DNA of 64,000 bases from Gammaproteobacteria bacterium (lineage in GTDB: Bacteria > Pseudomonadota > Gammaproteobacteria > Ga0077536). Shown here piece after piece: positions 1 through 64,000 of the stretch; position 1 is the first letter of the stretch; each line of letters starts with the position of its first letter. The position numbers were made by a program, and so were the translations under genes. The DNA lies in NCBI GenBank assembly GCA_021773835.1, contig JAJFJQ010000010.1:62001-126000 (forward strand), in the 5' to 3' direction. The notes under the pieces were generated by a model. That model was not told where the DNA came from. It did no database searches and worked only from the letters and a program-made list of their open reading frames with translations.

Positions 1-1
1 C

Positions 2-667
2 GTCGCCACGCAACTCGACGGTACGCCTTTCAGCGAAATGAAATTGTTGAAAACTTATAAGGTCGAAGAGGCAGCCAATTGGAAGACCGGGCTTGACGCG
101 CAAAACGAGCTCTACCATTTACCGTTTCAACACCGCTATACGATCGGTAACGCGTTAGTCATGAAGGACAACAAGTTTTGCCGATTCTCGAACGTGAATC
201 TTTACAATTATCACAGCGTGTGGTCGTGTGAATACAACCCCAATGCGACACAGCTTCCGACCGAAGCGGTCATGCAGCGCGTGGACAACGCGCTCACCGA
301 CGTTCGCGTTAAGCAGCGGATCAGCGATTTCGATTGGTACTTGATCTTCCCCAATATGGCGCTACTGCTTTTCAACGGCGTGTCGGGCGATTTCTTCATG
401 ACCTACAATTTTTGGCCGATTGCGGTTGACAAATGTGTGTGGGAGATGCGCTACCATTTTCCCCCAGCGGAAAATGTCGGACAACGCTTGGCACAGGAAT
501 GGACCATTGGCCGCCTGCGCGACACACTGATGGAAGACGCATTTCAGCATGAGAAAATTCAAAAAGGCCTAGCGGCGCGCGCGCGACCGGACATGGTAAT
601 GCAGGATGAAGAAATCACTATCCGGTATTTCCACGAAGTTATTGAACGCGAAATGGCACGGGCGTAA
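2..667 (+). CDS. Rieske non-heme iron oxygenase alpha subunit, catalytic C-terminal part (5' end outside window)
   Basis: This is the catalytic domain of an aromatic-ring-hydroxylating (Rieske) dioxygenase alpha subunit. The frame is open back to base 2, so the Met at 38 is probably internal and the Rieske [2Fe-2S] domain lies to the left of the window. The mononuclear iron ligands are visible: a YHLPFQH segment gives His at 116-118 and 131-133, and the LMEDAFQHEKIQKGL segment near the C terminus gives the Asp at 536-538. This is the family's 2-His-1-carboxylate triad. The stop is followed 2 bases later by the next gene, so the three genes to 1768 look like one operon. Substrate is not readable; reductase and ferredoxin genes are not in view. 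Confidence 0.88.
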   Translation, partial: VATQLDGTPFSEMKLLKTYKVEEAANWKTGLDAQNELYHLPFQHRYTIGNALVMKDNKFCRFSNVNLYNYHSVWSCEYNPNATQLPTEAVMQRVDNALTDVRVKQRISDFDWYLIFPNMALLLFNGVSGDFFMTYNFWPIAVDKCVWEMRYHFPPAENVGQRLAQEWTIGRLRDTLMEDAFQHEKIQKGLAARARPDMVMQDEEITIRYFHEVIEREMARA

Positions 668-669
668 CG

Positions 670-990
670 ATGGCAACAACGCTACCTAAACCCTTCCGTG
701 ACCTTGAGCCGTATATGGCATGGTCGTTGGCGACCGAACGCGAGCGGATTGCAAAACGCGTCGCGAGCTCTATGGACGAGATCATCGAATTTCATGGTGT
801 GATGTCGAAACGACTGGAAGAGATGGTCGAATATCTTAATCAGTATCCCTACAACGACATGCCCCCGGATGCTCAAAGCCTATGTAATTTGGCCTTGTCG
901 CTGGTGGAAGTGTCCATGCTCGTCGAGATGTATAAAAACCCCGACAATTTGAACATGGTCGAAGCAGAACGGTTTGTAGCGTACCAATAG
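670..990 (+). CDS. Small conserved protein following the Rieske oxygenase (function unknown)
   Basis: A 106-residue soluble protein that starts 2 bases after the Rieske alpha stop, so it is very probably co-translated with it. It has no signal peptide or membrane segment and is predicted largely helical, with the opening LPKPFRDLEPYMAW and an acidic SMDEIIEFHGVM stretch. There is no metal-binding Cys or His cluster. It is not a beta subunit of the classical (NTF2-like) type, as it is too short and lacks that fold's pattern. Position suggests an accessory or stabilising role for the oxygenase, which is inference only. Confidence 0.7.
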   Translation: MATTLPKPFRDLEPYMAWSLATERERIAKRVASSMDEIIEFHGVMSKRLEEMVEYLNQYPYNDMPPDAQSLCNLALSLVEVSMLVEMYKNPDNLNMVEAERFVAYQ

Positions 991-997
991 CACGGAG

Positions 998-1768
998 ATG
1001 GCTAATTTGATTGATGGCAAAACGGCGCTGGTGACCGGCGGCGGTTCAGGGATTGGACGTTCAGCGGCAATCGCCTTTGGCGCAGCCGGTGCCAATGTCG
1101 TTGTCGCCGACGTCGACGAGGCCGGCGGCAAAGAAACGGTTTCGTTAATCGAGGCAGCATCGGGTGCGGCGACGTTCGTGACGGCCGACGTGTCGAAGGC
1201 AGGCGAGGTAGAAAGCATGGTCGATGCCGCGGTCGCGGCATACGGCAGCCTCGATTGCGCGTTCAACAACGCCGGCGTCCAGGGCGCACTCAGCCAGACG
1301 GCGGAATGCACCGAAGAGAATTGGGATCTGATCACGGGTATCAATCTCAAGGGCGTATGGTTGTGCATGAAATACGAAATCGCGCAGATGCTAAAAAACG
1401 GTGGCGGCGCTATCGTCAACAATTCGTCAAACTTCGGACTAGTCGGTTCAATCGGCATGCCCGCCTATTCAGCGGCCAAACACGGGCTGATTGGGCTCAC
1501 AAAAACCGCCGCCCTCGAATATGCCCGATCGGGTATTCGGGTGAACGCAGTATGTCCGGGACCCGTGCAGACACCTTTAGTCGATAAAATTTTGAGTGCG
1601 CAACCAGACGCCGACGACATAATCGACTCAATCATCGATCGCGAACCGATCGGCCGCTTCGGCCAACCAGAAGAGATCGCAACCGCGGTCGTATGGCTGT
1701 GTTCGCCCGAGGCCAGTTTCGTTGTTGGCGCGATCCTACCGGTAGACGGCGGCTTCGTCGCAATGTGA
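998..1768 (+). CDS. Short-chain dehydrogenase/reductase
   Basis: Classical SDR of 256 residues, the standard family length. The NAD(P)-binding motif TGGGSGIG is at 13-20, NNAG at 90-93, catalytic Ser at about 143-144, Tyr157 and Lys161 in the YSAAK motif, and the C terminus ends in the usual PVDGG segment. Asp39, at the end of the second strand (VVVADVD), favours NAD over NADP. It begins 7 bases after the small protein gene. Next to a ring-hydroxylating oxygenase, a dihydrodiol or alcohol dehydrogenase role is likely, but the substrate is unknown. Confidence 0.9.
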   Translation: MANLIDGKTALVTGGGSGIGRSAAIAFGAAGANVVVADVDEAGGKETVSLIEAASGAATFVTADVSKAGEVESMVDAAVAAYGSLDCAFNNAGVQGALSQTAECTEENWDLITGINLKGVWLCMKYEIAQMLKNGGGAIVNNSSNFGLVGSIGMPAYSAAKHGLIGLTKTAALEYARSGIRVNAVCPGPVQTPLVDKILSAQPDADDIIDSIIDREPIGRFGQPEEIATAVVWLCSPEASFVVGAILPVDGGFVAM

Positions 1769-1827
1769 CACGTCCGTTAACTGAGCAATAACATCGTACA
1801 AACAATCTACACAACAGGAGGACTGCC

Positions 1828-2643
1828 ATGATCGTACAAACTGCGGATGAAGGTGCTAAACACTTTGTCATCACGATGGATCAACATACCGCGCTCTCGG
1901 GCCAATTCGCCGAACACTTCGGCAACGACGAGTTTGAATCGATCAAACCTAGAGAGCAGATGCTGAAAGTGGTCACCAATCACGACATTGGTTGGCGCGA
2001 GCTAGATGCAGCGGCCTCGCGCGATCCCGCTACCGGGCTGCCGTATAACCTCGTACAGACACCGTTCGAGCAAATCGTGGCAACCAGCAAGCTGTCGCCC
2101 GACGCAAACGGTGGCACGCACCCTTACTGCGAACTGATCTCCAGCATGCATTGCTGGGGACTGTATAACGGCCGATATGGAATGTCGGACAAAGTGTTGC
2201 TGGACATGCTGGCCGACGAGAACAGAGTCACGGCGGATACCATGCTCGACAAAGAAAAAGCGCGTCAGGACCGACTTAAAGAGAAGCTAAAAGCGGATCC
2301 CGAAACCGCCGAGTGGGTTGAAGAGGAACATCTTTTCCAGAACTATAAACAACTTCAGTTCTTCGATACCTTGGCGCTGTACTTCAACTGCGTACAAGAA
2401 AGCGAACGCCAAGAAGCTTGCTATTCACATATTCCGATGAGCGCGGCCAAAGATACAAACGTCGACATCAAACCCCTCGGGGATGGCACCTATTCGATCA
2501 GCCCGTTTCCCTTCGATACCAATGGTGTCGAGATGTCGTTTAGCGGGCGTTACCTCGCACCCGTTGACAGCGGCGATGATGTGCGTGAGCAATTAGAGGC
2601 GGCGCCTGTCACGACCCAGTCGTTCCGGCTCGTCGCTGCCTAG
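1828..2643 (+). CDS. DUF3891 family protein
   Basis: A 271-residue cytoplasmic protein of the DUF3891 type, preceded by a strong ribosome site (AGGAGG, 1816-1821). It opens with the family-like MIVQ...H..L..QFA pattern and has an NHDIGW motif at 51-56, a His-Asp pair resembling those of HD-type proteins. Two further features are conserved-looking: the SMHCWGLYNGRYG segment near residue 110 and the LQFFDTLALYFNC segment near residue 175. The biochemical role of the family is not established. It is about 60 bases after the SDR and may or may not share its transcript. Confidence 0.8.
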   Translation: MIVQTADEGAKHFVITMDQHTALSGQFAEHFGNDEFESIKPREQMLKVVTNHDIGWRELDAAASRDPATGLPYNLVQTPFEQIVATSKLSPDANGGTHPYCELISSMHCWGLYNGRYGMSDKVLLDMLADENRVTADTMLDKEKARQDRLKEKLKADPETAEWVEEEHLFQNYKQLQFFDTLALYFNCVQESERQEACYSHIPMSAAKDTNVDIKPLGDGTYSISPFPFDTNGVEMSFSGRYLAPVDSGDDVREQLEAAPVTTQSFRLVAA

Positions 2644-2669
2644 GACGCCATTCGCTTAATTATAAAGGG

Positions 2670-2698
2670 CGATCGGCACGATATTTCGTGTCCGATCG
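2670..2698 (+). terminator. Hairpin after the DUF3891 gene
   Basis: A 12-bp stem interrupted by a single bulged T, with a TATT loop, starts 26 bases after the DUF3891 stop. The outer arms are CGATCGG and CCGATCG. No clear T-run follows, so it may terminate inefficiently or only stabilise the transcript end. Confidence 0.45.
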
Positions 2699-2837
2699 TC
2701 AACACTGTTGGGCCAAACTCCGATCCAGCATGGCGCCGACGACAACTGGTGACGATCGAAATCTGGCCTCTTACTCCATGTAGATGAGGCTCGCGCCGCC
2801 AGATCCGTCAGCGCTAAAAACACCGGGAGGGGAAATT

Positions 2838-3230
2838 ATGGAAAGCGTAGTGATTACACCAATGTACGCCGCGATACTCGGCATTATTTTGCTCGTCTTA
2901 AGTATTCGGGTAGTCGCGGTTGTTCGGGCAAAGGGCCAAGTGGGATATGGCGACGGCGGTAACCCGGATTTCAATCTGGTCGTCCGTGGCCAAGGCAACT
3001 TTATCGAGTACGTCCCACTGGCAGTAATTTTGATTGGTTTTGCCGAGTCCGGTGGGACCGGCGCCATGTGGATCCATGGGATGGGCGCGGCGCTTGTCAT
3101 TGGCCGTATACTGCACCCGATGGGCCTGACGAATGAAGCCGGCGTCAACCCACTACGCTTCATCGGTACCAACCTCACCTGGATAACAATATTGGTGGCG
3201 TCGATTTTGGTTTTGGCTAATACATTTTGA
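2838..3230 (+). CDS. MAPEG family membrane protein
   Basis: A 130-residue integral membrane protein of the MAPEG family (membrane-associated proteins in eicosanoid and glutathione metabolism). The family signature is seen in the R-G-Q-G-N-F-I-E-Y-V-P segment near residues 50-60. There are about four hydrophobic helices, with the first at residues 7-27. The ATG at 2838 is chosen because GGAGGGG lies just upstream; the reading frame is open further up but has no ribosome site there. Bacterial members are glutathione-transferase-like membrane enzymes or are uncharacterised; the substrate is unknown. Confidence 0.85.
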   Translation: MESVVITPMYAAILGIILLVLSIRVVAVVRAKGQVGYGDGGNPDFNLVVRGQGNFIEYVPLAVILIGFAESGGTGAMWIHGMGAALVIGRILHPMGLTNEAGVNPLRFIGTNLTWITILVASILVLANTF

Positions 3231-3320
3231 TCGCCACCGTACGGCGCCAGCGCCAAGCCGAGCGCTGTTGAAGGTACCGTGGAAATACGATCGCCCTTAA
3301 TTCGAATTACCTATTTGGCG

Positions 3321-3833
3321 CTAATCGACGTTAAACCAATCAACGTCGATTGGTGCAGGTGTAATGACCTCACGTTGCTCATCTAATCGTCGTTCTAGGT
3401 AGTCTGTAAGTGGTCGTGGCGGGAGGTGCTTGTATGGCAGCCACCATTGTTGCCCGCCTTCTGACAAGAGAATGGATAAGTACACATTTTCGACCGCAGA
3501 AAATAACGCCTCCTCCAATATCCCATTCTTATGCATGACCAGGACTTGGTAGAAGCCACTGGTTAGCAACTGCATCTTGGAATGAAAAACGGCTTTCTCG
3601 TTGCGAGATAACGAATCAAACTGGTTCAATCCGTTGCGGAAATTCTCTGCATTTACCGTATCCGATGTCGCCCCAGCCCAAGCGTTCACAAACTGCTTGA
3701 TCGCTTCCCTAACGCCCTGAACAGTCTCCTGGCGATTGCCATTCCGAACCTGGATGGCAAGGTAGATCAGCGAGACTATCAAGCCAATTGCGGAAACTAT
3801 GTCGGCGATAACACTCCAGTCTTGAAACGTCAT
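3321..3833 (-). CDS. Membrane-anchored hypothetical protein
   Basis: A 170-residue protein with one N-terminal membrane segment (about residues 9-30, ADIVSAIGLIVSLIYLAIQV), followed by a short QVRNGNR cytosolic juncture and a helical, soluble C-terminal region. Proteins with this layout (one short helix, then Q-V-R-x-x-x-R and about 130 helical residues) are frequent orphans in aquatic proteobacteria and have no assigned function. It is transcribed convergently with the MAPEG gene. A short upstream AGATTAATTAATG context gives only a weak ribosome site. Confidence 0.7.
   Translation of the reverse strand: MTFQDWSVIADIVSAIGLIVSLIYLAIQVRNGNRQETVQGVREAIKQFVNAWAGATSDTVNAENFRNGLNQFDSLSRNEKAVFHSKMQLLTSGFYQVLVMHKNGILEEALFSAVENVYLSILLSEGGQQWWLPYKHLPPRPLTDYLERRLDEQREVITPAPIDVDWFNVD
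3323..3351. repeat. 10-bp perfect inverted repeat at the 3' end of the membrane-anchored gene
   Basis: The arms AATCGACGTT and AACGTCGATT are separated by 9 bases. The repeat overlaps the last codons of the minus-strand gene and lies between two convergent genes, so it could fold on either transcript. There is no T-run on either side. Confidence 0.4.
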
Positions 3834-4205
3834 TAATTAATCTCCAAAGGCTGCTGGACAATTGGATAGTTTAGGCGCTTCGGCCAATGACCGTTACCAC
3901 CGAGCCGCAACGGCCCCACTATCGCGTGGTCTGCGAAATTGGATTCGAGTCCTGTACCCGGATCGCCCGCTTAACTTATGGCAGCAATAAAGTCAAACAT
4001 GAAGTGCCCCACGAATTCTTGAAAGATTTCTTACTCCATGCAGGTCCCCTAACAACCGACACGGGAACTTACGCGTCGTCGACAAGATGCGGCTAGCCGG
4101 CAATCGGGGTGCCATGTAATATGGTTGGAAATACGGAATAACGCTGGTCCAACCTACGCACTAGCCGTTACTCGGTTAACAACAAAAAACCATCTGGAGG
4201 AAGTT
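3834..4205. other. Region without a supported gene
   Basis: It contains one 69-codon open frame on the plus strand (3887-4096) with no recognisable domain and no ribosome site. A tRNA-T-arm-like string near 3940 does not fold into a cloverleaf. The regulatory region of the following secreted protein is presumably here. Confidence 0.4.
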
Positions 4206-5045
4206 ATGTCATTACCATTACCTAGAACCGCAATAATCGCGTTCGCATTAACAACTCTGTCGTCATCCGCACATGCGGCATTCGAGTACGCGCTCAATGC
4301 TTTTAGTGTGGCGGGCAGTGGATTCACGGATTTTGCGGAAGACTTTGACGATGGCGTTATCGATCCGCCTGCGTTCGCTAATGCAGGCACCACGCCAACC
4401 GTGTCGGGAGGTCATGCATTGTTCGATAGCACGGATCCTGGGCAATTACCCCCGGGTTCATTTCCGCCATTGATGCGTTTCGAAGGCGTTGGCGGCTTTG
4501 GCGAATCTATCACGGACGAAGGAGCCGGCACACTTACGGTAACTGCACATTTCCGTAACGACGTCGCGTCCATTGCCGCAGCACCATTTGGTGCGAGTTT
4601 CGGTATCTCTTATGCGTCGTTTAACGCCACTGGCTTTGCTCAAGCCATCGGGCTAATCGTCCAGAAAGATACCGACGACGTCGTCTCGGTATTTTTTATC
4701 AATGACGATTTTAGTTCGCCGCTCGCGGGCATTACGGATACGGCCGCGGGCTCAAATCCAATCGGCTCGCCAACAGGTGATATTATTCTTAGATTGGTGC
4801 TCGACCAAATGACTAACGAAGTGACACCGCAATATAGTATCAATGGCGGTACCGCTGACACAGACTTCATTAAATTTGTCGACTGGGTCGACAACGCTGG
4901 CGGCGCCCAGACCCTAATTTTTGACGATAGCTTCGGACCCGTTCCTAGTAGTTTCGGCATCGGGCCGGTCCCCATACCCGCCGCCGTCTGGCTGTTTGGC
5001 TCTGCACTGGGCTTACTCGGCTGGAGGGCGCGCAAAGCACGCTAA
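4206..5045 (+). CDS. Secreted protein with VPLPA/PEP-CTERM-type sorting tail
   Basis: A 279-residue exported protein. The ATG at 4206 has GGAGG upstream and begins a clean signal peptide (residues 1-22, ending SSSAHA). The mature part is low in Lys and rich in Gly, Asp, Ser and Phe, as expected for an extracellular beta-rich domain. The C terminus is a tripartite sorting signal: VPIPAAVWLFGSALGLLGW followed by RARKAR. This is the VPLPA variant of PEP-CTERM, recognised and cleaved by an exosortase-type enzyme in the inner membrane. No exosortase is in this window. A lectin-like or matrix role is possible but not shown. Confidence 0.88.
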   Translation: MSLPLPRTAIIAFALTTLSSSAHAAFEYALNAFSVAGSGFTDFAEDFDDGVIDPPAFANAGTTPTVSGGHALFDSTDPGQLPPGSFPPLMRFEGVGGFGESITDEGAGTLTVTAHFRNDVASIAAAPFGASFGISYASFNATGFAQAIGLIVQKDTDDVVSVFFINDDFSSPLAGITDTAAGSNPIGSPTGDIILRLVLDQMTNEVTPQYSINGGTADTDFIKFVDWVDNAGGAQTLIFDDSFGPVPSSFGIGPVPIPAAVWLFGSALGLLGWRARKAR

Positions 5046-5067
5046 CGGTCCTCAATTAATCGAGATT

Positions 5068-5096
5068 GAAAACCCGCTTCTCGCGGGTTTTCTTTT
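5068..5096 (+). terminator. Rho-independent terminator of the CTERM gene
   Basis: A perfect 10-bp stem (GAAAACCCGC/GCGGGTTTTC) with a TTCTC loop, followed by TTTT, begins 23 bases after the stop of the secreted protein gene. Confidence 0.9.
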
Positions 5097-5261
5097 GCCC
5101 GAATAGCGCTGCAAGGCGATGCTGTCTCCGCTCCCAATTCTATCTATACCAGTCAAATGCCGCTTCGAGCCCGATTGCCTAACGCAGATAGGATGCTGAC
5201 TGCGGGATCGGATGAGAGCTATAACTATTTACCGCAAGCGCCGATTCACGAGAGATGATTC

Positions 5262-6920
5262 TTACGGTTTCCCGCCAACCACAATGTCTAATAGATAAGG
5301 CTTATCCGATTGCAGCGCCCTTCGCATAGCGCCAGCCACGTCCGCGGCATCCGTAACAACCTCTCCTTTCATACCCATGCCATTGGCCATTGCAGAAAAA
5401 TCCATAGTCGGCTCCGTTAGATCCATGTGCGGATAGGGTTTATCCGAGACGATATCAAAGCGACGTCGATAGATATCCAAGTTGTGCTTGAGCACGCGAT
5501 ACTCGCGATTCGAAAGGATCACGAAAATGATCGGTAGTTGGTGATGTTGTGCGGTCCATAATGCCTGGATACTGTACATGGCGGAGCCATCACCCGAGAT
5601 CGCAATGACACGTCTATCTGGACACGCGACCTGTGTACCGAGTGCGCCTGCGACCCCTTGGCCAATACCACCGCCTCGTCCCGCGAAATAATCGCCGGGT
5701 CGTAGCAGATCAAATTGGTTCGCCACATCGCCAAAGGCCGTAATCGACTCGTCGACAATGATCGCGTCGTTCGGCGTTACTTGGGCTATCTCGTGCAACG
5801 CCCTGAGTGGTGCCATGGGCGTCTTATCCCATACCTTTTCTAAGTCGGCTTGGGCACGTTGGGCGGCGAGATCCCGCTCTTCGGTGAGCGCGGCATTGCG
5901 GCGCTCCGCGCCATCGTGATACGACTTATCGGCTGTCGACAGCGCGGCCACGAGCGTTGAAACCGCGTTTTGTAAATCACCGGTAATGCCGAGATCTAAA
6001 GGGAAGTTGAAGGCGAGCTGTTGGTCATTGTTTTCGATCTGAACGATTTTCGCCCCTGGCGGGAACGGGCTAATGTCATCGTGCCAGATGTCTTCAAAAA
6101 ACGGTCCGCCTAGGAGCAAAATGAGATCGTGTTCCGCCAGTAATGTAGCGGTGTCTTTGGCCGTGAACGGTACGCGCCCGCGGTTGCTCGGATGACTACT
6201 CGGAAATGATAATTGCGCGCGTAGCCCTTCACGATACACTGCAGCACCGATCACCTCAGCTAAGGCAACGACATCATCAAAGGCCCCCGCGCGTGCCGGA
6301 TCATCGCCCGCGACGATACCCGGATTCTCGCTCGCCAGGATGAGATCGCGAGCTTCATCGATAGCGGTTGCACTTGCCACTGCCGCATTTAAGCGACCCG
6401 ATGTTGTCGCGCCAATCGTAGTCTCCTGCTCCATAACGTTCACCGGTAACGCAATAAAGACCGGGCCCTTTGGATGTTCGTTCGCGATCTTAAAGGCCCG
6501 TTGCATCAACGGACCTATCTCGTCGGCGCTATTCGGTTCAGCACTGAATTTCGTCACGGGCCGCGCCATGGCAACAAGATCGTGAGATAAAAGCGGATCA
6601 CGTAGTCGCATCCGCGTATCCTGCTGACCGGCGGTAATCACAACCGGAGAATTTGACTTAAGGGCGGCATACATCATGCCGATCGCGTTACCAAGACCCG
6701 GCGCTACATGTAGATTTACCACTGCCGCCTTACCACTTGCCTGGGCGTAAAAATTCGCCGCCCCGACCGCAACACCTTCATGCAAAGCGACGTAGTATTC
6801 GAGCTGCGGGTAATCTATCAGGCGATCGAGCAACGAGTTCTCAGTCGTACCGGGGTTACCGAAGATGCACTCGACATCGTGAGCCACCAACGACTCCATA
6901 AATACCTGCCCCCCACGCAT
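5262..6920 (-). CDS. Thiamine diphosphate-dependent decarboxylase, benzoylformate decarboxylase-like
   Basis: A 552-residue ThDP enzyme with the family's three domains. Residues 1-170 form the Pyr domain, with FGNPGTTE near 20-27 and catalytic Glu48 in LHEG. A central domain covers about 180-330. The PP domain carries the ThDP/Mg motif GDGSAMYSIQ at 443 and Asn471 about 28 residues later. Overall it resembles benzoylformate decarboxylase and acetolactate-synthase-like proteins. It probably decarboxylates a 2-oxo acid or ligates aldehydes. The ATG at 6920 is chosen because GAGGGGG lies 6 bases upstream; a longer open frame to 6998 has no such site. The next gene upstream on the same strand ends 99 bases away. 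Confidence 0.85.
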   Translation of the reverse strand: MRGGQVFMESLVAHDVECIFGNPGTTENSLLDRLIDYPQLEYYVALHEGVAVGAANFYAQASGKAAVVNLHVAPGLGNAIGMMYAALKSNSPVVITAGQQDTRMRLRDPLLSHDLVAMARPVTKFSAEPNSADEIGPLMQRAFKIANEHPKGPVFIALPVNVMEQETTIGATTSGRLNAAVASATAIDEARDLILASENPGIVAGDDPARAGAFDDVVALAEVIGAAVYREGLRAQLSFPSSHPSNRGRVPFTAKDTATLLAEHDLILLLGGPFFEDIWHDDISPFPPGAKIVQIENNDQQLAFNFPLDLGITGDLQNAVSTLVAALSTADKSYHDGAERRNAALTEERDLAAQRAQADLEKVWDKTPMAPLRALHEIAQVTPNDAIIVDESITAFGDVANQFDLLRPGDYFAGRGGGIGQGVAGALGTQVACPDRRVIAISGDGSAMYSIQALWTAQHHQLPIIFVILSNREYRVLKHNLDIYRRRFDIVSDKPYPHMDLTEPTMDFSAMANGMGMKGEVVTDAADVAGAMRRALQSDKPYLLDIVVGGKP

Positions 6921-7019
6921 AGCGTCCCCCTCAAGTGATGAATTTGGAATGGCCGGATACTGTCCGGTCTTGCTGTGTGCCTCGAATTGTAGCGCCACTC
7001 GGTGCTAGCGTCAGAAACT

Positions 7020-7514
7020 TTATGACTGCGATTGTCGAGTTCTTAGCAAACGCGACTTCGCCGCAATCAACAGCGCCCTGGAGTAAAGTTTGTGGAAACA
7101 GAGCATCAGAGCAAACACGCTGCCCAAACGCCGTCGATGCGATTTTCCCGCTATTACGGCGACTACCGCAGAACCAAAATAGAGGCTTGTCTTTGGACTT
7201 GATCCGGAACTCGCCTCGATGCTCATAAACCAAGATCGAGTTCGGCCTCGATAATCGCACATAAGCAACTCACGCTCGGATCGCTTCTCGACCCGCCAGG
7301 CGGCAAACTCGGTAATTACCCCATCCGCAAGTTGCTTCGCTTGCTCGTCGGTCGACGGCTTGGCGACCAACATACTTAAAATCAGCCGTTCAAGTCGAAA
7401 CAGCCATGAAGTATAGAACGCGCACACGAACTCCGCTTGGCTGACACGCTGTGCAATGTCGATTCGATAACAATCGGTATAACCCGCAGGGTCGACCGCG
7501 TAGTCGCCAAGCAA
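7020..7514 (-). CDS. Conserved hypothetical protein with irregular start
   Basis: A 164-codon reading frame. The segment RTRSWFMSIEASS...TSLYFGSAVV and the basic C-terminal part with FHKLYSRALL look like a real protein family that I recall only as uncharacterised. The start is a TTG at 7514, but the same frame stays open to 7592 and already reads like protein there (LRCTLPANTLLGDY). That stretch has no ATG or GTG. An ATG at 7558-7560 is in the wrong frame. Either TTG is used or a small indel has damaged the start. It lies between the CTERM gene and the ThDP gene on the same strand. Confidence 0.6.
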   Translation of the reverse strand: MLGDYAVDPAGYTDCYRIDIAQRVSQAEFVCAFYTSWLFRLERLILSMLVAKPSTDEQAKQLADGVITEFAAWRVEKRSERELLMCDYRGRTRSWFMSIEASSGSSPKTSLYFGSAVVAVIAGKSHRRRLGSVFALMLCFHKLYSRALLIAAKSRLLRTRQSQS

Positions 7515-7603
7515 GGTATTAGCTGGAAGGGTGCAGCGTAGGAGCGTTAGTCTTCTCCATAATCGTTGGTGCCGCGGATGGACAGGGGCATTTCATCCCA
7601 CGT

Positions 7604-8608
7604 TTATGCTAGGCAACGACGTTTTCGAACTAACACCATGAGGCCGGATACAAACAACCAAAGGGCTGCCGGGATCGGCACCGGGGCGCTGGAGACAATA
7701 CTAGAGAGCAATGGGTCCTCGCCACTGAACGAATACCCTGCAGGCAATATTATCGAGAGCGAAGCGCTGTTTGAAAAATCGACCGCACCGGCGGCGGCCA
7801 GAACGTCGAAGCCGTCGGTCATGTCCGTATCGGTGATATCTGGAGATGGGCCAGCGCCTCCAATCATGACCCCTGCAAGAGAGAACGAGTCGCCGATCGT
7901 CAGTGGGAAAGTCAAGCGTAAAATCGCGTCTAGATTTTCCAATGTCGCACTGATGACTTCTGCCGATGCACCGTCGAACTCCATCGAACCGCCGCCCCCC
8001 AATACGGAAGAGACAGAGCTGCCGAAAATCGTATCAACCGGAGCACCGGGGTCTGCGATTGCCGGGGATGAAAAGGTTAACACCGACTGATAAATCATCC
8101 CGGTTGGGATCGTTGTAGCAAAATTGAGCGTCGTCGCGGTGAGATCGGCGCCTAAAAATAAGGTCGGCGAGCCATCGGTAATGATAAATTCGCCATCAAA
8201 CGCCATTTCGACTGTCACATCCACGGTATCGGACCCGCCCGTCCCTGGCCCGACAAGAAAGGTATCAAGGGAAAATATCGCACCGACCCCGCTGCCTCCT
8301 GCTGCATCGATGTCTGCATACGTTTGGTCACTTGCGAGGCTATATTCCGCGTAACCTTGGACCACACCGGTTGTTGTATCGACCAGAATACTCGTCACGG
8401 AGTTATATCCAGCATCGGTCATAACCGGAACCCGCAATGGGTTGAAATCGATTACGGAACCGTCTTCGACCGAGTCCGTCTCGTCTCCACCCGCCGGGGT
8501 TGCTGGACTTCTAGATGCTTCGCCAAATGAATATGCGTTTTGGCTTAACGCAATTAGGCAAACGGAAATTACAACTAATGCGAGTATGGTCGAATTCGTT
8601 TTTTTCAA
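7604..8608 (-). CDS. Second secreted protein with VPLPA-CTERM-type sorting tail
   Basis: A 334-residue exported protein. TTG at 8606-8608 is taken as the start because GGGAG lies 8 bases upstream and it opens a signal peptide with a basic N-region (KKTNS), a hydrophobic core and a cut near NAYS-FG. Upstream in-frame ATGs would bury the signal peptide. The mature part is Asp/Gly/Ser/Thr-rich. The C terminus has VPIPAALWLFVSGLMVLV followed by RKRRCLA, the same sorting signal class as the protein at 4206-5045. The two mature regions are not obviously homologous. Envelope or extracellular location is expected; function unknown. Confidence 0.83.
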   Translation of the reverse strand: MKKTNSTILALVVISVCLIALSQNAYSFGEASRSPATPAGGDETDSVEDGSVIDFNPLRVPVMTDAGYNSVTSILVDTTTGVVQGYAEYSLASDQTYADIDAAGGSGVGAIFSLDTFLVGPGTGGSDTVDVTVEMAFDGEFIITDGSPTLFLGADLTATTLNFATTIPTGMIYQSVLTFSSPAIADPGAPVDTIFGSSVSSVLGGGGSMEFDGASAEVISATLENLDAILRLTFPLTIGDSFSLAGVMIGGAGPSPDITDTDMTDGFDVLAAAGAVDFSNSASLSIILPAGYSFSGEDPLLSSIVSSAPVPIPAALWLFVSGLMVLVRKRRCLA

Positions 8609-8812
8609 TTTGATCGCTCCCTGAATAGCTTGTTCCATTGAATCTCGAGTCGGTGTGACTGCGTAGACCGCAAAAAGATTGGGCACCCCGGCCTAAGACC
8701 CGTTGATCGAAAACGATATCATATAATTCATCGCAGCCCGATCAATTCTGTCGTGTATTTTCTAATCGCTCTAGGGATCCCGGAATGCCTGGATTTCCCC
8801 CAGCAATAATTA

Positions 8813-11194
8813 TCACGCAGCCGTCGGTTGGTTCCGATTATTGATCAAATCCATGACCTGTTGCGGGCCGATTGGCGTGACCATCGGCACGAGCTTTCCC
8901 TCATAGTCCGACAAGGCATCTGCAAGTGCGTTGGATAAAGCGATATGGATCGATAACATCGCCGATTCCCCGGCACCTTTGAAGCCCCCCTCCGTGCCAG
9001 GCGATGGTGTCACGACATGCGCACACTCGATGTCGGGGATTGTCATCGCATTCGGTAGCAAGAAATCCATAAACGAAGCGTTCTTGAGTTGGCCATTTTC
9101 ATCGTAGTCCAAGGATTCCAACAAACCCATACCGATACCCTGAGAGACACCGCCGCGCATTTGCCCGTCGACAACTTTCGGGTTGATCATATTGCCGCAA
9201 TCTTCGACCGCAACGATGCGCTTCACATCGATCTTACCCGTTTGCGGATCAAGTTCGATGAAAACTGCGTGCGAACCGTTGGCGTACGCTGCCGGGGGGT
9301 CGTAATGCCGGGTCGAACTCAAGGTAGGTTCAATTTCGTCTTCGTCCGGCCGGCTAAAGCGGTCGAAATACGTGATGTAGGCAATTTCAGCCACAGTCAT
9401 ACTCCGATCGGGTGATCCTTTGACGAAGATATTCCCCTGGTCGATGGTTAAATCGGCCGGGTTCGCTTCCATCACATGGGCTGCGATTTTAAGCAGTTTA
9501 TTTCGCACGTCGGTCGCCGCGCGAATGATGGTCCCGCCACCGATTACTGCGCTACGACTCGCGAACGTTCCCATCCCATAGGCGCCGGTGGCGGTGTCGC
9601 CGTCGAGCACGACCACGTCTTCGATGCGCACGCCTAGCGTCTCTGCGGCGACTTGTGCCAGCGTCGTCTTCAGGCCTTGCCCATGGCTAAACTGCCCGCT
9701 TCTGACGGTGACTTTCCCGGTTGGATCCATCTCCACGGTAGAAGTGTCGTGTAGCGTTCCGGGTAATCCACTTTCTGCCGCGGTCCGGCTCCCCCAATTC
9801 GTCGGCTCGACAAAAAACGAAATCCCAACGCCTCTGAGTCTACCGTCGGCCGTTAGCTGTGGTTTCTTCTTTTCGTTGAGATAATCCGATATTTCCATGC
9901 ACGTATCCAAGACCTTGTGGTAATCACCGCTGTCATAGACTTGCTTGGTTGCACTGGTATAGGGAAAGTCTTCTTTGCGAATAAAATTCTTACGGTAGAT
10001 GTCGGTGATATCGAGGCCTAATAATTTCGCGCCCTTGGTCAGCACCATCTCACGTGCGTAACAGCCAGCCGACCAGCCGACGCCGCGATAGCCTCCGGTC
10101 ACCACTTTGTTCGTCATTGCGACAACCGTTTCATAGCTAACGTTCTGTACCGTGAACGCGCCCGGTGATCCGTTGTTGCCGACGACGGACTCGATCAAAC
10201 CGGACCACGGATAGACCGAATAGGCACCGGAATCTCCAATGTTCTTGGTCTTCATGCCAACGATCGTGCCATCGGTCTTGAAGGCTATTTGAACGTACAT
10301 CGTGCACTGCTTCGCGTGCGCCGTGCTAAGCAGATGCTCACGGCGATCTTCAGTCCATTTCACGGGCTTCCTGATCTCCATTGCGAGCCACGGTAGGATG
10401 AAGTCTTCCGCAAAAAAATGTGCCTTTTGCCCGAATCCACCACCGACGGTGGGTGCGACGACCCTTATCGTCTGTTCAGGAATACCGAGATTAGCCGCGA
10501 GATAGGTGCGCAACGGATACGGCATCTGCGTTGACGACCACACCGTCAGTGTTTCATCCCAATCCCTATTTGCGACAATGCCACGGGTTTCTATCGGCGC
10601 GGCGGAGGTCCGTCCGGTTGCGATCTTTTCGCTGACCACGAGGTCGGCCTCGGCGAAGGCCTTATCGACATCCCCGTTACTATACGAATCGCTGTAGTAG
10701 ATGTTACTCCCGAGATCTTCATGCAGTAGCGTCGCGTCGGGTTCCATCGCTTGTTCAACGTCGTTGTATGCCGGCAAGGTTTCATATTCGACGGAAATCA
10801 AGTCGACGATATCTTCCGCGATATATCGACTTGGCGCGACGACAACGGCAATGATCTCCCCAACAAAGCGCACCTTATGCTTGGCTATGAACGGCAGTGT
10901 CACTGGTTTCAGCGTACCCCGGGCATGTGGCGGCACCGTTGTTACGCCAGAGTCAAAATCCTCCGCAGTAATAATGCGAATGCAATCCGGATGCTGTAGG
11001 GCCCGATCGAGATTCAGGTTTTTGATCAGTGCGTGTGCATGAGTACTTCTGAAGAAGGCGACTTCAAGCATACCGGACAATTTAATGTCATCGACATATT
11101 TGGCCTGCCCCATCAAGATCTGCGGATCTTCACTACGTTTACGTGGGACGCCGATATACTTGGTCACGCCGGTCATGGTCGCGGATTGGTTCAT
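8813..11194 (-). CDS. CoxL-like molybdopterin-binding hydroxylase large subunit (orphan paralogue)
   Basis: A 793-residue large subunit of the xanthine oxidase/CO dehydrogenase family. The N-terminal aldehyde-oxidase fold is followed by two Moco-binding halves, with GGGFGQK near 251-257, the active-site loop GYRGVGW near 368-374 and the base Glu in KGAGES near 743. True form I CO dehydrogenase has AYRCSFR, so this is not a CO dehydrogenase and the substrate is unknown. ATG at 11194 is preferred over GTG at 11200 because GGAGG sits 9 bases upstream. No medium or small subunit adjoins it; it is near-colinear with the cox operon's large subunit at 15265-17646, so it could share those partners. 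Confidence 0.9.
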   Translation of the reverse strand: MNQSATMTGVTKYIGVPRKRSEDPQILMGQAKYVDDIKLSGMLEVAFFRSTHAHALIKNLNLDRALQHPDCIRIITAEDFDSGVTTVPPHARGTLKPVTLPFIAKHKVRFVGEIIAVVVAPSRYIAEDIVDLISVEYETLPAYNDVEQAMEPDATLLHEDLGSNIYYSDSYSNGDVDKAFAEADLVVSEKIATGRTSAAPIETRGIVANRDWDETLTVWSSTQMPYPLRTYLAANLGIPEQTIRVVAPTVGGGFGQKAHFFAEDFILPWLAMEIRKPVKWTEDRREHLLSTAHAKQCTMYVQIAFKTDGTIVGMKTKNIGDSGAYSVYPWSGLIESVVGNNGSPGAFTVQNVSYETVVAMTNKVVTGGYRGVGWSAGCYAREMVLTKGAKLLGLDITDIYRKNFIRKEDFPYTSATKQVYDSGDYHKVLDTCMEISDYLNEKKKPQLTADGRLRGVGISFFVEPTNWGSRTAAESGLPGTLHDTSTVEMDPTGKVTVRSGQFSHGQGLKTTLAQVAAETLGVRIEDVVVLDGDTATGAYGMGTFASRSAVIGGGTIIRAATDVRNKLLKIAAHVMEANPADLTIDQGNIFVKGSPDRSMTVAEIAYITYFDRFSRPDEDEIEPTLSSTRHYDPPAAYANGSHAVFIELDPQTGKIDVKRIVAVEDCGNMINPKVVDGQMRGGVSQGIGMGLLESLDYDENGQLKNASFMDFLLPNAMTIPDIECAHVVTPSPGTEGGFKGAGESAMLSIHIALSNALADALSDYEGKLVPMVTPIGPQQVMDLINNRNQPTAA

Positions 11195-11336
11195 TGGCAC
11201 GCTCCTCCATTACCACCACATTGTACTCTCCGCGGGTGTCGAGGCTAATCACTAGTGCAGGACGACGTCACTCATAGCCCAACAAGACCGCTTGCGGGGT
11301 ATAATGGCCGGCTCGACTAAGGAGCTGGAGCCCCTC

Positions 11337-13169
11337 ATGAATGCAATGACCGACCTCCTCCGTGAAACGATCGGGGAAGTTGATTTCGACCCGGAAGCAT
11401 TGAAGGCGAAATACCTACTCGAACGGGATAAACGTCTACGCGAGGACGCAAACGACCAGTACATCGAAGTCACCGGTGACTATTCCAATTACGTCGACGA
11501 TCCGTACGCAGAAGCGATTGATCGCGAGCCATTATTCGATGACGTTGAGTTCGTCATCATCGGCGGCGGCTTTGGTGGCCTAATGATGGGCGGCCGACTA
11601 CGCGAGGCGGGCTTTGAGCAAATTCGGATCATCGAACAGGGTGGTGATTTCGGAGGCACGTGGTACTGGAACCGCTACCCAGGGGCTATGTGCGACGTCG
11701 AATCGTATTGCTATATGCCGATGCTGGAGGAGTTGAACTATATCCCCAAACACAAGTACTCATATGCACCCGAGATCATGGCACATGCCCAGAATATCGC
11801 GCGGCATTACAACTTATACGAAGACGCGCTTTTACAAACGACCGTCACCTCAATGGTGTGGGATGGCGCCATCGATAAGTGGGTCATCGAAACCGACCGC
11901 GGCGACCGTATGCACGCACGCTACGTGACCCTGGCAAATGGCCCGCTAAGCCGTCCGAAACTACCCGGCATACCAGGCATCAATTCGTTCAAAGGCCACA
12001 CCTTTCATACAAGCCGTTGGGACTATGACTACACCGGCGGCAACAGCAATGGCAATCTGGACAAATTGGCAGATAAAACAATCGGAATCATTGGCACGGG
12101 CGCTACCGCGGTACAGTGCATCCCGCACCTCGGCGCTTCGGCCAAACAACTTTACGTTTTCCAACGTACGCCGTCGTCGGTCGACGTCCGGAATAATCGT
12201 GAAACCGATCCTGCCTGGGCTGAGTCACTCGAGCCCGGTTGGCAGGAGCGACGCACATCGAACTTCAATATCCTGGTGAGCGGTGGCGATCAGGATGAAG
12301 ACTTAGTGTCGGACGGTTGGACGGACATCTTTCGTAACCTGACCGGTGTGGCAGCAAAAACAGCATCGCGAAAACTCGGTCGCAGGCTCACAGCGAGCGA
12401 AAAGGCCGTGTTGCTAGAACTTGCCGATTATCAAAAAATGAATACTGTACGTGCCCGCGCAGAAGCGGTCGTCGAAGACCCTACGGTGGCGGAAAAACTA
12501 AAGCCCTGGTACCGGCAGTTCTGTAAACGACCCTGTTTTCACGATGAATATCTCCCCACCTTTAATCGACCGAACGTTGAACTAGTTGATTCGAATGGTC
12601 GGGGTGTTGAGCGACTCACCGAAAACAGCGTCGTTGTTAACGGTAAGGAGTATCCGGTCGACTGCTTAATCTTCGCCACGGGCTTCGAAGTCGGTACAAC
12701 GTACACGCGACGCGCGGGTTTCGACATTGTCGGCAAGGACGGGCAGATCTTAAGTCAGAAATGGGAACAAGGACTACGTACCTTGCACGGCCTACAAACG
12801 AACGGCTTCCCAAACTGCTTTTTCCTCGGCTTCACCCAAAGCGCCGTTACAGTCAACGTACCGCAATCGCTGAACGAGCAAGCTCGCCACGTCACCTATA
12901 TCCTTGGCCAAGTGCAGGCGCGCGGTGCGACCACGGTGGAGGCAACCCTAGAAGGTGAAGCCGGATGGGTTGCGGAGATGAATAGCAAGGCCAAGATGGG
13001 CGAACAATTTCGCGCCGAGTGCACCCCCGGTTACTACAACAATGAAGGCAAGAGCGGCAACCCAAATGGTTTTTTCTCGTTCGCCTACGGTGCCGGACCG
13101 CTACGCTTCTTCGAGATCCTCAATGAATGGCGTGAGAGCGGCGAACTCGACGGCTGCGATATCCGTTAG
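11337..13169 (+). CDS. Flavin-containing monooxygenase of the Baeyer-Villiger type
   Basis: A 610-residue FAD/NADPH monooxygenase. The FAD site GGGFGG is at 76-81, the second dinucleotide site GTGATA at 253-258, and the Baeyer-Villiger fingerprint FxGxxxHTxxW(D) matches exactly at 218-229 (FKGHTFHTSRWD). The N-terminal 60-residue extension is like that of cyclohexanone/phenylacetone monooxygenase relatives. ATG 11337 has GGAG 6 bases upstream; an ATG at 11304 in the same frame is an alternative. It diverges from the orphan CoxL gene and converges on coxE. It likely inserts oxygen next to a ketone carbonyl; the ketone is unknown. Confidence 0.9.
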   Translation: MNAMTDLLRETIGEVDFDPEALKAKYLLERDKRLREDANDQYIEVTGDYSNYVDDPYAEAIDREPLFDDVEFVIIGGGFGGLMMGGRLREAGFEQIRIIEQGGDFGGTWYWNRYPGAMCDVESYCYMPMLEELNYIPKHKYSYAPEIMAHAQNIARHYNLYEDALLQTTVTSMVWDGAIDKWVIETDRGDRMHARYVTLANGPLSRPKLPGIPGINSFKGHTFHTSRWDYDYTGGNSNGNLDKLADKTIGIIGTGATAVQCIPHLGASAKQLYVFQRTPSSVDVRNNRETDPAWAESLEPGWQERRTSNFNILVSGGDQDEDLVSDGWTDIFRNLTGVAAKTASRKLGRRLTASEKAVLLELADYQKMNTVRARAEAVVEDPTVAEKLKPWYRQFCKRPCFHDEYLPTFNRPNVELVDSNGRGVERLTENSVVVNGKEYPVDCLIFATGFEVGTTYTRRAGFDIVGKDGQILSQKWEQGLRTLHGLQTNGFPNCFFLGFTQSAVTVNVPQSLNEQARHVTYILGQVQARGATTVEATLEGEAGWVAEMNSKAKMGEQFRAECTPGYYNNEGKSGNPNGFFSFAYGAGPLRFFEILNEWRESGELDGCDIR

Positions 13170-13196
13170 ATTTGCTACGCAAACGTCGATTGAATC

Positions 13197-14333
13197 TTAG
13201 GCACTAAAAAGTTGCGCGAATTCGCGCAAACTCTCGACGCTATGACCGCTGATAAATTCATCACAGTAGGGGCGTGCTGTCGCCATCCCTAGTGCCAGTG
13301 GTTCATAGTTGGCGTCACCTTTTAATGGATTTATCCACACCACCGACTTCGCTCGATTAGAAATTTTGGCCATTGCGTGATCCAATACGTCGACCTCGCC
13401 CGTATCCCAGCCGTCACTCATGACCACCACGACGGATTTTGAGGTGACCAGCGAGCCGTACGAATCGACTAATTCCTTTAGGCACGCGCCAATCTTCGTT
13501 CCACCCGACCAGCCAGAAAAATGCAGTGACACAGCGTCCAGCATGGCGTGAAAATTCTTCATGCGAAAGTATTCGGTCAAGGGCTGTAGTGTCGTACTAA
13601 ATACCAAAACCTCAACATTGAAATGGCGATTTTGGTTTAGAAAAAATAGAAAATTCAGCAAAAACCTACTGTACACCTCCATTGAACCACTTACGTCGAC
13701 GACGATCACAAGTCGAGTATGTGTGAGCAACTTCTTTTTATAGTGCCAATTGATAATCTCACCGTCGAACTTAGCGCTATCACGCACGCTGGATCGTAGA
13801 TCGATTATGCCGCCGCGTTTTGCTAATTTGGTTTTACGCCGGGCGGCCGAAACATACTTTTTAGCGATCTGCTCCAATACTGCGAGAATGGCGGGATATT
13901 CTTCTTCCGGCATGTAGCGAAAATCTTTGTGATGGTCGACTTCGGCTACGGAGTAGCCTTCAATCTCAGCGAGTTCCTCATCGTCTTCGCCAGAAGACGA
14001 TTCATCCGTGCCCTCACGCCGTTTTACCGTGATAACTTGGTCTTTTTCAGGCTCATCAATATCGTTCTGCGCATCTGCCGCGGAAGAGAGGTATGACTCC
14101 AAGAGCAGCTCGAACAATTGCTTCAAATGAAATAAGTCTTCTTTGCGATTGATCAGCGTGATGCGATAGATCCACATCAAGCGCGTATGGTTGACCGCCC
14201 GCAAAGACAAGATCGCCCGCGTGCAGGCGATCGTCTGGAAGGTCCCGAGTTGAATACCGTTTTTGCGTAGATAACGGAATAATCTTAGAGAAAAATCGAT
14301 CGTGGTCTCGACCGAATCAAATGTGCCGGCCAT
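13197..14333 (-). CDS. coxE: CoxE-like von Willebrand factor A domain protein
   Basis: A 378-residue protein with an all-helical N-terminal half, an acidic linker (about 110-126) and a C-terminal VWA domain. The metal-ion-dependent adhesion site begins DVSGS at 213-217 and continues with a Thr in GGTK and an Asp in MSDGWD. In the CO dehydrogenase system CoxE works with the AAA+ protein CoxD to mature the Mo-Cu site. Here it overlaps the upstream coxD-like gene (TGATG), which supports the pairing. It probably acts on the large subunit encoded at 15265-17646. Confidence 0.88.
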   Translation of the reverse strand: MAGTFDSVETTIDFSLRLFRYLRKNGIQLGTFQTIACTRAILSLRAVNHTRLMWIYRITLINRKEDLFHLKQLFELLLESYLSSAADAQNDIDEPEKDQVITVKRREGTDESSSGEDDEELAEIEGYSVAEVDHHKDFRYMPEEEYPAILAVLEQIAKKYVSAARRKTKLAKRGGIIDLRSSVRDSAKFDGEIINWHYKKKLLTHTRLVIVVDVSGSMEVYSRFLLNFLFFLNQNRHFNVEVLVFSTTLQPLTEYFRMKNFHAMLDAVSLHFSGWSGGTKIGACLKELVDSYGSLVTSKSVVVVMSDGWDTGEVDVLDHAMAKISNRAKSVVWINPLKGDANYEPLALGMATARPYCDEFISGHSVESLREFAQLFSA

Positions 14334-15217
14334 CAGAGCGGTTGATTACCCGCCTTCGCAAGTAAGGGGTCGAGCGTCTCGGTTTTCAATTTTGCGATGT
14401 CGCGCCGGTCTTTCAACAAACACCCAACGGTATTTTCTACTGCCTTACGGTCCACTGTCGTGGCGCCGGTCGCTTGCAGTGCCCTGCTCCAATCGACCGC
14501 CTCTGACAGCCCTGGCACTTTATTCAGATCCTGCTCACGTAAGGCTTGAACGAATTGCGCCGCCTTCGCCGCCAACTCGACATCGAGTTCGGGGACTTTA
14601 AGCTGAATAACCTCCAATTCCTTGGCGTAATTCGGATAGTCCATCCATAGATACAGGCATCGCCGGCGCAAGGCGTCCGACAACTCGCGCGTCCGATTCG
14701 AGGTTAAAATGATATAGGGTTTGAACTTGGCCTTAACCGATCCCAACTCCGGGATCGTTAGTTGATACTCGGCCAAGGTTTCTAGCAGAAGTGCCTCGAA
14801 TTCCTCGTCTGCGCGATCGATCTCGTCAATCAACAAGACGACACGCTGATTCGCCATTAATGCCGTGGAGATCGGTCGATAAGAGAGATATTCTTCGCTA
14901 TAGAAATCGCTGATCCCGACCTCAGTCTTATTTTGCAATTCGTGCAGCCGCACACTTAGGATTTGCTTTTGGTAATTCCACTCGTACAAGGCCGAATTGA
15001 AATCCAAACCCTCATAACACTGCAAACGAATGAGTTCGGTTTTTTTTAGTTTAGCGAGAACATGCGCGATTTCGGTCTTGCCGACTCCTGCTTCACCCTC
15101 GATCAGGATCGGCTTGTCGAGCTCTTCGGCCAAAAATAAAGCAGTCGCAATCTCCTCATCGGCAATATAGCCGTTGCGTCTGAGTTCTTCGACCGTATCG
15201 TCGGTCAGGTCGTCCAC
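14333..15217 (-). CDS. coxD: CoxD-like MoxR-type AAA+ ATPase
   Basis: A 294-residue AAA+ protein of the MoxR/CoxD group. Walker A GEAGVGKT is at 41-48, Walker B LLIDEIDRAD at 128-137, and the sensor region TSNRTRELSDALRRRC follows at about 175-190. The start codon is GTG at 15217. CoxD-type ATPases act with CoxE-type VWA proteins as a chaperone pair that finishes the molybdenum site of the hydroxylase. It begins about 50 bases after the large-subunit gene and overlaps coxE, so all are one operon. Confidence 0.9.
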   Translation of the reverse strand: MDDLTDDTVEELRRNGYIADEEIATALFLAEELDKPILIEGEAGVGKTEIAHVLAKLKKTELIRLQCYEGLDFNSALYEWNYQKQILSVRLHELQNKTEVGISDFYSEEYLSYRPISTALMANQRVVLLIDEIDRADEEFEALLLETLAEYQLTIPELGSVKAKFKPYIILTSNRTRELSDALRRRCLYLWMDYPNYAKELEVIQLKVPELDVELAAKAAQFVQALREQDLNKVPGLSEAVDWSRALQATGATTVDRKAVENTVGCLLKDRRDIAKLKTETLDPLLAKAGNQPL

Positions 15218-15264
15218 GGATACACGCCCGATTTATGTTGTGATGGATCCAACTTGTGTTCGCC

Positions 15265-17646
15265 TTACCGGGCTTGTGGTTGGTTAACGTTGTTGATCAA
15301 GTCCATCACCTGTTGTGGACCGATAGGGGTAACCATTGGTACCAAAGGCCCGTCATACTCGGACAATGCATCGGCCAGTGCATTCGACAATGCGATATGC
15401 ACCGACAACATCGCGGCTTCGCCAGCGCCCTTGAATCCACCTTCGGTGTAGGGCGAGGGTGTCACGATGTGGGCGCATTCGATGTCCGGTAGGGTCGTGG
15501 CATTGGGGATCAGAAAATCCATAAACGACGCGTTCTTAAGCTGGCCGCTCTCATCGTATTCCAAAGATTCCAATAGCCCCATCCCAAGGCCTTGAGACGC
15601 GCCGCCACGCATTTGTCCGTCGACGACTTTTGGGTTGATCATATTGCCGCAGTCTTCGACGGCAACAATGCGTTTGATATCAAGCTTGCCCGTAAGCGGG
15701 TCCAACTCGATATGGACTGCGTGCGAGCCGTTGGCATAAGCGGCCGGCGGATCGTAATGCCGCGTTGCGCTCAAGGTCGGTTCGACCTCGTCTTCGTCTG
15801 GTCTAGCAAACCGGTCGTAGAAGGTGATGTAGGCAATCTCGGCGACTGTCATACTTCTATCGGGCGATCCTTTGACGTAGATCTTTCCTTCATCAATTTC
15901 CAAGTCGGCCGCATTCGCCTCCATGACGTGAGCAGCGATGGTCAGCAACTTATTACGAACATCGGTCGCCGCGCGGATGACCGAGCCACCGCCGATCACG
16001 GCGCTACGGCTGGCAAACGTCCCCATCCCATAGGCGCCGGTCGCCGTATCACCATCGAGCACGACGACGTCCTCGAACGGCACCCCGAGTGTCTCGGCGG
16101 CAACTTGCGCTAAGGTAGTTTTTAACCCTTGGCCGTGGCTAAACTGTCCACTTCTGACAGTAACTTTTCCGGTTGGATCCATCTCTACGGTAGTCGTGTC
16201 GTGTAAGGTCGCCGGAAAACCGCTCTCCTCGGCCGATCGACTACCCCAGTTCGTTTGCTCAACGAAAAACGCAATCCCGACACCCTTCAGTTTCCCATCT
16301 TCGGTTGCGCGAGATTGTTTCTTCGTGCTCGCGTAATCGGACAGCTCCAAGCACTTTTCCAGCACCTTGTGATAATCGCCGCTGTCATAGGTTTGGTTGG
16401 TAGAGGTGGTATAGGGGAATTCGTCGTGGCGGATGAAATTTTTGCGATAGATATCGACGATATCCAAGTTCAGCAAGCGCGCCGCTTTGGTCATCACCAT
16501 CTCGCGCGCATAGCAGCCGGCAGACCAGCCAACCCCGCGATACGCCCCGGTGGACATCTTATTTGTCAAACAAATCACCGTCTCAAAGCTGATGTTTGGT
16601 ACGGTAAATGCACCGGGTGCACCATTGTTTGCAGCGACCGATTCGATCAATCCCGACCACGGATATTGCGAATAGGCACCGGAATCGCCGATGTTTTTGA
16701 TCTTCATCCCGACCATCGTGCCATCTTTGTTAAACGCGATACTCATATAGATGGTGCATTGCTTCGCATGGGCCGCGCTCAATAGATGTTCGCGCCGATC
16801 CTCGACCCACTTGACCGGTTTTTTGATCTCTTTTGCGATCCACGGCAGGATGAATTCGTCCGGGAAAAAATGCGCCTTCTGACCGAAGCCGCCGCCAACT
16901 GTGGGTGCGACTACCCTGATCGTTTGCTCCGGTATACCGAGATTTACGGCAATTGACGTACGTAATGGATACGGCATCTGTGTCGATGACCACACCGTCA
17001 AGGTGTCGTCCCAACCCCAGGTTGCCATAACGCCCCGCGTTTCCATCGGTGCGGCGGAGGTACGACCAGTTGCGATTTTCTCACTTACGACAAGGTCAGC
17101 TTCTGCGAAAGCCTTGTCGACATCACCGTTACTGAAAGAGTCGGCGTAATAGATGTTGCTCTCGAGGTCTTCATGAATCAGAGCGGCGTCCGGCTGCATC
17201 GCATCCTCAACGTCGTTATAAGCCGGCAACGTCTCGTAATCGACTTCGATCAAATCAACGATGTCTTCAGCGATGTAGCGACTCGGCGCGACTACGGCGG
17301 CGATGATTTCACCCACGAAACGTACCTTGTCTTTCGCGAGGAAAGGCATCAATACAGGATGTAGGGTGCCGCGCGTCCCCGGAAAAAATGTCGTCGCCCC
17401 GGCACTAAACTCATTGTTTGTAAAAATATGGTGACAGTCGGGATGCGCCTTCGCCGCATCGAGTTTGAGATTCTTTATGCGCGCGTGGGCATGGGTACTT
17501 CTGAAAAAGGCAACCTCTAAGGTTCCCGGCAGTTTGATATCGTCGACATACTTTGCCTGCCCCATCAAAATCTGCGGGTCCTCGGTGCGCTTTCTAGGAA
17601 CCCCGATATGTTTGGTTACACCAGCTATTTCAATTGGTTTCTTCAT
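15265..17646 (-). CDS. CoxL-like molybdopterin-binding hydroxylase large subunit
   Basis: A 793-residue Moco subunit: GGGFGQK at 251-257, active-site loop AYRGVGW at 368-374 and the conserved base Glu near 743. The loop lacks the Cys of AYRCSFR, so despite the full cox-type operon this is not a form I CO dehydrogenase. Most residues are the same as in the orphan copy at 8813-11194 over the whole length. A GAGG motif precedes the ATG. It lies 15 bases after the [2Fe-2S] subunit gene, in the order G-M-S-L-D-E. Expected complex is (LMS)2, cytoplasmic, passing electrons from substrate hydroxylation via FeS to FAD. Confidence 0.92.
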   Translation of the reverse strand: MKKPIEIAGVTKHIGVPRKRTEDPQILMGQAKYVDDIKLPGTLEVAFFRSTHAHARIKNLKLDAAKAHPDCHHIFTNNEFSAGATTFFPGTRGTLHPVLMPFLAKDKVRFVGEIIAAVVAPSRYIAEDIVDLIEVDYETLPAYNDVEDAMQPDAALIHEDLESNIYYADSFSNGDVDKAFAEADLVVSEKIATGRTSAAPMETRGVMATWGWDDTLTVWSSTQMPYPLRTSIAVNLGIPEQTIRVVAPTVGGGFGQKAHFFPDEFILPWIAKEIKKPVKWVEDRREHLLSAAHAKQCTIYMSIAFNKDGTMVGMKIKNIGDSGAYSQYPWSGLIESVAANNGAPGAFTVPNISFETVICLTNKMSTGAYRGVGWSAGCYAREMVMTKAARLLNLDIVDIYRKNFIRHDEFPYTTSTNQTYDSGDYHKVLEKCLELSDYASTKKQSRATEDGKLKGVGIAFFVEQTNWGSRSAEESGFPATLHDTTTVEMDPTGKVTVRSGQFSHGQGLKTTLAQVAAETLGVPFEDVVVLDGDTATGAYGMGTFASRSAVIGGGSVIRAATDVRNKLLTIAAHVMEANAADLEIDEGKIYVKGSPDRSMTVAEIAYITFYDRFARPDEDEVEPTLSATRHYDPPAAYANGSHAVHIELDPLTGKLDIKRIVAVEDCGNMINPKVVDGQMRGGASQGLGMGLLESLEYDESGQLKNASFMDFLIPNATTLPDIECAHIVTPSPYTEGGFKGAGEAAMLSVHIALSNALADALSEYDGPLVPMVTPIGPQQVMDLINNVNQPQAR

Positions 17647-17661
17647 CGCGCTAAACCTCGT

Positions 17662-18156
17662 CTAAGCCTTTGCAGTGCCGGAAGATATCGCGGCTTCGGC
17701 CGCCGCAACGACCGAGTCGACGATGTCATGGTAGCCAGTGCACCGGCACAAATTGCCGGACAATGCCTCGCGGATCTCGTCGCGGTTCGGTTTGGGGTTG
17801 TGTTTAAGAAAGGCCTTCATACTCATCAGGATCCCTGGAGTGCAGAAACCACATTGCAGACCTTGGTTTTCCCAAAATGCATTTTGTAGCGGACTCAGCT
17901 CGCCATTCGTATCTAAAGATTCAACCGTCTCTATCGCTTTGCCTTCCGCCTGCAGTGCGAACGTCAAACAGGAGCGTACGGGAAGTCCGTCCATTAGGAT
18001 TGTGCAAGACCCACAAATACCATGTTCACAACCAACGTGTGTCCCGGTAAGGTCAAGGTGGTGCCGGATAAAATCGGATAGGAGTGTTCGCGGTTCGATC
18101 TCCCTATCGTAGGTGACCCCATTGACATTAAGACTGATCTTTTTCTTATCAACCAT
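17662..18156 (-). CDS. CoxS-like [2Fe-2S] small subunit of molybdenum hydroxylase
   Basis: A 164-residue iron-sulfur subunit. The plant-ferredoxin-type cluster uses Cys43, 48, 51 and 63 (CEHGICGSC...C). The family-specific helical domain holds the second cluster with Cys102, 105, 137 and 139 (CGFC...CRC). A GGAG site precedes the ATG. It lies between the FAD and Moco subunit genes, as usual for this enzyme class. Confidence 0.93.
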   Translation of the reverse strand: MVDKKKISLNVNGVTYDREIEPRTLLSDFIRHHLDLTGTHVGCEHGICGSCTILMDGLPVRSCLTFALQAEGKAIETVESLDTNGELSPLQNAFWENQGLQCGFCTPGILMSMKAFLKHNPKPNRDEIREALSGNLCRCTGYHDIVDSVVAAAEAAISSGTAKA

Positions 18157-18166
18157 GTTGAACTCC

Positions 18167-19042
18167 TTAACTGGCGGCCTGCGCCCGAGAGAGGGCGTCT
18201 GCCAAGGCTCTAACCGTTAGCACTTCGGCAACGTTGCCGCGATATTCATCTGTCACATGCACGTCGCTTTCCGCATCGACGACCTCACTAACCTTTTTAG
18301 CGGCCTCCGCGAATAACGCATCAGAGCAACTCTGCCCGAGCAAAGCATCCTCGACTTCCGTGGCGCGCACCGGGGTCGACGCAACGCCGAACAAAACCAC
18401 GCGCGCAAAACTACATTTCCCGCCGTCGTCTAGAGCGATAATCGCGGCGCTGCCAACAAGCGCGAAATCACCGGCGCGACGCGCGACTTCATGCAGTCCC
18501 CAACCGCTGTTTTCCGGTGGCGCCTTAAATAAAATCGAGATGAGAACTTCGTCGCTTTGCAGCGCTGTCGTCATGTACGTGATAAAAAAATCTTCAGCGG
18601 CCATAACCTGCTTATCTGATGCGCTTTGTATTTCAAATTCAGCATCTAACAGCAACGACATTGCCGGCAATTCGGACGCCGGATCCGCGTTTACAATACT
18701 GCCGCCTACGGTCCCTTTGTTGCGGATCTGAAAATGCGCAATGTGCTCCAGCGCATTCGCGAGTACCGGCAGCCGCCGCCGCACAACGGGATCATGCTCG
18801 GCAATCGCCTGCGTCGTCGTGGCTTTAATGCGAACGCCATCCGATTCATCGGTAATTTCGCTCGGTGAGTCGATGTTACTGATGTCGATCAGAAATTGGG
18901 GTCGAGCCAAGCGGTAATTCATCGCTGCGATGAGACTTTGTCCACCGGCTAGGATCTTTGCGTCGTCGCCATGCGCGCGCAACAATTCGCACGCGTGATC
19001 TAGGCTCGTTGCCCTAAAATACTCAAAATTAGCTGGTTTCAT
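18167..19042 (-). CDS. CoxM-like FAD-binding medium subunit of molybdenum hydroxylase
   Basis: A 291-residue FAD subunit. The two FAD-contact motifs are seen as AGGQS at 32-36 and GTVGGSIVNADPASE at 110-124, and the C-terminal CO dehydrogenase flavoprotein domain completes the usual length. It takes electrons from the [2Fe-2S] subunit and passes them to a quinone or other acceptor. It starts 5 bases after coxG-like stop and ends 10 bases before the small subunit start, so it is in the middle of a tight operon. Confidence 0.92.
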   Translation of the reverse strand: MKPANFEYFRATSLDHACELLRAHGDDAKILAGGQSLIAAMNYRLARPQFLIDISNIDSPSEITDESDGVRIKATTTQAIAEHDPVVRRRLPVLANALEHIAHFQIRNKGTVGGSIVNADPASELPAMSLLLDAEFEIQSASDKQVMAAEDFFITYMTTALQSDEVLISILFKAPPENSGWGLHEVARRAGDFALVGSAAIIALDDGGKCSFARVVLFGVASTPVRATEVEDALLGQSCSDALFAEAAKKVSEVVDAESDVHVTDEYRGNVAEVLTVRALADALSRAQAAS

Positions 19043-19047
19043 ATCGG

Positions 19048-19521
19048 TTAACCTTGTGCTGATTCGATCTGCTTTTCGTCGAATAGGTTTTTCATCTCGT
19101 CATTCAATGCCTTGAAAAACTGCTTTGCCATATACTTCGAGATCCCGGTCATCACGCGCCCGCCGATACCCGCGATCAAACCGCCAACTTCAGCGTCGCA
19201 CGACCAACGCATCAGCGTCCCACGTTCGACCGGATCCAAATAGCAATCCACCTTCATGTTGATATAGCCTGGTGTCCCCGCACCCTCACCGTCTAGGACA
19301 TAGTGGTGTGGAAACTCCACATCGGTTACACGAACTTTCCCTTCGTAGTCACCTTTGATCGCAGCCACCCCGAGAGAGACGGCCACGAGGTAACCGCCTT
19401 CACCATCCGGCACCATAGATTTGCACCCGGGGATGGTTTTAATGAGGATGTCGATGTCGTGCAGCGCCGTCCACACGTCGCGCGGTTCGTAGAGAAAGTC
19501 TGCAGTGCCTTCGAGCTTCAT
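19048..19521 (-). CDS. coxG: CoxG-like SRPBCC membrane-anchor protein
   Basis: A 157-residue protein of the CoxG/SRPBCC fold (MKLEGTADFLYEPRDVWTAL opening, then alternating strands and a long C-terminal helix containing KYMAKQFFKAL). In carboxydotrophs CoxG recruits CO dehydrogenase to the cytoplasmic membrane; the same role is likely for this hydroxylase. It is the first gene of the operon, so the promoter should lie in the 310 bases upstream. Confidence 0.88.
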   Translation of the reverse strand: MKLEGTADFLYEPRDVWTALHDIDILIKTIPGCKSMVPDGEGGYLVAVSLGVAAIKGDYEGKVRVTDVEFPHHYVLDGEGAGTPGYINMKVDCYLDPVERGTLMRWSCDAEVGGLIAGIGGRVMTGISKYMAKQFFKALNDEMKNLFDEKQIESAQG

Positions 19522-19831
19522 ATTGGGCCACTCTGATTATCGTTCTATGTTATGCCATTCCGCAGCATGACGGCGACAGTGCGCAACGCGCGGTTGTACC
19601 ATGCTTGGCTTGCGCCTGAGTCTTGCCGGAAATCGACGGAACGTACTGGCCACCTATGGCGATGGTTGAATCGTGTGCAAGCTGCAAGGATGTCGTCGAT
19701 CGACCGACCGCGAAATTTATTAATTCGTCGGGTAAATAAATCTTAATCTTTGTGTACATATGGCGCAAGCGGTGGTGGCGCCGCTATCGCGCGCGAATAC
19801 ATCAGACCAATTCGGATGGTTAGCCGGCGCA
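19522..19831. other. Intergenic region, expected promoter region of the cox-like operon
   Basis: This lies between the PRPP synthetase stop and the first cox-like gene, both on the minus strand. It is AT-richer near 19710-19760. I could not assign a convincing -35/-10 pair and saw no strong hairpin. Confidence 0.35.
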
Positions 19832-20788
19832 TTAGTCGATAAACATCGAACTGACCGATTGACCCGTACTGATGCGGTTAATGCTCTCTGCAATTAATTC
19901 CGCGACTGTTAGTTGTCGGATCGCCTCACACGCGTGTCCCCGCTCGGTCAGCGGAATCGTGTCGGTTACCACCAATTCATCCAGGCTCGATTGCGAGACG
20001 TTGTCGATCGCCGGCCCCGACAAGACCGGATGCGTACAATACGCCACCACACGCTTGGCGCCGTTCTCCTTTAAGGCATCTGCTGCCTTGCATAGCGTTC
20101 CCGCGGTATCGACCATGTCATCGACGATGACGCAACTGCGGCCGTCAACGTCGCCGATAATATTCATCACCTTGGCCTCATTCGCGCGCGGTCGGCGTTT
20201 GTCGATGATTGCTAGATCGGCGTTATCAAGATGACTCGCCACGGCGCGGGCCCTGACGACGCCACCCACATCGGGTGAGACGATGATGAGATCCGGATAT
20301 TCGTGCTTCCAAATGTCACCGAGCAGAACCGGCGAGGCATAGATATTATCCATGGGCATATCAAAAAAGCCCTGGATCTGCTCGGCGTGTAGATCGAGCG
20401 TCACCACCCGGTCGGTACCAACGGTCGAGATCATATTCGCGACCACCTTGGCGGTGATCGGAACACGTGCGGAGCGAGGCCGGCGGTCTTGACGGGCATA
20501 ACCGAGGTAGGGGACAACCGCGGTGATATAGGCCGCCGACGCACGCCGCAAGGCATCGATCAAGACCAGCATCTCGATCAAATTATCGTTCGTCGGCTGG
20601 CAAATTGACTGCAATACGAATACGTCGCGCCCGCGGACGTTTTCTTCAATTTCGACGTTAATCTCGCCGTCGCTAAAGCGTCCCACTGCCGCCTTTCCAA
20701 GTTTGACCTGCAGGTGCCCAGCCACTGCGCGCGCCAGCGCGGGGTTAGAATTGCCAGCAAACAGCATCATTGTCGAGTCGTCGAGCAT
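19832..20788 (-). CDS. prs: Ribose-phosphate pyrophosphokinase (PRPP synthetase)
   Basis: About 318 residues, the normal class I length. Recognisable parts are [10 protein letters not shown] near the N terminus, the regulatory-flexible segment [16 protein letters not shown], and the PRPP-binding loop [11 protein letters not shown] near 210-220. It makes PRPP from ribose 5-phosphate and ATP. ATG 20788 is preferred because AAGCTAGG precedes it; an ATG at 20803 would add five residues and has only pyrimidines upstream. It lies just downstream of a nucleoside hydrolase on the same strand instead of in the ispE/lolB/pth context common in gammaproteobacteria. It could be an accessory copy feeding the two NAMPT enzymes. 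Confidence 0.93.
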
Positions 20789-20853
20789 ACGCCTAGCTTC
20801 CATAGGTGGAGGTGTTTACGTTCTGATCAATTACGTACGTCACGCGCAATTAC

Positions 20854-21804
20854 TCACGCGTTTCCATACCGACTTAAGCCTTCAAACAACAAGTCGTAGA
20901 AACCGTTGGCATCCACCGTGTGGATCCAATTAACGTTCGGTGGACGATCGGTAACGTGCCAAAAATCCACAGAGGTATGTCCGATTGTCAATTCGGACTG
21001 GGTCTCTACGCTTAGGTTACAGCGCTTGCCTTGGAATAATTCCGGTTTCAACAAATACGCGACGGTGCAGGGATCATGTAAGGGTGCGCCATTGGATCCA
21101 TATTTCGCGGAATCAAACTTATTATAAAAATCCAGCATGGCGGCCGCGGCACGTCCGGGCTCGCTACCAATCGCGCGCAGACGATCTCTGCGTTCTTTGG
21201 TCGATAACACTTGATGAGTGGCGTCCAGCCCCATGACAGTAATTGGTACACCGCTGCGAAACACCCGATCTGCGGCCTGCGGGTCCACGAGAATATTGAA
21301 TTCCGCCGACGGCGAAATATTGCCACCCTCACGCATCGCCCCGCCCATAAGCACAACCTCGGCCACACCGTTTCGTATAGCAGGTTCCTTTGCAAATGCA
21401 GTTGCGATATTGGTTAATGGGCCCATGAGCACCAACGTGATCGGTGCATCCGTCACACCTAGTAAGGCCTCGATAATGAAATCCACCGCATGTGCTTGCC
21501 CCAGCATCGCTCGGGGCTCGACGATAGGGATCCCGTCAATGCCGGTCTTACCGTGCACCTTCTCCGCGGTTACTAATTGACGTTCAAGCGGTTTCTCACA
21601 GCCAGCATAAACTACGATATCGTCGCGGCCGGCGATGTCGCACATCAATCGTGCATTTCTCGTGGTGAGATCTAGTTGAACGTTGCCGGCAACGGTCGTA
21701 ATACCGAGGATATCGAGTTCGTCTGTGCAGGACATTGCAAGAAGCAACGCAATTGCATCGTCCTGTCCGGGATCACAATCGATGATTATTGGCAGTTTTT
21801 CCAC
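20854..21804 (-). CDS. Inosine-uridine preferring-type nucleoside hydrolase (copy 1)
   Basis: A 316-residue ribonucleoside N-glycosidase. The calcium site is seen as DCDPGQDD at 9-16, with the asparagine/ribose loop GNISPSAEFNILVDP near 161-175 and the catalytic His243-Asp244 pair in PLHDP. The start is GTG at 21804, with GGGGAG 7 bases upstream. It releases free ribose from nucleosides, possibly including nicotinamide riboside. It is the first gene of a minus-strand unit with prs (gap about 65 bases) and diverges from the ribokinase operon, which would phosphorylate the ribose. Confidence 0.92.
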   Translation of the reverse strand: MEKLPIIIDCDPGQDDAIALLLAMSCTDELDILGITTVAGNVQLDLTTRNARLMCDIAGRDDIVVYAGCEKPLERQLVTAEKVHGKTGIDGIPIVEPRAMLGQAHAVDFIIEALLGVTDAPITLVLMGPLTNIATAFAKEPAIRNGVAEVVLMGGAMREGGNISPSAEFNILVDPQAADRVFRSGVPITVMGLDATHQVLSTKERRDRLRAIGSEPGRAAAAMLDFYNKFDSAKYGSNGAPLHDPCTVAYLLKPELFQGKRCNLSVETQSELTIGHTSVDFWHVTDRPPNVNWIHTVDANGFYDLLFEGLSRYGNA

Positions 21805-21989
21805 CTAGTGGCTCCCCACACGCCAATAGTTATCCAGCTCACGATCTGCAGTTCGGCCGGTGCGGACGAAGCTGCACGTCGCATGCAACCGTCGATAGCG
21901 CGAAACGTGGTTCAAGTTTGACTCGCCAGGCCAGTCCGTTGGCTGTTCGCACGCGAACGGTAATTGTGACTATAAATTCAGGTCGTGGC

Positions 21990-22006
21990 ACGTTTAATAA
22001 ACGTTT
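21990..22006. promoter_or_regulatory. Candidate LacI-family operator
   Basis: A perfect 15-bp palindrome ACGTTTAATAAACGT (21990-22004) overlaps an AAACGTTT core (21999-22006). AAACGTTT with a central CG is the classic core of LacI-family operators such as those of RbsR and PurR. The site is in the divergent intergenic region next to a LacI-type gene and its target-like operons. Confidence 0.45.
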
Positions 22007-22148
22007 CTAGCTTGGAATCATAATGGATTGTCCCATATGTTCAAGCCATTGATCCGGCGCTAGGTGTAACGCTCGCGCGACGAAAATTACTGGCGTCGAC
22101 CAGAATTGAGCATTTCTGCATAATATCGGTATTGTCAATCAGTTATGC

Positions 22149-22158
22149 TTAACGTTTG
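22149..22158. promoter_or_regulatory. Second, weaker LacI-type operator half-site
   Basis: TTAACGTTTG shares the AACGTTT core with the stronger site 145 bases away, which would allow a looped or two-site arrangement. It is not a full palindrome. Confidence 0.25.
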
Positions 22159-22507
22159 ATTGAGTAAAATCATTTTCGCGTCCAAATCAAGGATGTTTCA
22201 GCCACTTCCGGGTTGCGCTTCGCCGGTCCGGCCCGTCAAGACCAAGTGCCTTGACGACCATTTATGCCTCGACTAATGTAGAAACGAATATAACAATGCG
22301 AGATCCGCGGAATCGGGATACCAAGCTTGATCGGTTCTCATCGACTGGAGCGCACATGTGACCGCGTAAGCAGGCACGAGGCGGTTACCGAATATATAAC
22401 TAGAATTTGCGATACCGCGCGGAGTGGATCGTGACCAAGCGGCATGTCTAGTTGCCCAATCCACAAAGTAGGCTGTCCCATTCCCCCCAATTGGAGGCAA
22501 GTGTCAA

Positions 22508-23284
22508 ATGAGTTCAAGCAAATCCTCAACGCTACGTGTATTGGTCGTCGGCGAATCCTGGATCAAGCATATTATTCACCTAAAAGGTTTCGACGAATTT
22601 CACTCGACGGAATACGAAGAAGGTGCCGGGATTTTTCTTGGTGCGCTCGCTGATGCCGGCTACGACATCACCTATATACGCGCGCATGAGGTATCGATGC
22701 GCTTTCCAACAACACGCGCCGAGCTCGACAAGTTCGACGTGGTCATCTTGAGCGATATTGGATCAAATTCATTCCTGTTGTGCGATGAGACTTGGCATCG
22801 TTCGGAACGCACGGTAAATAGGCTGAGCTTGATCGCCGACTATGTCGAAGGTGGCGGTGGTCTCTTGATGGCCGGCGGCTATATGTCGTTCACTGGCATC
22901 GACGGGCGCGCGCGTTATCAAGCGACACCGCTGGCAGCGGTGCTGCCAGTCAGCATGCTTGATCGTGACGACCGTGTGGAGGCGCCTGAAGGTATCGTCG
23001 CGACGTTTCGGCACCCTGAACACCCGGCACTTGGCGGCACACCTGCGGAGTGGCCGATCCTGCTTGGTTATAATCAATTGAAGGGAAAACCAGGGGCGAC
23101 CGTGATCGCGGAATACAACGGTGACGCGTTGCTTACTGTCGATACTGTTGGCAGCGGGCGGGCGGTGGCCTTCGCCTCGGATGTCGCGCCGCATTGGGCG
23201 CCGCCTGAGTTCATGGCGTGGCCTCATTACGCAAAACTATGGGCCTCCATCGTATCTTGGGCTGCCGGCGGTAGCGACAACTAG
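22508..23284 (+). CDS. STM3548-like protein with class I glutamine-amidotransferase-like fold
   Basis: A 258-residue cytoplasmic protein of the group typified by Salmonella STM3548 (flavodoxin-like, glutamine-amidotransferase-related fold). Typical features are LVVGESWIKHIIHLKGFDEF at the N terminus, FDVVILSDIGSN near 80, a Gly-rich GGGGLLMAGGYMSF segment near 115 and WPHYAKLW close to the C terminus. There is no Cys nucleophile elbow, so amidotransferase activity is doubtful. Such proteins often sit with LacI regulators and ribokinases in sugar or nucleoside operons, as here. GGAGG precedes the ATG, and the LacI gene starts 3 bases after its stop. Confidence 0.78.
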   Translation: MSSSKSSTLRVLVVGESWIKHIIHLKGFDEFHSTEYEEGAGIFLGALADAGYDITYIRAHEVSMRFPTTRAELDKFDVVILSDIGSNSFLLCDETWHRSERTVNRLSLIADYVEGGGGLLMAGGYMSFTGIDGRARYQATPLAAVLPVSMLDRDDRVEAPEGIVATFRHPEHPALGGTPAEWPILLGYNQLKGKPGATVIAEYNGDALLTVDTVGSGRAVAFASDVAPHWAPPEFMAWPHYAKLWASIVSWAAGGSDN

Positions 23285-23287
23285 ACG

Positions 23288-24343
23288 ATGACAATATCTC
23301 GATTAACGTCGAGTCAACGCCCGACAATGAAAGACGTCGCGGTGCGCGCGAACGTGTCCGTAAGTACGGTTAGCTACGTGTTGAACGGCACCGGTCCCGT
23401 CAGCGCCGATCGTCGAGCACGGGTACTCAACGCCGTACGCGAGCTGGACTACATACCGAACGAGTCGGCGCGCAATTTGAAGCGACAATCGGCCTCGACT
23501 ATCGGACTCGTCGTACCGGATTTGTCTAACCAGTTCTTTACGCTACTCGCTAGTGGCGCGGCGCACGCGGCGGCCGAGCGCGATGTGCTGGTCGTACTGT
23601 GCAGTTCCGAAAGTACCGAAGAAGCGGAATCCAGTAATGCTCGGCTGCTAAGGAGTCAACGTGTTGATGGGGTCGTCTATCTCACTGGCTTTGACGAGTC
23701 GCCAACGTCTCTACTCAAACTCCAATCACTCGGACCTGTCGTACTAGTCGACGAGCGTGTTCCGGGGGCCGACCTGCCGGCGGTACTCGCGGACGGTCGA
23801 CGTGGCGCACGTGACGTGGCGGCACATGTAGTTGGTCTTGGCCATAAGCGCTTTGCCTGTATTGCGGGACCGACCGCATTGTGGACCGCCGAACAACGCC
23901 TAGCCGGCTATCGTGAAGCGCTAGCGCTCGGCGGTCTTGACCCTGACCGCATGGAAGTCGTGATCGGTGACTACCGAATGAATTCGGGCTTTAGATTAGC
24001 CAAACAGGTATTAGATGTCCCAGTGCATCGGCGACCGACGGCGTTGCTGTGCGCGAACGACATGATGGCGATTGGCGCACTCGAATATTGTCGCGCCAGT
24101 GGCCTCGACGTGCCCGGAGATGTGAGCGTGGTCGGCTTCGACGATGTGCCGATGGCACCGCTTCTTTCTCCAAGACTTACCACAGTGCGTCAACCAGCGC
24201 GGGAAATGGGGGTGCACGCAGCAGAATTGCTCTTGGATCTTATTCGCGGTGACGCTAAACCCGACGCGCCGAAGTCGTTTCCGGTCGAAGTGATCGTGCG
24301 TGAATCTGCGGCACCGCCTCGGAGTTTGTGGACAAATGGCTGA
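23288..24343 (+). CDS. LacI-family transcriptional regulator
   Basis: A 351-residue regulator. The LacI helix-turn-helix covers about residues 13-34 (MKDVAVRANVSVSTVSYVLNG), followed by the hinge helix SARNLKRQ and a periplasmic-binding-protein-like effector domain with the typical D-G-V-V-Y-L and D-M-M-A-I-G segments. It sits between the STM3548-like gene and ribokinase and overlaps the latter by 8 bases. It probably responds to ribose, a nucleoside or a phosphorylated sugar and binds the palindrome in the divergent region 1.3 kb upstream. Confidence 0.92.
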   Translation: MTISRLTSSQRPTMKDVAVRANVSVSTVSYVLNGTGPVSADRRARVLNAVRELDYIPNESARNLKRQSASTIGLVVPDLSNQFFTLLASGAAHAAAERDVLVVLCSSESTEEAESSNARLLRSQRVDGVVYLTGFDESPTSLLKLQSLGPVVLVDERVPGADLPAVLADGRRGARDVAAHVVGLGHKRFACIAGPTALWTAEQRLAGYREALALGGLDPDRMEVVIGDYRMNSGFRLAKQVLDVPVHRRPTALLCANDMMAIGALEYCRASGLDVPGDVSVVGFDDVPMAPLLSPRLTTVRQPAREMGVHAAELLLDLIRGDAKPDAPKSFPVEVIVRESAAPPRSLWTNG

Positions 24344-25277
24344 ACGCGTTGTAGTTGTTGGGGCGATCAACACTGACTTTGTGATTTCGGCGTCGCGTCT
24401 ACCGGCGCCGGGTGAAACCGTTGTTGGTGGTGGCTTGCAAACCTTTGGCGGCGGTAAGGGCGCCAACGCAGCGGTCGCGGCAGCACGGGTGGGGGCTCGC
24501 GTGTCACTTATTGGTGCGGTTGGTGCAGATGATTCAGGCAAACGCGCACTGGACGAACTTTCGCGCGATAAAGTCGATACCAGCGGTGTCGCCGTACTCG
24601 ACGATGAGCCGACTGGCGCGGCGCTGATCGTGGTGGATGCCAATGGGGAGAACCAAATAGCACTCGGACCGGGCGCCAATGGCGCTGTGTCAGCGGAGCA
24701 TGTGCGTACTGCATTATCGACACTGCTCCCGACTACCGATGTTGTCTTAGTCAGCACGGAAATTCCGTTGGCCGCTGTCAGGGCGGCGATTGAAACAACG
24801 ACCGAGGCGAGGGTGCAATGCGTTCTGAATCCCGCACCTGTGATAGCTAGACTCGTCGACGTGCTACCGCTGCGCCCGATACTAACGCCAAACGAAATCG
24901 AACTTGGGGATCTAGCGCGCGCATTCTCCGGGGCCGTAGCGCCTGCAGGCGAAGACAAAATTCTAAATCAACTTCATCGTGTCGGCGAACAAACGCAAAG
25001 TCCGGTTATTGTCACCCTCGGTGGTGACGGTTGCGCAGTGCGTCTGGCGAATGGTGAGGTTGAACGGATCCCAGCTCGAGGCGCCAATTCGGTCGTCGAT
25101 ACAACTGGCGCGGGTGACACATTCAACGGGGTATTCGCCGCCCGCTTGGCGGCCGGCGATGCCATTATGATTGCGATCAAAACTGCTGTTGTCGCCGCTT
25201 CGATATCAGTCTCAGCCGTTGGGGCTCGACCGGGTATGCCGAACGCTGCTGCAATAGCCGGTGTGTTTCGCGAGTGA
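24336..25277 (+). CDS. rbsK: Ribokinase (PfkB family)
   Basis: A 313-residue PfkB-family sugar kinase. The substrate-site motif GGGKGANAAVAAAR is at 38-51 and the anion-hole/base motif DTTGAGDTF starts at 255, giving catalytic Asp261. This fits ribokinase length and pattern. ATG 24336 overlaps the lacI stop by 8 bases, consistent with coupled translation. It would convert ribose, for example from the adjacent nucleoside hydrolase, to ribose 5-phosphate, the substrate of the nearby prs product. Specificity for ribose over other sugars or nucleosides is inferred from context. Confidence 0.87.
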   Translation: MAERVVVVGAINTDFVISASRLPAPGETVVGGGLQTFGGGKGANAAVAAARVGARVSLIGAVGADDSGKRALDELSRDKVDTSGVAVLDDEPTGAALIVVDANGENQIALGPGANGAVSAEHVRTALSTLLPTTDVVLVSTEIPLAAVRAAIETTTEARVQCVLNPAPVIARLVDVLPLRPILTPNEIELGDLARAFSGAVAPAGEDKILNQLHRVGEQTQSPVIVTLGGDGCAVRLANGEVERIPARGANSVVDTTGAGDTFNGVFAARLAAGDAIMIAIKTAVVAASISVSAVGARPGMPNAAAIAGVFRE

Positions 25278-25307
25278 ATAAACATGCATTTTTGCAAGGA
25301 GAGTTCG

Positions 25308-25379
25308 GTGACGACGACACAAGCAATAGCGAGAATGAGAACGCAAATTTTCCGACGATGCTTAGAAGGAGGTAGTTAA
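25308..25379 (+). CDS. Possible 23-codon leader peptide coupled to the cupin gene
   Basis: GTG at 25308 with AAGGAGA 5 bases upstream opens a 23-codon frame whose TAA stop overlaps the ATG of the cupin gene (TAATG). It contains the cupin gene's own ribosome site (AAGGAGG) in its last codons. The peptide is basic (RMRTQIFRR). It has no domain. Coupled translation or attenuation is possible, but chance cannot be excluded at this length. Confidence 0.3.
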   Translation: MTTTQAIARMRTQIFRRCLEGGS

Positions 25380-25918
25380 TGGCCGCTTCACGCAGTCGCG
25401 CAAAATCGAAAGGGGCTGAGATACGGGCCTCGGTGCAAATACGCGAAAACCGATTTCCACGTCACATCGCACACACCGATATCGCGGCAATGCCACGATA
25501 CCGTTTTGTTAAAGGGATGGAGAGCGGGATATTTATCTCGCGCGAACACGATGAGTCGAGGTTTTATAGCCAAGGTCTGTGTTTCCACGACGCTGACATG
25601 GATGACCTCGTGTGGGATGAAGTGAGTTGGGACGAGGCGTTTTACTGCATGAAGGGCCAGCTCGTCGTGATTGTGGAGGATGTCGAAGGCAATGCTGCAA
25701 CATTCACTATCGACGAAGGTGATCATTTCTGGGCGCCGGCCGGTTACAAATACACCTTGCGCGCTTCCGGGGTCGATTCAATTAACTTCTGGACGATGGC
25801 ACCGGTCTTGCACAGCGGCTGGCGCGATACCGGCGATCCTGCGGGGCCCGCCTACAGCGATATGCTATCTAATACCGGTAAACCACCGAAAAAAACCAGT
25901 CGGAAAAGGAAACGATAA
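25379..25918 (+). CDS. Cupin protein, EutQ-like (copy A)
   Basis: A 179-residue single-domain cupin. The N-terminal 30 residues are basic and disordered-looking, the barrel covers about 35-150 (PRYRFVKGMESGIFISRE..., then DEAFYCMKGQLVVIVED and EGDHFWAPAGYKYTL), and the tail is Lys/Arg-rich. The usual metal ligands are only partly present: the first motif has Glu/Tyr in place of His-x-His. So it may bind a ligand without metal, as EutQ-type cupins do. AAGGAGG precedes it. A paralogue is at 26548-27000; each is followed by a PPOX-fold gene. Confidence 0.75.
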   Translation: MAASRSRAKSKGAEIRASVQIRENRFPRHIAHTDIAAMPRYRFVKGMESGIFISREHDESRFYSQGLCFHDADMDDLVWDEVSWDEAFYCMKGQLVVIVEDVEGNAATFTIDEGDHFWAPAGYKYTLRASGVDSINFWTMAPVLHSGWRDTGDPAGPAYSDMLSNTGKPPKKTSRKRKR

Positions 25919-25919
25919 G

Positions 25920-26468
25920 ATGCCTGTCACGCAATCAGATATTGCGCCGTTGACCGGCGCGGCGCTCTGGGGCTACCTAGAAAAAGCCACGACAATGCGG
26001 CTTGCTACTGTCACCGGTAGACAAGCGATAGAAGTCTCTCCCGTATGGTTTGTGGTCAGGCGGGAGACGATCTACTTTCCGATCGATCCGACCGTTGGAG
26101 ATCCAGGTCGCGCGGCCACGCCAGCGTCACGACACCTACCCGCGTTGGATTCCAACAACGCGAAAGTGTCTGCCGTTATCGATGATGGAGAGGATTTGAC
26201 GAACTTCCGCGGTGTACAGGTGGCGGGTAAGGCCACGCCCGTAGCAGGTGCGAAACTCACCGAAGAGTTGCTTGACTTGACGCTGGAAAAATATTTCTAC
26301 ATTGGACACCCACATTTAGAACACTATTTAAGCCGCGGCGCGCTCGAGTTGCGCCGCTGGTTTTGCTTGGTTCCCGACCGCATGGATGGTTGGGATCGAC
26401 GGCTATTACCGCAGCCGCCGATTTTGGAACGCAGAATTCTCCCACCTCACTTAAGAGGCAACAAATGA
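25920..26468 (+). CDS. Pyridoxamine 5'-phosphate oxidase-like (PPOX) protein, copy A
   Basis: A 182-residue split-barrel flavin-binding-type protein. It has the N-terminal helix GAALWGYLEKATTMRLATVT, a strand segment PVWFVVRRETIYFPID, and the C-terminal EKYFYIGHPHLEHYL...GWDRR segment shared with copy B at 27013-27555. The ATG at 25920 comes 1 base after the cupin stop, so the two are coupled. FMN, F420 or haem could be the cofactor; the role is unknown. A longer open frame to 25671 overlaps the cupin gene and is not real. Confidence 0.75.
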   Translation: MPVTQSDIAPLTGAALWGYLEKATTMRLATVTGRQAIEVSPVWFVVRRETIYFPIDPTVGDPGRAATPASRHLPALDSNNAKVSAVIDDGEDLTNFRGVQVAGKATPVAGAKLTEELLDLTLEKYFYIGHPHLEHYLSRGALELRRWFCLVPDRMDGWDRRLLPQPPILERRILPPHLRGNK

Positions 26469-26547
26469 GCGACCCAGCCGACCCATCAGGGAACAGGCTG
26501 CTGTTGTTGGTTTAAAACGATATCGATATCAGAAGGAGGAAGTGGCT

Positions 26548-27000
26548 ATGAGCGCCAAAGAGCAGTTAGAAGCGAGTCCGCAACGCTATCCGAAGGTAAT
26601 GCCCGCCGATGAGATCGAAGCGATGCCACGCTTGGAATTCAATACGGGTATCGATACGGGAATTTTTATTTCACAAGAACGCGAGGATGCTCGTTATTTC
26701 AGGCAAGGCGTTTGCTATGCCAAGGCCGATCACGAGCCAGTCCACTGGACTCAATCGAATTTCGATGAGGCACAGTATTGTATCTCTGGGATGATCCGCC
26801 TAAGAGTGGAGGACGCCGCCGGCAAGGTGGTCGTGCTAGAGGCGCAGCCGGGGGACAACATCTACCTGCCTGCGGGATATACCTATACGCTCGAGGCAAC
26901 CGGGGTCGAATATACCTTCCTATGGACCAGTGGTCCGTCGAACCGGCCGGGAATTGTCGAGGCGCCGGGTTATAGCAAACAGCTACGCGCATTGCGTTGA
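26548..27000 (+). CDS. Cupin protein, EutQ-like (copy B)
   Basis: A 150-residue cupin clearly related to copy A (shared pattern P-R-x-x-F-x-x-G-x-x-x-G-I-F-I-S and the PAGYxYTLxAxGV core). It lacks copy A's basic tails. ATG 26548 has AAGGAGGA 7 bases upstream, and GTG 26542 is too close to that site. The metal-ligand positions are again degenerate. It precedes the second PPOX gene by 12 bases, so the pair copies the arrangement immediately upstream. Confidence 0.75.
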   Translation: MSAKEQLEASPQRYPKVMPADEIEAMPRLEFNTGIDTGIFISQEREDARYFRQGVCYAKADHEPVHWTQSNFDEAQYCISGMIRLRVEDAAGKVVVLEAQPGDNIYLPAGYTYTLEATGVEYTFLWTSGPSNRPGIVEAPGYSKQLRALR

Positions 27001-27012
27001 GGGAGTACTAAC

Positions 27013-27555
27013 ATGGCATTAATAGAAAGCACGCAATTCGTCGAAGTTACGGCCAGCATGGCCGCGCCGCTGCGGGGTAAGAAACGCTGGGCCTATCTCG
27101 AACGCCAAAAAACATTCCGCCTGGCGACGACGAACGAGGACGGGTCAATTTATCTCTCGTCTTTATGGTATGTGATACAAAACGAGACCATTTATCTACC
27201 AGTCGATGCGGCCGGAAAGCATGGCGTTAATTTCGAAGCGCAACGGAATCTAGCCGGACTTGTCGATAGCGGTGACGAATTTTCAACCGTGGCTGGCGTG
27301 CGGATTTTCGGATCGATCGAAGTGGTAGACGACCCCGCCTTGTTTGATGCGTTACAAGACCTTGTATTCGAAAAGTACTTTTACGCCGGCCACCCCTACG
27401 CGGAACATTACTTTGCGTTCGGGAATACTGTCGGACGCAAGTACTACGCCCTTACGCCAACAAAAATGATCGGCTGGGATTCGCGTGAAATTTCGCCGCC
27501 GCAGGCTGTAGAAGCGCGCCTGCTTCCAGACTTCGTAACCGACCGGCGTATTTGA
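27013..27555 (+). CDS. Pyridoxamine 5'-phosphate oxidase-like (PPOX) protein, copy B
   Basis: A 180-residue PPOX-fold protein with the helix KKRWAYLERQKTFRLATTN, the strand SLWYVIQNETIYLPVD and the C-terminal EKYFYAGHPYAEHYF...GWDSRE segment. All are aligned with copy A. GAGGGAG precedes the ATG. It belongs to the same transcript as the two cupins and is followed 77 bases later by the divergent NAMPT gene. Likely a flavin-dependent or cofactor-binding partner of the cupin; substrate unknown. Confidence 0.77.
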   Translation: MALIESTQFVEVTASMAAPLRGKKRWAYLERQKTFRLATTNEDGSIYLSSLWYVIQNETIYLPVDAAGKHGVNFEAQRNLAGLVDSGDEFSTVAGVRIFGSIEVVDDPALFDALQDLVFEKYFYAGHPYAEHYFAFGNTVGRKYYALTPTKMIGWDSREISPPQAVEARLLPDFVTDRRI

Positions 27556-27632
27556 TAGAAGTGCGATACCCCGACCTTCATTGGCCGGGACATCATCTAC
27601 GTTTGCATAGCATCTGATCAAGAGGGTCAAAC

Positions 27633-29093
27633 ATGGGTTTCGACAACATCATCATCAACACCGACAATTACAAGCATTGTCACTACTCCTTGTACCCGCC
27701 TGGCACCGAGTATATCTCTAGTTACGTCGAGTCCCGCGGCGGCGAATTTCAATCGACGCTGTTCGTTGGACTACAGGCGTTTCTGCGCGAATACCTCATG
27801 CATCCAATCACATTGGAAGATATTGACGAAGCGGAATTCATCGAGCGTGAACAGGGCATGCACTTCAATCGTGATCTGTGGCTCGGTGTCTTAAACGACC
27901 ATGGCGGATATCTGCCGGTCGAGATCGAGGCGGTCCCGGAAGGGACGGTAGTGCCACCAAGAAATGTTTTAGTGCAGCTCATCAATACCGATCCGAAATA
28001 CTGGTGGGTGACGAGCTTTTTTGAGACCGCGTTGCTGCGGGCGATTTGGTATCCAACCACGATTGGAACGATCAGTTGGCTTGCGAAACAGGTGATCCGC
28101 GATGCGCTCGAAAACACATCTGATAACCCGCAAGTATTGCGCCACATGCTGCATGATTACGGTGCACGCGGTGTAAGCTCGCAAGAGTCCGCCGCGCTTG
28201 GCGGCTTAGCCCATTTAGTCAATTTTAGTCAGAGCGACACGGTGCCGGGCATCATTGCAGCGAAGCGTTACTATAATGCTGGCCACGTGTCGAACTCGGG
28301 CCCGAACTCAGAACATGCTGGATTTTGTGCGTGGGGCAAGGAGAATGAAGCGGCTGCGTTGCGCAACATGCTTGAAATGTACAAAGACAACGGCGTAGCC
28401 CTCCTACTAACAGACACCTACGACCATGAAAATTGTGTCAAAAACATCATCGGCGGCGAACTCAAGGAAGCGATTCAAAATTTCCCGGGTCTGGTCGGTG
28501 CACGACCGGATTCCGGTGACGTTGTGCAGGTAACCGCCGACACGACCGAATGGCTGATGGACGCATTTGGCTACGAGACCAATTCCAAAGGTTTCAAAGT
28601 GCTGCCGCCGTACCTCCGTGTGGTGCAGGGAGACGGGGTAAACTTTTATGCGCTACCCGAGATCTTCATCGAACTTGAACGTCGCGGTTTTTCTGCGGAG
28701 AACGCAATATTCGGCATGGGTGGCGGCTTATTGCAGCATCACAACCGCGATACAATGAATTTTGGCCAGAAGGCGAACGCAGTCTGCGTGAACGGCGTGT
28801 GGCGCGATATCTTCAAATCACCTACCGGGTCGGAAATGAAGGTTTCGAAAAAAGGTCGGCTCGCACTCAAATACGAAAACGGGATCCACACAACAGTACC
28901 GCGAGATTCGATCAAGCCTGAAGAAAATGAACTCGTACCGGTATTTCGTAATGGCAAGTTGCTCAAGAAATGGGACTTCACCGAAGTGATCGAAAGAAGC
29001 GAACGGGAGTATCCGGAATCTTATTACAGCGATGTGGTGAAGCCATTACGCGAAGCACGCAGTGCAAGCGGCGCTAAGTCGTCCGCGGGATAA
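27633..29093 (+). CDS. nadV: Nicotinamide phosphoribosyltransferase-like enzyme, divergent copy
   Basis: A 486-residue NAMPT-fold protein, full family length. Residues matching human NAMPT are seen: Tyr13 (human Tyr18), Tyr176 (Phe193), Asp202 (Asp219), phospho-acceptor His228 (His247) and Arg291 (Arg311). However, the loop after the His is AGFCAWGKENE where canonical enzymes and copy 2 have STITAWGKDHE, and SDSYD is LTDTYD. It probably makes a ribonucleotide from PRPP and nicotinamide or a related base. Specificity may differ from nicotinamide. It follows the cupin/PPOX pairs and is 15 bases from a HAD phosphatase gene. Confidence 0.85.
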   Translation: MGFDNIIINTDNYKHCHYSLYPPGTEYISSYVESRGGEFQSTLFVGLQAFLREYLMHPITLEDIDEAEFIEREQGMHFNRDLWLGVLNDHGGYLPVEIEAVPEGTVVPPRNVLVQLINTDPKYWWVTSFFETALLRAIWYPTTIGTISWLAKQVIRDALENTSDNPQVLRHMLHDYGARGVSSQESAALGGLAHLVNFSQSDTVPGIIAAKRYYNAGHVSNSGPNSEHAGFCAWGKENEAAALRNMLEMYKDNGVALLLTDTYDHENCVKNIIGGELKEAIQNFPGLVGARPDSGDVVQVTADTTEWLMDAFGYETNSKGFKVLPPYLRVVQGDGVNFYALPEIFIELERRGFSAENAIFGMGGGLLQHHNRDTMNFGQKANAVCVNGVWRDIFKSPTGSEMKVSKKGRLALKYENGIHTTVPRDSIKPEENELVPVFRNGKLLKKWDFTEVIERSEREYPESYYSDVVKPLREARSASGAKSSAG

Positions 29094-29108
29094 TAAGGAC
29101 CCCATATT

Positions 29109-29732
29109 ATGAGCTGCCTGCATGTCTTCGACATGGATGGAACCCTATTGATCGGATCAGCCTGCATAGAAATATCGCGTGCCGTTGGCTTCTATGAGGA
29201 GAACGTCGCGATCCAAGACGCCTGGACAGACGGAAAACTTAGCGACAGCGGGTATTGGGAAAACTGCCTCCCACTTTGGAGCGGGTTGTCGGAAAAGCAG
29301 ATCGATAAGGCCTTCGCCGACACTCAATGGCTCGATGGTGTCGAATCCGTCCTCCGCGACATTCAGGCCCGCGACGAGCACAGCATTACTATTTCGCAGT
29401 CGCCCCGATTTTTTGTCGAGCGGCTCAAGGCGTGGGGACTTGGCGAGGCGTTTGGCGCCGAGGTTACCCCCGGGAATGCCGCCGGCGCTGAACAGATGGT
29501 TTCTAGTGAAGATAAACTCAAAATCACAAATCGCCGACTTCGCGAGCTCGGACTCTCCATTGATGAGTGCGTGGTCTATGGCGATTCCAATTCTGATCTC
29601 GCGCTGTTCGAGAACCTCCGACATACCGTCGCTGTCAATGCCGAAGAGCGGATCCGAAAACTCGCGAGCGCCACCTATGACGGGGGCGATTTGTGGGACG
29701 CCTATATGGCCGGCCGCAAACTATTGGATTAA
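29109..29732 (+). CDS. HAD-superfamily phosphatase
   Basis: A 207-residue HAD hydrolase of the phosphoserine-phosphatase-like (IB) type. Motif I is FDMDGT with nucleophile Asp8 and Asp10, motif II is the Ser in TISQSP near 97, Lys in SSEDKLK gives motif III, and YGDSNSDLALF near 157 is motif IV. AAGGA precedes the ATG. Directly after a NAMPT-like gene, it may dephosphorylate the nucleotide product or remove a dead-end nucleotide. The substrate is inferred. Confidence 0.83.
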   Translation: MSCLHVFDMDGTLLIGSACIEISRAVGFYEENVAIQDAWTDGKLSDSGYWENCLPLWSGLSEKQIDKAFADTQWLDGVESVLRDIQARDEHSITISQSPRFFVERLKAWGLGEAFGAEVTPGNAAGAEQMVSSEDKLKITNRRLRELGLSIDECVVYGDSNSDLALFENLRHTVAVNAEERIRKLASATYDGGDLWDAYMAGRKLLD

Positions 29733-29808
29733 CCAATAGGCTAGCCGGGAGCGCCAGATTTCGGTTACTTTATACTCATAATGCGAAATGACAGCGAGGT
29801 GCAGATAG

Positions 29809-30246
29809 ATGGCTGAAGCAATTGCGCGATCAAAAACGGCAGAGACACTCGCCGATGCAAGCTCCGGGGAACGTGACAAGAGCCGCCGTGAGACAATCAT
29901 CCGCTTCGGTAGCGCCTGGGCCGCAGGCGATGTCGATGGTTTGATGAGTCTGATGAGTGATCAGCCACGTTATCGGGGATCAACAGGTCCCGAGCCCGGG
30001 ATCGAATTTGTCGGATCGGAACAAGTTCGTGCCGCCTTCGAACGGATCGCTGGACCCAATGCAGGATCACCGCCTGCTGAACCCGCCCCACCGCCTGAGA
30101 TGTATTTTTTCGAGGATCGAGCGCTCGCCTTCTGGCGTCTTAAATTTCCTGGCTCTGATTGCTTAGTGGAAGGTGTCGATGTGATGACATTCACGGACGA
30201 TGGGCGCATCGCGGTCAAGGATGCCTACCGCAAGGCGTTCAGTTAA
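29809..30246 (+). CDS. SnoaL-like (NTF2-fold) protein
   Basis: A 145-residue NTF2/SnoaL-type protein, with the standard opening helix ETIIRFGSAWAAGDVDGLMSLMS and GSEQVRAAFERIAG, ending in strands with GVDVMTFTDDGRIAVKDAYRK. Such domains serve as hydrolases, isomerases or binding proteins. A GCGAGGTG motif precedes the ATG. It lies between the HAD phosphatase and gcvT, 76 bases after the first and 163 bases before the second. No catalytic pair could be assigned with confidence. Confidence 0.75.
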   Translation: MAEAIARSKTAETLADASSGERDKSRRETIIRFGSAWAAGDVDGLMSLMSDQPRYRGSTGPEPGIEFVGSEQVRAAFERIAGPNAGSPPAEPAPPPEMYFFEDRALAFWRLKFPGSDCLVEGVDVMTFTDDGRIAVKDAYRKAFS

Positions 30247-30409
30247 ATGCCAGGCTGCCGGTAGGATCTATCTTATTTTGCGCTAGAGATTCCGCGCGAA
30301 TTCCGCTGAATTCTTTCGGCGTGACACGTCTATACCCGCGTCTACAAAGGTGCCATCATGGCCGTGCCGCCTCACCCGAGATGCGGACCCGAACGGACCT
30401 TTGATTTCG

Positions 30410-31546
30410 ATGACCGATAAGCTCGACGGATCGCAATCTACGACCCTACGCCAGACACCACTGCACGCGTTGCACCAGGAACTGGGTGCGAAGTTCGCCC
30501 CATTCGCAGGGTTCTCGATGCCGATCGAATACGGCAACGGCCTCAAGCACGAGCACTTACATGTGCGCGAAGCCGCGGGACTATTCGATGTATCGCACAT
30601 GGGCCAAATCGCGATCCGTGGACCGCGAGTCATAGAGGATATTGAAGGCCTCGTGCCGAGCGACATCACGGCGCTCAAACCATTTAGACAGCGCTACTCG
30701 GTGTTGACCAATGAGCGGGGCGGGATCATCGACGATGTCATGGTCACGCACCTACCAGAGCAAATGTTTGTCGTGGTTAACGCTGCAAACATTACACAAG
30801 ACCTCACCCACATCACCGAACGCCTAGCGCCCAATAATTCGATTGAGCTATTAGAAGACCGCGCCCTACTCGCGATTCAAGGTCCAAGCGCCGCTGCGTG
30901 CCTCGCCAAATGGGCGCCGGACATTGCGAAACTCGAATTCTTGCAAGCCGGCTACTTTCACTTCGGCGACGTTGAATGTCTCGTCCACCGGTGCGGATAC
31001 ACCGGCTGCGACGGATTCGAACTGTCACTCGGCGCAAACGAGGCAGCATCGTTTGCAAGCATGCTGCTCGAAGACGAGACCTTAGAGCCCATTGGACTCG
31101 GCGCGCGCGACAGCTTACGCCTCGAGGCGGGGCTGTGCCTTGCCGGGGTCGACTTCGATGCAGCTACAACCCCGGTGGAAGCCGCGCTCGAATGGGTAAT
31201 TGCGCGCAAGTATCGATCGGAACCGCAAACGGCACCGCGATTTCCTGGCGCAGAACAGATCCTGAAACAACTTAGCGATGGCGCCGAGCGCAGACGGATC
31301 GGACTGACCTCGACGGGGCGCGCGCCAGTGCGTGCCGGCACCTCGCTGCTATACGATGGACGTGAGGTCGGTCATGTTACCAGCGGCAGCTTTGGACCAT
31401 CGTTCGGGGGACCGGTCGCGATGGGCTACACCGACACTAAACTGGCCGCCCTCGGGACTAAGATGACCGTCGAGATCCGAGGACGCGTACACGAACTTCA
31501 AGTCACAAAGCTACCATTTGTGGCGACCACCTATTACAAGCCGTGA
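30410..31546 (+). CDS. gcvT: Glycine cleavage system T protein (aminomethyltransferase)
   Basis: A 378-residue aminomethyltransferase. It carries HLHVREAAGLFDVSHMGQ and GGIIDDVMVT, with the catalytic Asp in that segment (Asp108/109), followed by the OB-fold GcvT_C domain ending VGHVTSGSFGPSFGGPVAMGY. It transfers the methylene from lipoyl-H protein to tetrahydrofolate. ATG 30410 gives the family's normal length; an upstream GTG in frame would add 20 unrelated residues. No glycine riboswitch pattern was seen in the 163 bases upstream. It is 19 bases from gcvH. Confidence 0.93.
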   Translation: MTDKLDGSQSTTLRQTPLHALHQELGAKFAPFAGFSMPIEYGNGLKHEHLHVREAAGLFDVSHMGQIAIRGPRVIEDIEGLVPSDITALKPFRQRYSVLTNERGGIIDDVMVTHLPEQMFVVVNAANITQDLTHITERLAPNNSIELLEDRALLAIQGPSAAACLAKWAPDIAKLEFLQAGYFHFGDVECLVHRCGYTGCDGFELSLGANEAASFASMLLEDETLEPIGLGARDSLRLEAGLCLAGVDFDAATTPVEAALEWVIARKYRSEPQTAPRFPGAEQILKQLSDGAERRRIGLTSTGRAPVRAGTSLLYDGREVGHVTSGSFGPSFGGPVAMGYTDTKLAALGTKMTVEIRGRVHELQVTKLPFVATTYYKP

Positions 31547-31565
31547 ACAAAGGAGGACCTACGTC

Positions 31566-31940
31566 GTGAGTGCACTGCAATATACCACCGAGCACGAGTG
31601 GCTTCTGATAGAAGGATCGAATGCTACTGTTGGCATTTCGGATTATGCGCAGGAACAACTTGGCGACGTCGTCTACGTTGAACTGCCCGAGATTGGCCAA
31701 TCCTTCGGCCAAGGCGATAACGTTGGGGTCGTCGAGTCGGTGAAAGCGGTGGGCGAAATCTATATGCCGATTGCCGGCACGATCGAAGCGATCAATAGCC
31801 GACTAGAAGATGAGCCAGAGCTGGTCAACTCGGAACCAACTGCTGCCGGTTGGTTGTTCAAGGTCACGCTTGACGGTCAAGCCGATCTCGACGGACTGAT
31901 GGATGAGTCGGCCTATCTAGAATTTATCGCCACTCTTTAA
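31566..31940 (+). CDS. gcvH: Glycine cleavage system H protein
   Basis: A 124-residue lipoyl carrier protein. Lys60 in VESVKAVGE is the lipoylation site, and the E-H-E-W and G-I-S-D-Y-A-Q-E-Q-L-G-D motifs are typical. The start is GTG at 31566 with AAGGAGG 9 bases upstream. It carries the aminomethyl group between the P and T proteins. Directly between gcvT and gcvP in one operon. Confidence 0.95.
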   Translation: MSALQYTTEHEWLLIEGSNATVGISDYAQEQLGDVVYVELPEIGQSFGQGDNVGVVESVKAVGEIYMPIAGTIEAINSRLEDEPELVNSEPTAAGWLFKVTLDGQADLDGLMDESAYLEFIATL

Positions 31941-31996
31941 CACCGCTAACAACATCGTCCAGCGCTGCCGCGCAACACAAACCACAAGGATCAGTA

Positions 31997-34897
31997 ATGT
32001 CGAACATGCCTGAATCTTTAAGCAGTTTGGAGACATCCGGCGATTTTATTCGGCGCCATATCGGCCCGGACACTGCGCAAATCGCCGAGATGGTCGAATC
32101 ACTTGGCCTAGAGAAACTCGACGATGTCGTCGAGCGCGCTATTCCCGCCACGATCGTGTCTACCAAGCCATTCGCATTGCGCGAGACCATCAGTGAGCAA
32201 GAAGTGATCGCCGATCTCAATCGTATGTGTCAACGCAATCAAATCTTTGTGTCGATGATCGGTATGGGTTACTACGACACCATCTTGCCGGAGGTGATCA
32301 AACGTAACGTCCTCGAAAACCCCGGATGGTATACCGCATACACACCGTACCAGGCCGAGATCAGCCAGGGTCGGTTGGAGGCCGTACTCAATTTTCAGCA
32401 GATGGTGAGTGATCTCTCGGCCATGGAGATTGCAAATGCGTCGGTATTGGATGAAGCGACTGCCGCGGCCGAAGCAATGGCGATGGCGCGCCGGCTCTCG
32501 AAGTCCGACTCCAATATTTTCATTGTCGACCCCGAATGCCATCCGCAGACCATTGCAGTTGTAAAAACACGTGCGAACTCGTTTGGCTACCAATTGGAAA
32601 TCGCCGAGCCATCCACGGCTCTTGAAACGACGGCCGCTTTCGGTGTGTTACTGCAATACCCAGGCTCTGGCGGATCGATACGGGATATCGAACCGGAAAT
32701 AACAGCAGCCCATGAGCAAGGCGCAATTGTAACCGTCGCATCTGACTTGCTCGCGTTGTGCCTATTAAAGCCGCCGGGCGAATTGGGCGCCGATATTGTC
32801 GTTGGTAGCGCACAGCGATTTGGCGTACCGATGGGCTATGGCGGCCCCCATGCTGGATTCTTTGCGACACGGGAGAAATATATCCGCTCGATGCCTGGTC
32901 GGGTGATCGGCGTCTCTATCGATAGCGAGGGACGACGCGCACTACGTATGGCGCTGCAAACCCGTGAACAACACATTCGACGCGAACGTGCAACGAGCAA
33001 CATCTGCACCTCACAAGTATTGCTCGCAGTGATCGCGAGTTTCTATGCCATCTATCATGGTCCACACGGACTCAAAATGATCGCCGGGCGGGTACATCGT
33101 TTAATGCAGATCTGCGCCGCCGGACTCGAACAACTCGACTACAAGATTGCAACGCAGGCGTATTTCGATACGGTAACTGTGCGCACCCCGAACCAGGCGA
33201 TCTCGCTTGCGGCAAAGGCGCGCGAGCAGCGTATCAATCTACGGGTTATTGATGGGGATACCATAGGCATAGCATTCGACGAAGTCACGAGTCGAGAAAA
33301 TGTTGAAACCCTGTGGCGAGTATTCGCGCGTAGCAGCGCAGTCGTTATCGACATCGATACGATCGACGCGACAATCGACGATTGCATCCCAATGGGTCTA
33401 CGACGTACGAGCACTTTTCTCATCCACCCGGTGTTCGACCTCTACCATAGTGAAACAGAAATGATGCGCTACATGCGCAAACTTGCGCGCCGCGACATTG
33501 CGCTAGATCGCGCCATGATTCCATTGGGTTCGTGCACGATGAAACTCAATGCGGCAACCGAGCTTCAGGCCTTGTCGTATCCGGAATTTAATGCTCTACA
33601 TCCGTTCGCGCCGTTGGAGCAAGCGCAAGGTTATCGGCAGCTGATCGAAGAATTGGAAGGGATGCTATGTGACCTGACAGGGTTCGCGGCGTTTTCCTTA
33701 CAACCCAATGCCGGATCTCAAGGCGAATACGCCGGTCTGCTAACAATCCGTAGATACCATGAGATCCGAGGTGAGACCGCGCGCAAGATCTGTCTCATCC
33801 CTGCTTCAGCGCATGGTACCAATCCAGCGAGCGCGGTGATGGCCGGCATGAAAGTCGTTGTCGTCAAATGCGATGACGACGGCAATATCGATATCGCCGA
33901 TCTTGAGGCGCGAGCGACCAAGCATCGCAAGGAGCTCGCGGCATTAATGGTCACCTACCCTTCGACGCATGGGGTGTTCGAAGAATCCATCGCGACGGTT
34001 TGCGACATCGTCCATCGCAACGGCGGGCAGGTCTACATGGATGGCGCAAACTTTAATGCACTCGTGGGTATCGGCAGGCCGGCCGAGTACGGCGCCGACG
34101 TTATGCATGTGAATTTGCACAAAACGTTTGCGATACCGCATGGCGGTGGTGGTCCCGGTATGGGTCCAATCGGGGTGCAGGAACATCTAGTCGGTTTCCT
34201 ACCTGATCATCCAGTCGTTCCGGGGGTCAACCCGGCGGCCCACAAAGATGGCACCATAGGAACGGTATCCGCCGCACCATGGGGCTCGGCGAGCATACTG
34301 ACCATCTCCTGGGCGTACATCTCAATGATGGGGGCAAGCGGTTTGCGCCGTGCGACCATGGTCGCGATCCTCGCTGCAAACTACATAGCAAACCGCCTTA
34401 AGGCCGACTACCCAATTCTCTACACCGGGCAAAACGGCATGGTCGCGCATGAATGCATTATCGATCTTCGCGCTATCAAAGCCGCTTGCGGGGTGAGTGT
34501 AGACGACGTCGCTAAACGACTAGTCGATTATGGATTTCACGCACCAACGATGTCGTTCCCAGTCGCAGACACATTGATGATTGAACCGACGGAAAGTGAG
34601 AATAAACGCGAGATTGATCGATTTTGCGACGCGATGATCGCGATCCGAGCCGAAATAGCCGCAATAGAGAATGGGGAATCTCACCCAACTGATAACTTAT
34701 TACACAACGCGCCACACACATATCGAATGCTACTGGCGCGTACTTGGGAAAAACCCTACTCACCGGAGCAGGCGTTTTTCCCTCATGACAGCCTGCATGA
34801 TGACAAGTATTGGCCACCGGTTGCCCGGATTGACAACGTCCACGGCGACAAAAACCTAATGTGCAGCTGCCCGCCGATGGAGATGTATTCAGATTAA
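31997..34897 (+). CDS. gcvP: Glycine dehydrogenase (decarboxylating), P protein
   Basis: A 966-residue fused (homodimeric-type) P protein, the normal length for proteobacteria. The N-terminal half begins FIRRHIGPD and includes YTPYQAEISQGRLEA. The C-terminal half contains the PLP lysine in NLHKTFAIPHGGGGPGMGP. It decarboxylates glycine and loads the aminomethyl group onto GcvH. AAGGATCAGTA precedes the ATG. The gene converges on the second NAMPT gene with only about 20 bases between stops. The L protein is not in the window. Confidence 0.95.
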   Translation: MSNMPESLSSLETSGDFIRRHIGPDTAQIAEMVESLGLEKLDDVVERAIPATIVSTKPFALRETISEQEVIADLNRMCQRNQIFVSMIGMGYYDTILPEVIKRNVLENPGWYTAYTPYQAEISQGRLEAVLNFQQMVSDLSAMEIANASVLDEATAAAEAMAMARRLSKSDSNIFIVDPECHPQTIAVVKTRANSFGYQLEIAEPSTALETTAAFGVLLQYPGSGGSIRDIEPEITAAHEQGAIVTVASDLLALCLLKPPGELGADIVVGSAQRFGVPMGYGGPHAGFFATREKYIRSMPGRVIGVSIDSEGRRALRMALQTREQHIRRERATSNICTSQVLLAVIASFYAIYHGPHGLKMIAGRVHRLMQICAAGLEQLDYKIATQAYFDTVTVRTPNQAISLAAKAREQRINLRVIDGDTIGIAFDEVTSRENVETLWRVFARSSAVVIDIDTIDATIDDCIPMGLRRTSTFLIHPVFDLYHSETEMMRYMRKLARRDIALDRAMIPLGSCTMKLNAATELQALSYPEFNALHPFAPLEQAQGYRQLIEELEGMLCDLTGFAAFSLQPNAGSQGEYAGLLTIRRYHEIRGETARKICLIPASAHGTNPASAVMAGMKVVVVKCDDDGNIDIADLEARATKHRKELAALMVTYPSTHGVFEESIATVCDIVHRNGGQVYMDGANFNALVGIGRPAEYGADVMHVNLHKTFAIPHGGGGPGMGPIGVQEHLVGFLPDHPVVPGVNPAAHKDGTIGTVSAAPWGSASILTISWAYISMMGASGLRRATMVAILAANYIANRLKADYPILYTGQNGMVAHECIIDLRAIKAACGVSVDDVAKRLVDYGFHAPTMSFPVADTLMIEPTESENKREIDRFCDAMIAIRAEIAAIENGESHPTDNLLHNAPHTYRMLLARTWEKPYSPEQAFFPHDSLHDDKYWPPVARIDNVHGDKNLMCSCPPMEMYSD

Positions 34898-34918
34898 ATT
34901 AATTGACGCGAGGTCTGT

Positions 34919-36394
34919 TCAATACGCGTTAGAGGTAAAATCGGCGTCGAAATCGTCGGACATGATCGACTCCCAATAGTACTTCGGCACCTCTTGCTCT
35001 GAACGAGCAATGAGTTCTTTAAAGTGCTGCCGTTTAATCAACTTACCATTGCGGAACACGGGCTCGAGCAGATTCTCGCTTTCCGGCACAGAATCGCGTG
35101 GCACGGTTTTGTAGTCGCCGTTTTCCTTCACCAGCGCAAGACGCCCGGCCTTGGATTCTTTAAGCCCCGAGTCAGACGGTTTTTTGTTGACGGCGCGCCA
35201 TTCTCCATTGACCTTCGCCGCATTGGCTTTCATCGCGAAATGCATCGAGTCCCGATTGACCTGTTGCAGTAGTCCGCCGCCCATGCCGAAACCAACATTC
35301 TCCGCAGAAAGCTTCCGCTTATGCATCTCTTTATAGATATCTTTAAGGCTGTTGATGTTGATCCCGTCACCTTGGCAGATGCGAAGGCATGAGGGCAGCA
35401 CTTTGTAACCCTTGGTGTTGACCTCGTGGCCAAAGCTCTCCATCAACCACTCGATCGAATCTGCGACGACGGTTGGCGGGTGGCCCGAGTCCGGGCGAAC
35501 AAAAATTGGGGATTTTGCATTCTCGACTAAGGACTTTAACTCTTTGCCCCAAATATTCTTGATCGCATTCTCTAGATCATACGAGTCGGAGACGACGACG
35601 ATATATGGCCAGCCGTCATAGGCCTCGACTAAATTGCGATAGGCATCGGCTTCGTGGTCTTTGCCCCAAGCAGTGATCGTGGAGTGTTCCGCGGAAGGAC
35701 TTGAAATACCGGTCGCCGGCATTCCGTAATAGCGCATGGCGGCTACCGAACCCGCCATAGTATCGGTCTGGTGGAAATTGACAAGATGGGCCATGCCCCC
35801 AACCGCGGCAGACATTTGAGAGCTAACCCCCCGCGCACCGTAGTCGTGCAACAGCGCGCGAATGATCCCTTCAGGATCATCTGCGCTCTCTATCAACGCT
35901 TGTCGAATGATCTGTTTACACATCCAACTCAAGGTGCAAACAGTCGACGGATACCAGACCCCACGCAAAAAAGCGGTCTCTATGAAGCTTGTGACCCAAT
36001 AGTATTTCGGATCGGTATTGACGATCTGCACCATCACATTCCGTACCGGGATCACGGTTCCTTCAGGAATTGCTTCGATCTCAACGGGCAGATATCCATC
36101 ATAGTCATTGAGGACGCCCATCCAACCTTCCCGATAAAAGGGAATTTCATGCCACTCGCAAACCAATTCAGCTTCATCGATGTCCGCCAGCGTGATTGGC
36201 TTCATCAAATATTCCATGATGAAGGCCTGCAGTCCCATATGCACAACGGCAGGAAATGGACCGCCGCGCGCTTCGATATAGCTCGAAATATATTCGGTTC
36301 CGGGTGGGTATTGAATGTAGTGAGAATGCTTATAGCAGTCCGTGTTGAGAAGTATATTGCCTAAATCACCCATTTTATTCATGACATCTGACAC
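34919..36394 (-). CDS. nadV: Nicotinamide phosphoribosyltransferase, canonical copy
   Basis: A 491-residue NAMPT. The active-site segment SAEHSTITAWGKDHE (His237) matches the human enzyme word for word, as does VSDSYD, and Arg300 lies in VRPDSG. It condenses nicotinamide with PRPP to NMN. The start is taken as GTG at 36394, because GGGAG lies 8 bases upstream; ATGs at 36382 and 36373 are alternatives without a site. It is on the opposite strand to the divergent copy and to gcvTHP. Downstream of pncC on the same strand, it suggests an NMN-making and NMN-deamidating pair. Confidence 0.92.
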   Translation of the reverse strand: MSDVMNKMGDLGNILLNTDCYKHSHYIQYPPGTEYISSYIEARGGPFPAVVHMGLQAFIMEYLMKPITLADIDEAELVCEWHEIPFYREGWMGVLNDYDGYLPVEIEAIPEGTVIPVRNVMVQIVNTDPKYYWVTSFIETAFLRGVWYPSTVCTLSWMCKQIIRQALIESADDPEGIIRALLHDYGARGVSSQMSAAVGGMAHLVNFHQTDTMAGSVAAMRYYGMPATGISSPSAEHSTITAWGKDHEADAYRNLVEAYDGWPYIVVVSDSYDLENAIKNIWGKELKSLVENAKSPIFVRPDSGHPPTVVADSIEWLMESFGHEVNTKGYKVLPSCLRICQGDGININSLKDIYKEMHKRKLSAENVGFGMGGGLLQQVNRDSMHFAMKANAAKVNGEWRAVNKKPSDSGLKESKAGRLALVKENGDYKTVPRDSVPESENLLEPVFRNGKLIKRQHFKELIARSEQEVPKYYWESIMSDDFDADFTSNAY

Positions 36395-36789
36395 GTAACC
36401 TGCTCCCGTAGTTGGCAATGAAATTAGTGACCGTGAACACATTCCCGACGTTTTTTTGGTCTTCGGGATACGACCTACTTATTTACGCCTTATTCGAGAC
36501 GCACTTCTGCCGGATGGCTCTGCCGACCTGCTAAGAGCCGTAGAATTCTCCATCCGATGGTAGCTGTAATCAGTCCGGAATCCGCGACTAGGCGTCACCC
36601 CATATTAATCGCGTGTATAAAGCCTCTGGTAACGTACTCTTTCGGTCTAGCTGGTGTCAACTGAGGGTTTTTATTTGCCAGTTCAGCGGCTTATGCACAC
36701 CTCACCATCGACGTCCGGGGTCCGAGACTGCCACAGCAACATCAATTTCGAGCACAAATGTCGAGCAATTTCTGATGCTTTGATTTTGC
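36395..36789. other. Leader and promoter region of the canonical NAMPT gene
   Basis: About 395 bases without a supported gene lie between pncC and the NAMPT start, both on the minus strand. I saw no strong hairpin or clear promoter and cannot recognise an NAD-class riboswitch by eye. Confidence 0.35.
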
Positions 36790-37287
36790 TCAATTGTCCT
36801 CTAGTTGGGCGACGATGAGGTCCAAGGCTTCGGCCACTGCAGCCAAGCGCACCTCGTTGCGTGAACCCGCTAGAACGACTCGGCGTTCCGTCGTAGGTTT
36901 CCCGCTACTTGCCGCTGCAAAATAGCAAGTCCCGACGGGATCGCGATCGTTACCGCCCCCCGGTCCGGCATATCCAGTCACAGCTACGCACACGCCGGCG
37001 GTTGAGTTATCGAGACCGCCTTGCGCTAGACCTTTAGTGACCTCGGCACTAACCACGCCATGTTGCTTCGATACCTCATCAGGTACGCCGAGACCAGTTG
37101 TCTTGGCAATCGTGTGATAGAGCACAAAGCCTCTCTCGAAAACTGCCGAGGCACCCGGCACCGAGGTCAAACACGCTGAGACGAGTCCCGCAGTACAAGT
37201 TTCGACCGTCGCAATCCGCACATCGGCGGCCTTGGCCACGTCTAATGCCCGCGATGCCTTACTTAAAAGTTCGCTCGAGAATTCCAT
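36790..37287 (-). CDS. pncC: Nicotinamide-nucleotide amidase, PncC/CinA C-terminal family
   Basis: A 165-residue stand-alone CinA C-terminal domain, the family that deamidates NMN to nicotinate mononucleotide. The glycine-rich TGYAGPGGG is at 104-112, and the Tyr/Lys pair of the active site is seen in LYHTIAK at 57-62. The usual ESCTGG is ETCTAG at 29-34, so the Ser usually given as nucleophile is Thr here. GAGGTG precedes the ATG. With NAMPT downstream it would convert NMN towards the nicotinate branch of NAD synthesis. Confidence 0.85.
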   Translation of the reverse strand: MEFSSELLSKASRALDVAKAADVRIATVETCTAGLVSACLTSVPGASAVFERGFVLYHTIAKTTGLGVPDEVSKQHGVVSAEVTKGLAQGGLDNSTAGVCVAVTGYAGPGGGNDRDPVGTCYFAAASSGKPTTERRVVLAGSRNEVRLAAVAEALDLIVAQLEDN

Positions 37288-37337
37288 ATTGCACCTCGCA
37301 TTAACTACACCAACGTCTTTTTATACGCGACCAAACA

Positions 37338-38111
37338 CTAAGCAAATTTCAATGCATCTCCTGCAAATGATCTGGCCGCTTCAGCCGGATCTTTGGCGCC
37401 ATAAATGGCGCGGCCGATAACTGCGTAGGCATTGCAGCCCTTTGCCACTTTGAATGTGTCATGGATATTGCCCCCAAGCGGCCCGATACCGGGAATAAAG
37501 ATGCTCGGATTGGACACTCGCTCGGGTAGCCTTTTCGCGTGGTGACGTACCTTCTTAGCGTTATTACCAGGCACGATAAAATGCGTCGCGCCTGCGTCAA
37601 TCGCACGATCAAAGATCTTGTCTAAGGAATTATTGACGACATAGCCGCCGCCGCGCGCATTGTAGTCTTCTAGTGGCAGATCGCCACCAACCACCGGCAG
37701 TAATCCATTGTTGATCGCCTCACCAACGAACCGGTCAACTGCTCTGGGGCCTGCCAAGGGAAATAGAATCAATCCGTCGACACCGGCATCTTTGCATACG
37801 GCGGCAAACTTCCCCGCCATATCAGGCACATCCGGTCCGGCTTTCTGATGGTCATAGAGGATCGGGAGATCAGTGACCTCGCGCAGATCAGCTACCGCTG
37901 CCTTTAGGCCCGCGCTCAGTGTCAACGTAAGACCAAGCTTGTACGCGACAACACCCTCAACGTTGGTCGTCGCTTCGATTAACGATTTAGCCGCATCCAT
38001 GGATTCGATATCGAGCGCAGGTACGACGCCATGCGTCGTCGCCATTTTAACGACCTTCTTTTTCCTCGACTTTATTGTCGTCCGTTTTGTTTTTGCCTTC
38101 GCCTTTGCCAT
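37338..38111 (-). CDS. Orotidine 5'-phosphate decarboxylase-like protein
   Basis: A 257-residue OMP decarboxylase-superfamily barrel. The catalytic segment DHQKAGPDVPD (87-97) keeps the Asp-Lys-Asp array seen in archaeal-type OMP decarboxylases (DHQKAGTDIPD). It ends with AVIGRAIYGAKDPAEAA, the phosphate-binding strand. An unusual 20-residue Lys/Arg-rich N-terminal tail precedes the barrel. ATG 38111 has AGGTGA 6 bases upstream, while GTG 38117 is too close. It lies between pncC and an amidohydrolase, not with pyrimidine genes. It may be the cell's PyrF or a paralogue with another phosphoribosyl or sugar-phosphate substrate. Confidence 0.78.
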   Translation of the reverse strand: MAKAKAKTKRTTIKSRKKKVVKMATTHGVVPALDIESMDAAKSLIEATTNVEGVVAYKLGLTLTLSAGLKAAVADLREVTDLPILYDHQKAGPDVPDMAGKFAAVCKDAGVDGLILFPLAGPRAVDRFVGEAINNGLLPVVGGDLPLEDYNARGGGYVVNNSLDKIFDRAIDAGATHFIVPGNNAKKVRHHAKRLPERVSNPSIFIPGIGPLGGNIHDTFKVAKGCNAYAVIGRAIYGAKDPAEAARSFAGDALKFA

Positions 38112-38180
38112 GTCCACTCACCTAATAATTATTATCGCTGTGGTTCGCCAACTCGCTACGGCCTGTTGCCAACTGTTACA

Positions 38181-39476
38181 CTATTTCGTTCGCCGTTGCT
38201 CAATCGGCGTACCCACAGGGGGTTGCCGCATTTTATCGATAACCGGGATACCGTCTTTAATAATCATGCGCAGCCGATCTCGCTCCTGCAGTAGTTTGAT
38301 ATCGCTCAATGGATCGCCGTCGACGATCAATACATCCGCCCTACACCCGGGTTTTAGCGTACCCAAGTCTGGTCGTTCGATGCACTCAGAGGCACGTTGC
38401 GTGGCCGAGATGATTGCCTCCATCGGCGACATGCCGAGCCAATCAACCATATATTCGAACTCGACTAAGTTTTCGCCAGTCATCAGGCGATGCGACTGAT
38501 CCGTACCAAAGGCTACATTCAATCCCCGCTTCACTGCGTCTTGCCATAGCGGAACGTGTTGTTTCATTTTCGTAAGGATTTGCTGATCCTTCTCGTCTTC
38601 ATTCGCAAGCTGTTGATCGCTCCAACCTGCGTCTTGCGTACGCTTTTTAACGGACTCCGGCACGAGCGCTAAGGTAGGCACCCACCACGTGCCGTGCTCG
38701 ATCATCGTATCGACACATTCCTCGTCAATAAACCAACCATGTTCAACAGAATGAACACCCGCAGCCAAGGCATTCTTGATGCCGTTTAATCCTTCCGCAT
38801 GTACCGCGACCTTTTTGCCCTTGCGCGCCGCCTCCTCGACTGCAACGCGGAGCTCCGTCACCGTGAATTGTGATTCATCCCAATGATCGGTAAACGACGT
38901 AATGCCGCCCGTCGAACAAATCTTGACGAAATCCGCACCCATCATGAGGACTTGCCGCACTAAGGCGCGCACGGCGTCGGCGCCGTCTGCGATCGGGTCC
39001 GGTAACCAGGTTCTTTTTGGAAGACGCATGCCGGCCGGCACCCAGTAATCCGAATGTCCGCCCGTTTGCGAGATCATAATCACGCAGATCAATAATCGCG
39101 GCCCTAGAATTATTCCTTCAGCAACCGATTCACGAAAGCCGGCGTCGGCACCACCCATGTCCCGAGCGGTCGTAACACCACAGGCTATCGTCTCAGCCAG
39201 GATCTCGGTAGAACGCAGAACGTTGTAGGTTGGTGTGTTGAGCAGGTGTTGGCGAACATCTCTTGCGCGATAGGTCGAATGCAAGTGGGCATCGATGATC
39301 CCAGGCATGACGGTGTGCCCGTCGGCCTCGATCATTTCTGCATCGCGCGGGACGGAAACCGATTTGCTGGGGCCAGCTGCGACAATATTTCCGTCTTCGA
39401 CGACTACCACGCTGTCTGCGATCGGATCGGGGCTACATCCGTCGATCAGAGTGCCGCCGGCGATGACAGTTTTCAT
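38181..39476 (-). CDS. Metal-dependent amidohydrolase
   Basis: A 431-residue amidohydrolase of the imidazolonepropionase/prolidase-like group. A small beta-domain opens the protein (VIAGGTLIDG), then the metal motif DAHLHS with His64 and His66 follows. Downstream are the metal or substrate residues in VAVHAEG, SVEHGWF and the Asp in AFGTDQSH. The C terminus returns to the beta-domain (KPGCRADVLIVDGDPLSDI). Substrates of this group are cyclic amides, imides or dipeptides. It starts on the same strand as the OMPDC-like gene, about 70 bases before it. Confidence 0.87.
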   Translation of the reverse strand: MKTVIAGGTLIDGCSPDPIADSVVVVEDGNIVAAGPSKSVSVPRDAEMIEADGHTVMPGIIDAHLHSTYRARDVRQHLLNTPTYNVLRSTEILAETIACGVTTARDMGGADAGFRESVAEGIILGPRLLICVIMISQTGGHSDYWVPAGMRLPKRTWLPDPIADGADAVRALVRQVLMMGADFVKICSTGGITSFTDHWDESQFTVTELRVAVEEAARKGKKVAVHAEGLNGIKNALAAGVHSVEHGWFIDEECVDTMIEHGTWWVPTLALVPESVKKRTQDAGWSDQQLANEDEKDQQILTKMKQHVPLWQDAVKRGLNVAFGTDQSHRLMTGENLVEFEYMVDWLGMSPMEAIISATQRASECIERPDLGTLKPGCRADVLIVDGDPLSDIKLLQERDRLRMIIKDGIPVIDKMRQPPVGTPIEQRRTK

Positions 39477-39709
39477 TATAAAACCCGCGAATTTCTCCCC
39501 AATCAGTTACAGTACACATTGAGATATCTATTGTCTACCGTAGCTCTTGGCCGGTAATTTATTGATAAAGCGACGGCTGACGATAAGGATACATGACGAT
39601 CAAATTAGCGAGATATTTGATCACCGAGTGCATCGCGATGTGAATATCGAGGCTCAATGGTGTGAAGATTGGCGGCGCTCTACTGCGACCAACGGAGGCG
39701 ACCTTAGCG

Positions 39710-40108
39710 ATGACAGAATCCGAATGCGATGCCTTTCTACGCGAGATCCGGATCGGCACCCTTTGTACCTTAAACAAAGACGGCTCACCGAATGCAGTCC
39801 CTCTGTGGTACGAATGGGACGGCGAGAAGATCCGCCTCTTTTCGTCCCGCGATACGGGCAAGGTTCGACGACTCGCAAACGACCCACGTGCCTGTTTCAG
39901 CGTCGAGGATCCGGTTGGCGTGACAGAAGCCTGGGTAACCGTAGAAGGTACGGTAGAGATCCTCGATCAAGGCGGTAAAGAACTTGCAGTAAAGCTCGCT
40001 GGTATTTACTACGAAGGCGAGCAAAGGACCGAAACGATGGCCCGCTGGAGCCAGAAAGAAGATTGGGTATTGCTTGAACTCACGCCGAGCCGGATCCGAA
40101 GTATTTAG
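39710..40108 (+). CDS. PPOX-fold flavin/deazaflavin-type protein
   Basis: A 132-residue split-barrel protein of the pyridoxamine 5'-phosphate oxidase-related class. It has IRIGTLCTLNKDGSPNAVPLWY and FSSRDTGKVRRLANDPRACFSVEDP, typical of small FMN or F420 binders. It is not closely related to the PPOX pair at 25920-27555. ATG 39710 has a GGAGG upstream; the GTG at 39662 would add 16 residues. It diverges from the amidohydrolase gene and precedes the TrpF-like gene by 42 bases. Confidence 0.78.
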   Translation: MTESECDAFLREIRIGTLCTLNKDGSPNAVPLWYEWDGEKIRLFSSRDTGKVRRLANDPRACFSVEDPVGVTEAWVTVEGTVEILDQGGKELAVKLAGIYYEGEQRTETMARWSQKEDWVLLELTPSRIRSI

Positions 40109-40150
40109 GTACGCGCATACGGCGCGTTAAGATAATTAAGCGAGTACGAG

Positions 40151-40897
40151 ATGCTAAAATCCTACGTGAGTATTTGTGGTGTACGCACGCGAGACCAAGC
40201 TCAAGGTTTGCGAAAATTGTTCGCGCAACAGCACTACACAACGCACATAGGTGCACTCGGTTTTGTCACCAGTACCGATAGCTTGACCGGGCGGCGATTT
40301 CCGCAATTCTTAACCCTGCCCGAATTGCTTCCGTTGCTGGAAAAATCACCCTCCGAAAATATTATTCACCACTGTTCGTCCAAGGCTGAAAATATTGCGC
40401 AAGAAGTGGAACAGATCTTGAGCTATGGAGAAATCTACGAAAAAGGGCTTTGTCGCGCCGTACAGTTGAACAACGGCCTGGTCGCAGTGGAAACGCTAAA
40501 GAGGATCAAAGAACGCTACGAAGACCTTCACATTGTGCTTTCAATTGATAAAGAGGCGATGAGTAACCCGAAGTTAATTGCAGAGATAAACGATCGGAAG
40601 CACTATCTCACCTACTTTCTCATCGACCCGTCCTACGGCACCGGCACGCCATTCGACGTGCAACAGTGCGCCGAAATCTTTCAGCAGCTGGTGGACAATT
40701 TTCCGCATCTAATCGGCGGTTTTGCCGGCGGACTCAATTCCGATACGGTCACGGGGGTCGCGCAGGAAATTCAAAAAAACAATATTCAAAGCTTTAGCCT
40801 GTGTGTAGATTCCGGCGTGCGCGGAACGAATGGATGTGATCTCGAGAAAGCCGCTACCTATTTACACAAAGTCACTACCGCACTAAAGGTTACCTAA
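40151..40897 (+). CDS. TrpF-like (phosphoribosylanthranilate isomerase-type) barrel protein
   Basis: A 248-residue alpha/beta barrel. It resembles phosphoribosylanthranilate isomerase in its opening ICGVRTRDQA (usual KICGI), the phosphate-binding GGFAGGLNSDTV near 196 and the closing SLCVDSGVRG...CDLEKAATYLHKV. The opening Lys is replaced and a large part of the middle diverges. No trp genes are near. It may bind a phosphoribosyl compound other than anthranilate. It is followed by a convergent triple RidA gene. Confidence 0.65.
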   Translation: MLKSYVSICGVRTRDQAQGLRKLFAQQHYTTHIGALGFVTSTDSLTGRRFPQFLTLPELLPLLEKSPSENIIHHCSSKAENIAQEVEQILSYGEIYEKGLCRAVQLNNGLVAVETLKRIKERYEDLHIVLSIDKEAMSNPKLIAEINDRKHYLTYFLIDPSYGTGTPFDVQQCAEIFQQLVDNFPHLIGGFAGGLNSDTVTGVAQEIQKNNIQSFSLCVDSGVRGTNGCDLEKAATYLHKVTTALKVT

Positions 40898-40934
40898 CGT
40901 TCACATCGCGGTTCGATTGCAATTCGAGCGGACG

Positions 40935-42161
40935 TCATCCCCGCGTTGCGTCTGCTACGCCCCAAACCTCGACGTTTGAGTCGTCCGCATGCAGATGTGG
41001 CTGCGGCACAATCGTTAGCGGCGGCAGCGGCCCGGCAACGCAGTCATCGAGCGCCTCAACTAGGCGATGGGTTTGTTCAGCACTGCCATCCGAGGCGAAG
41101 TAGCAAACGAGTAGGCGGAGGTCGCTGCTGGTTGCATCAAAGGCACGCAGAATGTCATCGATGTAACTCATGACAAAATGGGTTTGCGCGATGACATCCC
41201 CAGGATGCATGGCGCGACCCGTGTTGGCGTTCGATTCCCACGGTACCTGGCCGCCGGTCCAAATCATATTCCTGAGCCGGATACCTTGACGGTAAGGTAC
41301 CGGGATCGGCCAATCCCAAACCCGCTTCGGCCATCGATCCTCTCGCGGAATGTACTTGTCGAAACCATTCCAAAGCTCACGCATACCGAGTACCTCGACT
41401 TTTGTCAGCGCGCCTTCCGGACGTAGCGCGTGACAGGGTACGACGGTAGCGACCGCGGCGGGCTCGCGAAAGTAAGACGCCCGGATCCGAGCCATCGCGG
41501 CCCAATCTGCCATGGTCGTGCCAAAATAGTAGCCTTCTTTCTTGATTGCATCCTGAAACGTCGCGCCGAGCTCTGCTTGGATCGCTTCGAGCCGTGACAT
41601 CACGGCATGCGTTTGCGCGCGTCCGTCGCTCGCCTCGATTGTTTCCCCGTCCGTGCCAGCGGCAGTTTGGCCGCCGACGGCGTAGAACTCACCCGCGCGC
41701 AGACCGTCGGTAACAACGGGTGTATTGAACTTCGGAGCAAAAGCTTGCGGAACAGGCCGGGTCACTACGCGTACATCATCATGCACGCGCCAACCCCTGA
41801 TCGCGATCGCTTGGAGCTGGATCTCTTGTCCCTGCCAGGGTTGGTACGGCACCGGATTAAGCGTCATCACGGGCGCTGGCCCACCGTCAATCGCGTTACT
41901 CAATGCAGCGCGCAACGACCACTCGTCGACGGCGCTGTCGCGATAGAACGCCTTTAAGCGGACGATGTCTTCGAGGCTACACGACTCTGCGGCGAGCGCT
42001 TGCGCGACGTTATCCAGTGCGCCTGCAAGTTGGGTATTGAGATCTCCGGGATGACGGATCGATCCGAGCGCATCGAAGTCGCCGGCGCCGCCAACGAAGG
42101 TCAACGGTCCAGCGCAGCCCGCTAGCCGGTGCGTGCGCTCGGTGGGAAGCCGCCAGCTCAA
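40935..42161 (-). CDS. Three-domain RidA/YjgF fusion protein
   Basis: A 408-residue protein in which I see three RidA-like (YjgF/YER057c) units. Domain 1 (about 10-125) has LTFVGGAGDFD...LVRLKAFYRD-like spacing. Domain 2 (about 140-265) has FYAVGGQTAAG and a Thr-His-Ala-Val-Met-Ser repeat. Domain 3 (about 280-405) has MIWTGGQVPWES and QTHFVMSYIDDIL. The usual catalytic Arg of RidA is not obvious in each. RidA hydrolyses reactive enamine/imine intermediates. The start is TTG, 6 bases after the LLM gene's stop, with an upstream stop codon in frame, so the two are coupled. Confidence 0.75.
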   Translation of the reverse strand: MSWRLPTERTHRLAGCAGPLTFVGGAGDFDALGSIRHPGDLNTQLAGALDNVAQALAAESCSLEDIVRLKAFYRDSAVDEWSLRAALSNAIDGGPAPVMTLNPVPYQPWQGQEIQLQAIAIRGWRVHDDVRVVTRPVPQAFAPKFNTPVVTDGLRAGEFYAVGGQTAAGTDGETIEASDGRAQTHAVMSRLEAIQAELGATFQDAIKKEGYYFGTTMADWAAMARIRASYFREPAAVATVVPCHALRPEGALTKVEVLGMRELWNGFDKYIPREDRWPKRVWDWPIPVPYRQGIRLRNMIWTGGQVPWESNANTGRAMHPGDVIAQTHFVMSYIDDILRAFDATSSDLRLLVCYFASDGSAEQTHRLVEALDDCVAGPLPPLTIVPQPHLHADDSNVEVWGVADATRG

Positions 42162-42167
42162 ATGTCG

Positions 42168-43190
42168 CTACTTGAAGTGCGGAATGATCTTTTTGCCCCA
42201 CAATTCGATCTGCTCTTTGATCTCTTCTTGGGACTCGAGGCCGACGAGGTAGACGACGAAGCGGCCGACGCCAATCTTCTCAAGTTCACGCAGCTTGTCG
42301 ATACAGTTCTGCGGACTACCGAGCACACAGAATCGATCGACCATTTCGTCGGTGATGATCTGCTTGTGTTTTTCCGAGTGTTGTCCATGCAGCGTCCAGT
42401 CATGGTCGCCCCACCAGTCTTCCCGTTCGAGCAGCCACTCGAAGCCTTTGATCAAAGTCGGCGGTAACTTTTCAGGGCCGTAGGTAACCAACAAATGCCA
42501 CACGAGATTCGTCAGGATCTCGGGTTCCCAGCGACACCGGTCCCGCGCCTTCGCCATGTCGTCTGAAACGTATGCACCAATGCTAACTTCGAACTCGACT
42601 GGGTCACGCCCGGCCTTTTTTGCGGACGCTTGGACGTGTTCGTTCATCCACTGGACAGCGCCTAGCTCGGCGCATTCGGTAGTGGCGATGTCGCCCAGGC
42701 GCCCAGCAAGCCGCGCGCCGCGCGGGCCAAACAGACTAATGGCGATCGGCACCTCCCGGTCGGCCCAAGAGAGCGTGACCGGACCGGGCGCGCCCTCGGT
42801 TTCTACTGGGTTACCGCGCATCCAGTTACGAATGTCATGGATCGATTGTTCGTAGTCCTTCCACGACGCCGGATGCCAGCCGAGCATCTTGACCGCGCTA
42901 TCGCCGCGACCGAGCCCGAGAACTGCACGGCCTTCGGAGAGGTTATCGATTGTTGCCATTGCCGCCGCGGTCACGCTCGGATGGCGGGTCAGTGGATTTG
43001 TCACGAACGGACCCATTTGCACCGTCTTCGTTTTCATCGCGGCGATCCCGAAGTACGGATAGATCTCCATGAAGTTGTAAGGAGAGTCCCACAAACCAAC
43101 GAAGGTGAATCCGTGTTTCTCGGCTTCGGTAAATCCATACATGACGTCGTCGACGTCTCTCGTTGTAACCATGCACAAACCGAAATCCAT
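42168..43190 (-). CDS. LLM-class flavin-dependent monooxygenase
   Basis: A 340-residue luciferase-like (bacterial luciferase-fold) enzyme, using FMN or F420. It has MDFGLCMVTTRDVDDV at the N terminus, TVQMGPFVTNPLTRHPSVTAAAMATI and GRAVLGLGRGDSA near residue 85-95, typical of the family. ATG 43190 is chosen because GGAGG lies 9 bases upstream. It is followed 6 bases later by the RidA fusion, so monooxygenation and imine/enamine hydrolysis may be sequential, as in pyrimidine and other N-heterocycle breakdown. Confidence 0.85.
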   Translation of the reverse strand: MDFGLCMVTTRDVDDVMYGFTEAEKHGFTFVGLWDSPYNFMEIYPYFGIAAMKTKTVQMGPFVTNPLTRHPSVTAAAMATIDNLSEGRAVLGLGRGDSAVKMLGWHPASWKDYEQSIHDIRNWMRGNPVETEGAPGPVTLSWADREVPIAISLFGPRGARLAGRLGDIATTECAELGAVQWMNEHVQASAKKAGRDPVEFEVSIGAYVSDDMAKARDRCRWEPEILTNLVWHLLVTYGPEKLPPTLIKGFEWLLEREDWWGDHDWTLHGQHSEKHKQIITDEMVDRFCVLGSPQNCIDKLRELEKIGVGRFVVYLVGLESQEEIKEQIELWGKKIIPHFK

Positions 43191-43484
43191 CGTCACGTAC
43201 CTCCGCTTTAGGGCCAATTTGGATTCGGCTCTTACGACCGATTTATGCGATCAAGCTACGTTGATACCGATTCATCGTCAAGCGATTCGCGGAGGTACGA
43301 CGACGTGCTCAAATGCACTAATCAAGGCGAAAAATAGCAACATGAAATACGCATATCGACGACACCCGGATAGCAAATTGTATACAAGCTTATGTCAATT
43401 CGCGGATGAACATCTGCGCGCGTTTCATGACACATCGAACAAATTTTACGGTAAAATTCGCATTTGTAAGCTGGGACAAAAACC

Positions 43485-44807
43485 ATGCAGCGAAGTGACG
43501 GCTGCTTTATTTCGATCGCGTTTTGTTGCGTCTTTCTCCCGACCATCGTCCACGCTTTCGAGCCACATGCCATCGGCGCTTGGACCTTAACGCCGAGCTT
43601 AGAGACGCGCTTCGGCCTGCAATACGGCAACAACATCAATTTCGGCCTCGGCGCCCTGGACCATTTGGGAGAAACGAACCGGTCCAGCGCCTCACTTTCT
43701 TTTGAGCCGGCGCTAAATCTGGAGCATCCGTTTCTCGGTGGGACGTTTTTCAGTAACGTTTCGGTCGTTGGCGCGACTAACGTGCTCGATGGTGAAATTT
43801 CAGGACAGTTTGCGCGCAGCGGCCAATCGAGGGTCGATATCGACTTAGCTCACGTCGGTTGGCGCAATGAAACCATAAGCATCACGGTCGGCCCGCAGCT
43901 CTTACTCATTGGCGACGGGCTCGTCATAGGCGACGGCGTTTTCGATCTCGGCTCGGAACAGGGTCAGTTTTGGATCGCACCATTCGACGCATGGAAGAAC
44001 GCAGCCGTATTGAAAGTATCCGGCAACCATGTTCACGCAGATGCGTTCTGGCTGCGGGCGGCCGGCGCCTTTGGGGATTCACGGCTCTACGGCCTCAATC
44101 TTGAAAATGTCGATACGCGCTTTGGCCGTTTTGGCGCCATGTATATCGACATCTTCAGCGGCAATCAACTCAATTTTGATGGGATAGAGGCGTGGAACCT
44201 TCGCGCCCTAGACGTTGCGGTACCTTACGTGCCGCAACTCAAGTTATTCGCAGAGGTCGTGCTGCAGCTCGGAGAAGATAAGGATGGCGGCGGACAAGAT
44301 AACGAAGGACTCGGCTGGTACATCGAAACCGCATATACGCTTGACCATCTTCCATGGACCACCATCCTGACCTACCGCTACGCGCGTTTTTCCGGCAATG
44401 AACTCGACACCCTATCGAATGAAGAATATCGCTCACTATATTTCGGATTTTATGCGCGCGAGTGGGACACCTTCTACCAAGGCGAAATCGCAGGGGAATA
44501 TCATTTATTCAACACCAACCAAGTTACCCAATTTGTGAAATTTAGAACCTTCCCCACCGAACAGTACGCCTTGACTTTTTATTATTTTCAACACGACCTC
44601 GAAGAACGAAATTATTACGGTACGCCCGTCACGAGCAGCGATTGGGCCGATGAGATCAACGCCGGCGTGGAATATTTCGGCGGGAAGAACAACAATATTT
44701 ATATCTATGCCGGAGTCGCGTGGTCAACGCCCAACCAGGCGGCAAATGAGATCTTTGGTACCGAAGATTTCGCGGTGGTGCAAACTTGGATGTCGTTTAA
44801 GTTCTAG
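43485..44807 (+). CDS. Outer-membrane porin, alginate-export-like
   Basis: A 440-residue outer-membrane beta-barrel. A signal peptide (residues 1-24, ending IVHA) leads to alternating strands (LTPSLETRFGLQYG, FGRFGAMYIDIFSG, WDTFYQGEIAGEYHLF) and a C-terminal aromatic strand ending WMSFKF, as needed for BAM-dependent insertion. The pattern suggests the alginate-export (AlgE-like) porin family rather than OmpC-type porins. Its position by nucleoside and LLM genes suggests uptake of a small anionic or nucleoside-like substrate; this is inference. Confidence 0.8.
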   Translation: MQRSDGCFISIAFCCVFLPTIVHAFEPHAIGAWTLTPSLETRFGLQYGNNINFGLGALDHLGETNRSSASLSFEPALNLEHPFLGGTFFSNVSVVGATNVLDGEISGQFARSGQSRVDIDLAHVGWRNETISITVGPQLLLIGDGLVIGDGVFDLGSEQGQFWIAPFDAWKNAAVLKVSGNHVHADAFWLRAAGAFGDSRLYGLNLENVDTRFGRFGAMYIDIFSGNQLNFDGIEAWNLRALDVAVPYVPQLKLFAEVVLQLGEDKDGGGQDNEGLGWYIETAYTLDHLPWTTILTYRYARFSGNELDTLSNEEYRSLYFGFYAREWDTFYQGEIAGEYHLFNTNQVTQFVKFRTFPTEQYALTFYYFQHDLEERNYYGTPVTSSDWADEINAGVEYFGGKNNNIYIYAGVAWSTPNQAANEIFGTEDFAVVQTWMSFKF

Positions 44808-44832
44808 CGGTGCTCTACACCGTCGCCATCAT

Positions 44833-45798
44833 TCAGGCGAGCGCGAGTATTTCCGTCAGCATGCGAACGAACTTCTCACGATCGGCGCTGAGCGCGACCT
44901 GTGCTGTAGGTGTGGCTTTTGCCCAGTCACCGGGGCGGAGATCCACGACCGTCTGACCGTCGTCCTTACCACCTGGGTTCACGATTACATCGAGCGGCGT
45001 GTGATGTACTTGCTGAAGCACGCTCGGATCGAGCACGGCACAGATGACCAAGGCATCGTGGATCGGTCCGGCCTGCAACTTAGACCCCAGTTCGGTGCCA
45101 CGGGCAATGCGGCGCATGGCGAGTTTACCGGCGCCTTCGCCGCCACGCGTGCCAAGATCAATCAGCGCCTGACATTCGTCGCGCTTGATGTGGGCCGAAT
45201 GAGTGGCGTCTAACGGGACCATCGTCACTTTTTTGATCCCGGCGTTCAGCACGATGCGGGCGGCCTCAGGATCCTTCCAAACATTAAACTCGGCGCACGG
45301 CGAGATATTTCCCGGCCCAATCGCGCCACCCATAAAGATCATCTCCTCGATCTTTCCGACGATGCGCGGTTCCATTCGAATTGCCAACGCAATATTTGTC
45401 ATCGGACCGACTGGACACAACACGATATCTCCTGCCGAAGCCATTAGCGTCTCGATCAACCACCCAACAGCATGTTGTTCTTGTGGTTGCGAGGTAGCCG
45501 CGGGCAGATCGAGATCGCTGCCTTCTATCGTTTCAATGAGGTCGTAGATCCACTCCGGGTCCCGCCGCTCGTGGTCGATAAACGACAGTAGCGGATCGGC
45601 TGCACCGCGGTATACGGGAATATCGAGCTGCAACCAATCGACTACCCTCAGCGCATTGGGCACCGTAACATCGAGTGGCCGGTTGCCATGGGTAACGCTC
45701 ACCCCGAGTAAATCGATATCGGGCGACAGCGCCGCAAGCATGATCGCGACCGCGTCATCGCGTCCGGGATCTACATCAAGGATAACTTTCCGGGGCAT
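44833..45798 (-). CDS. Nucleoside hydrolase (copy 2)
   Basis: A 321-residue ribonucleoside N-glycosidase. DVDPGRDD (8-15) forms the metal site, GNISPCAEFNVWKDP near 163-177 the ribose loop, and His247-Asp248 in PIHD the catalytic pair. ATG 45798 has AGAGGT upstream; 9 extra N-terminal residues of the longer frame are not family-like. It faces the porin gene tail to tail with about 25 bases between. It differs considerably from copy 1 at 20854-21804, so a separate nucleoside specificity is likely. Confidence 0.92.
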   Translation of the reverse strand: MPRKVILDVDPGRDDAVAIMLAALSPDIDLLGVSVTHGNRPLDVTVPNALRVVDWLQLDIPVYRGAADPLLSFIDHERRDPEWIYDLIETIEGSDLDLPAATSQPQEQHAVGWLIETLMASAGDIVLCPVGPMTNIALAIRMEPRIVGKIEEMIFMGGAIGPGNISPCAEFNVWKDPEAARIVLNAGIKKVTMVPLDATHSAHIKRDECQALIDLGTRGGEGAGKLAMRRIARGTELGSKLQAGPIHDALVICAVLDPSVLQQVHHTPLDVIVNPGGKDDGQTVVDLRPGDWAKATPTAQVALSADREKFVRMLTEILALA

Positions 45799-46022
45799 CG
45801 TGTTTACCTCTGAGACGGCCACCAACGTCTAGTATATGCCGTACGGGATAGTGTCGCGTCGTTGGAATCGATCATTACTTTGCGTACATAGAAGCCGCGC
45901 GAACTTGCTTGCATACAATCGGTATTTGTCGTCGATTTAGTCCTCCTAAAAAGGCGTTGTTCGTCATATACTCCACACTCGCTCATCTTAGAATTCAAAA
46001 CTATTCGGAGGGGAGATCGCCC

Positions 46023-46502
46023 ATGCACAAAATGTTACGAACGACACAAAAGATCGCGATGGTATCGCTTACGGCAGCGCTGATGATCAGCTGCTCAGAA
46101 GAACCAGACCGATCGACGAAACACCAGCTACCACCGGCGGGACAACCCGCGGCGGATGCGGCGCCGTCAGCCTCGGCGTCAACCGCTACAGCAACCGCGC
46201 CGAAGAAAGTAATTCCGAAGGTGAAAAAAGAAGAGCGCGATGTGCGCGTGCCAATTCTCGTATACGATGAAATGGATGCTAGCGAGGAAATTGGTTGGGA
46301 TAAGGTCGATGGTCCAGTTTCTGACTATAAACATGCGACCTGGCCGGGAGAATGTGCTGCAGAAGGTGTACCGCAGTGTAAAGAAACCTACTACGGTCAG
46401 TGGTGCCAAGATTCCTGCGGCAACGTATGGGGTGTTATAGAACTTGTCACCGGTGATGTGTGCGCGCGCAGGGCGGACGTAAAGCTCTGTAGCGAATGGT
46501 AA
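46023..46502 (+). CDS. Cys-rich lipoprotein
   Basis: A 159-residue exported lipoprotein. ATG 46023 follows CGGAGGGG. The signal peptide ends in the lipobox-like LMISC, giving Cys at 27 or so, followed by an Ala/Pro/Thr-rich linker (about 30-65). The C-terminal domain (about 100-159) is Cys-rich, with eight Cys in CAAEGVPQC, WCQDSCGNVWG and VCARRADVKLC, likely disulfide-bonded in the periplasm. Not recognised. It may be envelope-anchored like the neighbouring export set, but no link is shown. Confidence 0.72.
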   Translation: MHKMLRTTQKIAMVSLTAALMISCSEEPDRSTKHQLPPAGQPAADAAPSASASTATATAPKKVIPKVKKEERDVRVPILVYDEMDASEEIGWDKVDGPVSDYKHATWPGECAAEGVPQCKETYYGQWCQDSCGNVWGVIELVTGDVCARRADVKLCSEW

Positions 46503-46592
46503 TTTATCCTAAGCACCCGCTAAACAATGTTTACGTGTCAGCGGCGCTTCCACGCGTGACCCGGCACTGTATAGCAACTACCCTCGAAACCG

Positions 46593-46623
46593 GCGCCTAG
46601 CTGCCAACATGGCAGCTAGGCGC
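46593..46623. terminator. Strong 14-bp hairpin after the lipoprotein gene
   Basis: Perfect arms GCGCCTAGCTGCCA and TGGCAGCTAGGCGC are separated by ACA, 90 bases after the lipoprotein stop. They are followed by a short GTTTT. It is likely to end that transcript. Confidence 0.6.
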
Positions 46624-46869
46624 GCGCGTTTTAACTGCTACGACATTTCGCGCGAGCCGGGCTATTCCACGATCGTTTGGGCCACTTCCGTCGTTTGTTG
46701 GTTATTCGAACGGGCCGATGCGAATCGACGCCAACCCGATCGGCATTGGACAATCGATTGTCTTGATGAAGAACTACCAGATGCAAACGGGAGATGAAGT
46801 CGCTGGAGTATTCTTGCTACTGAACAGCAAGTGATCGCTTAATCCAGCGGTTCAACCGGATCGGAGGTT

Positions 46870-46894
46870 CAGCCGCGCAAGCGTTGCGCGGCTG
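46870..46894. terminator. Hairpin before the DUF1302 gene's 3' end
   Basis: Perfect 11-bp arms CAGCCGCGCAA and TTGCGCGGCTG with a GCG loop lie between convergent genes. It could act in either direction. The T-tract is weak (ATTCCTGTT on the plus strand). Confidence 0.5.
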
Positions 46895-46949
46895 ATTCCT
46901 GTTCGCTACGTTATCAGCCAGACTATCTGGCGTGATTTATTAGCAACGT

Positions 46950-48716
46950 TTAGAACGTAAACTTCAACTCCGCAAACGCCGAACTGGTCCGCTTAAACTG
47001 CCCAAAGAAGGATTCTTTTTGTCCCTGGATCACGTTGAGACCTACGCGGCCGGAAAAGCGGCTATTGAAGCTGTAGCCAACGACACCACGCATCCAAGTA
47101 GACCGCTGCCAGCCACCCAATTCGTGCAGGCCGAACAGTTCGACATGCAGCGTCTTACCGGGTAAGAAGTCATTGAACATGAACAAGGTTATGACATCCC
47201 GAACTCGTTTACGCATGCCGATGAACATGTCGGTTTGCCCACCGATGACGTAGCCTTCGCGCCCGCAGTGCGGTTGCAATGAACAGGCGGCCGAAGTCAA
47301 GCCCGTTGATACGCCCGGACCTGGATCGCGCAGTATTTCGTCACGCCACCATTGGAAAGACGTGAACCACGGGGTCTTGATAAAGCTCTTAGGTCCAATG
47401 TAGAGGTATTGGTCGAGCCCGATCAAGGTTTGTAGTTGATTGGCTTCGTGAGTTGCGAAGTCTGCCTCATAGAATTTGTTGCCTATGTTATAGGACATCT
47501 CGCCACGAAGAACCGTACCTTGAAACTGACCCGGTAGGAACATCAGGGCCTTATCAAACGAGAAGCCGACAAGTTGATACCGATGCCGATCTAAGTCTAT
47601 GCCACCAGACGGAATGCCTCCACCCGGATTGCGCGCATGCGCGAAGGGAAACGCAAAACCAAACGGGCTACGTCCACGTAGTTCGTAGAATGGTATGTCC
47701 TCGTACAGATAGGCGTAGTGAAACGAGTAGGTCATGTCCGATAGCGGTCCGACGTCATCACCGGTCTTGGCCCGCCAGCGAACGAAGACCTCGGATTTAT
47801 CAAAAGCATCCCCGTCGCGATACTTATCACCGTCAAAGAATTCGGTGTTTGTCGCGCCGGTTCCAAAAAAATCACCACCAGCCGGAAAAAGCGACTCAGA
47901 CTCATTGATGATCTGGTTGGCAAAGTCGACCACACCCAAGGTCCACGGGTGCTGCCCTTCTTCTTTGTTGTTAATGCCCGGGAAGTACGCTGGTCTGTAG
48001 TCGAGATTCCAGATGACCTGCAGTTCCTTTTGAATACCGCCTGGTAGCCAATCCACCCGGGTCAGGTCGTACTTTATATTGATCATCCACTGCGGGATCA
48101 TGAAGCGCTCTTGCTCGAACGTCAGGGGATTGCGGAAATTGCGCGGCGTGACCACGTCAAGGACGGTCACACCATCGGAACGGCCCCAGGTCGCGATTTG
48201 CCGTCCAGCGCGGATGAACAGCGGGTGGTAGTTAAAATCCAAATACGCCTCTCTGACCAACGGGTCCCATCTATCGTTGAGATTATCCTGTACGTTGGTT
48301 TCCCAAGCCTCAGAGAGCCGGCCATTCTTGTTGTTGATATCGTACATCGCATCGTAGAACGGCCGCAGCTTTACCACCGGTGTTATATGTGGGATACCGC
48401 GATAGACCATCTCGATCAGGACTTCCGTGCGCAGTGCGGTCAGATTGTCGAACCTATCGCGATTCGGCGTGCCCTGGGTCGAACCCCCAATCATCGACGG
48501 GGCCAAGAAAACGCCGGGCACCCCCGGATTAAGGGAGAACTCTACCGGATCGCTGTCATCCGAATTCCACTGACCTTCGGCCAGAACGAAGATCTCACCA
48601 CTGACCTCCAGATTGCCGAATTCCATACGGGCGAAAGCGCCGCTGGACCAAACAACCAATGCCATAAAAGCAATCGCTAAGACTGCCCCGATACTGCGTC
48701 GACTCGTGTTGCTCAT
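46950..48716 (-). CDS. DUF1302 family outer-membrane protein
   Basis: A 588-residue secreted protein of the DUF1302 family. ATG 48716 with GGGGGGAG upstream opens a signal peptide (residues 1-29, ending GAFA). The mature protein is rich in beta-strand segments (YLDFNYHPLFIRAGRQIATWG, MTYSFHYAYLYEDIPFYELRG), ends in FTF and probably forms an outer-membrane barrel. DUF1302, DUF1329 and MMPL genes commonly travel together in Proteobacteria, often near lipid, sterol or hydrocarbon functions. It is the last gene of this three-gene set. Confidence 0.87.
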   Translation of the reverse strand: MSNTSRRSIGAVLAIAFMALVVWSSGAFARMEFGNLEVSGEIFVLAEGQWNSDDSDPVEFSLNPGVPGVFLAPSMIGGSTQGTPNRDRFDNLTALRTEVLIEMVYRGIPHITPVVKLRPFYDAMYDINNKNGRLSEAWETNVQDNLNDRWDPLVREAYLDFNYHPLFIRAGRQIATWGRSDGVTVLDVVTPRNFRNPLTFEQERFMIPQWMINIKYDLTRVDWLPGGIQKELQVIWNLDYRPAYFPGINNKEEGQHPWTLGVVDFANQIINESESLFPAGGDFFGTGATNTEFFDGDKYRDGDAFDKSEVFVRWRAKTGDDVGPLSDMTYSFHYAYLYEDIPFYELRGRSPFGFAFPFAHARNPGGGIPSGGIDLDRHRYQLVGFSFDKALMFLPGQFQGTVLRGEMSYNIGNKFYEADFATHEANQLQTLIGLDQYLYIGPKSFIKTPWFTSFQWWRDEILRDPGPGVSTGLTSAACSLQPHCGREGYVIGGQTDMFIGMRKRVRDVITLFMFNDFLPGKTLHVELFGLHELGGWQRSTWMRGVVGYSFNSRFSGRVGLNVIQGQKESFFGQFKRTSSAFAELKFTF

Positions 48717-48782
48717 GAGTACTCCCCCCGGATTAACAATTGACGCCATAAGTAATTACTCTCGACTCCCAACTCTGCAAAC

Positions 48783-51341
48783 TCAACTACCAGCTGCAGC
48801 TGAGCTTTGCACCGTTGGGTCCAACGCTTCCTCGCTTGGAGGTGTGCTGTCCCCCTCGTCGAGTCCGCGCGTTAAAAAGCCTGGCTTAACCATGCTCCAA
48901 ACCACTGGAGCTGCAAAGAAGCTAAGCAAAAATGTTGTAAGTAGTATCAGCGCCATGCTGAAACCAACATAACCGACATACAACGGCACCACAGAAACAG
49001 CTAGACAGCCTGCGAACAATGCCGTGAAAGAAAAGATTAAAGGCTCACGCACGAGCGTAAAAGCATCGAACAGCGCACGGTGAAAGTTTCGATCCTTCGG
49101 ATATTCTTCGCGAAAACGGAACAGCAAGTACACCTCGGCGTCGATACCGACGCCACTCGCTATCGCGAGGGCTGCGGTTACATTCGAATTAAACTCGATA
49201 CCCAATAGGTGGATAAACATCATCCACACCACGATTCCGGCGGCCAGTGGAAACATCAGCAAGATCGGGCCAGTCAGGGAACGCAGCATCAGCGCAGCCG
49301 CGACGTAAGATGCGAGCGCGCTAAACAAGGTCGCCAGTACCATCCATTTCTTGATCGAATTATTAAAGGCGCCGGCGATACCGACGTTACCCGCAGACAT
49401 TCTTAAACCGACTTGCAACTGTACGGCATTCCAATGCTGATCGAGGTAATCATTCGCCATCCTGATTAGCTTCGCAACGGTCTTAGGGCTGGTATCGGTC
49501 ACGTAGGCGGTCAGCACTGTGTTCTGAAAGGCGGGATCGACCACGAAGTCGAACGCGCCCGGGGTGCCCGAGGTTAAGAAATACAGCGCCTCGTTGACGG
49601 CCACTTGCGCGCGGCCTTCGAGCTCGGCCGTCTCGTTCGTCGGGATCGCAAAGAACTTATCCTGATCCTCGTTCAGAAAACGATTCATTATCTTAACGTA
49701 GAACGGCAATCCAATTACGGCCGAGACCTCTTCCGCCTCGGTCAGGTGTTGCGCCACCCCATCCAGTGCGACCAATGCCTCTGGCGTCTTGATGTCACCC
49801 GGGGTAGCACCCGTCGCCAGCATCGTCATCGTGTAGACGCCGCCGAAACGCCGCGTGATCTCTTGCTCCATCTGATAGAGGGCGTTTTCCTCCCACGACT
49901 TCGTCAAGTAGTTATGCACGGCATAGGTATTGTTTTGTCCGGTCTCTATCTCGTCGGCGAGAAAGCGTCCTACGCCCGTGTCCCCGCCGAATGGGATCGA
50001 TGTCCAAATACTCAGCGAGACGGCAACGAGAACGCCCGACAAAGCGAGCACCGTCCACTGCGCGGTACGGTTGTAGATCAATGGGCGTACGATTACCGCG
50101 GTTACCCGGTAGACAAAGCCACTGGCGCTGGCGCGACCCTCTTCCGCACGCACAACGGCCTTTTGCACGCTTTGTGCAGGCATCAACGACAGCAGAGCCA
50201 CCATAAAGGTGGGAATGATAAAGATGATCGATATGAGTCCGAGGGCCGTGACCTGGCCGAGAATACGAACGTTGTCAAACGGCACGAATGACAGAACGAC
50301 AAACGCCATCAGATCGGTGATCAGTACGACGATCAGCGGTCGCATCATGTGAATCAGCGTGTGCTTTAAACCTTCCTCGATCGTACGATTTTCCCGCATC
50401 TCGTCGGTCAATAGGCGCTTGATAAAAAGTACGCTATGCGACGCGGCAACGGCGAGAATAATAAACGGCGCCAATAGGGCCGCCGACGAGGTGAGCACGT
50501 CACCCTCTATTACGCGCTGAAATCCGAACGCCCACAGCGACGCCATTATTCCAACGAAAATTGGTGGAAACACACCGACGATAGAGCGGAACGCAAACAT
50601 CAATACGATCATGATGCCGGCTAATACGAGTAAGAAAGCGTAAAAAATATACGGTAGACCGTCGCTGTTAACCCACCCAATCAGGATCGGCGAACCCGCC
50701 GCAGTGACGGTGTGCGTGCCATCGTTTTCCGGCTCGATGATCCGTTGCACCTCTTTATAGATAGAGATTGGATCGGTGACTGGAAGTTGAATTCCTTCAA
50801 GCACGTCTTGCAGACCCGTGCGGAAATCGGCTTGGATAATAACCGCGCTGCCGTCTTGTGAGACGAGCCCGTTTTTTAGTGCCGCGTTGTTTTGGATCCC
50901 GAAGCGAGTTCGCTCAAGTTCCTCAGGTGTCTCCGGGGCTCCGGTAGCGTTCGCGAACAGGATCCCGGCGTCTAGGACATCTTCACTGCCCTTCAGGTAA
51001 CGTGAATTGATCGTCGACAGTGAACGTAGCGCGTAGGGGATCACCCCATGCACTTCGCGGAGCTTGTCGGTGATCCGCTTCACCATCAAAAGGGTGTCGT
51101 GCTGCACGATGGTTTCGCCATCGTTGCGCGCGATCATAATCGTCACCAGATTCGCACCGCCGAACATGCGCATCAGGTCTTCGTTCAACACGACCGCCCG
51201 ATCGTCTTTCGGCGGCCAACGATTCGGATCGTCGTATATCTTTAAAGTGGAGGCAAAATAGGCGGCGCCGAGCGTAACAGCTAGCGTTATCAGCAAAAAC
51301 ACTACCCGGTGGCGGACTAAGACTGTTGCAAGGCGTTCCAT
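48783..51341 (-). CDS. MMPL/RND-type transporter
   Basis: An 852-residue RND-superfamily exporter of the MMPL type. It has an N-terminal helix, a large periplasmic loop (about 40-230), then about five consecutive helices (near 235-400), a second loop (about 440-650) and the final helix bundle (near 680-830). The A-I-A-S-G-V-G-I-D-A-E motif near 758 is characteristic. It probably exports a lipid-like compound using the proton gradient. AAGGATTTTGA precedes the ATG. Between DUF1329 (upstream) and DUF1302 (downstream). Confidence 0.9.
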   Translation of the reverse strand: MERLATVLVRHRVVFLLITLAVTLGAAYFASTLKIYDDPNRWPPKDDRAVVLNEDLMRMFGGANLVTIMIARNDGETIVQHDTLLMVKRITDKLREVHGVIPYALRSLSTINSRYLKGSEDVLDAGILFANATGAPETPEELERTRFGIQNNAALKNGLVSQDGSAVIIQADFRTGLQDVLEGIQLPVTDPISIYKEVQRIIEPENDGTHTVTAAGSPILIGWVNSDGLPYIFYAFLLVLAGIMIVLMFAFRSIVGVFPPIFVGIMASLWAFGFQRVIEGDVLTSSAALLAPFIILAVAASHSVLFIKRLLTDEMRENRTIEEGLKHTLIHMMRPLIVVLITDLMAFVVLSFVPFDNVRILGQVTALGLISIIFIIPTFMVALLSLMPAQSVQKAVVRAEEGRASASGFVYRVTAVIVRPLIYNRTAQWTVLALSGVLVAVSLSIWTSIPFGGDTGVGRFLADEIETGQNNTYAVHNYLTKSWEENALYQMEQEITRRFGGVYTMTMLATGATPGDIKTPEALVALDGVAQHLTEAEEVSAVIGLPFYVKIMNRFLNEDQDKFFAIPTNETAELEGRAQVAVNEALYFLTSGTPGAFDFVVDPAFQNTVLTAYVTDTSPKTVAKLIRMANDYLDQHWNAVQLQVGLRMSAGNVGIAGAFNNSIKKWMVLATLFSALASYVAAALMLRSLTGPILLMFPLAAGIVVWMMFIHLLGIEFNSNVTAALAIASGVGIDAEVYLLFRFREEYPKDRNFHRALFDAFTLVREPLIFSFTALFAGCLAVSVVPLYVGYVGFSMALILLTTFLLSFFAAPVVWSMVKPGFLTRGLDEGDSTPPSEEALDPTVQSSAAAGS

Positions 51342-51413
51342 TCAAAATCCTTCGATATAGATTGTCCGGCGGGGCACGGCATCTAGGCTCCGAACCCACG
51401 GGGCGATTCGTGC

Positions 51414-51451
51414 TGGACCGGCTCTTCGCTGCGTGCGCGGGAGCCGGTCCA
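51414..51451 (-). repeat. Intercistronic 11-bp stem-loop between DUF1329 and MMPL genes
   Basis: Perfect arms TGGACCGGCTC and GAGCCGGTCCA are separated by 16 bases. It lies inside the operon on the minus strand, with no T-run, so it is more likely an mRNA-stability or attenuation element than a full terminator. Confidence 0.5.
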
Positions 51452-51491
51452 TACGTACCTACTTACTTAACTGTAAAAAGTGGTAAGAGAC

Positions 51492-52703
51492 CTATTGCCA
51501 GAATAGGATCTTTCGTACCGGCTCTTTACTCAAGTTATCGACGTTAACGACGTCGCGTGGGATCGTCTTTTCGTTGATCCAAAACTTGTTCATGTACCAG
51601 GACATCGAAAAGCCACTCAACGGCTCATAGAAGTGCTCTCCACCCCAAATCAACTGCCAATCTTCAAGCTCTTCGTTGGCGTTCTGCAGGCGTGGATCCG
51701 AATGCGCGACCGAGCGACGGTTGGACCGTGTACGGGTGATCTCGCCTTTTGAATTGAAGATCTCCTCATACCAGCTGCTGCCGGTCATGATCCCAATGAC
51801 CCGGCGCTGCTTGGCGTACCAGTAATCGGGCGAATCCGGAACGATCTCGATGACCTGGGAAGGCTCACACACACCATCGATGCCCCAGTTAACTTTTTCG
51901 CCGTGGGTTCGATCTTCGCCCACCCGATGACCAAACTCGTTATCGGGCCGGCCCGCGTAAAGCTCGCTGCCGACAATGTTGTATTGGATATCCGGGAACG
52001 GCTTGACCTGTGGGAAGTCTTCCCAACGGGCGATTGCGCCGGGGATGATGTCTTGTCTCGCAGCCTGCGGTAGACGACGGACGCGGCGCGCTGCCGGGGT
52101 GTATAGGAACTCGTCGTTAAACTTCTCGCCGTAGTAGATGGTGGTCGAGATGCCAAGTCCACGGAAATCGTTCGGCGCGACGAAAGTAAACATGTAGCGC
52201 GCACGGACCTTGCCGATCAGACCTTTTGGCAGACCATCGGTATTAATGCGATAGGCCAGCATCCATTCATGTAAGGTCTTGTTGCGCTCGGTGCCATCGG
52301 GAGACGACAGATCAATATTCCAGTCGGTGATGTAATTCTGGCCAAACTCATTGAAGTAGAGCGCCGTGTACGAGCGATCGTGAAGTTCTCTGCCATCGAA
52401 CGCCTCGCGTTCTTTAAGCGTGTTCTCCCACGGGTAGGGCAAACCTTCCTGTGCCCAGCGCATGTAGATGTTCGGTCCGACATCTAAGTAATCGCTTGGG
52501 TGCCACGGCTTCGGCTTCCACAGGGCTTCCTCGTCGCCCCACTTACACACGAAGGTGCCAGGCTCGTCACCTGGGGTCACCGAATAGGGTTTACCTAAAA
52601 TCATCGTCTCTTCAGCGATTGCGGACAACGGCGCGACGAGGGCTAGCACTAGCAGATAAAGTGCAATCGCGGCGGAAGTGCCGATCCAGGTTGGTTTGAT
52701 CAT
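51492..52703 (-). CDS. DUF1329 family secreted protein
   Basis: A 403-residue DUF1329 protein. ATG 52703 follows GGAGG and opens a signal peptide (about residues 1-30, ending SAIAEE). The mature region has family-like segments (GKPYSVTPGDEPGTFVCKWG, LGISTTIYYGEKFNDEFLY, RRVRRLP near 205-215 and the C-terminal FSMSWYMNKFWINE). It is thought of as a LolB/LolA-like lipid-binding fold in the periplasm or outer membrane. Its place upstream of MMPL and DUF1302 suggests a periplasmic partner of that export set. Confidence 0.88.
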   Translation of the reverse strand: MIKPTWIGTSAAIALYLLVLALVAPLSAIAEETMILGKPYSVTPGDEPGTFVCKWGDEEALWKPKPWHPSDYLDVGPNIYMRWAQEGLPYPWENTLKEREAFDGRELHDRSYTALYFNEFGQNYITDWNIDLSSPDGTERNKTLHEWMLAYRINTDGLPKGLIGKVRARYMFTFVAPNDFRGLGISTTIYYGEKFNDEFLYTPAARRVRRLPQAARQDIIPGAIARWEDFPQVKPFPDIQYNIVGSELYAGRPDNEFGHRVGEDRTHGEKVNWGIDGVCEPSQVIEIVPDSPDYWYAKQRRVIGIMTGSSWYEEIFNSKGEITRTRSNRRSVAHSDPRLQNANEELEDWQLIWGGEHFYEPLSGFSMSWYMNKFWINEKTIPRDVVNVDNLSKEPVRKILFWQ

Positions 52704-52870
52704 GAGATAGCCTCCAGTGGTTATCAATAAATGATGACGTTTCGCGGCGGGATCAACGAGCCTATTGCACACACATCCTCTCCCGACAGCGCGGTTTAGT
52801 CCCCACTCAGTATGTTGTTAAATTCCTACTTATTTTTATTAAACGACCGATTAAATGACGTCGAAGCCAG

Positions 52871-52899
52871 AGTATCTTACGATACCGCCTAGTTGACAA
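52871..52899 (-). promoter_or_regulatory. Candidate sigma70 promoter for the DUF1329 operon
   Basis: On the minus strand TTGTCA (52894-52899) and GATACT (52871-52876) are separated by exactly 17 bases. They match the -35 and -10 consensus at 5 and 4 of 6 positions. It lies about 170 bases upstream of the ATG, so a long leader would result. Confidence 0.3.
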
Positions 52900-52999
52900 G
52901 CGTATTTTGCGAATTCAGGCGATTTCTGATGCGGATTCAGACGGTCTGATCTTACTGATGTTAAGACAAATTCTCGCTGTTGGCGGACAGGCTGGGTAA

Positions 53000-53031
53000 T
53001 TATAGTTGTTGTTAAAACACAACAACTATAA
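53000..53031. repeat. 13-bp perfect inverted repeat
   Basis: Arms TTATAGTTGTTGT and ACAACAACTATAA are separated by 6 bases (TAAAAC). It is too AT-rich for a terminator and could be an operator or a cruciform. No regulator gene adjoins. Confidence 0.5.
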
Positions 53032-53094
53032 ACGATTCAACTTAAAGTGCGGGGTTTCCGGCTGATCTTGATGCAACCGTCCCCTTCGAGTGCC

Positions 53095-53171
53095 CGGTTA
53101 GCTCAAACTTTATAAAGTTTGCGACCTCGGCTTGGCGGCGTGTTATCCCGCCAGATCTTTTTTGCTAACCG
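53095..53171 (+). ncRNA. Candidate three-stem structured RNA
   Basis: An outer 8-bp stem CGGTTAGC/GCTAACCG (53095-53102 with 53164-53171) encloses two further helices. One is a 7-bp stem CAAACTT/AAGTTTG with a TATA loop (53104-53121). The other is TGGCGG/CCGCCA (53133-53153), followed after a few bases by six T. The layout is a three-way junction of 77 nt. The second helix plus T-run could instead act as a terminator, mutually exclusive with the outer stem. It is 560 bases upstream of a molybdenum hydroxylase operon. I cannot match it to a known family by eye. Confidence 0.3.
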
Positions 53172-53732
53172 AAGGCCGGAGGGTTGACGAGATTAAGCGA
53201 GATTGCCTCAGCCAAGCAGCTAATGGATCGACTCAAAGTGAAATCGACAACGTCTTTCTACTATCAGATGGTATGTAACTAAAATAATCTATCCCTCTTG
53301 GTCTGATCGGCCATTTGATTTGCGCACCATGTTCCGCAGCGTCGGCCGTGACGATCGATATTGCAACAACTGTCTGAACGCTGCAGCAATCGACCGGAAT
53401 AAAATCGACCACTCACTGCTTGCACAACCGCCCTGCTGGTCGCGATCCATTGCCATACCATAGGGACCTTTTGACGTGTGTACAGATGGAAGAACCTACC
53501 TTATAGTTGGCGAAAATAATCAAGCCCGACGGACCCGCCGATGAAAGAACCAGCATCGCAGCGCGCAGCGCCTGTTGTAGCTACCGAGCAGATGCTAACC
53601 GGCTCCAGCAGATCCCGAGCGGTCCTGACATACAACAGACTACGCACAAGGTTCCGATGCTTTGCAACTGCAAAGCGTGGTCTTGGTAGTTCTAGGTGAA
53701 ACAATATTAGCTAGCAAGCAAGGTGGTTGCGC

Positions 53733-56003
53733 ATGACGATCGGAGACAGAGTTCCTCGTGGCGATGGGCCGGAAAAAGTAACCGGCCAAGCAAAATACAC
53801 CGCTGATATCACCATGACCGGCATGCTGCATGCGCGGTTTTTATACGCCGAACGACCGCGCGCGCGGATCATCGGAATCGACACAGCTGCGGCAAAAGCG
53901 CTACCCGGGGTGTTCGCCGTAATTACCCAAGATGACATGCTTGACGTGCGTTACGGTTTCTTTGTCAAAGACCGAACCGTGTTCGCCACCGATGAAGTTC
54001 GGTTCGAGGCCGAAGTTGTCGCCGCGGTTGCTGCATTAACGCCCGAGATTGCAGCCGAGGCAGTGCGGTTAATCGAAGTGGACTACGAGGACCTCGAACC
54101 CATCCTCGATGTCGAGGATGCGCTGCGAGACGACGTGGACTTAGTGCATGCGGGATTTGCCTCCTACGAGCAGATGGCAGGGGTTGATCGCGATCGCAAC
54201 GACTGCGCCCACATGACCTCCGTTAAAGGTGACGTCGATGCGGGCTTCGCCGAAGCCGATGTTGTCGTCAGTGCCCGCTATCGCAGCGACATGTCGCACG
54301 CGGCGCCGATAGAGCCCCATGCCGTTATCGCCGAATGGCAAGGTGAGCGGGTAACGATCTGGTCGACCAGTCAAGTACCGTTTCCGGCCCGCTCCCAGGT
54401 TGCGCGAACGCTCGGGATCCCAGAAAGCAACGTCCGTATCATCGTGCCACATCTTGGCGGCGGCTTTGGTGGCAAGTGCGACGTCCATTTCGAGACGCAC
54501 ATTGCAGCACTCGCTAAGGTGACCCGACGCCCGGTCAAGCTCGTGTTCACTCGGCGCGAAGAGTTTCTTGCCACCGACAAACCGCGGCATGCCGCAATCA
54601 TTGACCTTGAAACCGGGGTGCGCAACGACGGCACGATCACCGCCCGTCGCGCCAAAATTATTCTCGACGGCGGCGCCTATTCCGGCGACAGTCACTTCGC
54701 TAGTGAGATCAGCATAATGATGCTACAGGGTCCGTATCGGATCCCGAATCTCAGCGCCGAAGTCCATACTGTCTACACCAACCGCACACCAAGTGGATCG
54801 GTGCGCGCGCCAGGCGCGCCGCAAACGGTTTGGGCAGTTGAACAACATACCGAGGAGATCGCCGCGCAGCTCGGCATGGATCCAATTGACTTCCGGCGCA
54901 AGAATCTCGTTGAAGACGGCGACACCGGACAGACCGGTCAGCGCTTTGATAACCCAAACGCGGCCGCATGTTTGGAGCGCGCGCTCGAAATGGCTGGATA
55001 CGGCCAAGAACTACCAGAAGGTGAAGCATTCGGCGTGTCCTGCGGTTGGTGGTTCTCACTGCCAGTGGCGTCCGGCGCCTATGTCAAACTCAATGCCGAC
55101 GGCAGCGGCACGATCGTGACCGGTGCGCAAGAAAATGGCAGCGGATCGGTAATGGGGATGCCGGCGCTCGCCGCTGAAGAACTCGGCATGGCCCCGGAAC
55201 AATTTTCCATCGTCTATCAAGACACCAGTGCGGGTCCCTTCGATCTCGGCAGCGCCGGGAGTCAGACGACAATGAACAACGGCAGGGCGGTGATCGACGC
55301 CGCCCGACAAGTGCGCGATGAGCTGTTGCAACTCGCCGCGCATACTTTGGAAGCGGCCGTTGACGATCTCGAACTCGTCGATGGCGCGGTGCGTGTGCGT
55401 GGTGCGCCAACCGTCGCGGTTACGATTGGCGAACTCGCAGCGCAAGCGCACGGCGGCGAACTCTTACTCGGCAAAGGATCGGGGCAGCCGCTGCCAATGC
55501 CTGAACACGACGCCAGTGAATGTGTCGGGCGTTTGTTCTATCCGGCCTTCGCGCATCCCTCGTTTTTCTGCCACGTCGGTCGGATCCGGGTTGATCAGGA
55601 CACCGGTGTCGTCCAAGTGCTCGATTGGTCTGCCGCGTTCGACTTCGGCACGATCCTCAATCCGATTGGGGCCGAAGGACAAGTCGAAGGCGGCACCGTA
55701 CAAGGCATCGGATTCGGCCTGTTAGAAGGCAGCATCTACAAGGATGGACATCAACAGAATGCCTCGTTACTGGAGTACAAACTGCAAACTGCGATCGACG
55801 CGCCACCGATCAAAATTGCCTTTGTCGGTGGACCGGCACCGGCTGGCCCGCATGGTGCACGCGCTATTGGCGAGCCCCCGGTGGTTGGACCCCCTGCCGC
55901 ATTAGCGAATGGAATTGCGGCCGCGACCGGCGCCCGGGTTCGGCATTTACCAATGACACCGGAACGTGTGTGGGAAAGCATGCAAGCAACGGGGGTAAAT
56001 TAA
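53733..56003 (+). CDS. Molybdopterin-binding hydroxylase large subunit (distinct type)
   Basis: A 756-residue xanthine oxidase-family Moco subunit. GGGFGGK is at 242-248 and the active-site loop is VRAPGA at 357-362; the conserved base Glu lies in GEPPVVG near the C terminus. This loop differs from the YRGVGW loop of the three CoxL-like proteins here and resembles hydroxylases acting on aromatic or N-heterocyclic substrates. ATG 53733 follows AGGTGG. It starts an operon in the order large, medium, small, LLM, HapK-like. Substrate unknown. Confidence 0.9.
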   Translation: MTIGDRVPRGDGPEKVTGQAKYTADITMTGMLHARFLYAERPRARIIGIDTAAAKALPGVFAVITQDDMLDVRYGFFVKDRTVFATDEVRFEAEVVAAVAALTPEIAAEAVRLIEVDYEDLEPILDVEDALRDDVDLVHAGFASYEQMAGVDRDRNDCAHMTSVKGDVDAGFAEADVVVSARYRSDMSHAAPIEPHAVIAEWQGERVTIWSTSQVPFPARSQVARTLGIPESNVRIIVPHLGGGFGGKCDVHFETHIAALAKVTRRPVKLVFTRREEFLATDKPRHAAIIDLETGVRNDGTITARRAKIILDGGAYSGDSHFASEISIMMLQGPYRIPNLSAEVHTVYTNRTPSGSVRAPGAPQTVWAVEQHTEEIAAQLGMDPIDFRRKNLVEDGDTGQTGQRFDNPNAAACLERALEMAGYGQELPEGEAFGVSCGWWFSLPVASGAYVKLNADGSGTIVTGAQENGSGSVMGMPALAAEELGMAPEQFSIVYQDTSAGPFDLGSAGSQTTMNNGRAVIDAARQVRDELLQLAAHTLEAAVDDLELVDGAVRVRGAPTVAVTIGELAAQAHGGELLLGKGSGQPLPMPEHDASECVGRLFYPAFAHPSFFCHVGRIRVDQDTGVVQVLDWSAAFDFGTILNPIGAEGQVEGGTVQGIGFGLLEGSIYKDGHQQNASLLEYKLQTAIDAPPIKIAFVGGPAPAGPHGARAIGEPPVVGPPAALANGIAAATGARVRHLPMTPERVWESMQATGVN

Positions 56004-56921
56004 ATGGCAGCGCGGCAATATTTCGCGCCTAACAGCGTAGACGAGGCACTACAGGTAATAGGTCGGCACGGCCGAATTGGGGTGGTAGCTGGCGGCACCG
56101 ACGCCGTTGTCGGTCATCGATCCGGCAAAAGTCCGCTAGCTGACGCCATCGTCGGCATTCACCGACTGCAAGATCTGAACGGGATCAAAGTTGCCAACGA
56201 CGGGGGCCTATGCATTGGCGCACTAACGAGCTACGCGTCGCTATTGTCCTCGAACGAAGTCTTGGAGCGTTATACCGCACTGGCTGATGCAAGCGCGATC
56301 GTGGGCTCATGCGCTACCCGCAATGTCGGCACGCTTGGTGGCAATATCGTAAATGCTTCACCAGCGATGGACACTGGCGCCCCACTGTTGGTATTTGATG
56401 CGGTAACTGAACTGCGCTCGCAGGCGCGCACACGCCAGCTACCGATTGCCGAGTTGTGGACGGGCCCCGGCCAATCTGTAGTCGCAGACGACGAACTGCT
56501 GGTGTCCGTGACCTTACCGTCATTGCCACCGCAATCAGGCAGTGCCTATCTGCGACTAGAATACCGCCGCGCGATGGAGATTGCCGTGGTTGGGGTGGCT
56601 GTACAAATCACGCTTGGTGCAGATGGCGTCGTCGCCGCGGCCTCGATCGCTTTGGCAGCCGTCGGTCCGACATGCTTCTTAGTTGATGCAGCAGGGAACG
56701 CGATAGTCGGTCGCTCCTTAGATGAATCAAGCACTGCCGAGGCCGCTGCGGCCGCCGCCGATGCGGCAAGACCAATCTCCGATAATCGGGCGAGCGAAAA
56801 TTATCGACGCCAAATGGTCTCTGTCGTCACCGGCAGAGCTATACAGGTCGCCGCAGCGCGTGCCGCTGGTCGCACCGTCAACATTCCCGCCAGCCAACGA
56901 TGGCGCGAAGCCACTCAATAA
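56004..56921 (+). CDS. FAD-binding medium subunit of molybdenum hydroxylase
   Basis: A 305-residue FAD subunit of the xanthine dehydrogenase/CO dehydrogenase class. Motifs AGGTD (29-33) and GTLGGNIVNASPAMD (109-123) bind the pyrophosphate and flavin, followed by the C-terminal flavoprotein domain. It begins directly at the stop of the large-subunit gene and precedes the [2Fe-2S] subunit by 15 bases. Confidence 0.92.
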   Translation: MAARQYFAPNSVDEALQVIGRHGRIGVVAGGTDAVVGHRSGKSPLADAIVGIHRLQDLNGIKVANDGGLCIGALTSYASLLSSNEVLERYTALADASAIVGSCATRNVGTLGGNIVNASPAMDTGAPLLVFDAVTELRSQARTRQLPIAELWTGPGQSVVADDELLVSVTLPSLPPQSGSAYLRLEYRRAMEIAVVGVAVQITLGADGVVAAASIALAAVGPTCFLVDAAGNAIVGRSLDESSTAEAAAAAADAARPISDNRASENYRRQMVSVVTGRAIQVAAARAAGRTVNIPASQRWREATQ

Positions 56922-56936
56922 TGAGGACCTGGTCTA

Positions 56937-57404
56937 ATGATCAATCCACTTAGTTTGTCGGTAAACGGCGTGCCCTACACAGCCGCAATTGAACCGCACC
57001 GAACGCTGCTCAGCGTGTTGCGCGAAGAGTTCGGCATCACCGGGCCCAAAGAAGGTTGCGACGACTCCGAGTGCGGCGCCTGTATGGTGCTGATCGACGG
57101 CGAACCGACAAACGCTTGCTGCTACCTCGCGCTGCAGGCCGAAGACCGGGAGATAACGACGATCGAGGGCATTTCCGATAGTCCGGTCGGCAGCCGGATC
57201 CAAGCACGAATGCTCGAAGACGGCGGCATCCAATGCGGGTTTTGCACCCCTGGGATCGTCGTCATGGCCACCGCATTGTTGTCGTCAAACCCAAACCCGA
57301 ACGAAGAAGAAATCAGAAATGCACTCGCCGGCAATCTTTGCCGTTGCACTGGTTATCAAAAGATCGTGGCCGCCGTGTCCAAGGCTGCAGGCGACCTGGA
57401 ATGA
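56937..57404 (+). CDS. [2Fe-2S] small subunit of molybdenum hydroxylase
   Basis: A 155-residue iron-sulfur subunit with two clusters: Cys41, 46, 49 and 61 (CDDSECGAC...C) and Cys100, 103, 135 and 137 (CGFC...CRC). GAGGA precedes the ATG. It overlaps the following LLM gene at ATGA, indicating coupled translation. Confidence 0.94.
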   Translation: MINPLSLSVNGVPYTAAIEPHRTLLSVLREEFGITGPKEGCDDSECGACMVLIDGEPTNACCYLALQAEDREITTIEGISDSPVGSRIQARMLEDGGIQCGFCTPGIVVMATALLSSNPNPNEEEIRNALAGNLCRCTGYQKIVAAVSKAAGDLE

Positions 57405-58405
57405 ACAACGAGCGTATCTCACCGGTCGGGCTGGTACTCGGCAGCCATATGCCGCCGGAGCTGATTGCGCCAACCGCGCGTCTCGCCGAAGAGACTGGTT
57501 ATGGCGAACTGTGGTTCTCCGAGGATTGCTTTTTTGCCGGCGGTGCCTCCGGCGTTACGGCGGCGTTGGCCGCGACCGAACGGCTGCCGGTAGAGCTCGG
57601 CATCGTCTCGGCGGTTACCCGGCATCCAGCTATCAACGCGATGGAGTTCGCCACGATCGCGCGCATGTTTCCGGATCGCTTTGTTCCCGGGATCGGCCTT
57701 GGCGTGCCCGCGTGGCTCGACCAGATGGGTCTCGGTCAGCGTTACGCGCTGACCGCCGTACGTGAGTGTATAACGTCTATCCGTCGCTTATTGGACGGCG
57801 AAGAACTTACCGAAGTCGGTAAAGTATTCTCGTTTGATCAAGTAAAGCTAACGCATGGGCCCGACAGATATGTGCCGATCGTTGCCGGCATGGTCAACGA
57901 GAAAGGCTTGCGCCTATCGGGCGAAGTCGCAGACGGCACCGTGCTATCGGTATTGGCGAGCCCGGCCTATATCGCCTGGGCCTGCGACCAAATCAAGGCA
58001 GGCGCCGCATCGCGTTCAGCCGATGCCGAGAACCGGGTATCCACCTTCGTCATTTTCTCAGTCGACCCAGATGGCAAGAAGGCAAAGGCTGCGGTGCGTG
58101 ACGCCATCGCCTTTTATCTCGCGGCAATTCCAGACACAGATCTGACCCGGGTCTATGGCAATCGTGACGAAGTTGTTGAGCTGTTGCGCACCGAAGGTGC
58201 CGACGGATTAGCCCGGGCGATGCCTGATAGTTGGGTGGAAGACCTCGCGGTTGCCGGTACACCAGATGAATGCGCGGAAAAGATCCAGGCGCAACTCACC
58301 GCCGGATCTGACTCGGTCGGCCTATGGTTGTTTCCGGTTGACGACGGCGAGCGGATCGCGCGCCTGGCCGCGGCGGAAGTGCTACCGCGTATAAAAACTA
58401 ACTGA
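57401..58405 (+). CDS. LLM-class flavin-dependent oxidoreductase
   Basis: A 334-residue luciferase-like enzyme. It has LVLGSHMPPELIAPTARLAEETGYGELWFSED at the N terminus, AVTRHPAINAMEFATIARM and RFVPGIGLGVPAWLDQMG near 85-105. The C-terminal part has SVGLWLFPVDD. It uses FMN or F420. The ATG overlaps the small-subunit stop; the longer open frame upstream overlaps that gene and is not real. Being coupled to a molybdenum hydroxylase suggests sequential oxidation of one substrate. Confidence 0.87.
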   Translation: MNNERISPVGLVLGSHMPPELIAPTARLAEETGYGELWFSEDCFFAGGASGVTAALAATERLPVELGIVSAVTRHPAINAMEFATIARMFPDRFVPGIGLGVPAWLDQMGLGQRYALTAVRECITSIRRLLDGEELTEVGKVFSFDQVKLTHGPDRYVPIVAGMVNEKGLRLSGEVADGTVLSVLASPAYIAWACDQIKAGAASRSADAENRVSTFVIFSVDPDGKKAKAAVRDAIAFYLAAIPDTDLTRVYGNRDEVVELLRTEGADGLARAMPDSWVEDLAVAGTPDECAEKIQAQLTAGSDSVGLWLFPVDDGERIARLAAAEVLPRIKTN

Positions 58406-58433
58406 TCAATACCTAACGGGAGCGAGGAATAAC

Positions 58434-58754
58434 ATGGCACAGCGCGTTTTTTTCCTAAACACCTTGCACGATGGCGTAACCCCCGACGAGTACGAAAGTT
58501 GGGTGCGGCAAGTAGACTACCCACTCGCCCGAGGTCTCGCGGAGATCAACAGCTACGTTGTCACCCGCATCGATGGGCATTTGGGCGGCGACGATCCGAA
58601 ACCATTTCAATACCTCGAGGTAATCGAGGTAACCAACGTCGACGAGTACCGCGCCATGATGGAATCCAGCGCCGAGTTTAAGGGACTGATAGAGGAGTTC
58701 TCGAAGTACGTGGCAACCACCGTCGCCCTCTATGGCGAAGTTATCGACGATTAA
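58434..58754 (+). CDS. REDY-like HapK family protein
   Basis: A 106-residue protein resembling the REDY-like HapK family (dimeric alpha/beta barrel-type), with MAQRVFFLNTLHDGVTPDEYESWVR and DYPLARGL, then QYLEVIEVTNVDEYRAMM. The HapK group occurs next to prodigiosin-like and other oxidative pathways, but its activity is not settled. CGAGGAATAAC precedes the ATG. It is 28 bases after the LLM gene and may close that operon, as the next gene begins 72 bases later. Confidence 0.68.
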   Translation: MAQRVFFLNTLHDGVTPDEYESWVRQVDYPLARGLAEINSYVVTRIDGHLGGDDPKPFQYLEVIEVTNVDEYRAMMESSAEFKGLIEEFSKYVATTVALYGEVIDD

Positions 58755-58826
58755 TTGCTGTTTTCCAGCGATCTTCGGCCACAAGCTTCTCGACTGGATA
58801 TTTTTATTCATAGAGGTCAATAAGAG

Positions 58827-59699
58827 ATGAAACCAGCTCCATTTGCCTATCACGTCCCGAACACGATCGATGAAGCGCTTGCGATCCTCGGCAATGACCC
58901 CGACGGCTCAAGGCTATTGGCCGGCGGCCAAAGTCTGGTGCCGATGCTCAATCTACGCTTGGCGAATTTCGATAACCTGATCGACATCAATCATATCTCT
59001 GGGCTCGACCATATTCGGATCGAATCGGATAGTCTGGTGATAGGCGCACTAACACGGCAGTACGACGTTGCACACAACGATGATGTTCGTAACCGGTTGC
59101 CGGTGTTATCCAACGCGCTCGCACACATCGCCCATACCGCTATCTCCAATCGGGGGACGATCGTTGGCAGTCTTTGTCATGCGGATCCGGCGGCGGAACT
59201 ACCGGCTGTATTGACTGCAGTCGGCGGCGAGCTTGTAGTGCAAAGCGCCGCCGGCACCCGCACCATTCGTGCGAACGATTTTTTCAACTCAAGTTTCACC
59301 ACCGCAATTAACCCAAACGAAGTCGCCACCGAGGTAAGATTTGACCTCGCCGGCGGTACAAGCGGATGGTCATTCGAAGAAGTAGCACGACGTCACGGGG
59401 ATTTTGCGCTGGTTGGGGTTGTGATCCAGATGACGCTAGAAAAGAACGCTATTAGCGATGTTCGAATTGTCGTATTCGGTGTTGCAGCGACGCCGCAGCG
59501 GATAACCGACGCCGAAAAACGGCTCATCGGCCAGACGCTCAATGACGCCACGCTTGATCAAGCGGTCGCGGATGTCGCCGCCGCCTTGAGTCCACCGGAC
59601 GATATCCACGCCACGGCCCAATACCGACGACACGTAGCTGGGGTCCTGGTCCGGCGTGGACTGCTACGGGCGCTCGAAGACGCAAACTCAAGCGCATGA
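58827..59699 (+). CDS. CoxM-like FAD-binding medium subunit (second operon)
   Basis: A 290-residue FAD subunit with AGGQS at 32-36 and GTIVGSLCHADPAAE at 110-124. It resembles the coxM-like protein at 18167-19042 more than the one at 56004-56921. It starts the M-S-L set at 58827-62659. Confidence 0.92.
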   Translation: MKPAPFAYHVPNTIDEALAILGNDPDGSRLLAGGQSLVPMLNLRLANFDNLIDINHISGLDHIRIESDSLVIGALTRQYDVAHNDDVRNRLPVLSNALAHIAHTAISNRGTIVGSLCHADPAAELPAVLTAVGGELVVQSAAGTRTIRANDFFNSSFTTAINPNEVATEVRFDLAGGTSGWSFEEVARRHGDFALVGVVIQMTLEKNAISDVRIVVFGVAATPQRITDAEKRLIGQTLNDATLDQAVADVAAALSPPDDIHATAQYRRHVAGVLVRRGLLRALEDANSSA

Positions 59700-59756
59700 G
59701 CGCAACACCATCGACAGCATCTCGATGCTGTTTGACAAATTTTGGAGCGAACTGAA

Positions 59757-60233
59757 ATGGCCACAACAAAACATGCGGTTGACCTCACCGTAAACGGTGA
59801 ATCGGCACAGGTCATGGTCGAGGCACGGCGAACCCTGGCCGATGTCTTGCGTGAAGAGCTCGGCCTTACCGGCACCAAGCTCGGTTGCGAGCACGGTGTG
59901 TGTGGCGCATGTACCGTGATCGTCGATGGCCGCACCGCGCGTTCTTGTTTAATGTTCGCGGTCCAAGCGAACGGGTGCGAGATCACAACGGTCGAGGGCC
60001 TCGACACGGATGGAAAACTTGATTTCGTGCAACAGGCATTTACCGAAAACCATGGACTGCAGTGTGGTTTCTGCACCCCTGGTGTTCTCATGTCAGTGCA
60101 TTCGTTCTTAAAGAACAACCCAAACCCTAGCGAAGAAGAAATCCGGATCGAACTAAGCGGCAATATCTGCCGCTGTACCGGTTATCAAAATATCGTCAAA
60201 TCCATCGCGGCAGCCGCCGCCGCAAGTCGATAA
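59757..60233 (+). CDS. CoxS-like [2Fe-2S] small subunit (second operon)
   Basis: A 158-residue iron-sulfur subunit: Cys44, 49, 52 and 64 (CEHGVCGAC...C) and Cys103, 106, 138 and 140 (CGFC...CRC). ATG 59757 has GGAG upstream; a longer frame start at 59742 adds only five residues. It partners the large subunit 23 bases downstream. Confidence 0.93.
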   Translation: MATTKHAVDLTVNGESAQVMVEARRTLADVLREELGLTGTKLGCEHGVCGACTVIVDGRTARSCLMFAVQANGCEITTVEGLDTDGKLDFVQQAFTENHGLQCGFCTPGVLMSVHSFLKNNPNPSEEEIRIELSGNICRCTGYQNIVKSIAAAAAASR

Positions 60234-60256
60234 CGACACCTCGGGAGATAATACTG

Positions 60257-62659
60257 ATGGATAAGGTAACGTCTGCTGTACGACTGCCAAAAGATCGATC
60301 CATTCGCAAAGGCAAATGGATTGGTGCGCGGGTGCAACGAGTGGAGGACCCGCGCTTTCTCACTGGCAGCGCGAAGTATGTTGCCGACCTCACGCTACCG
60401 CGCATGGTGCATGCCGTGTTTGTACGCTCCCCTCACGCGCACGCGTACATCGTCTCGATCGATAAATCCGTCTTGCCAGGACTTGGCAAAACCGCGTTCG
60501 CGTTTACTGGTGAAGACATGCGCGAGGTACCGGCGCTGATCGATGTCGTGACCTTAGAAACTTTGTTGAAGACGCCGCAGCATAGCTTGGCGCTCGGCAA
60601 AGTACGTTTCGCTGGTGAGGCGGTCGCCATCGTCGCGCACGCCGATAGGTATATTGCAGAAGACCTGGCCGAGCTGCTTGGCCAGGCGATTGAATACGAT
60701 ATATTGGATCCCGTACCTGATGTCGCGGCCGCCAGTAAGACTGACGCCGCGCTACTGCATCCCGATATCGGCACCAACGAGGTCTACCGAGAGACCGAAA
60801 CCCACGGTGACATCGACGGTGCCTTTAAGGCCGCCGACCAAAGCTTCTCGCTCCGGTTCCACCACAATCGCTACGAGGCGGCGCCGATGGAGACGCGTGG
60901 CGTATTGGCAAACTACGAGCGCCCCGATAGTCAGTTAACGGTTTGGTCGTCGACACAGATGCCACACTTTTTAGGCTCAATAATCTCTGGCAAGCTCGGC
61001 CTGCCGGCGCAACGTGTGCGCGTGATTGCGCCCGAGGTTGGCGGCGGCTTCGGCCAGAAGATGTGTACCTCCCCAGAAGAGATCGTTGTCCCGTGGGTCG
61101 CGCTACAACTCGGGCGTCCGGTACGCTGGATTGAGGATCGTCGAGAACACTTGCTGTCGGCGACACACGCCAAGGAGCAATACGTCAACCTTGATGTCGC
61201 GGTCAAAAACGACGGCAAGATACTTGGCATCAAGGGCGAATTTATCGGCGACGGCGGTGGATATTCGTTCAACACCGAAAGCGCCTTGATCGAGCCGGCG
61301 TTGGCAGCCAAGGCGTTTCCCGGCCCTTATCGGCTCGAGTGCTACGAAGAAACAGTCGCCGCATCTTTAACGAACAAGAGTCCGGCCGCCGCCTACCGCG
61401 GCGTCGGGTGGACGGCATCTAACGCCGCACGCGAGATCGTGATCGATGAGATCGCGCGCGGCCTGGACATCGATCCGGCCGACATGCGTCGCATGAATAT
61501 GCTCGACGCCGACGAACTCCCCTACAAGAGCATTACGGGTCAAATCTATGACAGCGGTAGTTATAAAGAGTCGCTCGACAAAGCGCTCGACGCGATCGAC
61601 TACCCCGCGTTCCGCGCGGAGCAGCAACGCTTGCGTGGCGAAGGGCGCTATACCGGCGTTGGTATCAGCTGTTATGTAGAACAGACCGCTTGGGGCAGTG
61701 ATTCATCCGCCCAAGCGGGTACCCCACTCCCCTCGCACGACAACTCCACCGTAACGATGGACCCTGGCGGCAAGGTGACGATTGGCACCAGTGTTTCGGG
61801 GCACGGCCAAGGCCACGAGACTTCGCTCGCCCAAGTTGCGGCGGATGGGCTTGGTATCGACATCGCCGATGTGCGGGTACTGCACGGCGACACGCTCACG
61901 TCACCCTACGGGCTCGGCACTTATGCCAGCCGCAGTGCCGTGATCGGCGGCGCAACCGTTGCCCGAGCCGCAGCCGACGTGCGCGAGCAAGTCTTGCGCG
62001 TCGCGGGGAAGCTGTTCGAGGCGAGTCCCGAAGACCTGCTCATTGAAGACGGCATCATCTCGGTCGCGGGCGCGCCATCGTTATCGAAGACGATGGAGGA
62101 GGTTGCCTTCGCAGCCTATTGGGATGGAGGCTTGCGTGACGAGGAGCCGGGCGAAAACCACCAGCCATTGCTCTCTTCTACCCGCTTCTACGACCCGCCG
62201 GCCACCTATTCAAACGGTTGTGTCGTCGTGCTCACCGAGGTCGATACCGATACCGGGGTTGTGAAATTAGATCGCGTGGTCGTGGTTGAGGACTGTGGCA
62301 CCGTGATCAACCCCATGATCGTCGACGGCCAAGTGCACGGCGCGATCATGCAAGGGATCGGGGGCGCGCTGCTCGAGCATTTGATCTACGACGCGGACGG
62401 TCAGCCACTGACGACGACGTATATGGATTACCTAGTCCCTACCGCGATGGGCATGCCCAACATGGAGGTACACCATCTGGAAACGCCGTCACCGTTCAGT
62501 ATCGGTGGCATCAAAGGTATGGGAGAAGGCGGTCAGGTGGCGGCGCCGGCGGCGGTGGCTAACGCGGTTGCCGATGCGCTCGCACCGTTTGGCGCGCGCA
62601 TCACACATTTTCCACTCAGCCCGGACAACGTCCTGCGGATGATCGGCAAGATTGCGTGA
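60257..62659 (+). CDS. CoxL-like molybdopterin-binding hydroxylase large subunit (second operon)
   Basis: An 800-residue Moco subunit with GGGFGQK at 262-268, active-site loop AYRGVGW at 379-385 and the base Glu in KGMGEGG near the C terminus. It belongs to the same YRGVGW type as the two CoxL-like proteins at 8813-11194 and 15265-17646, but is less similar to either than they are to each other. GGGAGA precedes the ATG. No coxD/coxE/coxG-like genes adjoin, so maturation may depend on the 13-15 kb pair. Confidence 0.92.
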   Translation: MDKVTSAVRLPKDRSIRKGKWIGARVQRVEDPRFLTGSAKYVADLTLPRMVHAVFVRSPHAHAYIVSIDKSVLPGLGKTAFAFTGEDMREVPALIDVVTLETLLKTPQHSLALGKVRFAGEAVAIVAHADRYIAEDLAELLGQAIEYDILDPVPDVAAASKTDAALLHPDIGTNEVYRETETHGDIDGAFKAADQSFSLRFHHNRYEAAPMETRGVLANYERPDSQLTVWSSTQMPHFLGSIISGKLGLPAQRVRVIAPEVGGGFGQKMCTSPEEIVVPWVALQLGRPVRWIEDRREHLLSATHAKEQYVNLDVAVKNDGKILGIKGEFIGDGGGYSFNTESALIEPALAAKAFPGPYRLECYEETVAASLTNKSPAAAYRGVGWTASNAAREIVIDEIARGLDIDPADMRRMNMLDADELPYKSITGQIYDSGSYKESLDKALDAIDYPAFRAEQQRLRGEGRYTGVGISCYVEQTAWGSDSSAQAGTPLPSHDNSTVTMDPGGKVTIGTSVSGHGQGHETSLAQVAADGLGIDIADVRVLHGDTLTSPYGLGTYASRSAVIGGATVARAAADVREQVLRVAGKLFEASPEDLLIEDGIISVAGAPSLSKTMEEVAFAAYWDGGLRDEEPGENHQPLLSSTRFYDPPATYSNGCVVVLTEVDTDTGVVKLDRVVVVEDCGTVINPMIVDGQVHGAIMQGIGGALLEHLIYDADGQPLTTTYMDYLVPTAMGMPNMEVHHLETPSPFSIGGIKGMGEGGQVAAPAAVANAVADALAPFGARITHFPLSPDNVLRMIGKIA

Positions 62660-62703
62660 CTATAGGCGTGCTGTGCGAACGATGCGGTCGACGTCAGTCT
62701 AGA

Positions 62704-64000
62704 CTAATCCTCGCGGATCCGAAGGAGGCCCCACTGGTCGACCCAGAGCCGCTGCCCCGGTAATACCAGCGTCGTGGTCGTATTCTCTTCGACTACAGCC
62801 GGCCCCTGCAGTTCGATGCCTTGAGCCAATCGCTCGCGGCTATAAATCGTGGCGTCGCGCGGGCCCGATTCATCAAACCACACAGATCGCTGCCCACGCA
62901 CCGCATTATCCTTTGCACCGGTCGCCAGCACTGGCGGTGCAATCGGTGGCATCGGCGCTTCGACTTCTGCTGCCAGATGGTAAGTGACTAACTCGACCGG
63001 CGAATCGTTTAAGCGAAACGTGAAGGCGCGTTCGTGGGCACGGTGGAATCCTTGCAAGATATCGTCAATATCCTGTGTGTCGAGGTCGACATCGGTCACC
63101 ACCGAGTGTTCTTGTCCTTGGTAACGCATCGCAAGCTTCGTCGACACCGCTAAGGCCTTACCAAGCTTTTGCTCCAGGTCGAAATACTCCTTCGCCTCAC
63201 GGATCATTTTTTCGAACACATTACGGATGTCCGACATCTTCAACGCGTCGATTGTGGCGAGCGTGGTCAGCGCGATATCACGACGCGGTGGCGTTGCAAG
63301 CATTCCCCAGGCGGAGAAGATCCCAGCGTGTCGCGGAATTAGGATCTCGCGCACCCCTACTTCACGCGCAAGTGCTCCCGCGTGCATGGGGCCACCACCG
63401 CCACAGGCGAGCAAGGTAAAATCACGCGAATCGTGACCGCGTTGCACCGTAATGAGTTTGAGCGCATTAACCATGTCGGCCTCGGCGATACGATTAACCG
63501 CGAGTGCCGTCTCCTCAACGGTGCGACCGAGCGGTTCGGCTAGGCTCTGCATCGCATCGCGGGCTCGAGTTTCATCGAGTTCGAATAACCCACCACTGAA
63601 TGTGCGGGCATCGAGTACGCCGGTGATCAGTTTCGCATCCGTGACCGTTGGCAACTCGCCACCGCGGGCATAACACGCAGGACCTGGATCTGCGCCCGCA
63701 CTTTGCGGACCGACCCGGATCATTCCGGCGTCGTCCAAGCGTGCGATCGATCCGCCGCCGGCACCCACCTCAACGATATCCACCACTGGTACCTTGATCG
63801 GATAACCCGGCCACAAACGTGTGAGACCGAGTCGGTATTCCGAATCAAGTTTCGCCACGCCGCCTTCGATCAGCGAGCATTTAGCCGTCGTACCGCCGAC
63901 GTCGAAGTAGATGATATTTGGGGCGTCACATTGTCGCCCGAGATACGCGGCACCACTCACACCCCCTGCTGGACCCGACTCGACCAAAGTGATCGGATGG
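62704..64000 (-). CDS. Hydantoinase A/oxoprolinase family protein (5' part outside window)
   Basis: The C-terminal 430 or so residues of a HyuA-type ATP-dependent hydrolase (N-methylhydantoinase A/5-oxoprolinase family, usually about 690 residues). The frame is open to the window end and reads PITLVESGPAGGVSGA, a family hallmark. The actin-like ATP-binding region FDVGGTTAKCSL and the later CGGGGPMHAGALAREVG follow. A hyuB partner is expected outside the window. It hydrolyses five-membered cyclic amides such as hydantoins or oxoproline. It converges on the last molybdenum hydroxylase gene. Confidence 0.9.
   Translation of the reverse strand, partial: HPITLVESGPAGGVSGAAYLGRQCDAPNIIYFDVGGTTAKCSLIEGGVAKLDSEYRLGLTRLWPGYPIKVPVVDIVEVGAGGGSIARLDDAGMIRVGPQSAGADPGPACYARGGELPTVTDAKLITGVLDARTFSGGLFELDETRARDAMQSLAEPLGRTVEETALAVNRIAEADMVNALKLITVQRGHDSRDFTLLACGGGGPMHAGALAREVGVREILIPRHAGIFSAWGMLATPPRRDIALTTLATIDALKMSDIRNVFEKMIREAKEYFDLEQKLGKALAVSTKLAMRYQGQEHSVVTDVDLDTQDIDDILQGFHRAHERAFTFRLNDSPVELVTYHLAAEVEAPMPPIAPPVLATGAKDNAVRGQRSVWFDESGPRDATIYSRERLAQGIELQGPAVVEENTTTTLVLPGQRLWVDQWGLLRIRED

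What the first reader, a model, noticed from the sequence alone, without database searches (positions are those of the whole stretch)
19832..29732. Nucleoside-to-PRPP-to-nucleotide module: hydrolase, ribokinase, PRPP synthetase and NAMPT together
Seen: nucleoside hydrolase and prs on one strand, facing STM3548-like protein, LacI regulator and ribokinase, followed by a NAMPT-like enzyme and a HAD phosphatase. Known: these enzymes catalyse nucleoside to base plus ribose, ribose to ribose 5-phosphate, then PRPP, then base plus PRPP to nucleotide. Inference: the set could rebuild a nucleotide from a salvaged nucleoside, such as nicotinamide riboside, without a nucleoside kinase. I know of no described operon that carries all four steps side by side.
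Basis: partly seen in the sequence, partly recalled or inferred. Interest (0 to 1): 0.75.

Follow-up and report, generated by a model that had tools for sequence, protein, structure and literature searches.

The report
Sugar-tagging genes for pyridine-ring breakdown
The four enzymes belong to a gene set found in many unrelated bacteria, including one proven pyridine-eater, that probably attaches a ribose-phosphate tag to a stubborn nitrogen ring so it can be broken, then recycles the tag; if so, it would help explain how microbes attack pyridine.

Summary
It overlooked two cupin and two PPOX-type oxidoreductase genes between ribokinase and NAMPT. The co-occurrence is conserved, not local: among 57 relatives of this NAMPT (63% identity or more; Actinomycetota, alpha- and gammaproteobacteria), HAD lies nearby in 49, LacI 47, PF07090 44, prs 44, ribokinase 39, nucleoside hydrolase 32 and a LOG-type phosphoribohydrolase 14; none in 14 outgroup NAMPTs. 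The module comes with one of two mutually exclusive cassettes: (i) an LLM monooxygenase set, carried on a plasmid of a strain that grows on pyridine; (ii) cupin plus PPOX, often with F420 genes, as here. Proteobacterial hosts of (ii) have the F420 gene CofE (8 of 8, against 4 of 298 others). The cassettes interchange on the NAMPT tree. No step has been assayed, and the published pyridine pathway, as I recall it, has no such tag.

The parts
19832..20803 (-). prs, ribose-phosphate pyrophosphokinase: R5P to PRPP; second prs of the genome
   Evidence: NF003428 above cutoff; two prs over the TIGR01251 cutoff in G000, this one and C21; prs near NAMPT in 44 of 57 related loci
20854..21804 (-). nucleoside hydrolase (IU_nuc_hydro): proposed release of ribose from the spent nucleoside
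   Evidence: PF01156 2.6e-100; an NH in 32 of 57 loci; the NHs of the window, A. crystallopoietes and DK176 clusters are only 31-34% identical
22508..23284 (+). PF07090 GATase1_like protein (role unknown, conserved in module)
   Evidence: PF07090 1.6e-97; 44 of 57 loci
23288..24343 (+). LacI-family regulator
   Evidence: PF00356, PF13377; 47 of 57 loci
24336..25277 (+). ribokinase-type PfkB kinase: ribose to R5P (ORF opens at 24300; ATG at 24336 is the likelier start)
   Evidence: PF00294 2.7e-57, TIGR02152 254.5 bits, below cutoff 299.65; 39 of 57 loci
25379..25918 (+). cupin1
   Evidence: no Pfam hit of its own; 36.5% identical to cupin2 and 64% to a protein at the same place in Rhodococcus DK176
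25920..26468 (+). PPOX1, split-barrel flavin/F420-type oxidoreductase (start inferred; ORF opens at 25671)
   Evidence: PF01243 3.4e-07; 48% to Rhodococcus DK176 at the same place
26542..27000 (+). cupin2, cassette (ii); carries none of the usual cupin metal His
   Evidence: weak PF00190; cupin2-type gene in 32 of 57 loci; W69/Q71/Y115 at the canonical His positions, as I align the recalled motif; cupin fold, nearest Ni-quercetinase 5flj
27013..27555 (+). PPOX2, cassette (ii): proposed F420H2-dependent reduction of the N-ribosyl ring
   Evidence: PF01243 2.8e-11; best NCBIfam TIGR03618 Rv1155_F420, below cutoff; model resembles Rv2991, MSMEG_3380 F420 reductase and Rv1155+F420, but also FMN/FAD- and heme-binding folds; 30 of 57 loci
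27633..29093 (+). NAMPT-A: proposed loader of phosphoribose onto a pyridine-type ring N
   Evidence: NF006629 above cutoff, PF18127; clade of its own; pocket changes G217Q 58/58, F193Y 57/58, A244N 55/58
29109..29732 (+). HAD-IB phosphatase: proposed removal of the 5'-phosphate
   Evidence: TIGR01488 just above cutoff; 49 of 57 loci, median 1.2 kb from NAMPT
29809..30246 (+). SnoaL-like protein that recurs with cassette (ii)
   Evidence: PF12680; 13 of 32 type ii loci, 0 of 14 type i
34919..36442 (-).
   Evidence: NF006629 558 bits; 56% to NAMPT-A; tree
36790..37287 (-). CinA/PncC-type amidase-like gene that travels with NAMPT-B
   Evidence: TIGR00199 over cutoff; found in 4 of 4 NAMPT-B loci
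37338..38117 (-). OMP-decarboxylase-like gene that travels with NAMPT-B
   Evidence: PF00215 6.5e-14; canonical pyrF is elsewhere, C48; present in 3 of 4 NAMPT-B loci, L058-L060, with a conserved DxxKxxxD motif

Best explanation
A catabolic module that uses phosphoribose as a removable activating tag. NAMPT-A transfers phosphoribose from PRPP to the ring nitrogen of a pyridine-type compound, giving an electron-poor N-ribosylpyridinium nucleotide, as nicotinamide becomes NMN+. A cassette then opens the ring. Here and in the other type ii clusters this would be F420H2-dependent reduction by PPOX to a dihydropyridine, followed by opening with the cupin (and SnoaL). In type i clusters an LLM monooxygenase, aldehyde dehydrogenase and amidohydrolase do it. 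The tag is recovered by the HAD phosphatase plus nucleoside hydrolase (ribose) or a LOG-type phosphoribohydrolase (R5P); ribokinase and the dedicated Prs rebuild PRPP. Shown: gene content, its conservation, cassette swapping, the F420 link, a distinct NAMPT clade and pocket, and one type i host that grows on pyridine. Inferred: every reaction, the substrate (pyridine or a simple pyridine) and the order of phosphatase and ring opening.
For: Module conserved with NAMPT-A in 57 loci and absent from 14 outgroup NAMPTs. Of 51 loci with at least 13 kb, 32 hold all five of HAD, PF07090, LacI, ribokinase and prs. The two ordinary plasmid NAMPTs examined sit with NUDIX or NMN adenylyltransferase/NUDIX instead. 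Cassettes exclude each other: 14 type i, 32 type ii, 0 both, 11 neither. On plasmids the 12 records with NAMPT-A at 60% or more split 6 LLM / 6 cupin2 with no overlap. Types interleave on the NAMPT tree: with the 46 usable typed rows alone, 7 label changes, of which starred branches force 6, so the loader stays while the ring opener changes. A type i cluster lies on a plasmid of Rhodococcus PD04, which grows on pyridine as sole carbon and nitrogen source (PMC11256795, whole text). F420 genes (cofC/H/E or FGD) lie in 14 of 32 type ii loci against 0 of 14 type i; FGD passes TIGR03554 in the two scanned. CofE in 8 of 8 proteobacterial type ii genomes, absent from the one proteobacterial type i genome tested, in 4 of 298 other Pseudomonadota. 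Of 32 type ii loci, 18 carry one aldehyde dehydrogenase family, 6 another (2 both), and 12 a CoA-transferase; that of DK176 has succinate-glutarate CoA-transferase as its best family (329 bits, below its 750 cutoff). This fits the glutaric-dialdehyde route reported for Nocardia Z1 (PMC3637104, passages). NHs and prs differ in lineage between clusters, as if recruited more than once.
Against: No enzyme was assayed. As I recall its abstract (Casaite 2020, AEM.00902-20; not held), the published Arthrobacter 68b pathway has a two-component flavin monooxygenase cleaving free pyridine directly, with no ribosylation. D219, which contacts the carboxamide in human NAMPT (recalled), is kept in 57 of 58 NAMPT-A, odd for a ring without carboxamide. 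The window's genome has no close match to the type ii aldehyde dehydrogenase (best 40%; its congener G003 has a 62% partial one) or CoA-transferase (41%) and no FGD over cutoff, so later steps and the F420H2 source here are unknown. An NH or LOG is within reach in only 32 of 51 long loci. PPOX2 is below its family cutoff, and its fold neighbours include FMN/FAD- and heme-binding proteins. Cupin2 lacks the usual metal ligands, so its step is unassigned. PF07090 has no role in the model. No type ii host was tied to growth on any substrate.
Confidence: 0.55

Rival explanations
1. One reading: the operon salvages a nucleoside such as nicotinamide riboside by splitting it and rebuilding the nucleotide from base and PRPP.
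For: All four activities are present and the chemistry closes; D219 is kept in NAMPT-A.
Against: Conserved partners are catabolic cassettes; the NAMPT pocket differs from outgroup NAMPTs; 14 of 57 loci add a LOG-type phosphoribohydrolase that would destroy the product; no NAD-synthesis gene is annotated beside NAMPT-A in the five annotated plasmid stretches read, unlike the two ordinary NAMPTs looked at.
Confidence: 0.08
2. Support role: the ring-opening enzymes act on the free heterocycle, and the NAMPT/Prs set keeps up NAD or repairs damage, for example when pyridine displaces nicotinamide in NAD; NH, LOG and HAD clear pyridine nucleosides and nucleotides.
For: The published type i pathway, as recalled, needs no ribosylation; D219 kept; NH, HAD and LOG would suit clearance of a faulty nucleotide.
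Against: No NMN adenylyltransferase is annotated in the five plasmid stretches read (the other loci were not screened for it). A NAMPT clade with a changed, near-invariant pocket is unexpected for plain nicotinamide salvage. The set lies as close to NAMPT-A as the cassette genes do (median distances).
Confidence: 0.2
3. The module makes an inducer: NAMPT-A and HAD or NH turn the heterocycle into a nucleotide or nucleoside sensed by the LacI regulator.
For: LacI is conserved in 47 of 57 loci; its best NCBIfam hit is the nucleoside-sensing CytR (below cutoff; ligand recalled).
Against: An inducer needs no dedicated Prs and ribokinase for flux; no shared operator was found.
Confidence: 0.07
4. 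Same tag-and-recycle logic but for another heterocycle (substituted pyridine, nicotinate derivative, pyridinium alkaloid or other azine), with pyridine itself used only by type i hosts. This overlaps with the best explanation and shares its mechanism.
For: The window lineage has two extra genes (cupin1/PPOX1) shared with DK176, WAY2 and L053, a Mo-hydroxylase/CoxG operon next to prs, and NAMPT-B with CinA and an OMPDC-like gene; no type ii host was tied to a substrate here.
Against: Type i and ii NAMPT-A interleave on the tree and are highly similar, suggesting one shared substrate class.
Confidence: 0.35

Closest known systems
Pyridine-degradation pyr cluster of Arthrobacter sp. 68b (pyrABCDE; Casaite 2020, recalled, not held)
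   Same: Type i cassettes have the same kinds of enzyme: LLM monooxygenase, flavin reductase, aldehyde dehydrogenase and amidohydrolase, with succinate-semialdehyde dehydrogenase in two of these three
   Different: The published route (recalled) attacks free pyridine with no ribosylation. The window has none of these cassette genes at the thresholds used but has cupin/PPOX. I could not read whether the paper discusses the NAMPT module.
Reductive pyridine routes of Nocardia Z1 (via glutaric dialdehyde) and Bacillus 4 (via succinate semialdehyde), as cited in PMC3637104
   Same: Two ring-opening outcomes in the literature parallel two cassettes: type ii with glutarate-like CoA-transferase, type i with SSADH
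   Different: Genes were not identified in the passages seen; no ribosylation mentioned there
NadV/NAMPT nicotinamide salvage
   Same: NAMPT-A is in NF006629 with the NAMPT_N domain; Y18, R196, D219 and H247 positions kept
   Different: Different neighbours, separate clade, changed pocket
F420H2-dependent hydride transfer to picrate (Nocardioides; PMC10649934, passages)
   Same: F420 reduces an electron-poor aromatic ring
   Different: No ribosyl tag; nitroarene instead of pyridinium

Membership tests
NAMPT (NadV) family | NAMPT_N plus NAPRTase domains, NF006629 above cutoff | tested here: met
   516.7 bits, cutoff 405; PF18127, PF04095
NAMPT (NadV) family | same residues as outgroup NAMPTs at the nicotinamide pocket | tested here: not met
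   G217Q 58/58, F193Y 57/58, A244N 55/58, V242G 54/58; outgroup G 14/14, F 14/14, A 14/14, I/V 14/14; D219 kept 57/58; roles of these residues recalled
NAMPT (NadV) family | makes NMN from nicotinamide | not testable with these tools
   needs enzyme assay
NAD-salvage operon | adenylyltransferase or NUDIX gene beside NAMPT | tested here: not met
   none annotated in the five plasmid stretches; present in the two control plasmids; other loci were not screened for it, and for the window only the genes beside NAMPT-A were classified
Type i pyridine (pyr-like) cluster | LLM monooxygenase, flavin reductase, aldehyde dehydrogenase, amidohydrolase | tested here: not met
   none in the window at the thresholds used; the window's LLM is 19% identical to the pyr-type LLM and its amidohydrolase 34%
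Type ii NAMPT-A cluster (defined here) | NAMPT-A with cupin2 and PPOX2 plus HAD, PF07090, LacI, RK and prs | tested here: met
Type ii NAMPT-A cluster (defined here) | host has F420 synthesis (CofE) | tested here: met
   CofE in G000 and G003; other F420 synthesis genes were not searched in G000
Type ii NAMPT-A cluster (defined here) | close glutarate-route genes (ALDHc, CaiB) and FGD in the genome | tested here: not met
   best ALDHc 40%, CaiB 41%, no FGD over cutoff in G000; these genes are not seen in many other type ii loci either
F420-dependent PPOX (TIGR03618) | score above curated cutoff | tested here: not met
   34.7 bits, cutoff 79.05; fold neighbours include F420 reductases and others
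Cupin dioxygenase | two-His-plus-Glu and third-His metal motif | tested here: not met
   W69, Q71, E76, Y115 in the 20-row alignment; motif recalled and placed by eye
Phage-type NAMPT/NARP systems | close relatives in phages | tested here: not met
   1905 phage records match, all below 60% identity

The most novel reading that the evidence does not exclude
A general aerobic strategy not found in my searches: N-heterocycles are made reactive by covalent phosphoribosylation with a NAMPT-derived transferase, are reduced or oxygenated as N-ribosylpyridinium nucleotides (reduction by F420H2 in type ii), and the sugar tag is recycled to PRPP by genes in the same cluster. In the window a second branch (NAMPT-B, PncC-like amidase, OMPDC-like decarboxylase) would bring nicotinamide or a pyridine carboxylate, as nucleotide, down to the same pyridinium nucleotide.
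Probability: 0.45. Interest if true: 0.92.

Novelty: new variant of a known kind. Interest (0 to 1): 0.8.

Why it matters
How aerobic bacteria first attack unsubstituted pyridine has been hard to pin down for decades (recalled: early reductive routes had no active extracts). If a phosphoribosyl tag is needed, extracts would need PRPP and, for type ii, F420H2: a simple experiment. It would also give NAMPT a catabolic role, give F420 a function in nitrogen-heterocycle breakdown in proteobacteria, and provide a marker gene set for pyridine-type degradation in genomes and plasmids.

Tried and rejected
Phage NAD-restoration type system: rejected, as phage NAMPTs are all below 60% identity and prs here is canonical. 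Glycine cleavage genes (gcvTHP, 30350-34897) as part of the module: rejected, seen in the classified loci only in the same genus (L063). Cupin as an Fe dioxygenase that cleaves the ring: lowered, metal ligands missing although the fold search ranks Ni-quercetinase first. LacI operator search for a shared palindrome: nothing useful; promoter and terminator scan near chance (promoters 4 against 8.4 expected, terminators 16 against 12.7). RNA families and tRNAs in the window: none. De novo neighbour clustering was swamped by shadow ORFs in high-GC loci; it was useful only for spotting LOG and FGD.

Limits of counts: identity thresholds per family were set by me; the NH threshold (30%) is at superfamily level, those for cofC and cofE are low (28%, 32%). 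Of 74 scan loci, L087 and L088 (fragments) were left out; the plasmid locus L014 was left out too (its row has no module genes). Several loci share a genome (L023/L052, L049/L050, L019/L057, L020/L060, L032/L059, L063/L065). Rhodococcus plasmids H3-H7 and H8-H10 look like near-copies (equal scores). The 14 outgroup NAMPTs came from the same pattern scan, so they are not a random sample of the family. Trees dropped L065 as a fragment. The first tree (76 rows) gave higher change counts (8 and 15) because 11 loci with neither cassette, some merely truncated, counted as a third state; I use the typed-rows tree (46 rows). L040 holds two NAMPTs and the longer ORF was taken; its branch is long. The single type i proteobacterial genome tested (L046) is a MAG of unknown completeness. 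The CofE comparison counts related genomes (G000/G003, L015/L016).

Literature: Casaite 2020 and Watson and Cain 1975 are not held; what I say of them is recall, except the Nocardia Z1 / Bacillus 4 summary seen as passages in PMC3637104. In the rows listed by searches I saw no paper joining pyridine breakdown with phosphoribosylation; some searches listed only part of their hits (20 of 550, 20 of 85, 30 of 43, 20 of 202), and subscription journals are mostly outside the library. Other papers seen: passages of PMC7356986 and PMC10005059, which added nothing used here; the latter lists some Rhodococcus strains, R. pyridinivorans IEGM 1137 among them, as not growing with pyridine.

Full report
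WHAT IS THERE. The window is a 64 kb piece of a 6.1 Mb genome; the closest loci fetched come from gammaproteobacterial MAGs. Between ribokinase and NAMPT lie four genes it did not list: two cupins and two split-barrel PPOX oxidoreductases, in alternating order. The same run of cupin1, PPOX1, cupin2, PPOX2, NAMPT, with HAD at the other end, sits on a Rhodococcus plasmid (DK176) at 48-64% identity.

CONSERVATION. A scan of one genome per species with the NAMPT-A clade gave 74 loci. With three plasmid loci added and two fragments left out, 75 loci were classified: 57 NAMPT-A (63% or more), 4 NAMPT-B and 14 outgroup. Near NAMPT-A: HAD 49/57, LacI 47, PF07090 44, prs 44, ribokinase 39, NH 32, LOG 14; the same search gives 0/14 for each in the outgroup. 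Of 51 loci holding at least 13 kb, 32 have all five of HAD, PF07090, LacI, ribokinase and prs. Of 96 genomes of the window's kinship, its own included, only 5 have any NAMPT match; of three congeners one carries this type. A cupin2 search found only the window's own genome among 398 Pseudomonadota. The set is thus rare and patchy there and probably mobile: on the tree the four gammaproteobacterial rows, the window's included, lie among actinobacterial ones.

TWO CASSETTES. 14 loci carry an LLM monooxygenase, usually with aldehyde dehydrogenase (12), tautomerase (10) and amidohydrolase (9) (type i); 32 carry cupin2, 30 of them with PPOX2 (type ii, as here); none has both and 11 have neither, some of them truncated. 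On plasmids this repeats: 12 records have NAMPT-A at 60% or more, the LLM gene is in 6 of 72,556 records, cupin2 in another 6, and together they are exactly the 12. On a NAMPT tree of the 46 usable typed rows the two types are interleaved: 7 label changes, of which starred branches force 6. The loader and recycling genes are therefore the constant part, and the ring opener is exchanged.

SUBSTRATE. Rhodococcus PD04 grows on pyridine as sole carbon and nitrogen source (PMC11256795, whole text) and its plasmid holds a type i cluster. Type i also lies on plasmids of R. pyridinivorans P23 and A. crystallopoietes. For type ii, PMC3637104 (passages) reports that Nocardia Z1 cleaves pyridine between N and C2 via glutaric dialdehyde. 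Of 32 type ii loci, 18 carry one aldehyde dehydrogenase family, 6 another (2 both) and 12 a CoA-transferase; the DK176 CoA-transferase has succinate-glutarate CoA-transferase as its best model, below cutoff. No type ii host was tied to a substrate here, and the window's own genome lacks close copies of these later genes.

F420. Type ii loci carry cofC, cofH, cofE or an F420-dependent glucose-6-phosphate dehydrogenase in 14 of 32 cases, type i in 0 of 14 (the two FGD proteins scanned pass TIGR03554). F420 is rare in Pseudomonadota: CofE in 5 of 299 genomes, the window's own included. It is in the window's genome and its congener and in 6 of 6 other proteobacterial type ii genomes, but not in the one proteobacterial type i genome tested. 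Fisher one-sided p for 8/8 against 4/298 is 2.8e-13, and 7.3e-12 for 7/7. The window's genome has no FGD over cutoff, so its source of F420H2 is unknown. The PPOX2 model is closest to Rv2991 and also resembles F420-binding MSMEG_3380 and Rv1155, alongside FMN/FAD- and heme-binding folds.

NAMPT. NAMPT-A and NAMPT-B form one clade apart from 14 outgroup NAMPTs (100/100, stem 1.36), with the NAMPT-B rows on two branches just below NAMPT-A. At positions matching human NAMPT: G217 is Q in 58/58, F193 is Y in 57/58, A244 is N in 55/58 and V242 is G in 54/58, whereas the outgroup keeps G, F, A and I/V. D219 is kept in 57/58. That these residues line the nicotinamide pocket is recalled. The pocket has changed, but D219 argues against a wholly different ligand.

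MECHANISM. Proposed cycle: heterocycle + PRPP to nucleotide (NAMPT-A); ring reduction and opening (PPOX2/cupin here; LLM set in type i); phosphate and sugar removed (HAD then NH, or LOG in one step); ribose to R5P (ribokinase); R5P to PRPP (Prs). The second prs, the ribokinase and the differing lineages of NH (31-34% identity) suggest selection for ribose recovery rather than inheritance of a fixed block. The order of dephosphorylation and ring opening is open. Cupin2 has W, Q and Y where metal-binding His are usual, so a metal-free hydrolytic or isomerising step is more likely than dioxygenation. Every reaction is inference.

SECOND SET. NAMPT-B travels with a CinA/PncC-type gene in 4 of 4 loci and an OMPDC-like gene in 3 of 4 (a cyanobacterium and two Pseudonocardia), with HAD in both Pseudonocardia and prs in L060. 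A possible reading is phosphoribosylation, deamidation and decarboxylation at nucleotide level, feeding the same pyridinium nucleotide. The OMPDC-like active-site motif is DxxKxxxD rather than DxKxxD (the standard motif is recalled), so the decarboxylase assignment is weak.

VERDICT. The most likely function is a phosphoribosyl-tag cycle for opening a pyridine-type ring (0.55). I found no paper that describes it in the rows listed by the searches named in Tried and rejected, but the key pyridine papers were not available to read.

Noticed in passing
window 34919-38117 (-); L058-L060, L063: NAMPT-B, CinA/PncC-like and an OMPDC-like gene form a second conserved set, with HAD in L059/L060 and prs in L060; may decarboxylate a pyridine carboxylate at nucleotide level.
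   Followed up: partly
window 13197-19521 (-): Mo-hydroxylase operon (large, small and FAD subunits, CoxG, CoxD- and CoxE-like) directly downstream of prs; CoxG also sits in the module in L015 and L016. A similar large subunit lies at 8813-11200.
   Followed up: partly
L022, L023, L024, L026-L029, L031, L034, L038, L039, L053, L056, L084: LOG/TIGR00730 phosphoribohydrolase-like gene near NAMPT-A (14 of 57 loci, 10 of them with an NH as well), a possible one-step alternative to HAD plus nucleoside hydrolase.
   Followed up: partly
window 40151-40897 (+) and 39662-40108 (+): Distant phosphoribosylanthranilate-isomerase-like protein beside a PPOX gene that passes the TIGR03618 F420 cutoff; another phosphoribosyl-type enzyme family in the neighbourhood.
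   Followed up: no
window 44833-45825 (-): Second nucleoside hydrolase, closer to the Arthrobacter cluster NH (35%) than the first one is (31%).
   Followed up: no
G000 (whole genome): 76 matches to the F420-dependent G6PDH/LLM model, none over cutoff, and a CofE gene: probably an F420-rich gammaproteobacterium, unusual for the phylum.
   Followed up: partly
L049, L050 (Methyloligella sp. GL2): An alphaproteobacterium carries two NAMPT-A copies about 17 kb apart with cofH, cofC and cofE genes nearby.
   Followed up: no

Follow-up and report, generated by a model that had tools for sequence, protein, structure and literature searches.

A candidate gene cluster for the phosphoribosyl-tagged, F420-linked conversion of a pyridine-type N-heterocycle

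Introduction

F420 is a rare redox cofactor. The F420-dependent enzymes TpnL and GupA of the FDOR-B group reduce dehydropiperidine and dihydropyrazine rings, and in the degradation of picrate by Rhodococcus and Nocardioides an F420-dependent hydride attack on the aromatic ring serves catabolism (PMC8498797). The protein Rv2991 (structure 1rfe) has been placed among the FDORs with unknown substrates (PMC8498797). A different principle operates in the C-P lyase pathway, in which the substrate is joined to ribose phosphate and altered while it carries this tag, which itself becomes PRPP in the end (PMC10574752).

Here we describe a gene cluster that appears to combine a ribose phosphate tag with an F420-linked ring reduction. 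It lies in a stretch of 64,000 nucleotides (the window) from a gammaproteobacterium of the GTDB lineage Ga0077536 (contig JAJFJQ010000010.1, positions 62,001 to 126,000), and related clusters occur in soil and water bacteria of widely separated lineages. A first-pass annotation of this DNA had known of no named pathway of such composition, and we likewise found none in the literature searched, a body that leaves most subscription journals outside its scope. Our reading, which we consider fairly likely, is that the cluster converts a pyridine-type N-heterocycle by way of a phosphoribosyl tag and an F420-linked step, and the route probably runs in the catabolic direction, degrading the heterocycle.

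Results

An alignment of the PPOX protein was used to scan 84,980 species genomes, which yielded 18 loci in Actinomycetota, Gammaproteobacteria and Alphaproteobacteria. Together with the window and three plasmids these make up the 22 loci compared below, among them related clusters on Rhodococcus megaplasmids. Around the window's host, the PPOX query matched one of 369 genomes of its class, the window's own, and the cupin was confined to its own genus among 58 genomes of relatives. No relatives were found among viral contigs.

In the window the locus occupies positions 19832-30246 and is larger than the first-pass annotation gave, with its upstream limit at 19832. Two genes lie on the minus strand, namely a ribose-phosphate diphosphokinase (PRPP synthetase; 19832-20803), which exceeds the cut-off of NCBIfam PRK04923 and recurs in 18 of the 22 clusters, and a putative nucleoside hydrolase (20854-21804) with a DPGQDDA motif, which adjoins the pair of cupin and PPOX genes in most clusters and whose homologue in locus L011 (28810-29766) matches PF01156. 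The plus strand begins with a GATase1-like protein (22508-23284; PF07090, E 1.6e-97; 17/22 clusters), a LacI-family regulator recognized from its sequence (23288-24343; homologue in 19/22) and a ribokinase-like PfkB kinase (24336-25277), whose best NCBIfam match is the ribokinase family TIGR02152 at 254 bits against a cut-off of 300. Cupin 1, PPOX 1, cupin 2, PPOX 2, a NAMPT-like phosphoribosyltransferase, a HAD-IB phosphatase and a SnoaL-like protein follow in this order. Between 22508 and 30246 all genes are on this strand and the gaps between them do not exceed about 100 nt, and it is plausible from this arrangement that they form one transcript. Palindromes of 18 nt with a central CG, examined as possible LacI operators, occurred at or slightly above chance, and no common site was seen across the loci. 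A molybdenum hydroxylase set of the CoxL, CoxS, CoxM and CoxG type, identified by family assignments, lies on the minus strand at 15265-19521. It adjoins the cluster in the window and in L012, L016 and L018, and possibly belongs with the cluster in gammaproteobacteria only.

The first-pass annotation had noticed a cupin and a PPOX protein twice in a row, similarly spaced and paralogous, and this holds. Both pairs are on the plus strand, with 1 nt between cupin and PPOX in the first and 12 nt in the second; the two cupins are 39% identical and the two PPOX proteins 37%. Compared with a sister genome, dN/dS was 0.013-0.074 for both cupins, both PPOX genes and, as the comparable part of the NAMPT gene, its N-terminal half, and the coding status of the pair genes is therefore not in doubt. 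The start had been misplaced: position 25308 is out of frame, and cupin 1 (25379-25918) begins at 25379 after an AGGAGG site. Cupin 1 is of a tandem subtype found also in L012, L009, L010 and L021, and PPOX 1 (25920-26468; PF01243) is likewise of a tandem subtype, with the insert GDPGRAATPA. Cupin 2 (26548-27000) corresponds to the cupin of the clusters with a single pair, and it is followed by PPOX 2 (27013-27555). Although the tandem arrangement is real in the window, it is not a hallmark of the cluster. Most loci have a single pair, the tandem form occurring only in the window's genus, on the Rhodococcus plasmids and in one Pseudonocardia genome; the duplication is a lineage variant.

A structural model of cupin 2 (pLDDT 80.2) has the expected barrel, with Z 12.7 to 4e2g over 115 aligned positions at rmsd 2.7. 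In the cupin alignment, W-x-Q...DE and PAGYxY stand at the metal-ligand positions of the two cupin motifs in place of HxH...E and H. This loss of the canonical metal histidines speaks against a metal-dependent dioxygenase, and a match to 3-hydroxyanthranilate dioxygenase was marginal (17.4 bits against a cut-off of 220). The cupin may act as an isomerase, a hydratase or a binding protein.

The model of PPOX 2 (pLDDT 84.6) folds as a split barrel whose nearest solved structure, by sequence and by fold, is Rv2991/1rfe (Z 17.2, 156 aligned, rmsd 3.9). Members that bind flavin or heme come close to this score, so that F420, FMN/FAD and heme relatives all fit well and the fold does not decide the cofactor. 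By sequence the protein falls below the NCBIfam F420 cut-offs, PPOX 2 matching TIGR03618 with E 1.7e-8 and 34.7 bits against 79.05. F420 genes or an F420-dependent G6PDH occur in 10 of the 22 clusters; the TIGR03554 cut-off of 420 bits is exceeded in L026 (482 bits) and L028 (450 bits), and the CofGH cut-off in L028. A CofH match was obtained in 17 of the 18 genomes from the scan. The cluster genome G404 gave no match to FbiC, and in G415 the sole FbiC gene sits within the cluster. In the window's genome FbiC lies on another contig next to CofD- and FbiB-like genes, and this gene set predicts that the host makes F420. FbiC is found throughout the family of this genome, so its F420 genes are not specific to the cluster. 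F420 is most likely the redox cofactor of the predicted PPOX step.

The divergent NAMPT-like protein (27633-29093) matches PRK09198 with 517 bits against a cut-off of 405. It keeps D219, H247, R311, D313 and G353-D354 (human numbering), and H247, R311, D313, G353 and D354 are conserved across the cluster NAMPTs aligned at full length. Its base pocket is remodelled. The canonical nicotinamide pocket F193, V242, A244, S275 and I309 reads Y, G, N, L and G in the window protein, and most cluster NAMPTs carry S275L, I309G, V242G, A244N and S248A. Because of these changes, nicotinamide itself seems unlikely to be the base. In a phylogenetic tree the 25 cluster-type sequences formed one clade (support 0.935), whose sister group is the paralogous NAMPT found in the window's genus. 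The window also contains a second NAMPT (34919-36442), which is 56% identical to the cluster enzyme, has a more canonical pocket and adjoins a CinA/PncC-like gene. No NAMPT was present in the own-family genomes without the cluster that were checked, which suggests that the gene goes with the cluster rather than with NAD salvage. Downstream lie the HAD-IB phosphatase (29109-29732; TIGR01488 above cut-off) and the SnoaL-like protein (29809-30246; PF12680), with homologues of the latter in most clusters; the first-pass annotation had correctly placed the NAMPT, HAD and SnoaL genes behind the pairs.

That annotation had also raised the question of whether the pair always accompanies the divergent NAMPT and the HAD gene. 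The NAMPT was found with the pair in 21 of the 22 loci, the exception (L024) being cut by a contig edge, and thus in all 21 assessable loci; in L023, the sister of L024, it lies about 10 kb further out. The HAD gene is less constant, occurring in 18 of the 22 loci and additionally on a second contig of a sister genome, and it is absent from L027 and L029. Pairs in unrelated neighborhoods were not seen among the 22 loci. The reverse situation does exist: among 397 genomes from the order to which the R. opacus genome belongs, 4 had cluster-type NAMPT, and in two of these (G605 and G751) no pair was found near it. Both retain the GATase1-like and PRPP synthetase genes, and the G751 operon includes a luciferase-like oxidoreductase, suggesting that the tag module could be used with another ring-acting enzyme.

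Genes that make a ribotide and genes that break it are co-clustered in gammaproteobacteria, many actinomycetes and alphaproteobacteria, in the last group without the hydrolase. The equipment varies among loci. GATase1, LacI, ribokinase and SnoaL genes are missing from L009, L010 and L021. L016 and L018 have no clustered PRPP synthetase, ribokinase or close nucleoside hydrolase, and recycling there would rest on genes elsewhere. In L027 and L029, a PsuG-family gene (PF04227, tested in L027) lies beside the PRPP synthetase, with no HAD, nucleoside hydrolase or ribokinase gene in the stretches read, and L021 and L023 possess a LOG-family phosphoribohydrolase-like gene. Such an exchange of parts supports recovery of the tag.

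The downstream catabolic genes differ from locus to locus. Aldehyde dehydrogenase genes accompany 12 of the 22 loci and, with the CoA-transferases and acyl-CoA dehydrogenases of other loci, would suit a ring-opened product. Beside the clusters of L016 and L018 lie an aldehyde ferredoxin oxidoreductase gene and an operon that includes a NicX relative (E 7.6e-71 to 7cn3). Of 19 own-family genomes that lack the cluster, 11 also have NicX relatives, so these do not prove a pyridine substrate and their link to the cluster is weak and may be incidental. Conversion of unsubstituted pyridine to glutarate was considered as well; the CoA-transferase finds its best match in succinate-glutarate CoA-transferase, at 338 bits far below the cut-off of 750, and this route is therefore kept only as a lead.

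Discussion

From these gene families we infer a route of six steps. PRPP synthetase would supply PRPP, from which the divergent NAMPT would move phosphoribose to the ring nitrogen of the substrate, giving a positively charged and easily reduced ribotide. The PPOX protein would then pass a hydride from F420H2 to the ring, and its partner cupin and the GATase1-like protein might aid isomerization, hydration or ring opening. Next, the HAD phosphatase would dephosphorylate the ribotide and the nucleoside hydrolase free ribose from the riboside; in L027 and L029 a PsuG-family glycosidase would do this instead, releasing ribose or ribose 5-phosphate. The ribokinase would rephosphorylate the ribose and PRPP synthetase remake PRPP, and where aldehyde dehydrogenases, CoA-transferase and acyl-CoA dehydrogenases are present they would process the opened chain. 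Making and breaking a ribotide without a change of its base would be a futile cycle that only burns ATP, which argues that the base is altered in between.

The first-pass annotation had supposed a nucleotide or nucleoside made or remodelled with a flavin-type redox step. An undescribed pathway with deazaflavin- or flavin-type redox agrees with our results, F420 being the likelier cofactor. The nucleotide itself, in contrast, more probably serves as a transient, activated form while a compound is broken down or converted, and less probably as the product, since PRPP synthetase, nucleoside hydrolase and ribokinase share the cluster. A nucleoside or nucleotide end product, be it a natural product or some unusual redox cofactor, would come close to the view of the first-pass annotation and is in our estimate unlikely. 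It would need a PRPP synthetase, a NAMPT and a reductase, all of which are present, and FDOR-B enzymes do act in natural-product synthesis (PMC8498797), but a nucleoside hydrolase and a ribokinase in the cluster, their replacement by a PsuG-family gene in two lineages and the frequent aldehyde dehydrogenases fit such a purpose poorly, and we noticed no product-specific adenylyltransferase or nucleotidyl-ligase among the recurring genes.

A role in NAD metabolism, through salvage of nicotinamide or nicotinamide riboside or through a repair function in which PPOX and cupin would mend damaged NAD(P), appears quite improbable. The NAMPT does score within its family, and together with the HAD, nucleoside hydrolase, ribokinase and PRPP synthetase it could act on NMN or NR. 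Acting on nicotinamide alone, however, this gene set would run a futile cycle, several pocket positions differ whereas those of the neighboring paralogue are more canonical, and the own-family genomes checked that lack the cluster have no NAMPT at all. We give very little weight to the idea that a toxic nicotinamide-like or pyridine compound is inactivated by ribosylation and F420H2 reduction with no nutrient use. FDOR enzymes have been tied to reductive detoxification (PMC8498797), and the plasmid location in Rhodococcus would agree with it; against it, the predicted reuse of the ribose tag, a LacI-type regulator and the clustered aldehyde dehydrogenase, CoA-transferase and acyl-CoA dehydrogenase genes point to the use of carbon or nitrogen.

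If the conversion of a tagged N-heterocycle is correct, it would explain what an FDOR-type PPOX family without known natural substrates does in the cell, account for the F420 genes on Rhodococcus megaplasmids and in some Alphaproteobacteria, and make phosphoribose a recyclable activation tag for ring breakdown. It would also provide a gene basis for N-heterocycle catabolism that has been masked by annotation as 'nicotinate phosphoribosyltransferase' and 'cupin'. More tentatively, a general catabolic strategy seems possible: attachment of phosphoribose to a pyridine-type nitrogen would prepare the ring for reductive dearomatization, here by F420H2, and the tag would return as PRPP. By analogy, phosphoribose might then serve N-heterocycles as CoA ligation serves benzoate, an equally tentative idea.

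To our knowledge, the C-P lyase pathway (PhnGHIJKLMNP) comes closest to the cluster in its logic. The likeness lies in the handling of the tag and is an analogy only; substrate, enzymes and attachment chemistry are different, and that pathway has no NAMPT, PPOX, cupin or F420. With the NAMPT family of nicotinamide salvage (PRK09198), to which its score assigns it, the cluster enzyme shares the PRPP-site residues, and it departs from that family in the remodelled pocket, in forming its own clade and in its ribotide-breaking and F420 gene neighbors. The picrate route shares with our proposal a catabolic F420 hydride transfer to a ring, but it employs LLHT reductases on nitroarenes, and we know of no NAMPT or ribose recycling in it. 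The nicotinate/2,5-dihydroxypyridine pathway touches the cluster through the NicX relative that adjoins it in L016 and L018; unlike the proposed route, it is oxygenase-based and proceeds without phosphoribosylation. TpnL and GupA resemble the cluster PPOX in the split-barrel fold, in likely F420 use and in the reduction of a six-membered nitrogen ring, which for the cluster is a prediction, whereas they work in the biosynthesis of antibiotics and other natural products and have been described with neither a phosphoribosyl tag nor a cupin partner (PMC8498797).

Gene neighbourhood of the cupin/PPOX-NAMPT cluster

The glycine cleavage genes gcvT, gcvH and gcvP (30350-34897) follow immediately after the cluster and on the same strand. 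Glycine cleavage genes are also found nearby in the sister genome, a close relative (stretch L075), and none were seen beside the clusters other than these two. An Amt-family transporter gene adjoins the cluster repeatedly and in several lineages (genome stretches L013, L017, L023, L029 and L088), the one in L013 belonging to PF00909.

Downstream of the cluster, the region 34919-45825 carries a second NAMPT gene on the minus strand (34919-36442) and the window's second nucleoside hydrolase, along with genes for a CinA/PncC-like protein, an OMPDC-family protein, a PPOX protein, a RidA-like protein and an F420-type LLM. It also contains an amidohydrolase gene that shares its NCBIfam family with an amidohydrolase in the NAMPT operon (L087) of G751, a genome with a cluster-type NAMPT. 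This region is possibly a second ribosyl module.

Genes of the DUF1302, MMPL/RND and DUF1329 types lie at 46950-52772, and a trio with 62-75% identity to them adjoins the cluster in loci L016 and L018. Two CoxL-type molybdenum hydroxylase large subunits (8813-11200 and 15265-17646) are 81% identical to each other, and additional Cox-type sets are present at 53727-62659. Over 54001-64000, which contains another molybdenum hydroxylase and hydantoinase-like region, the GC content rises from ~0.53 to about 0.56-0.60.

Methyloligella sp. GL2 (L028, L070) possesses two cluster-type NAMPT genes separated by ~17 kb. The cluster of L024, whose record is labelled Bifidobacterium breve, closely resembles that of L023, an Actinomycetota MAG; L024 is probably a MAG carrying the wrong label.
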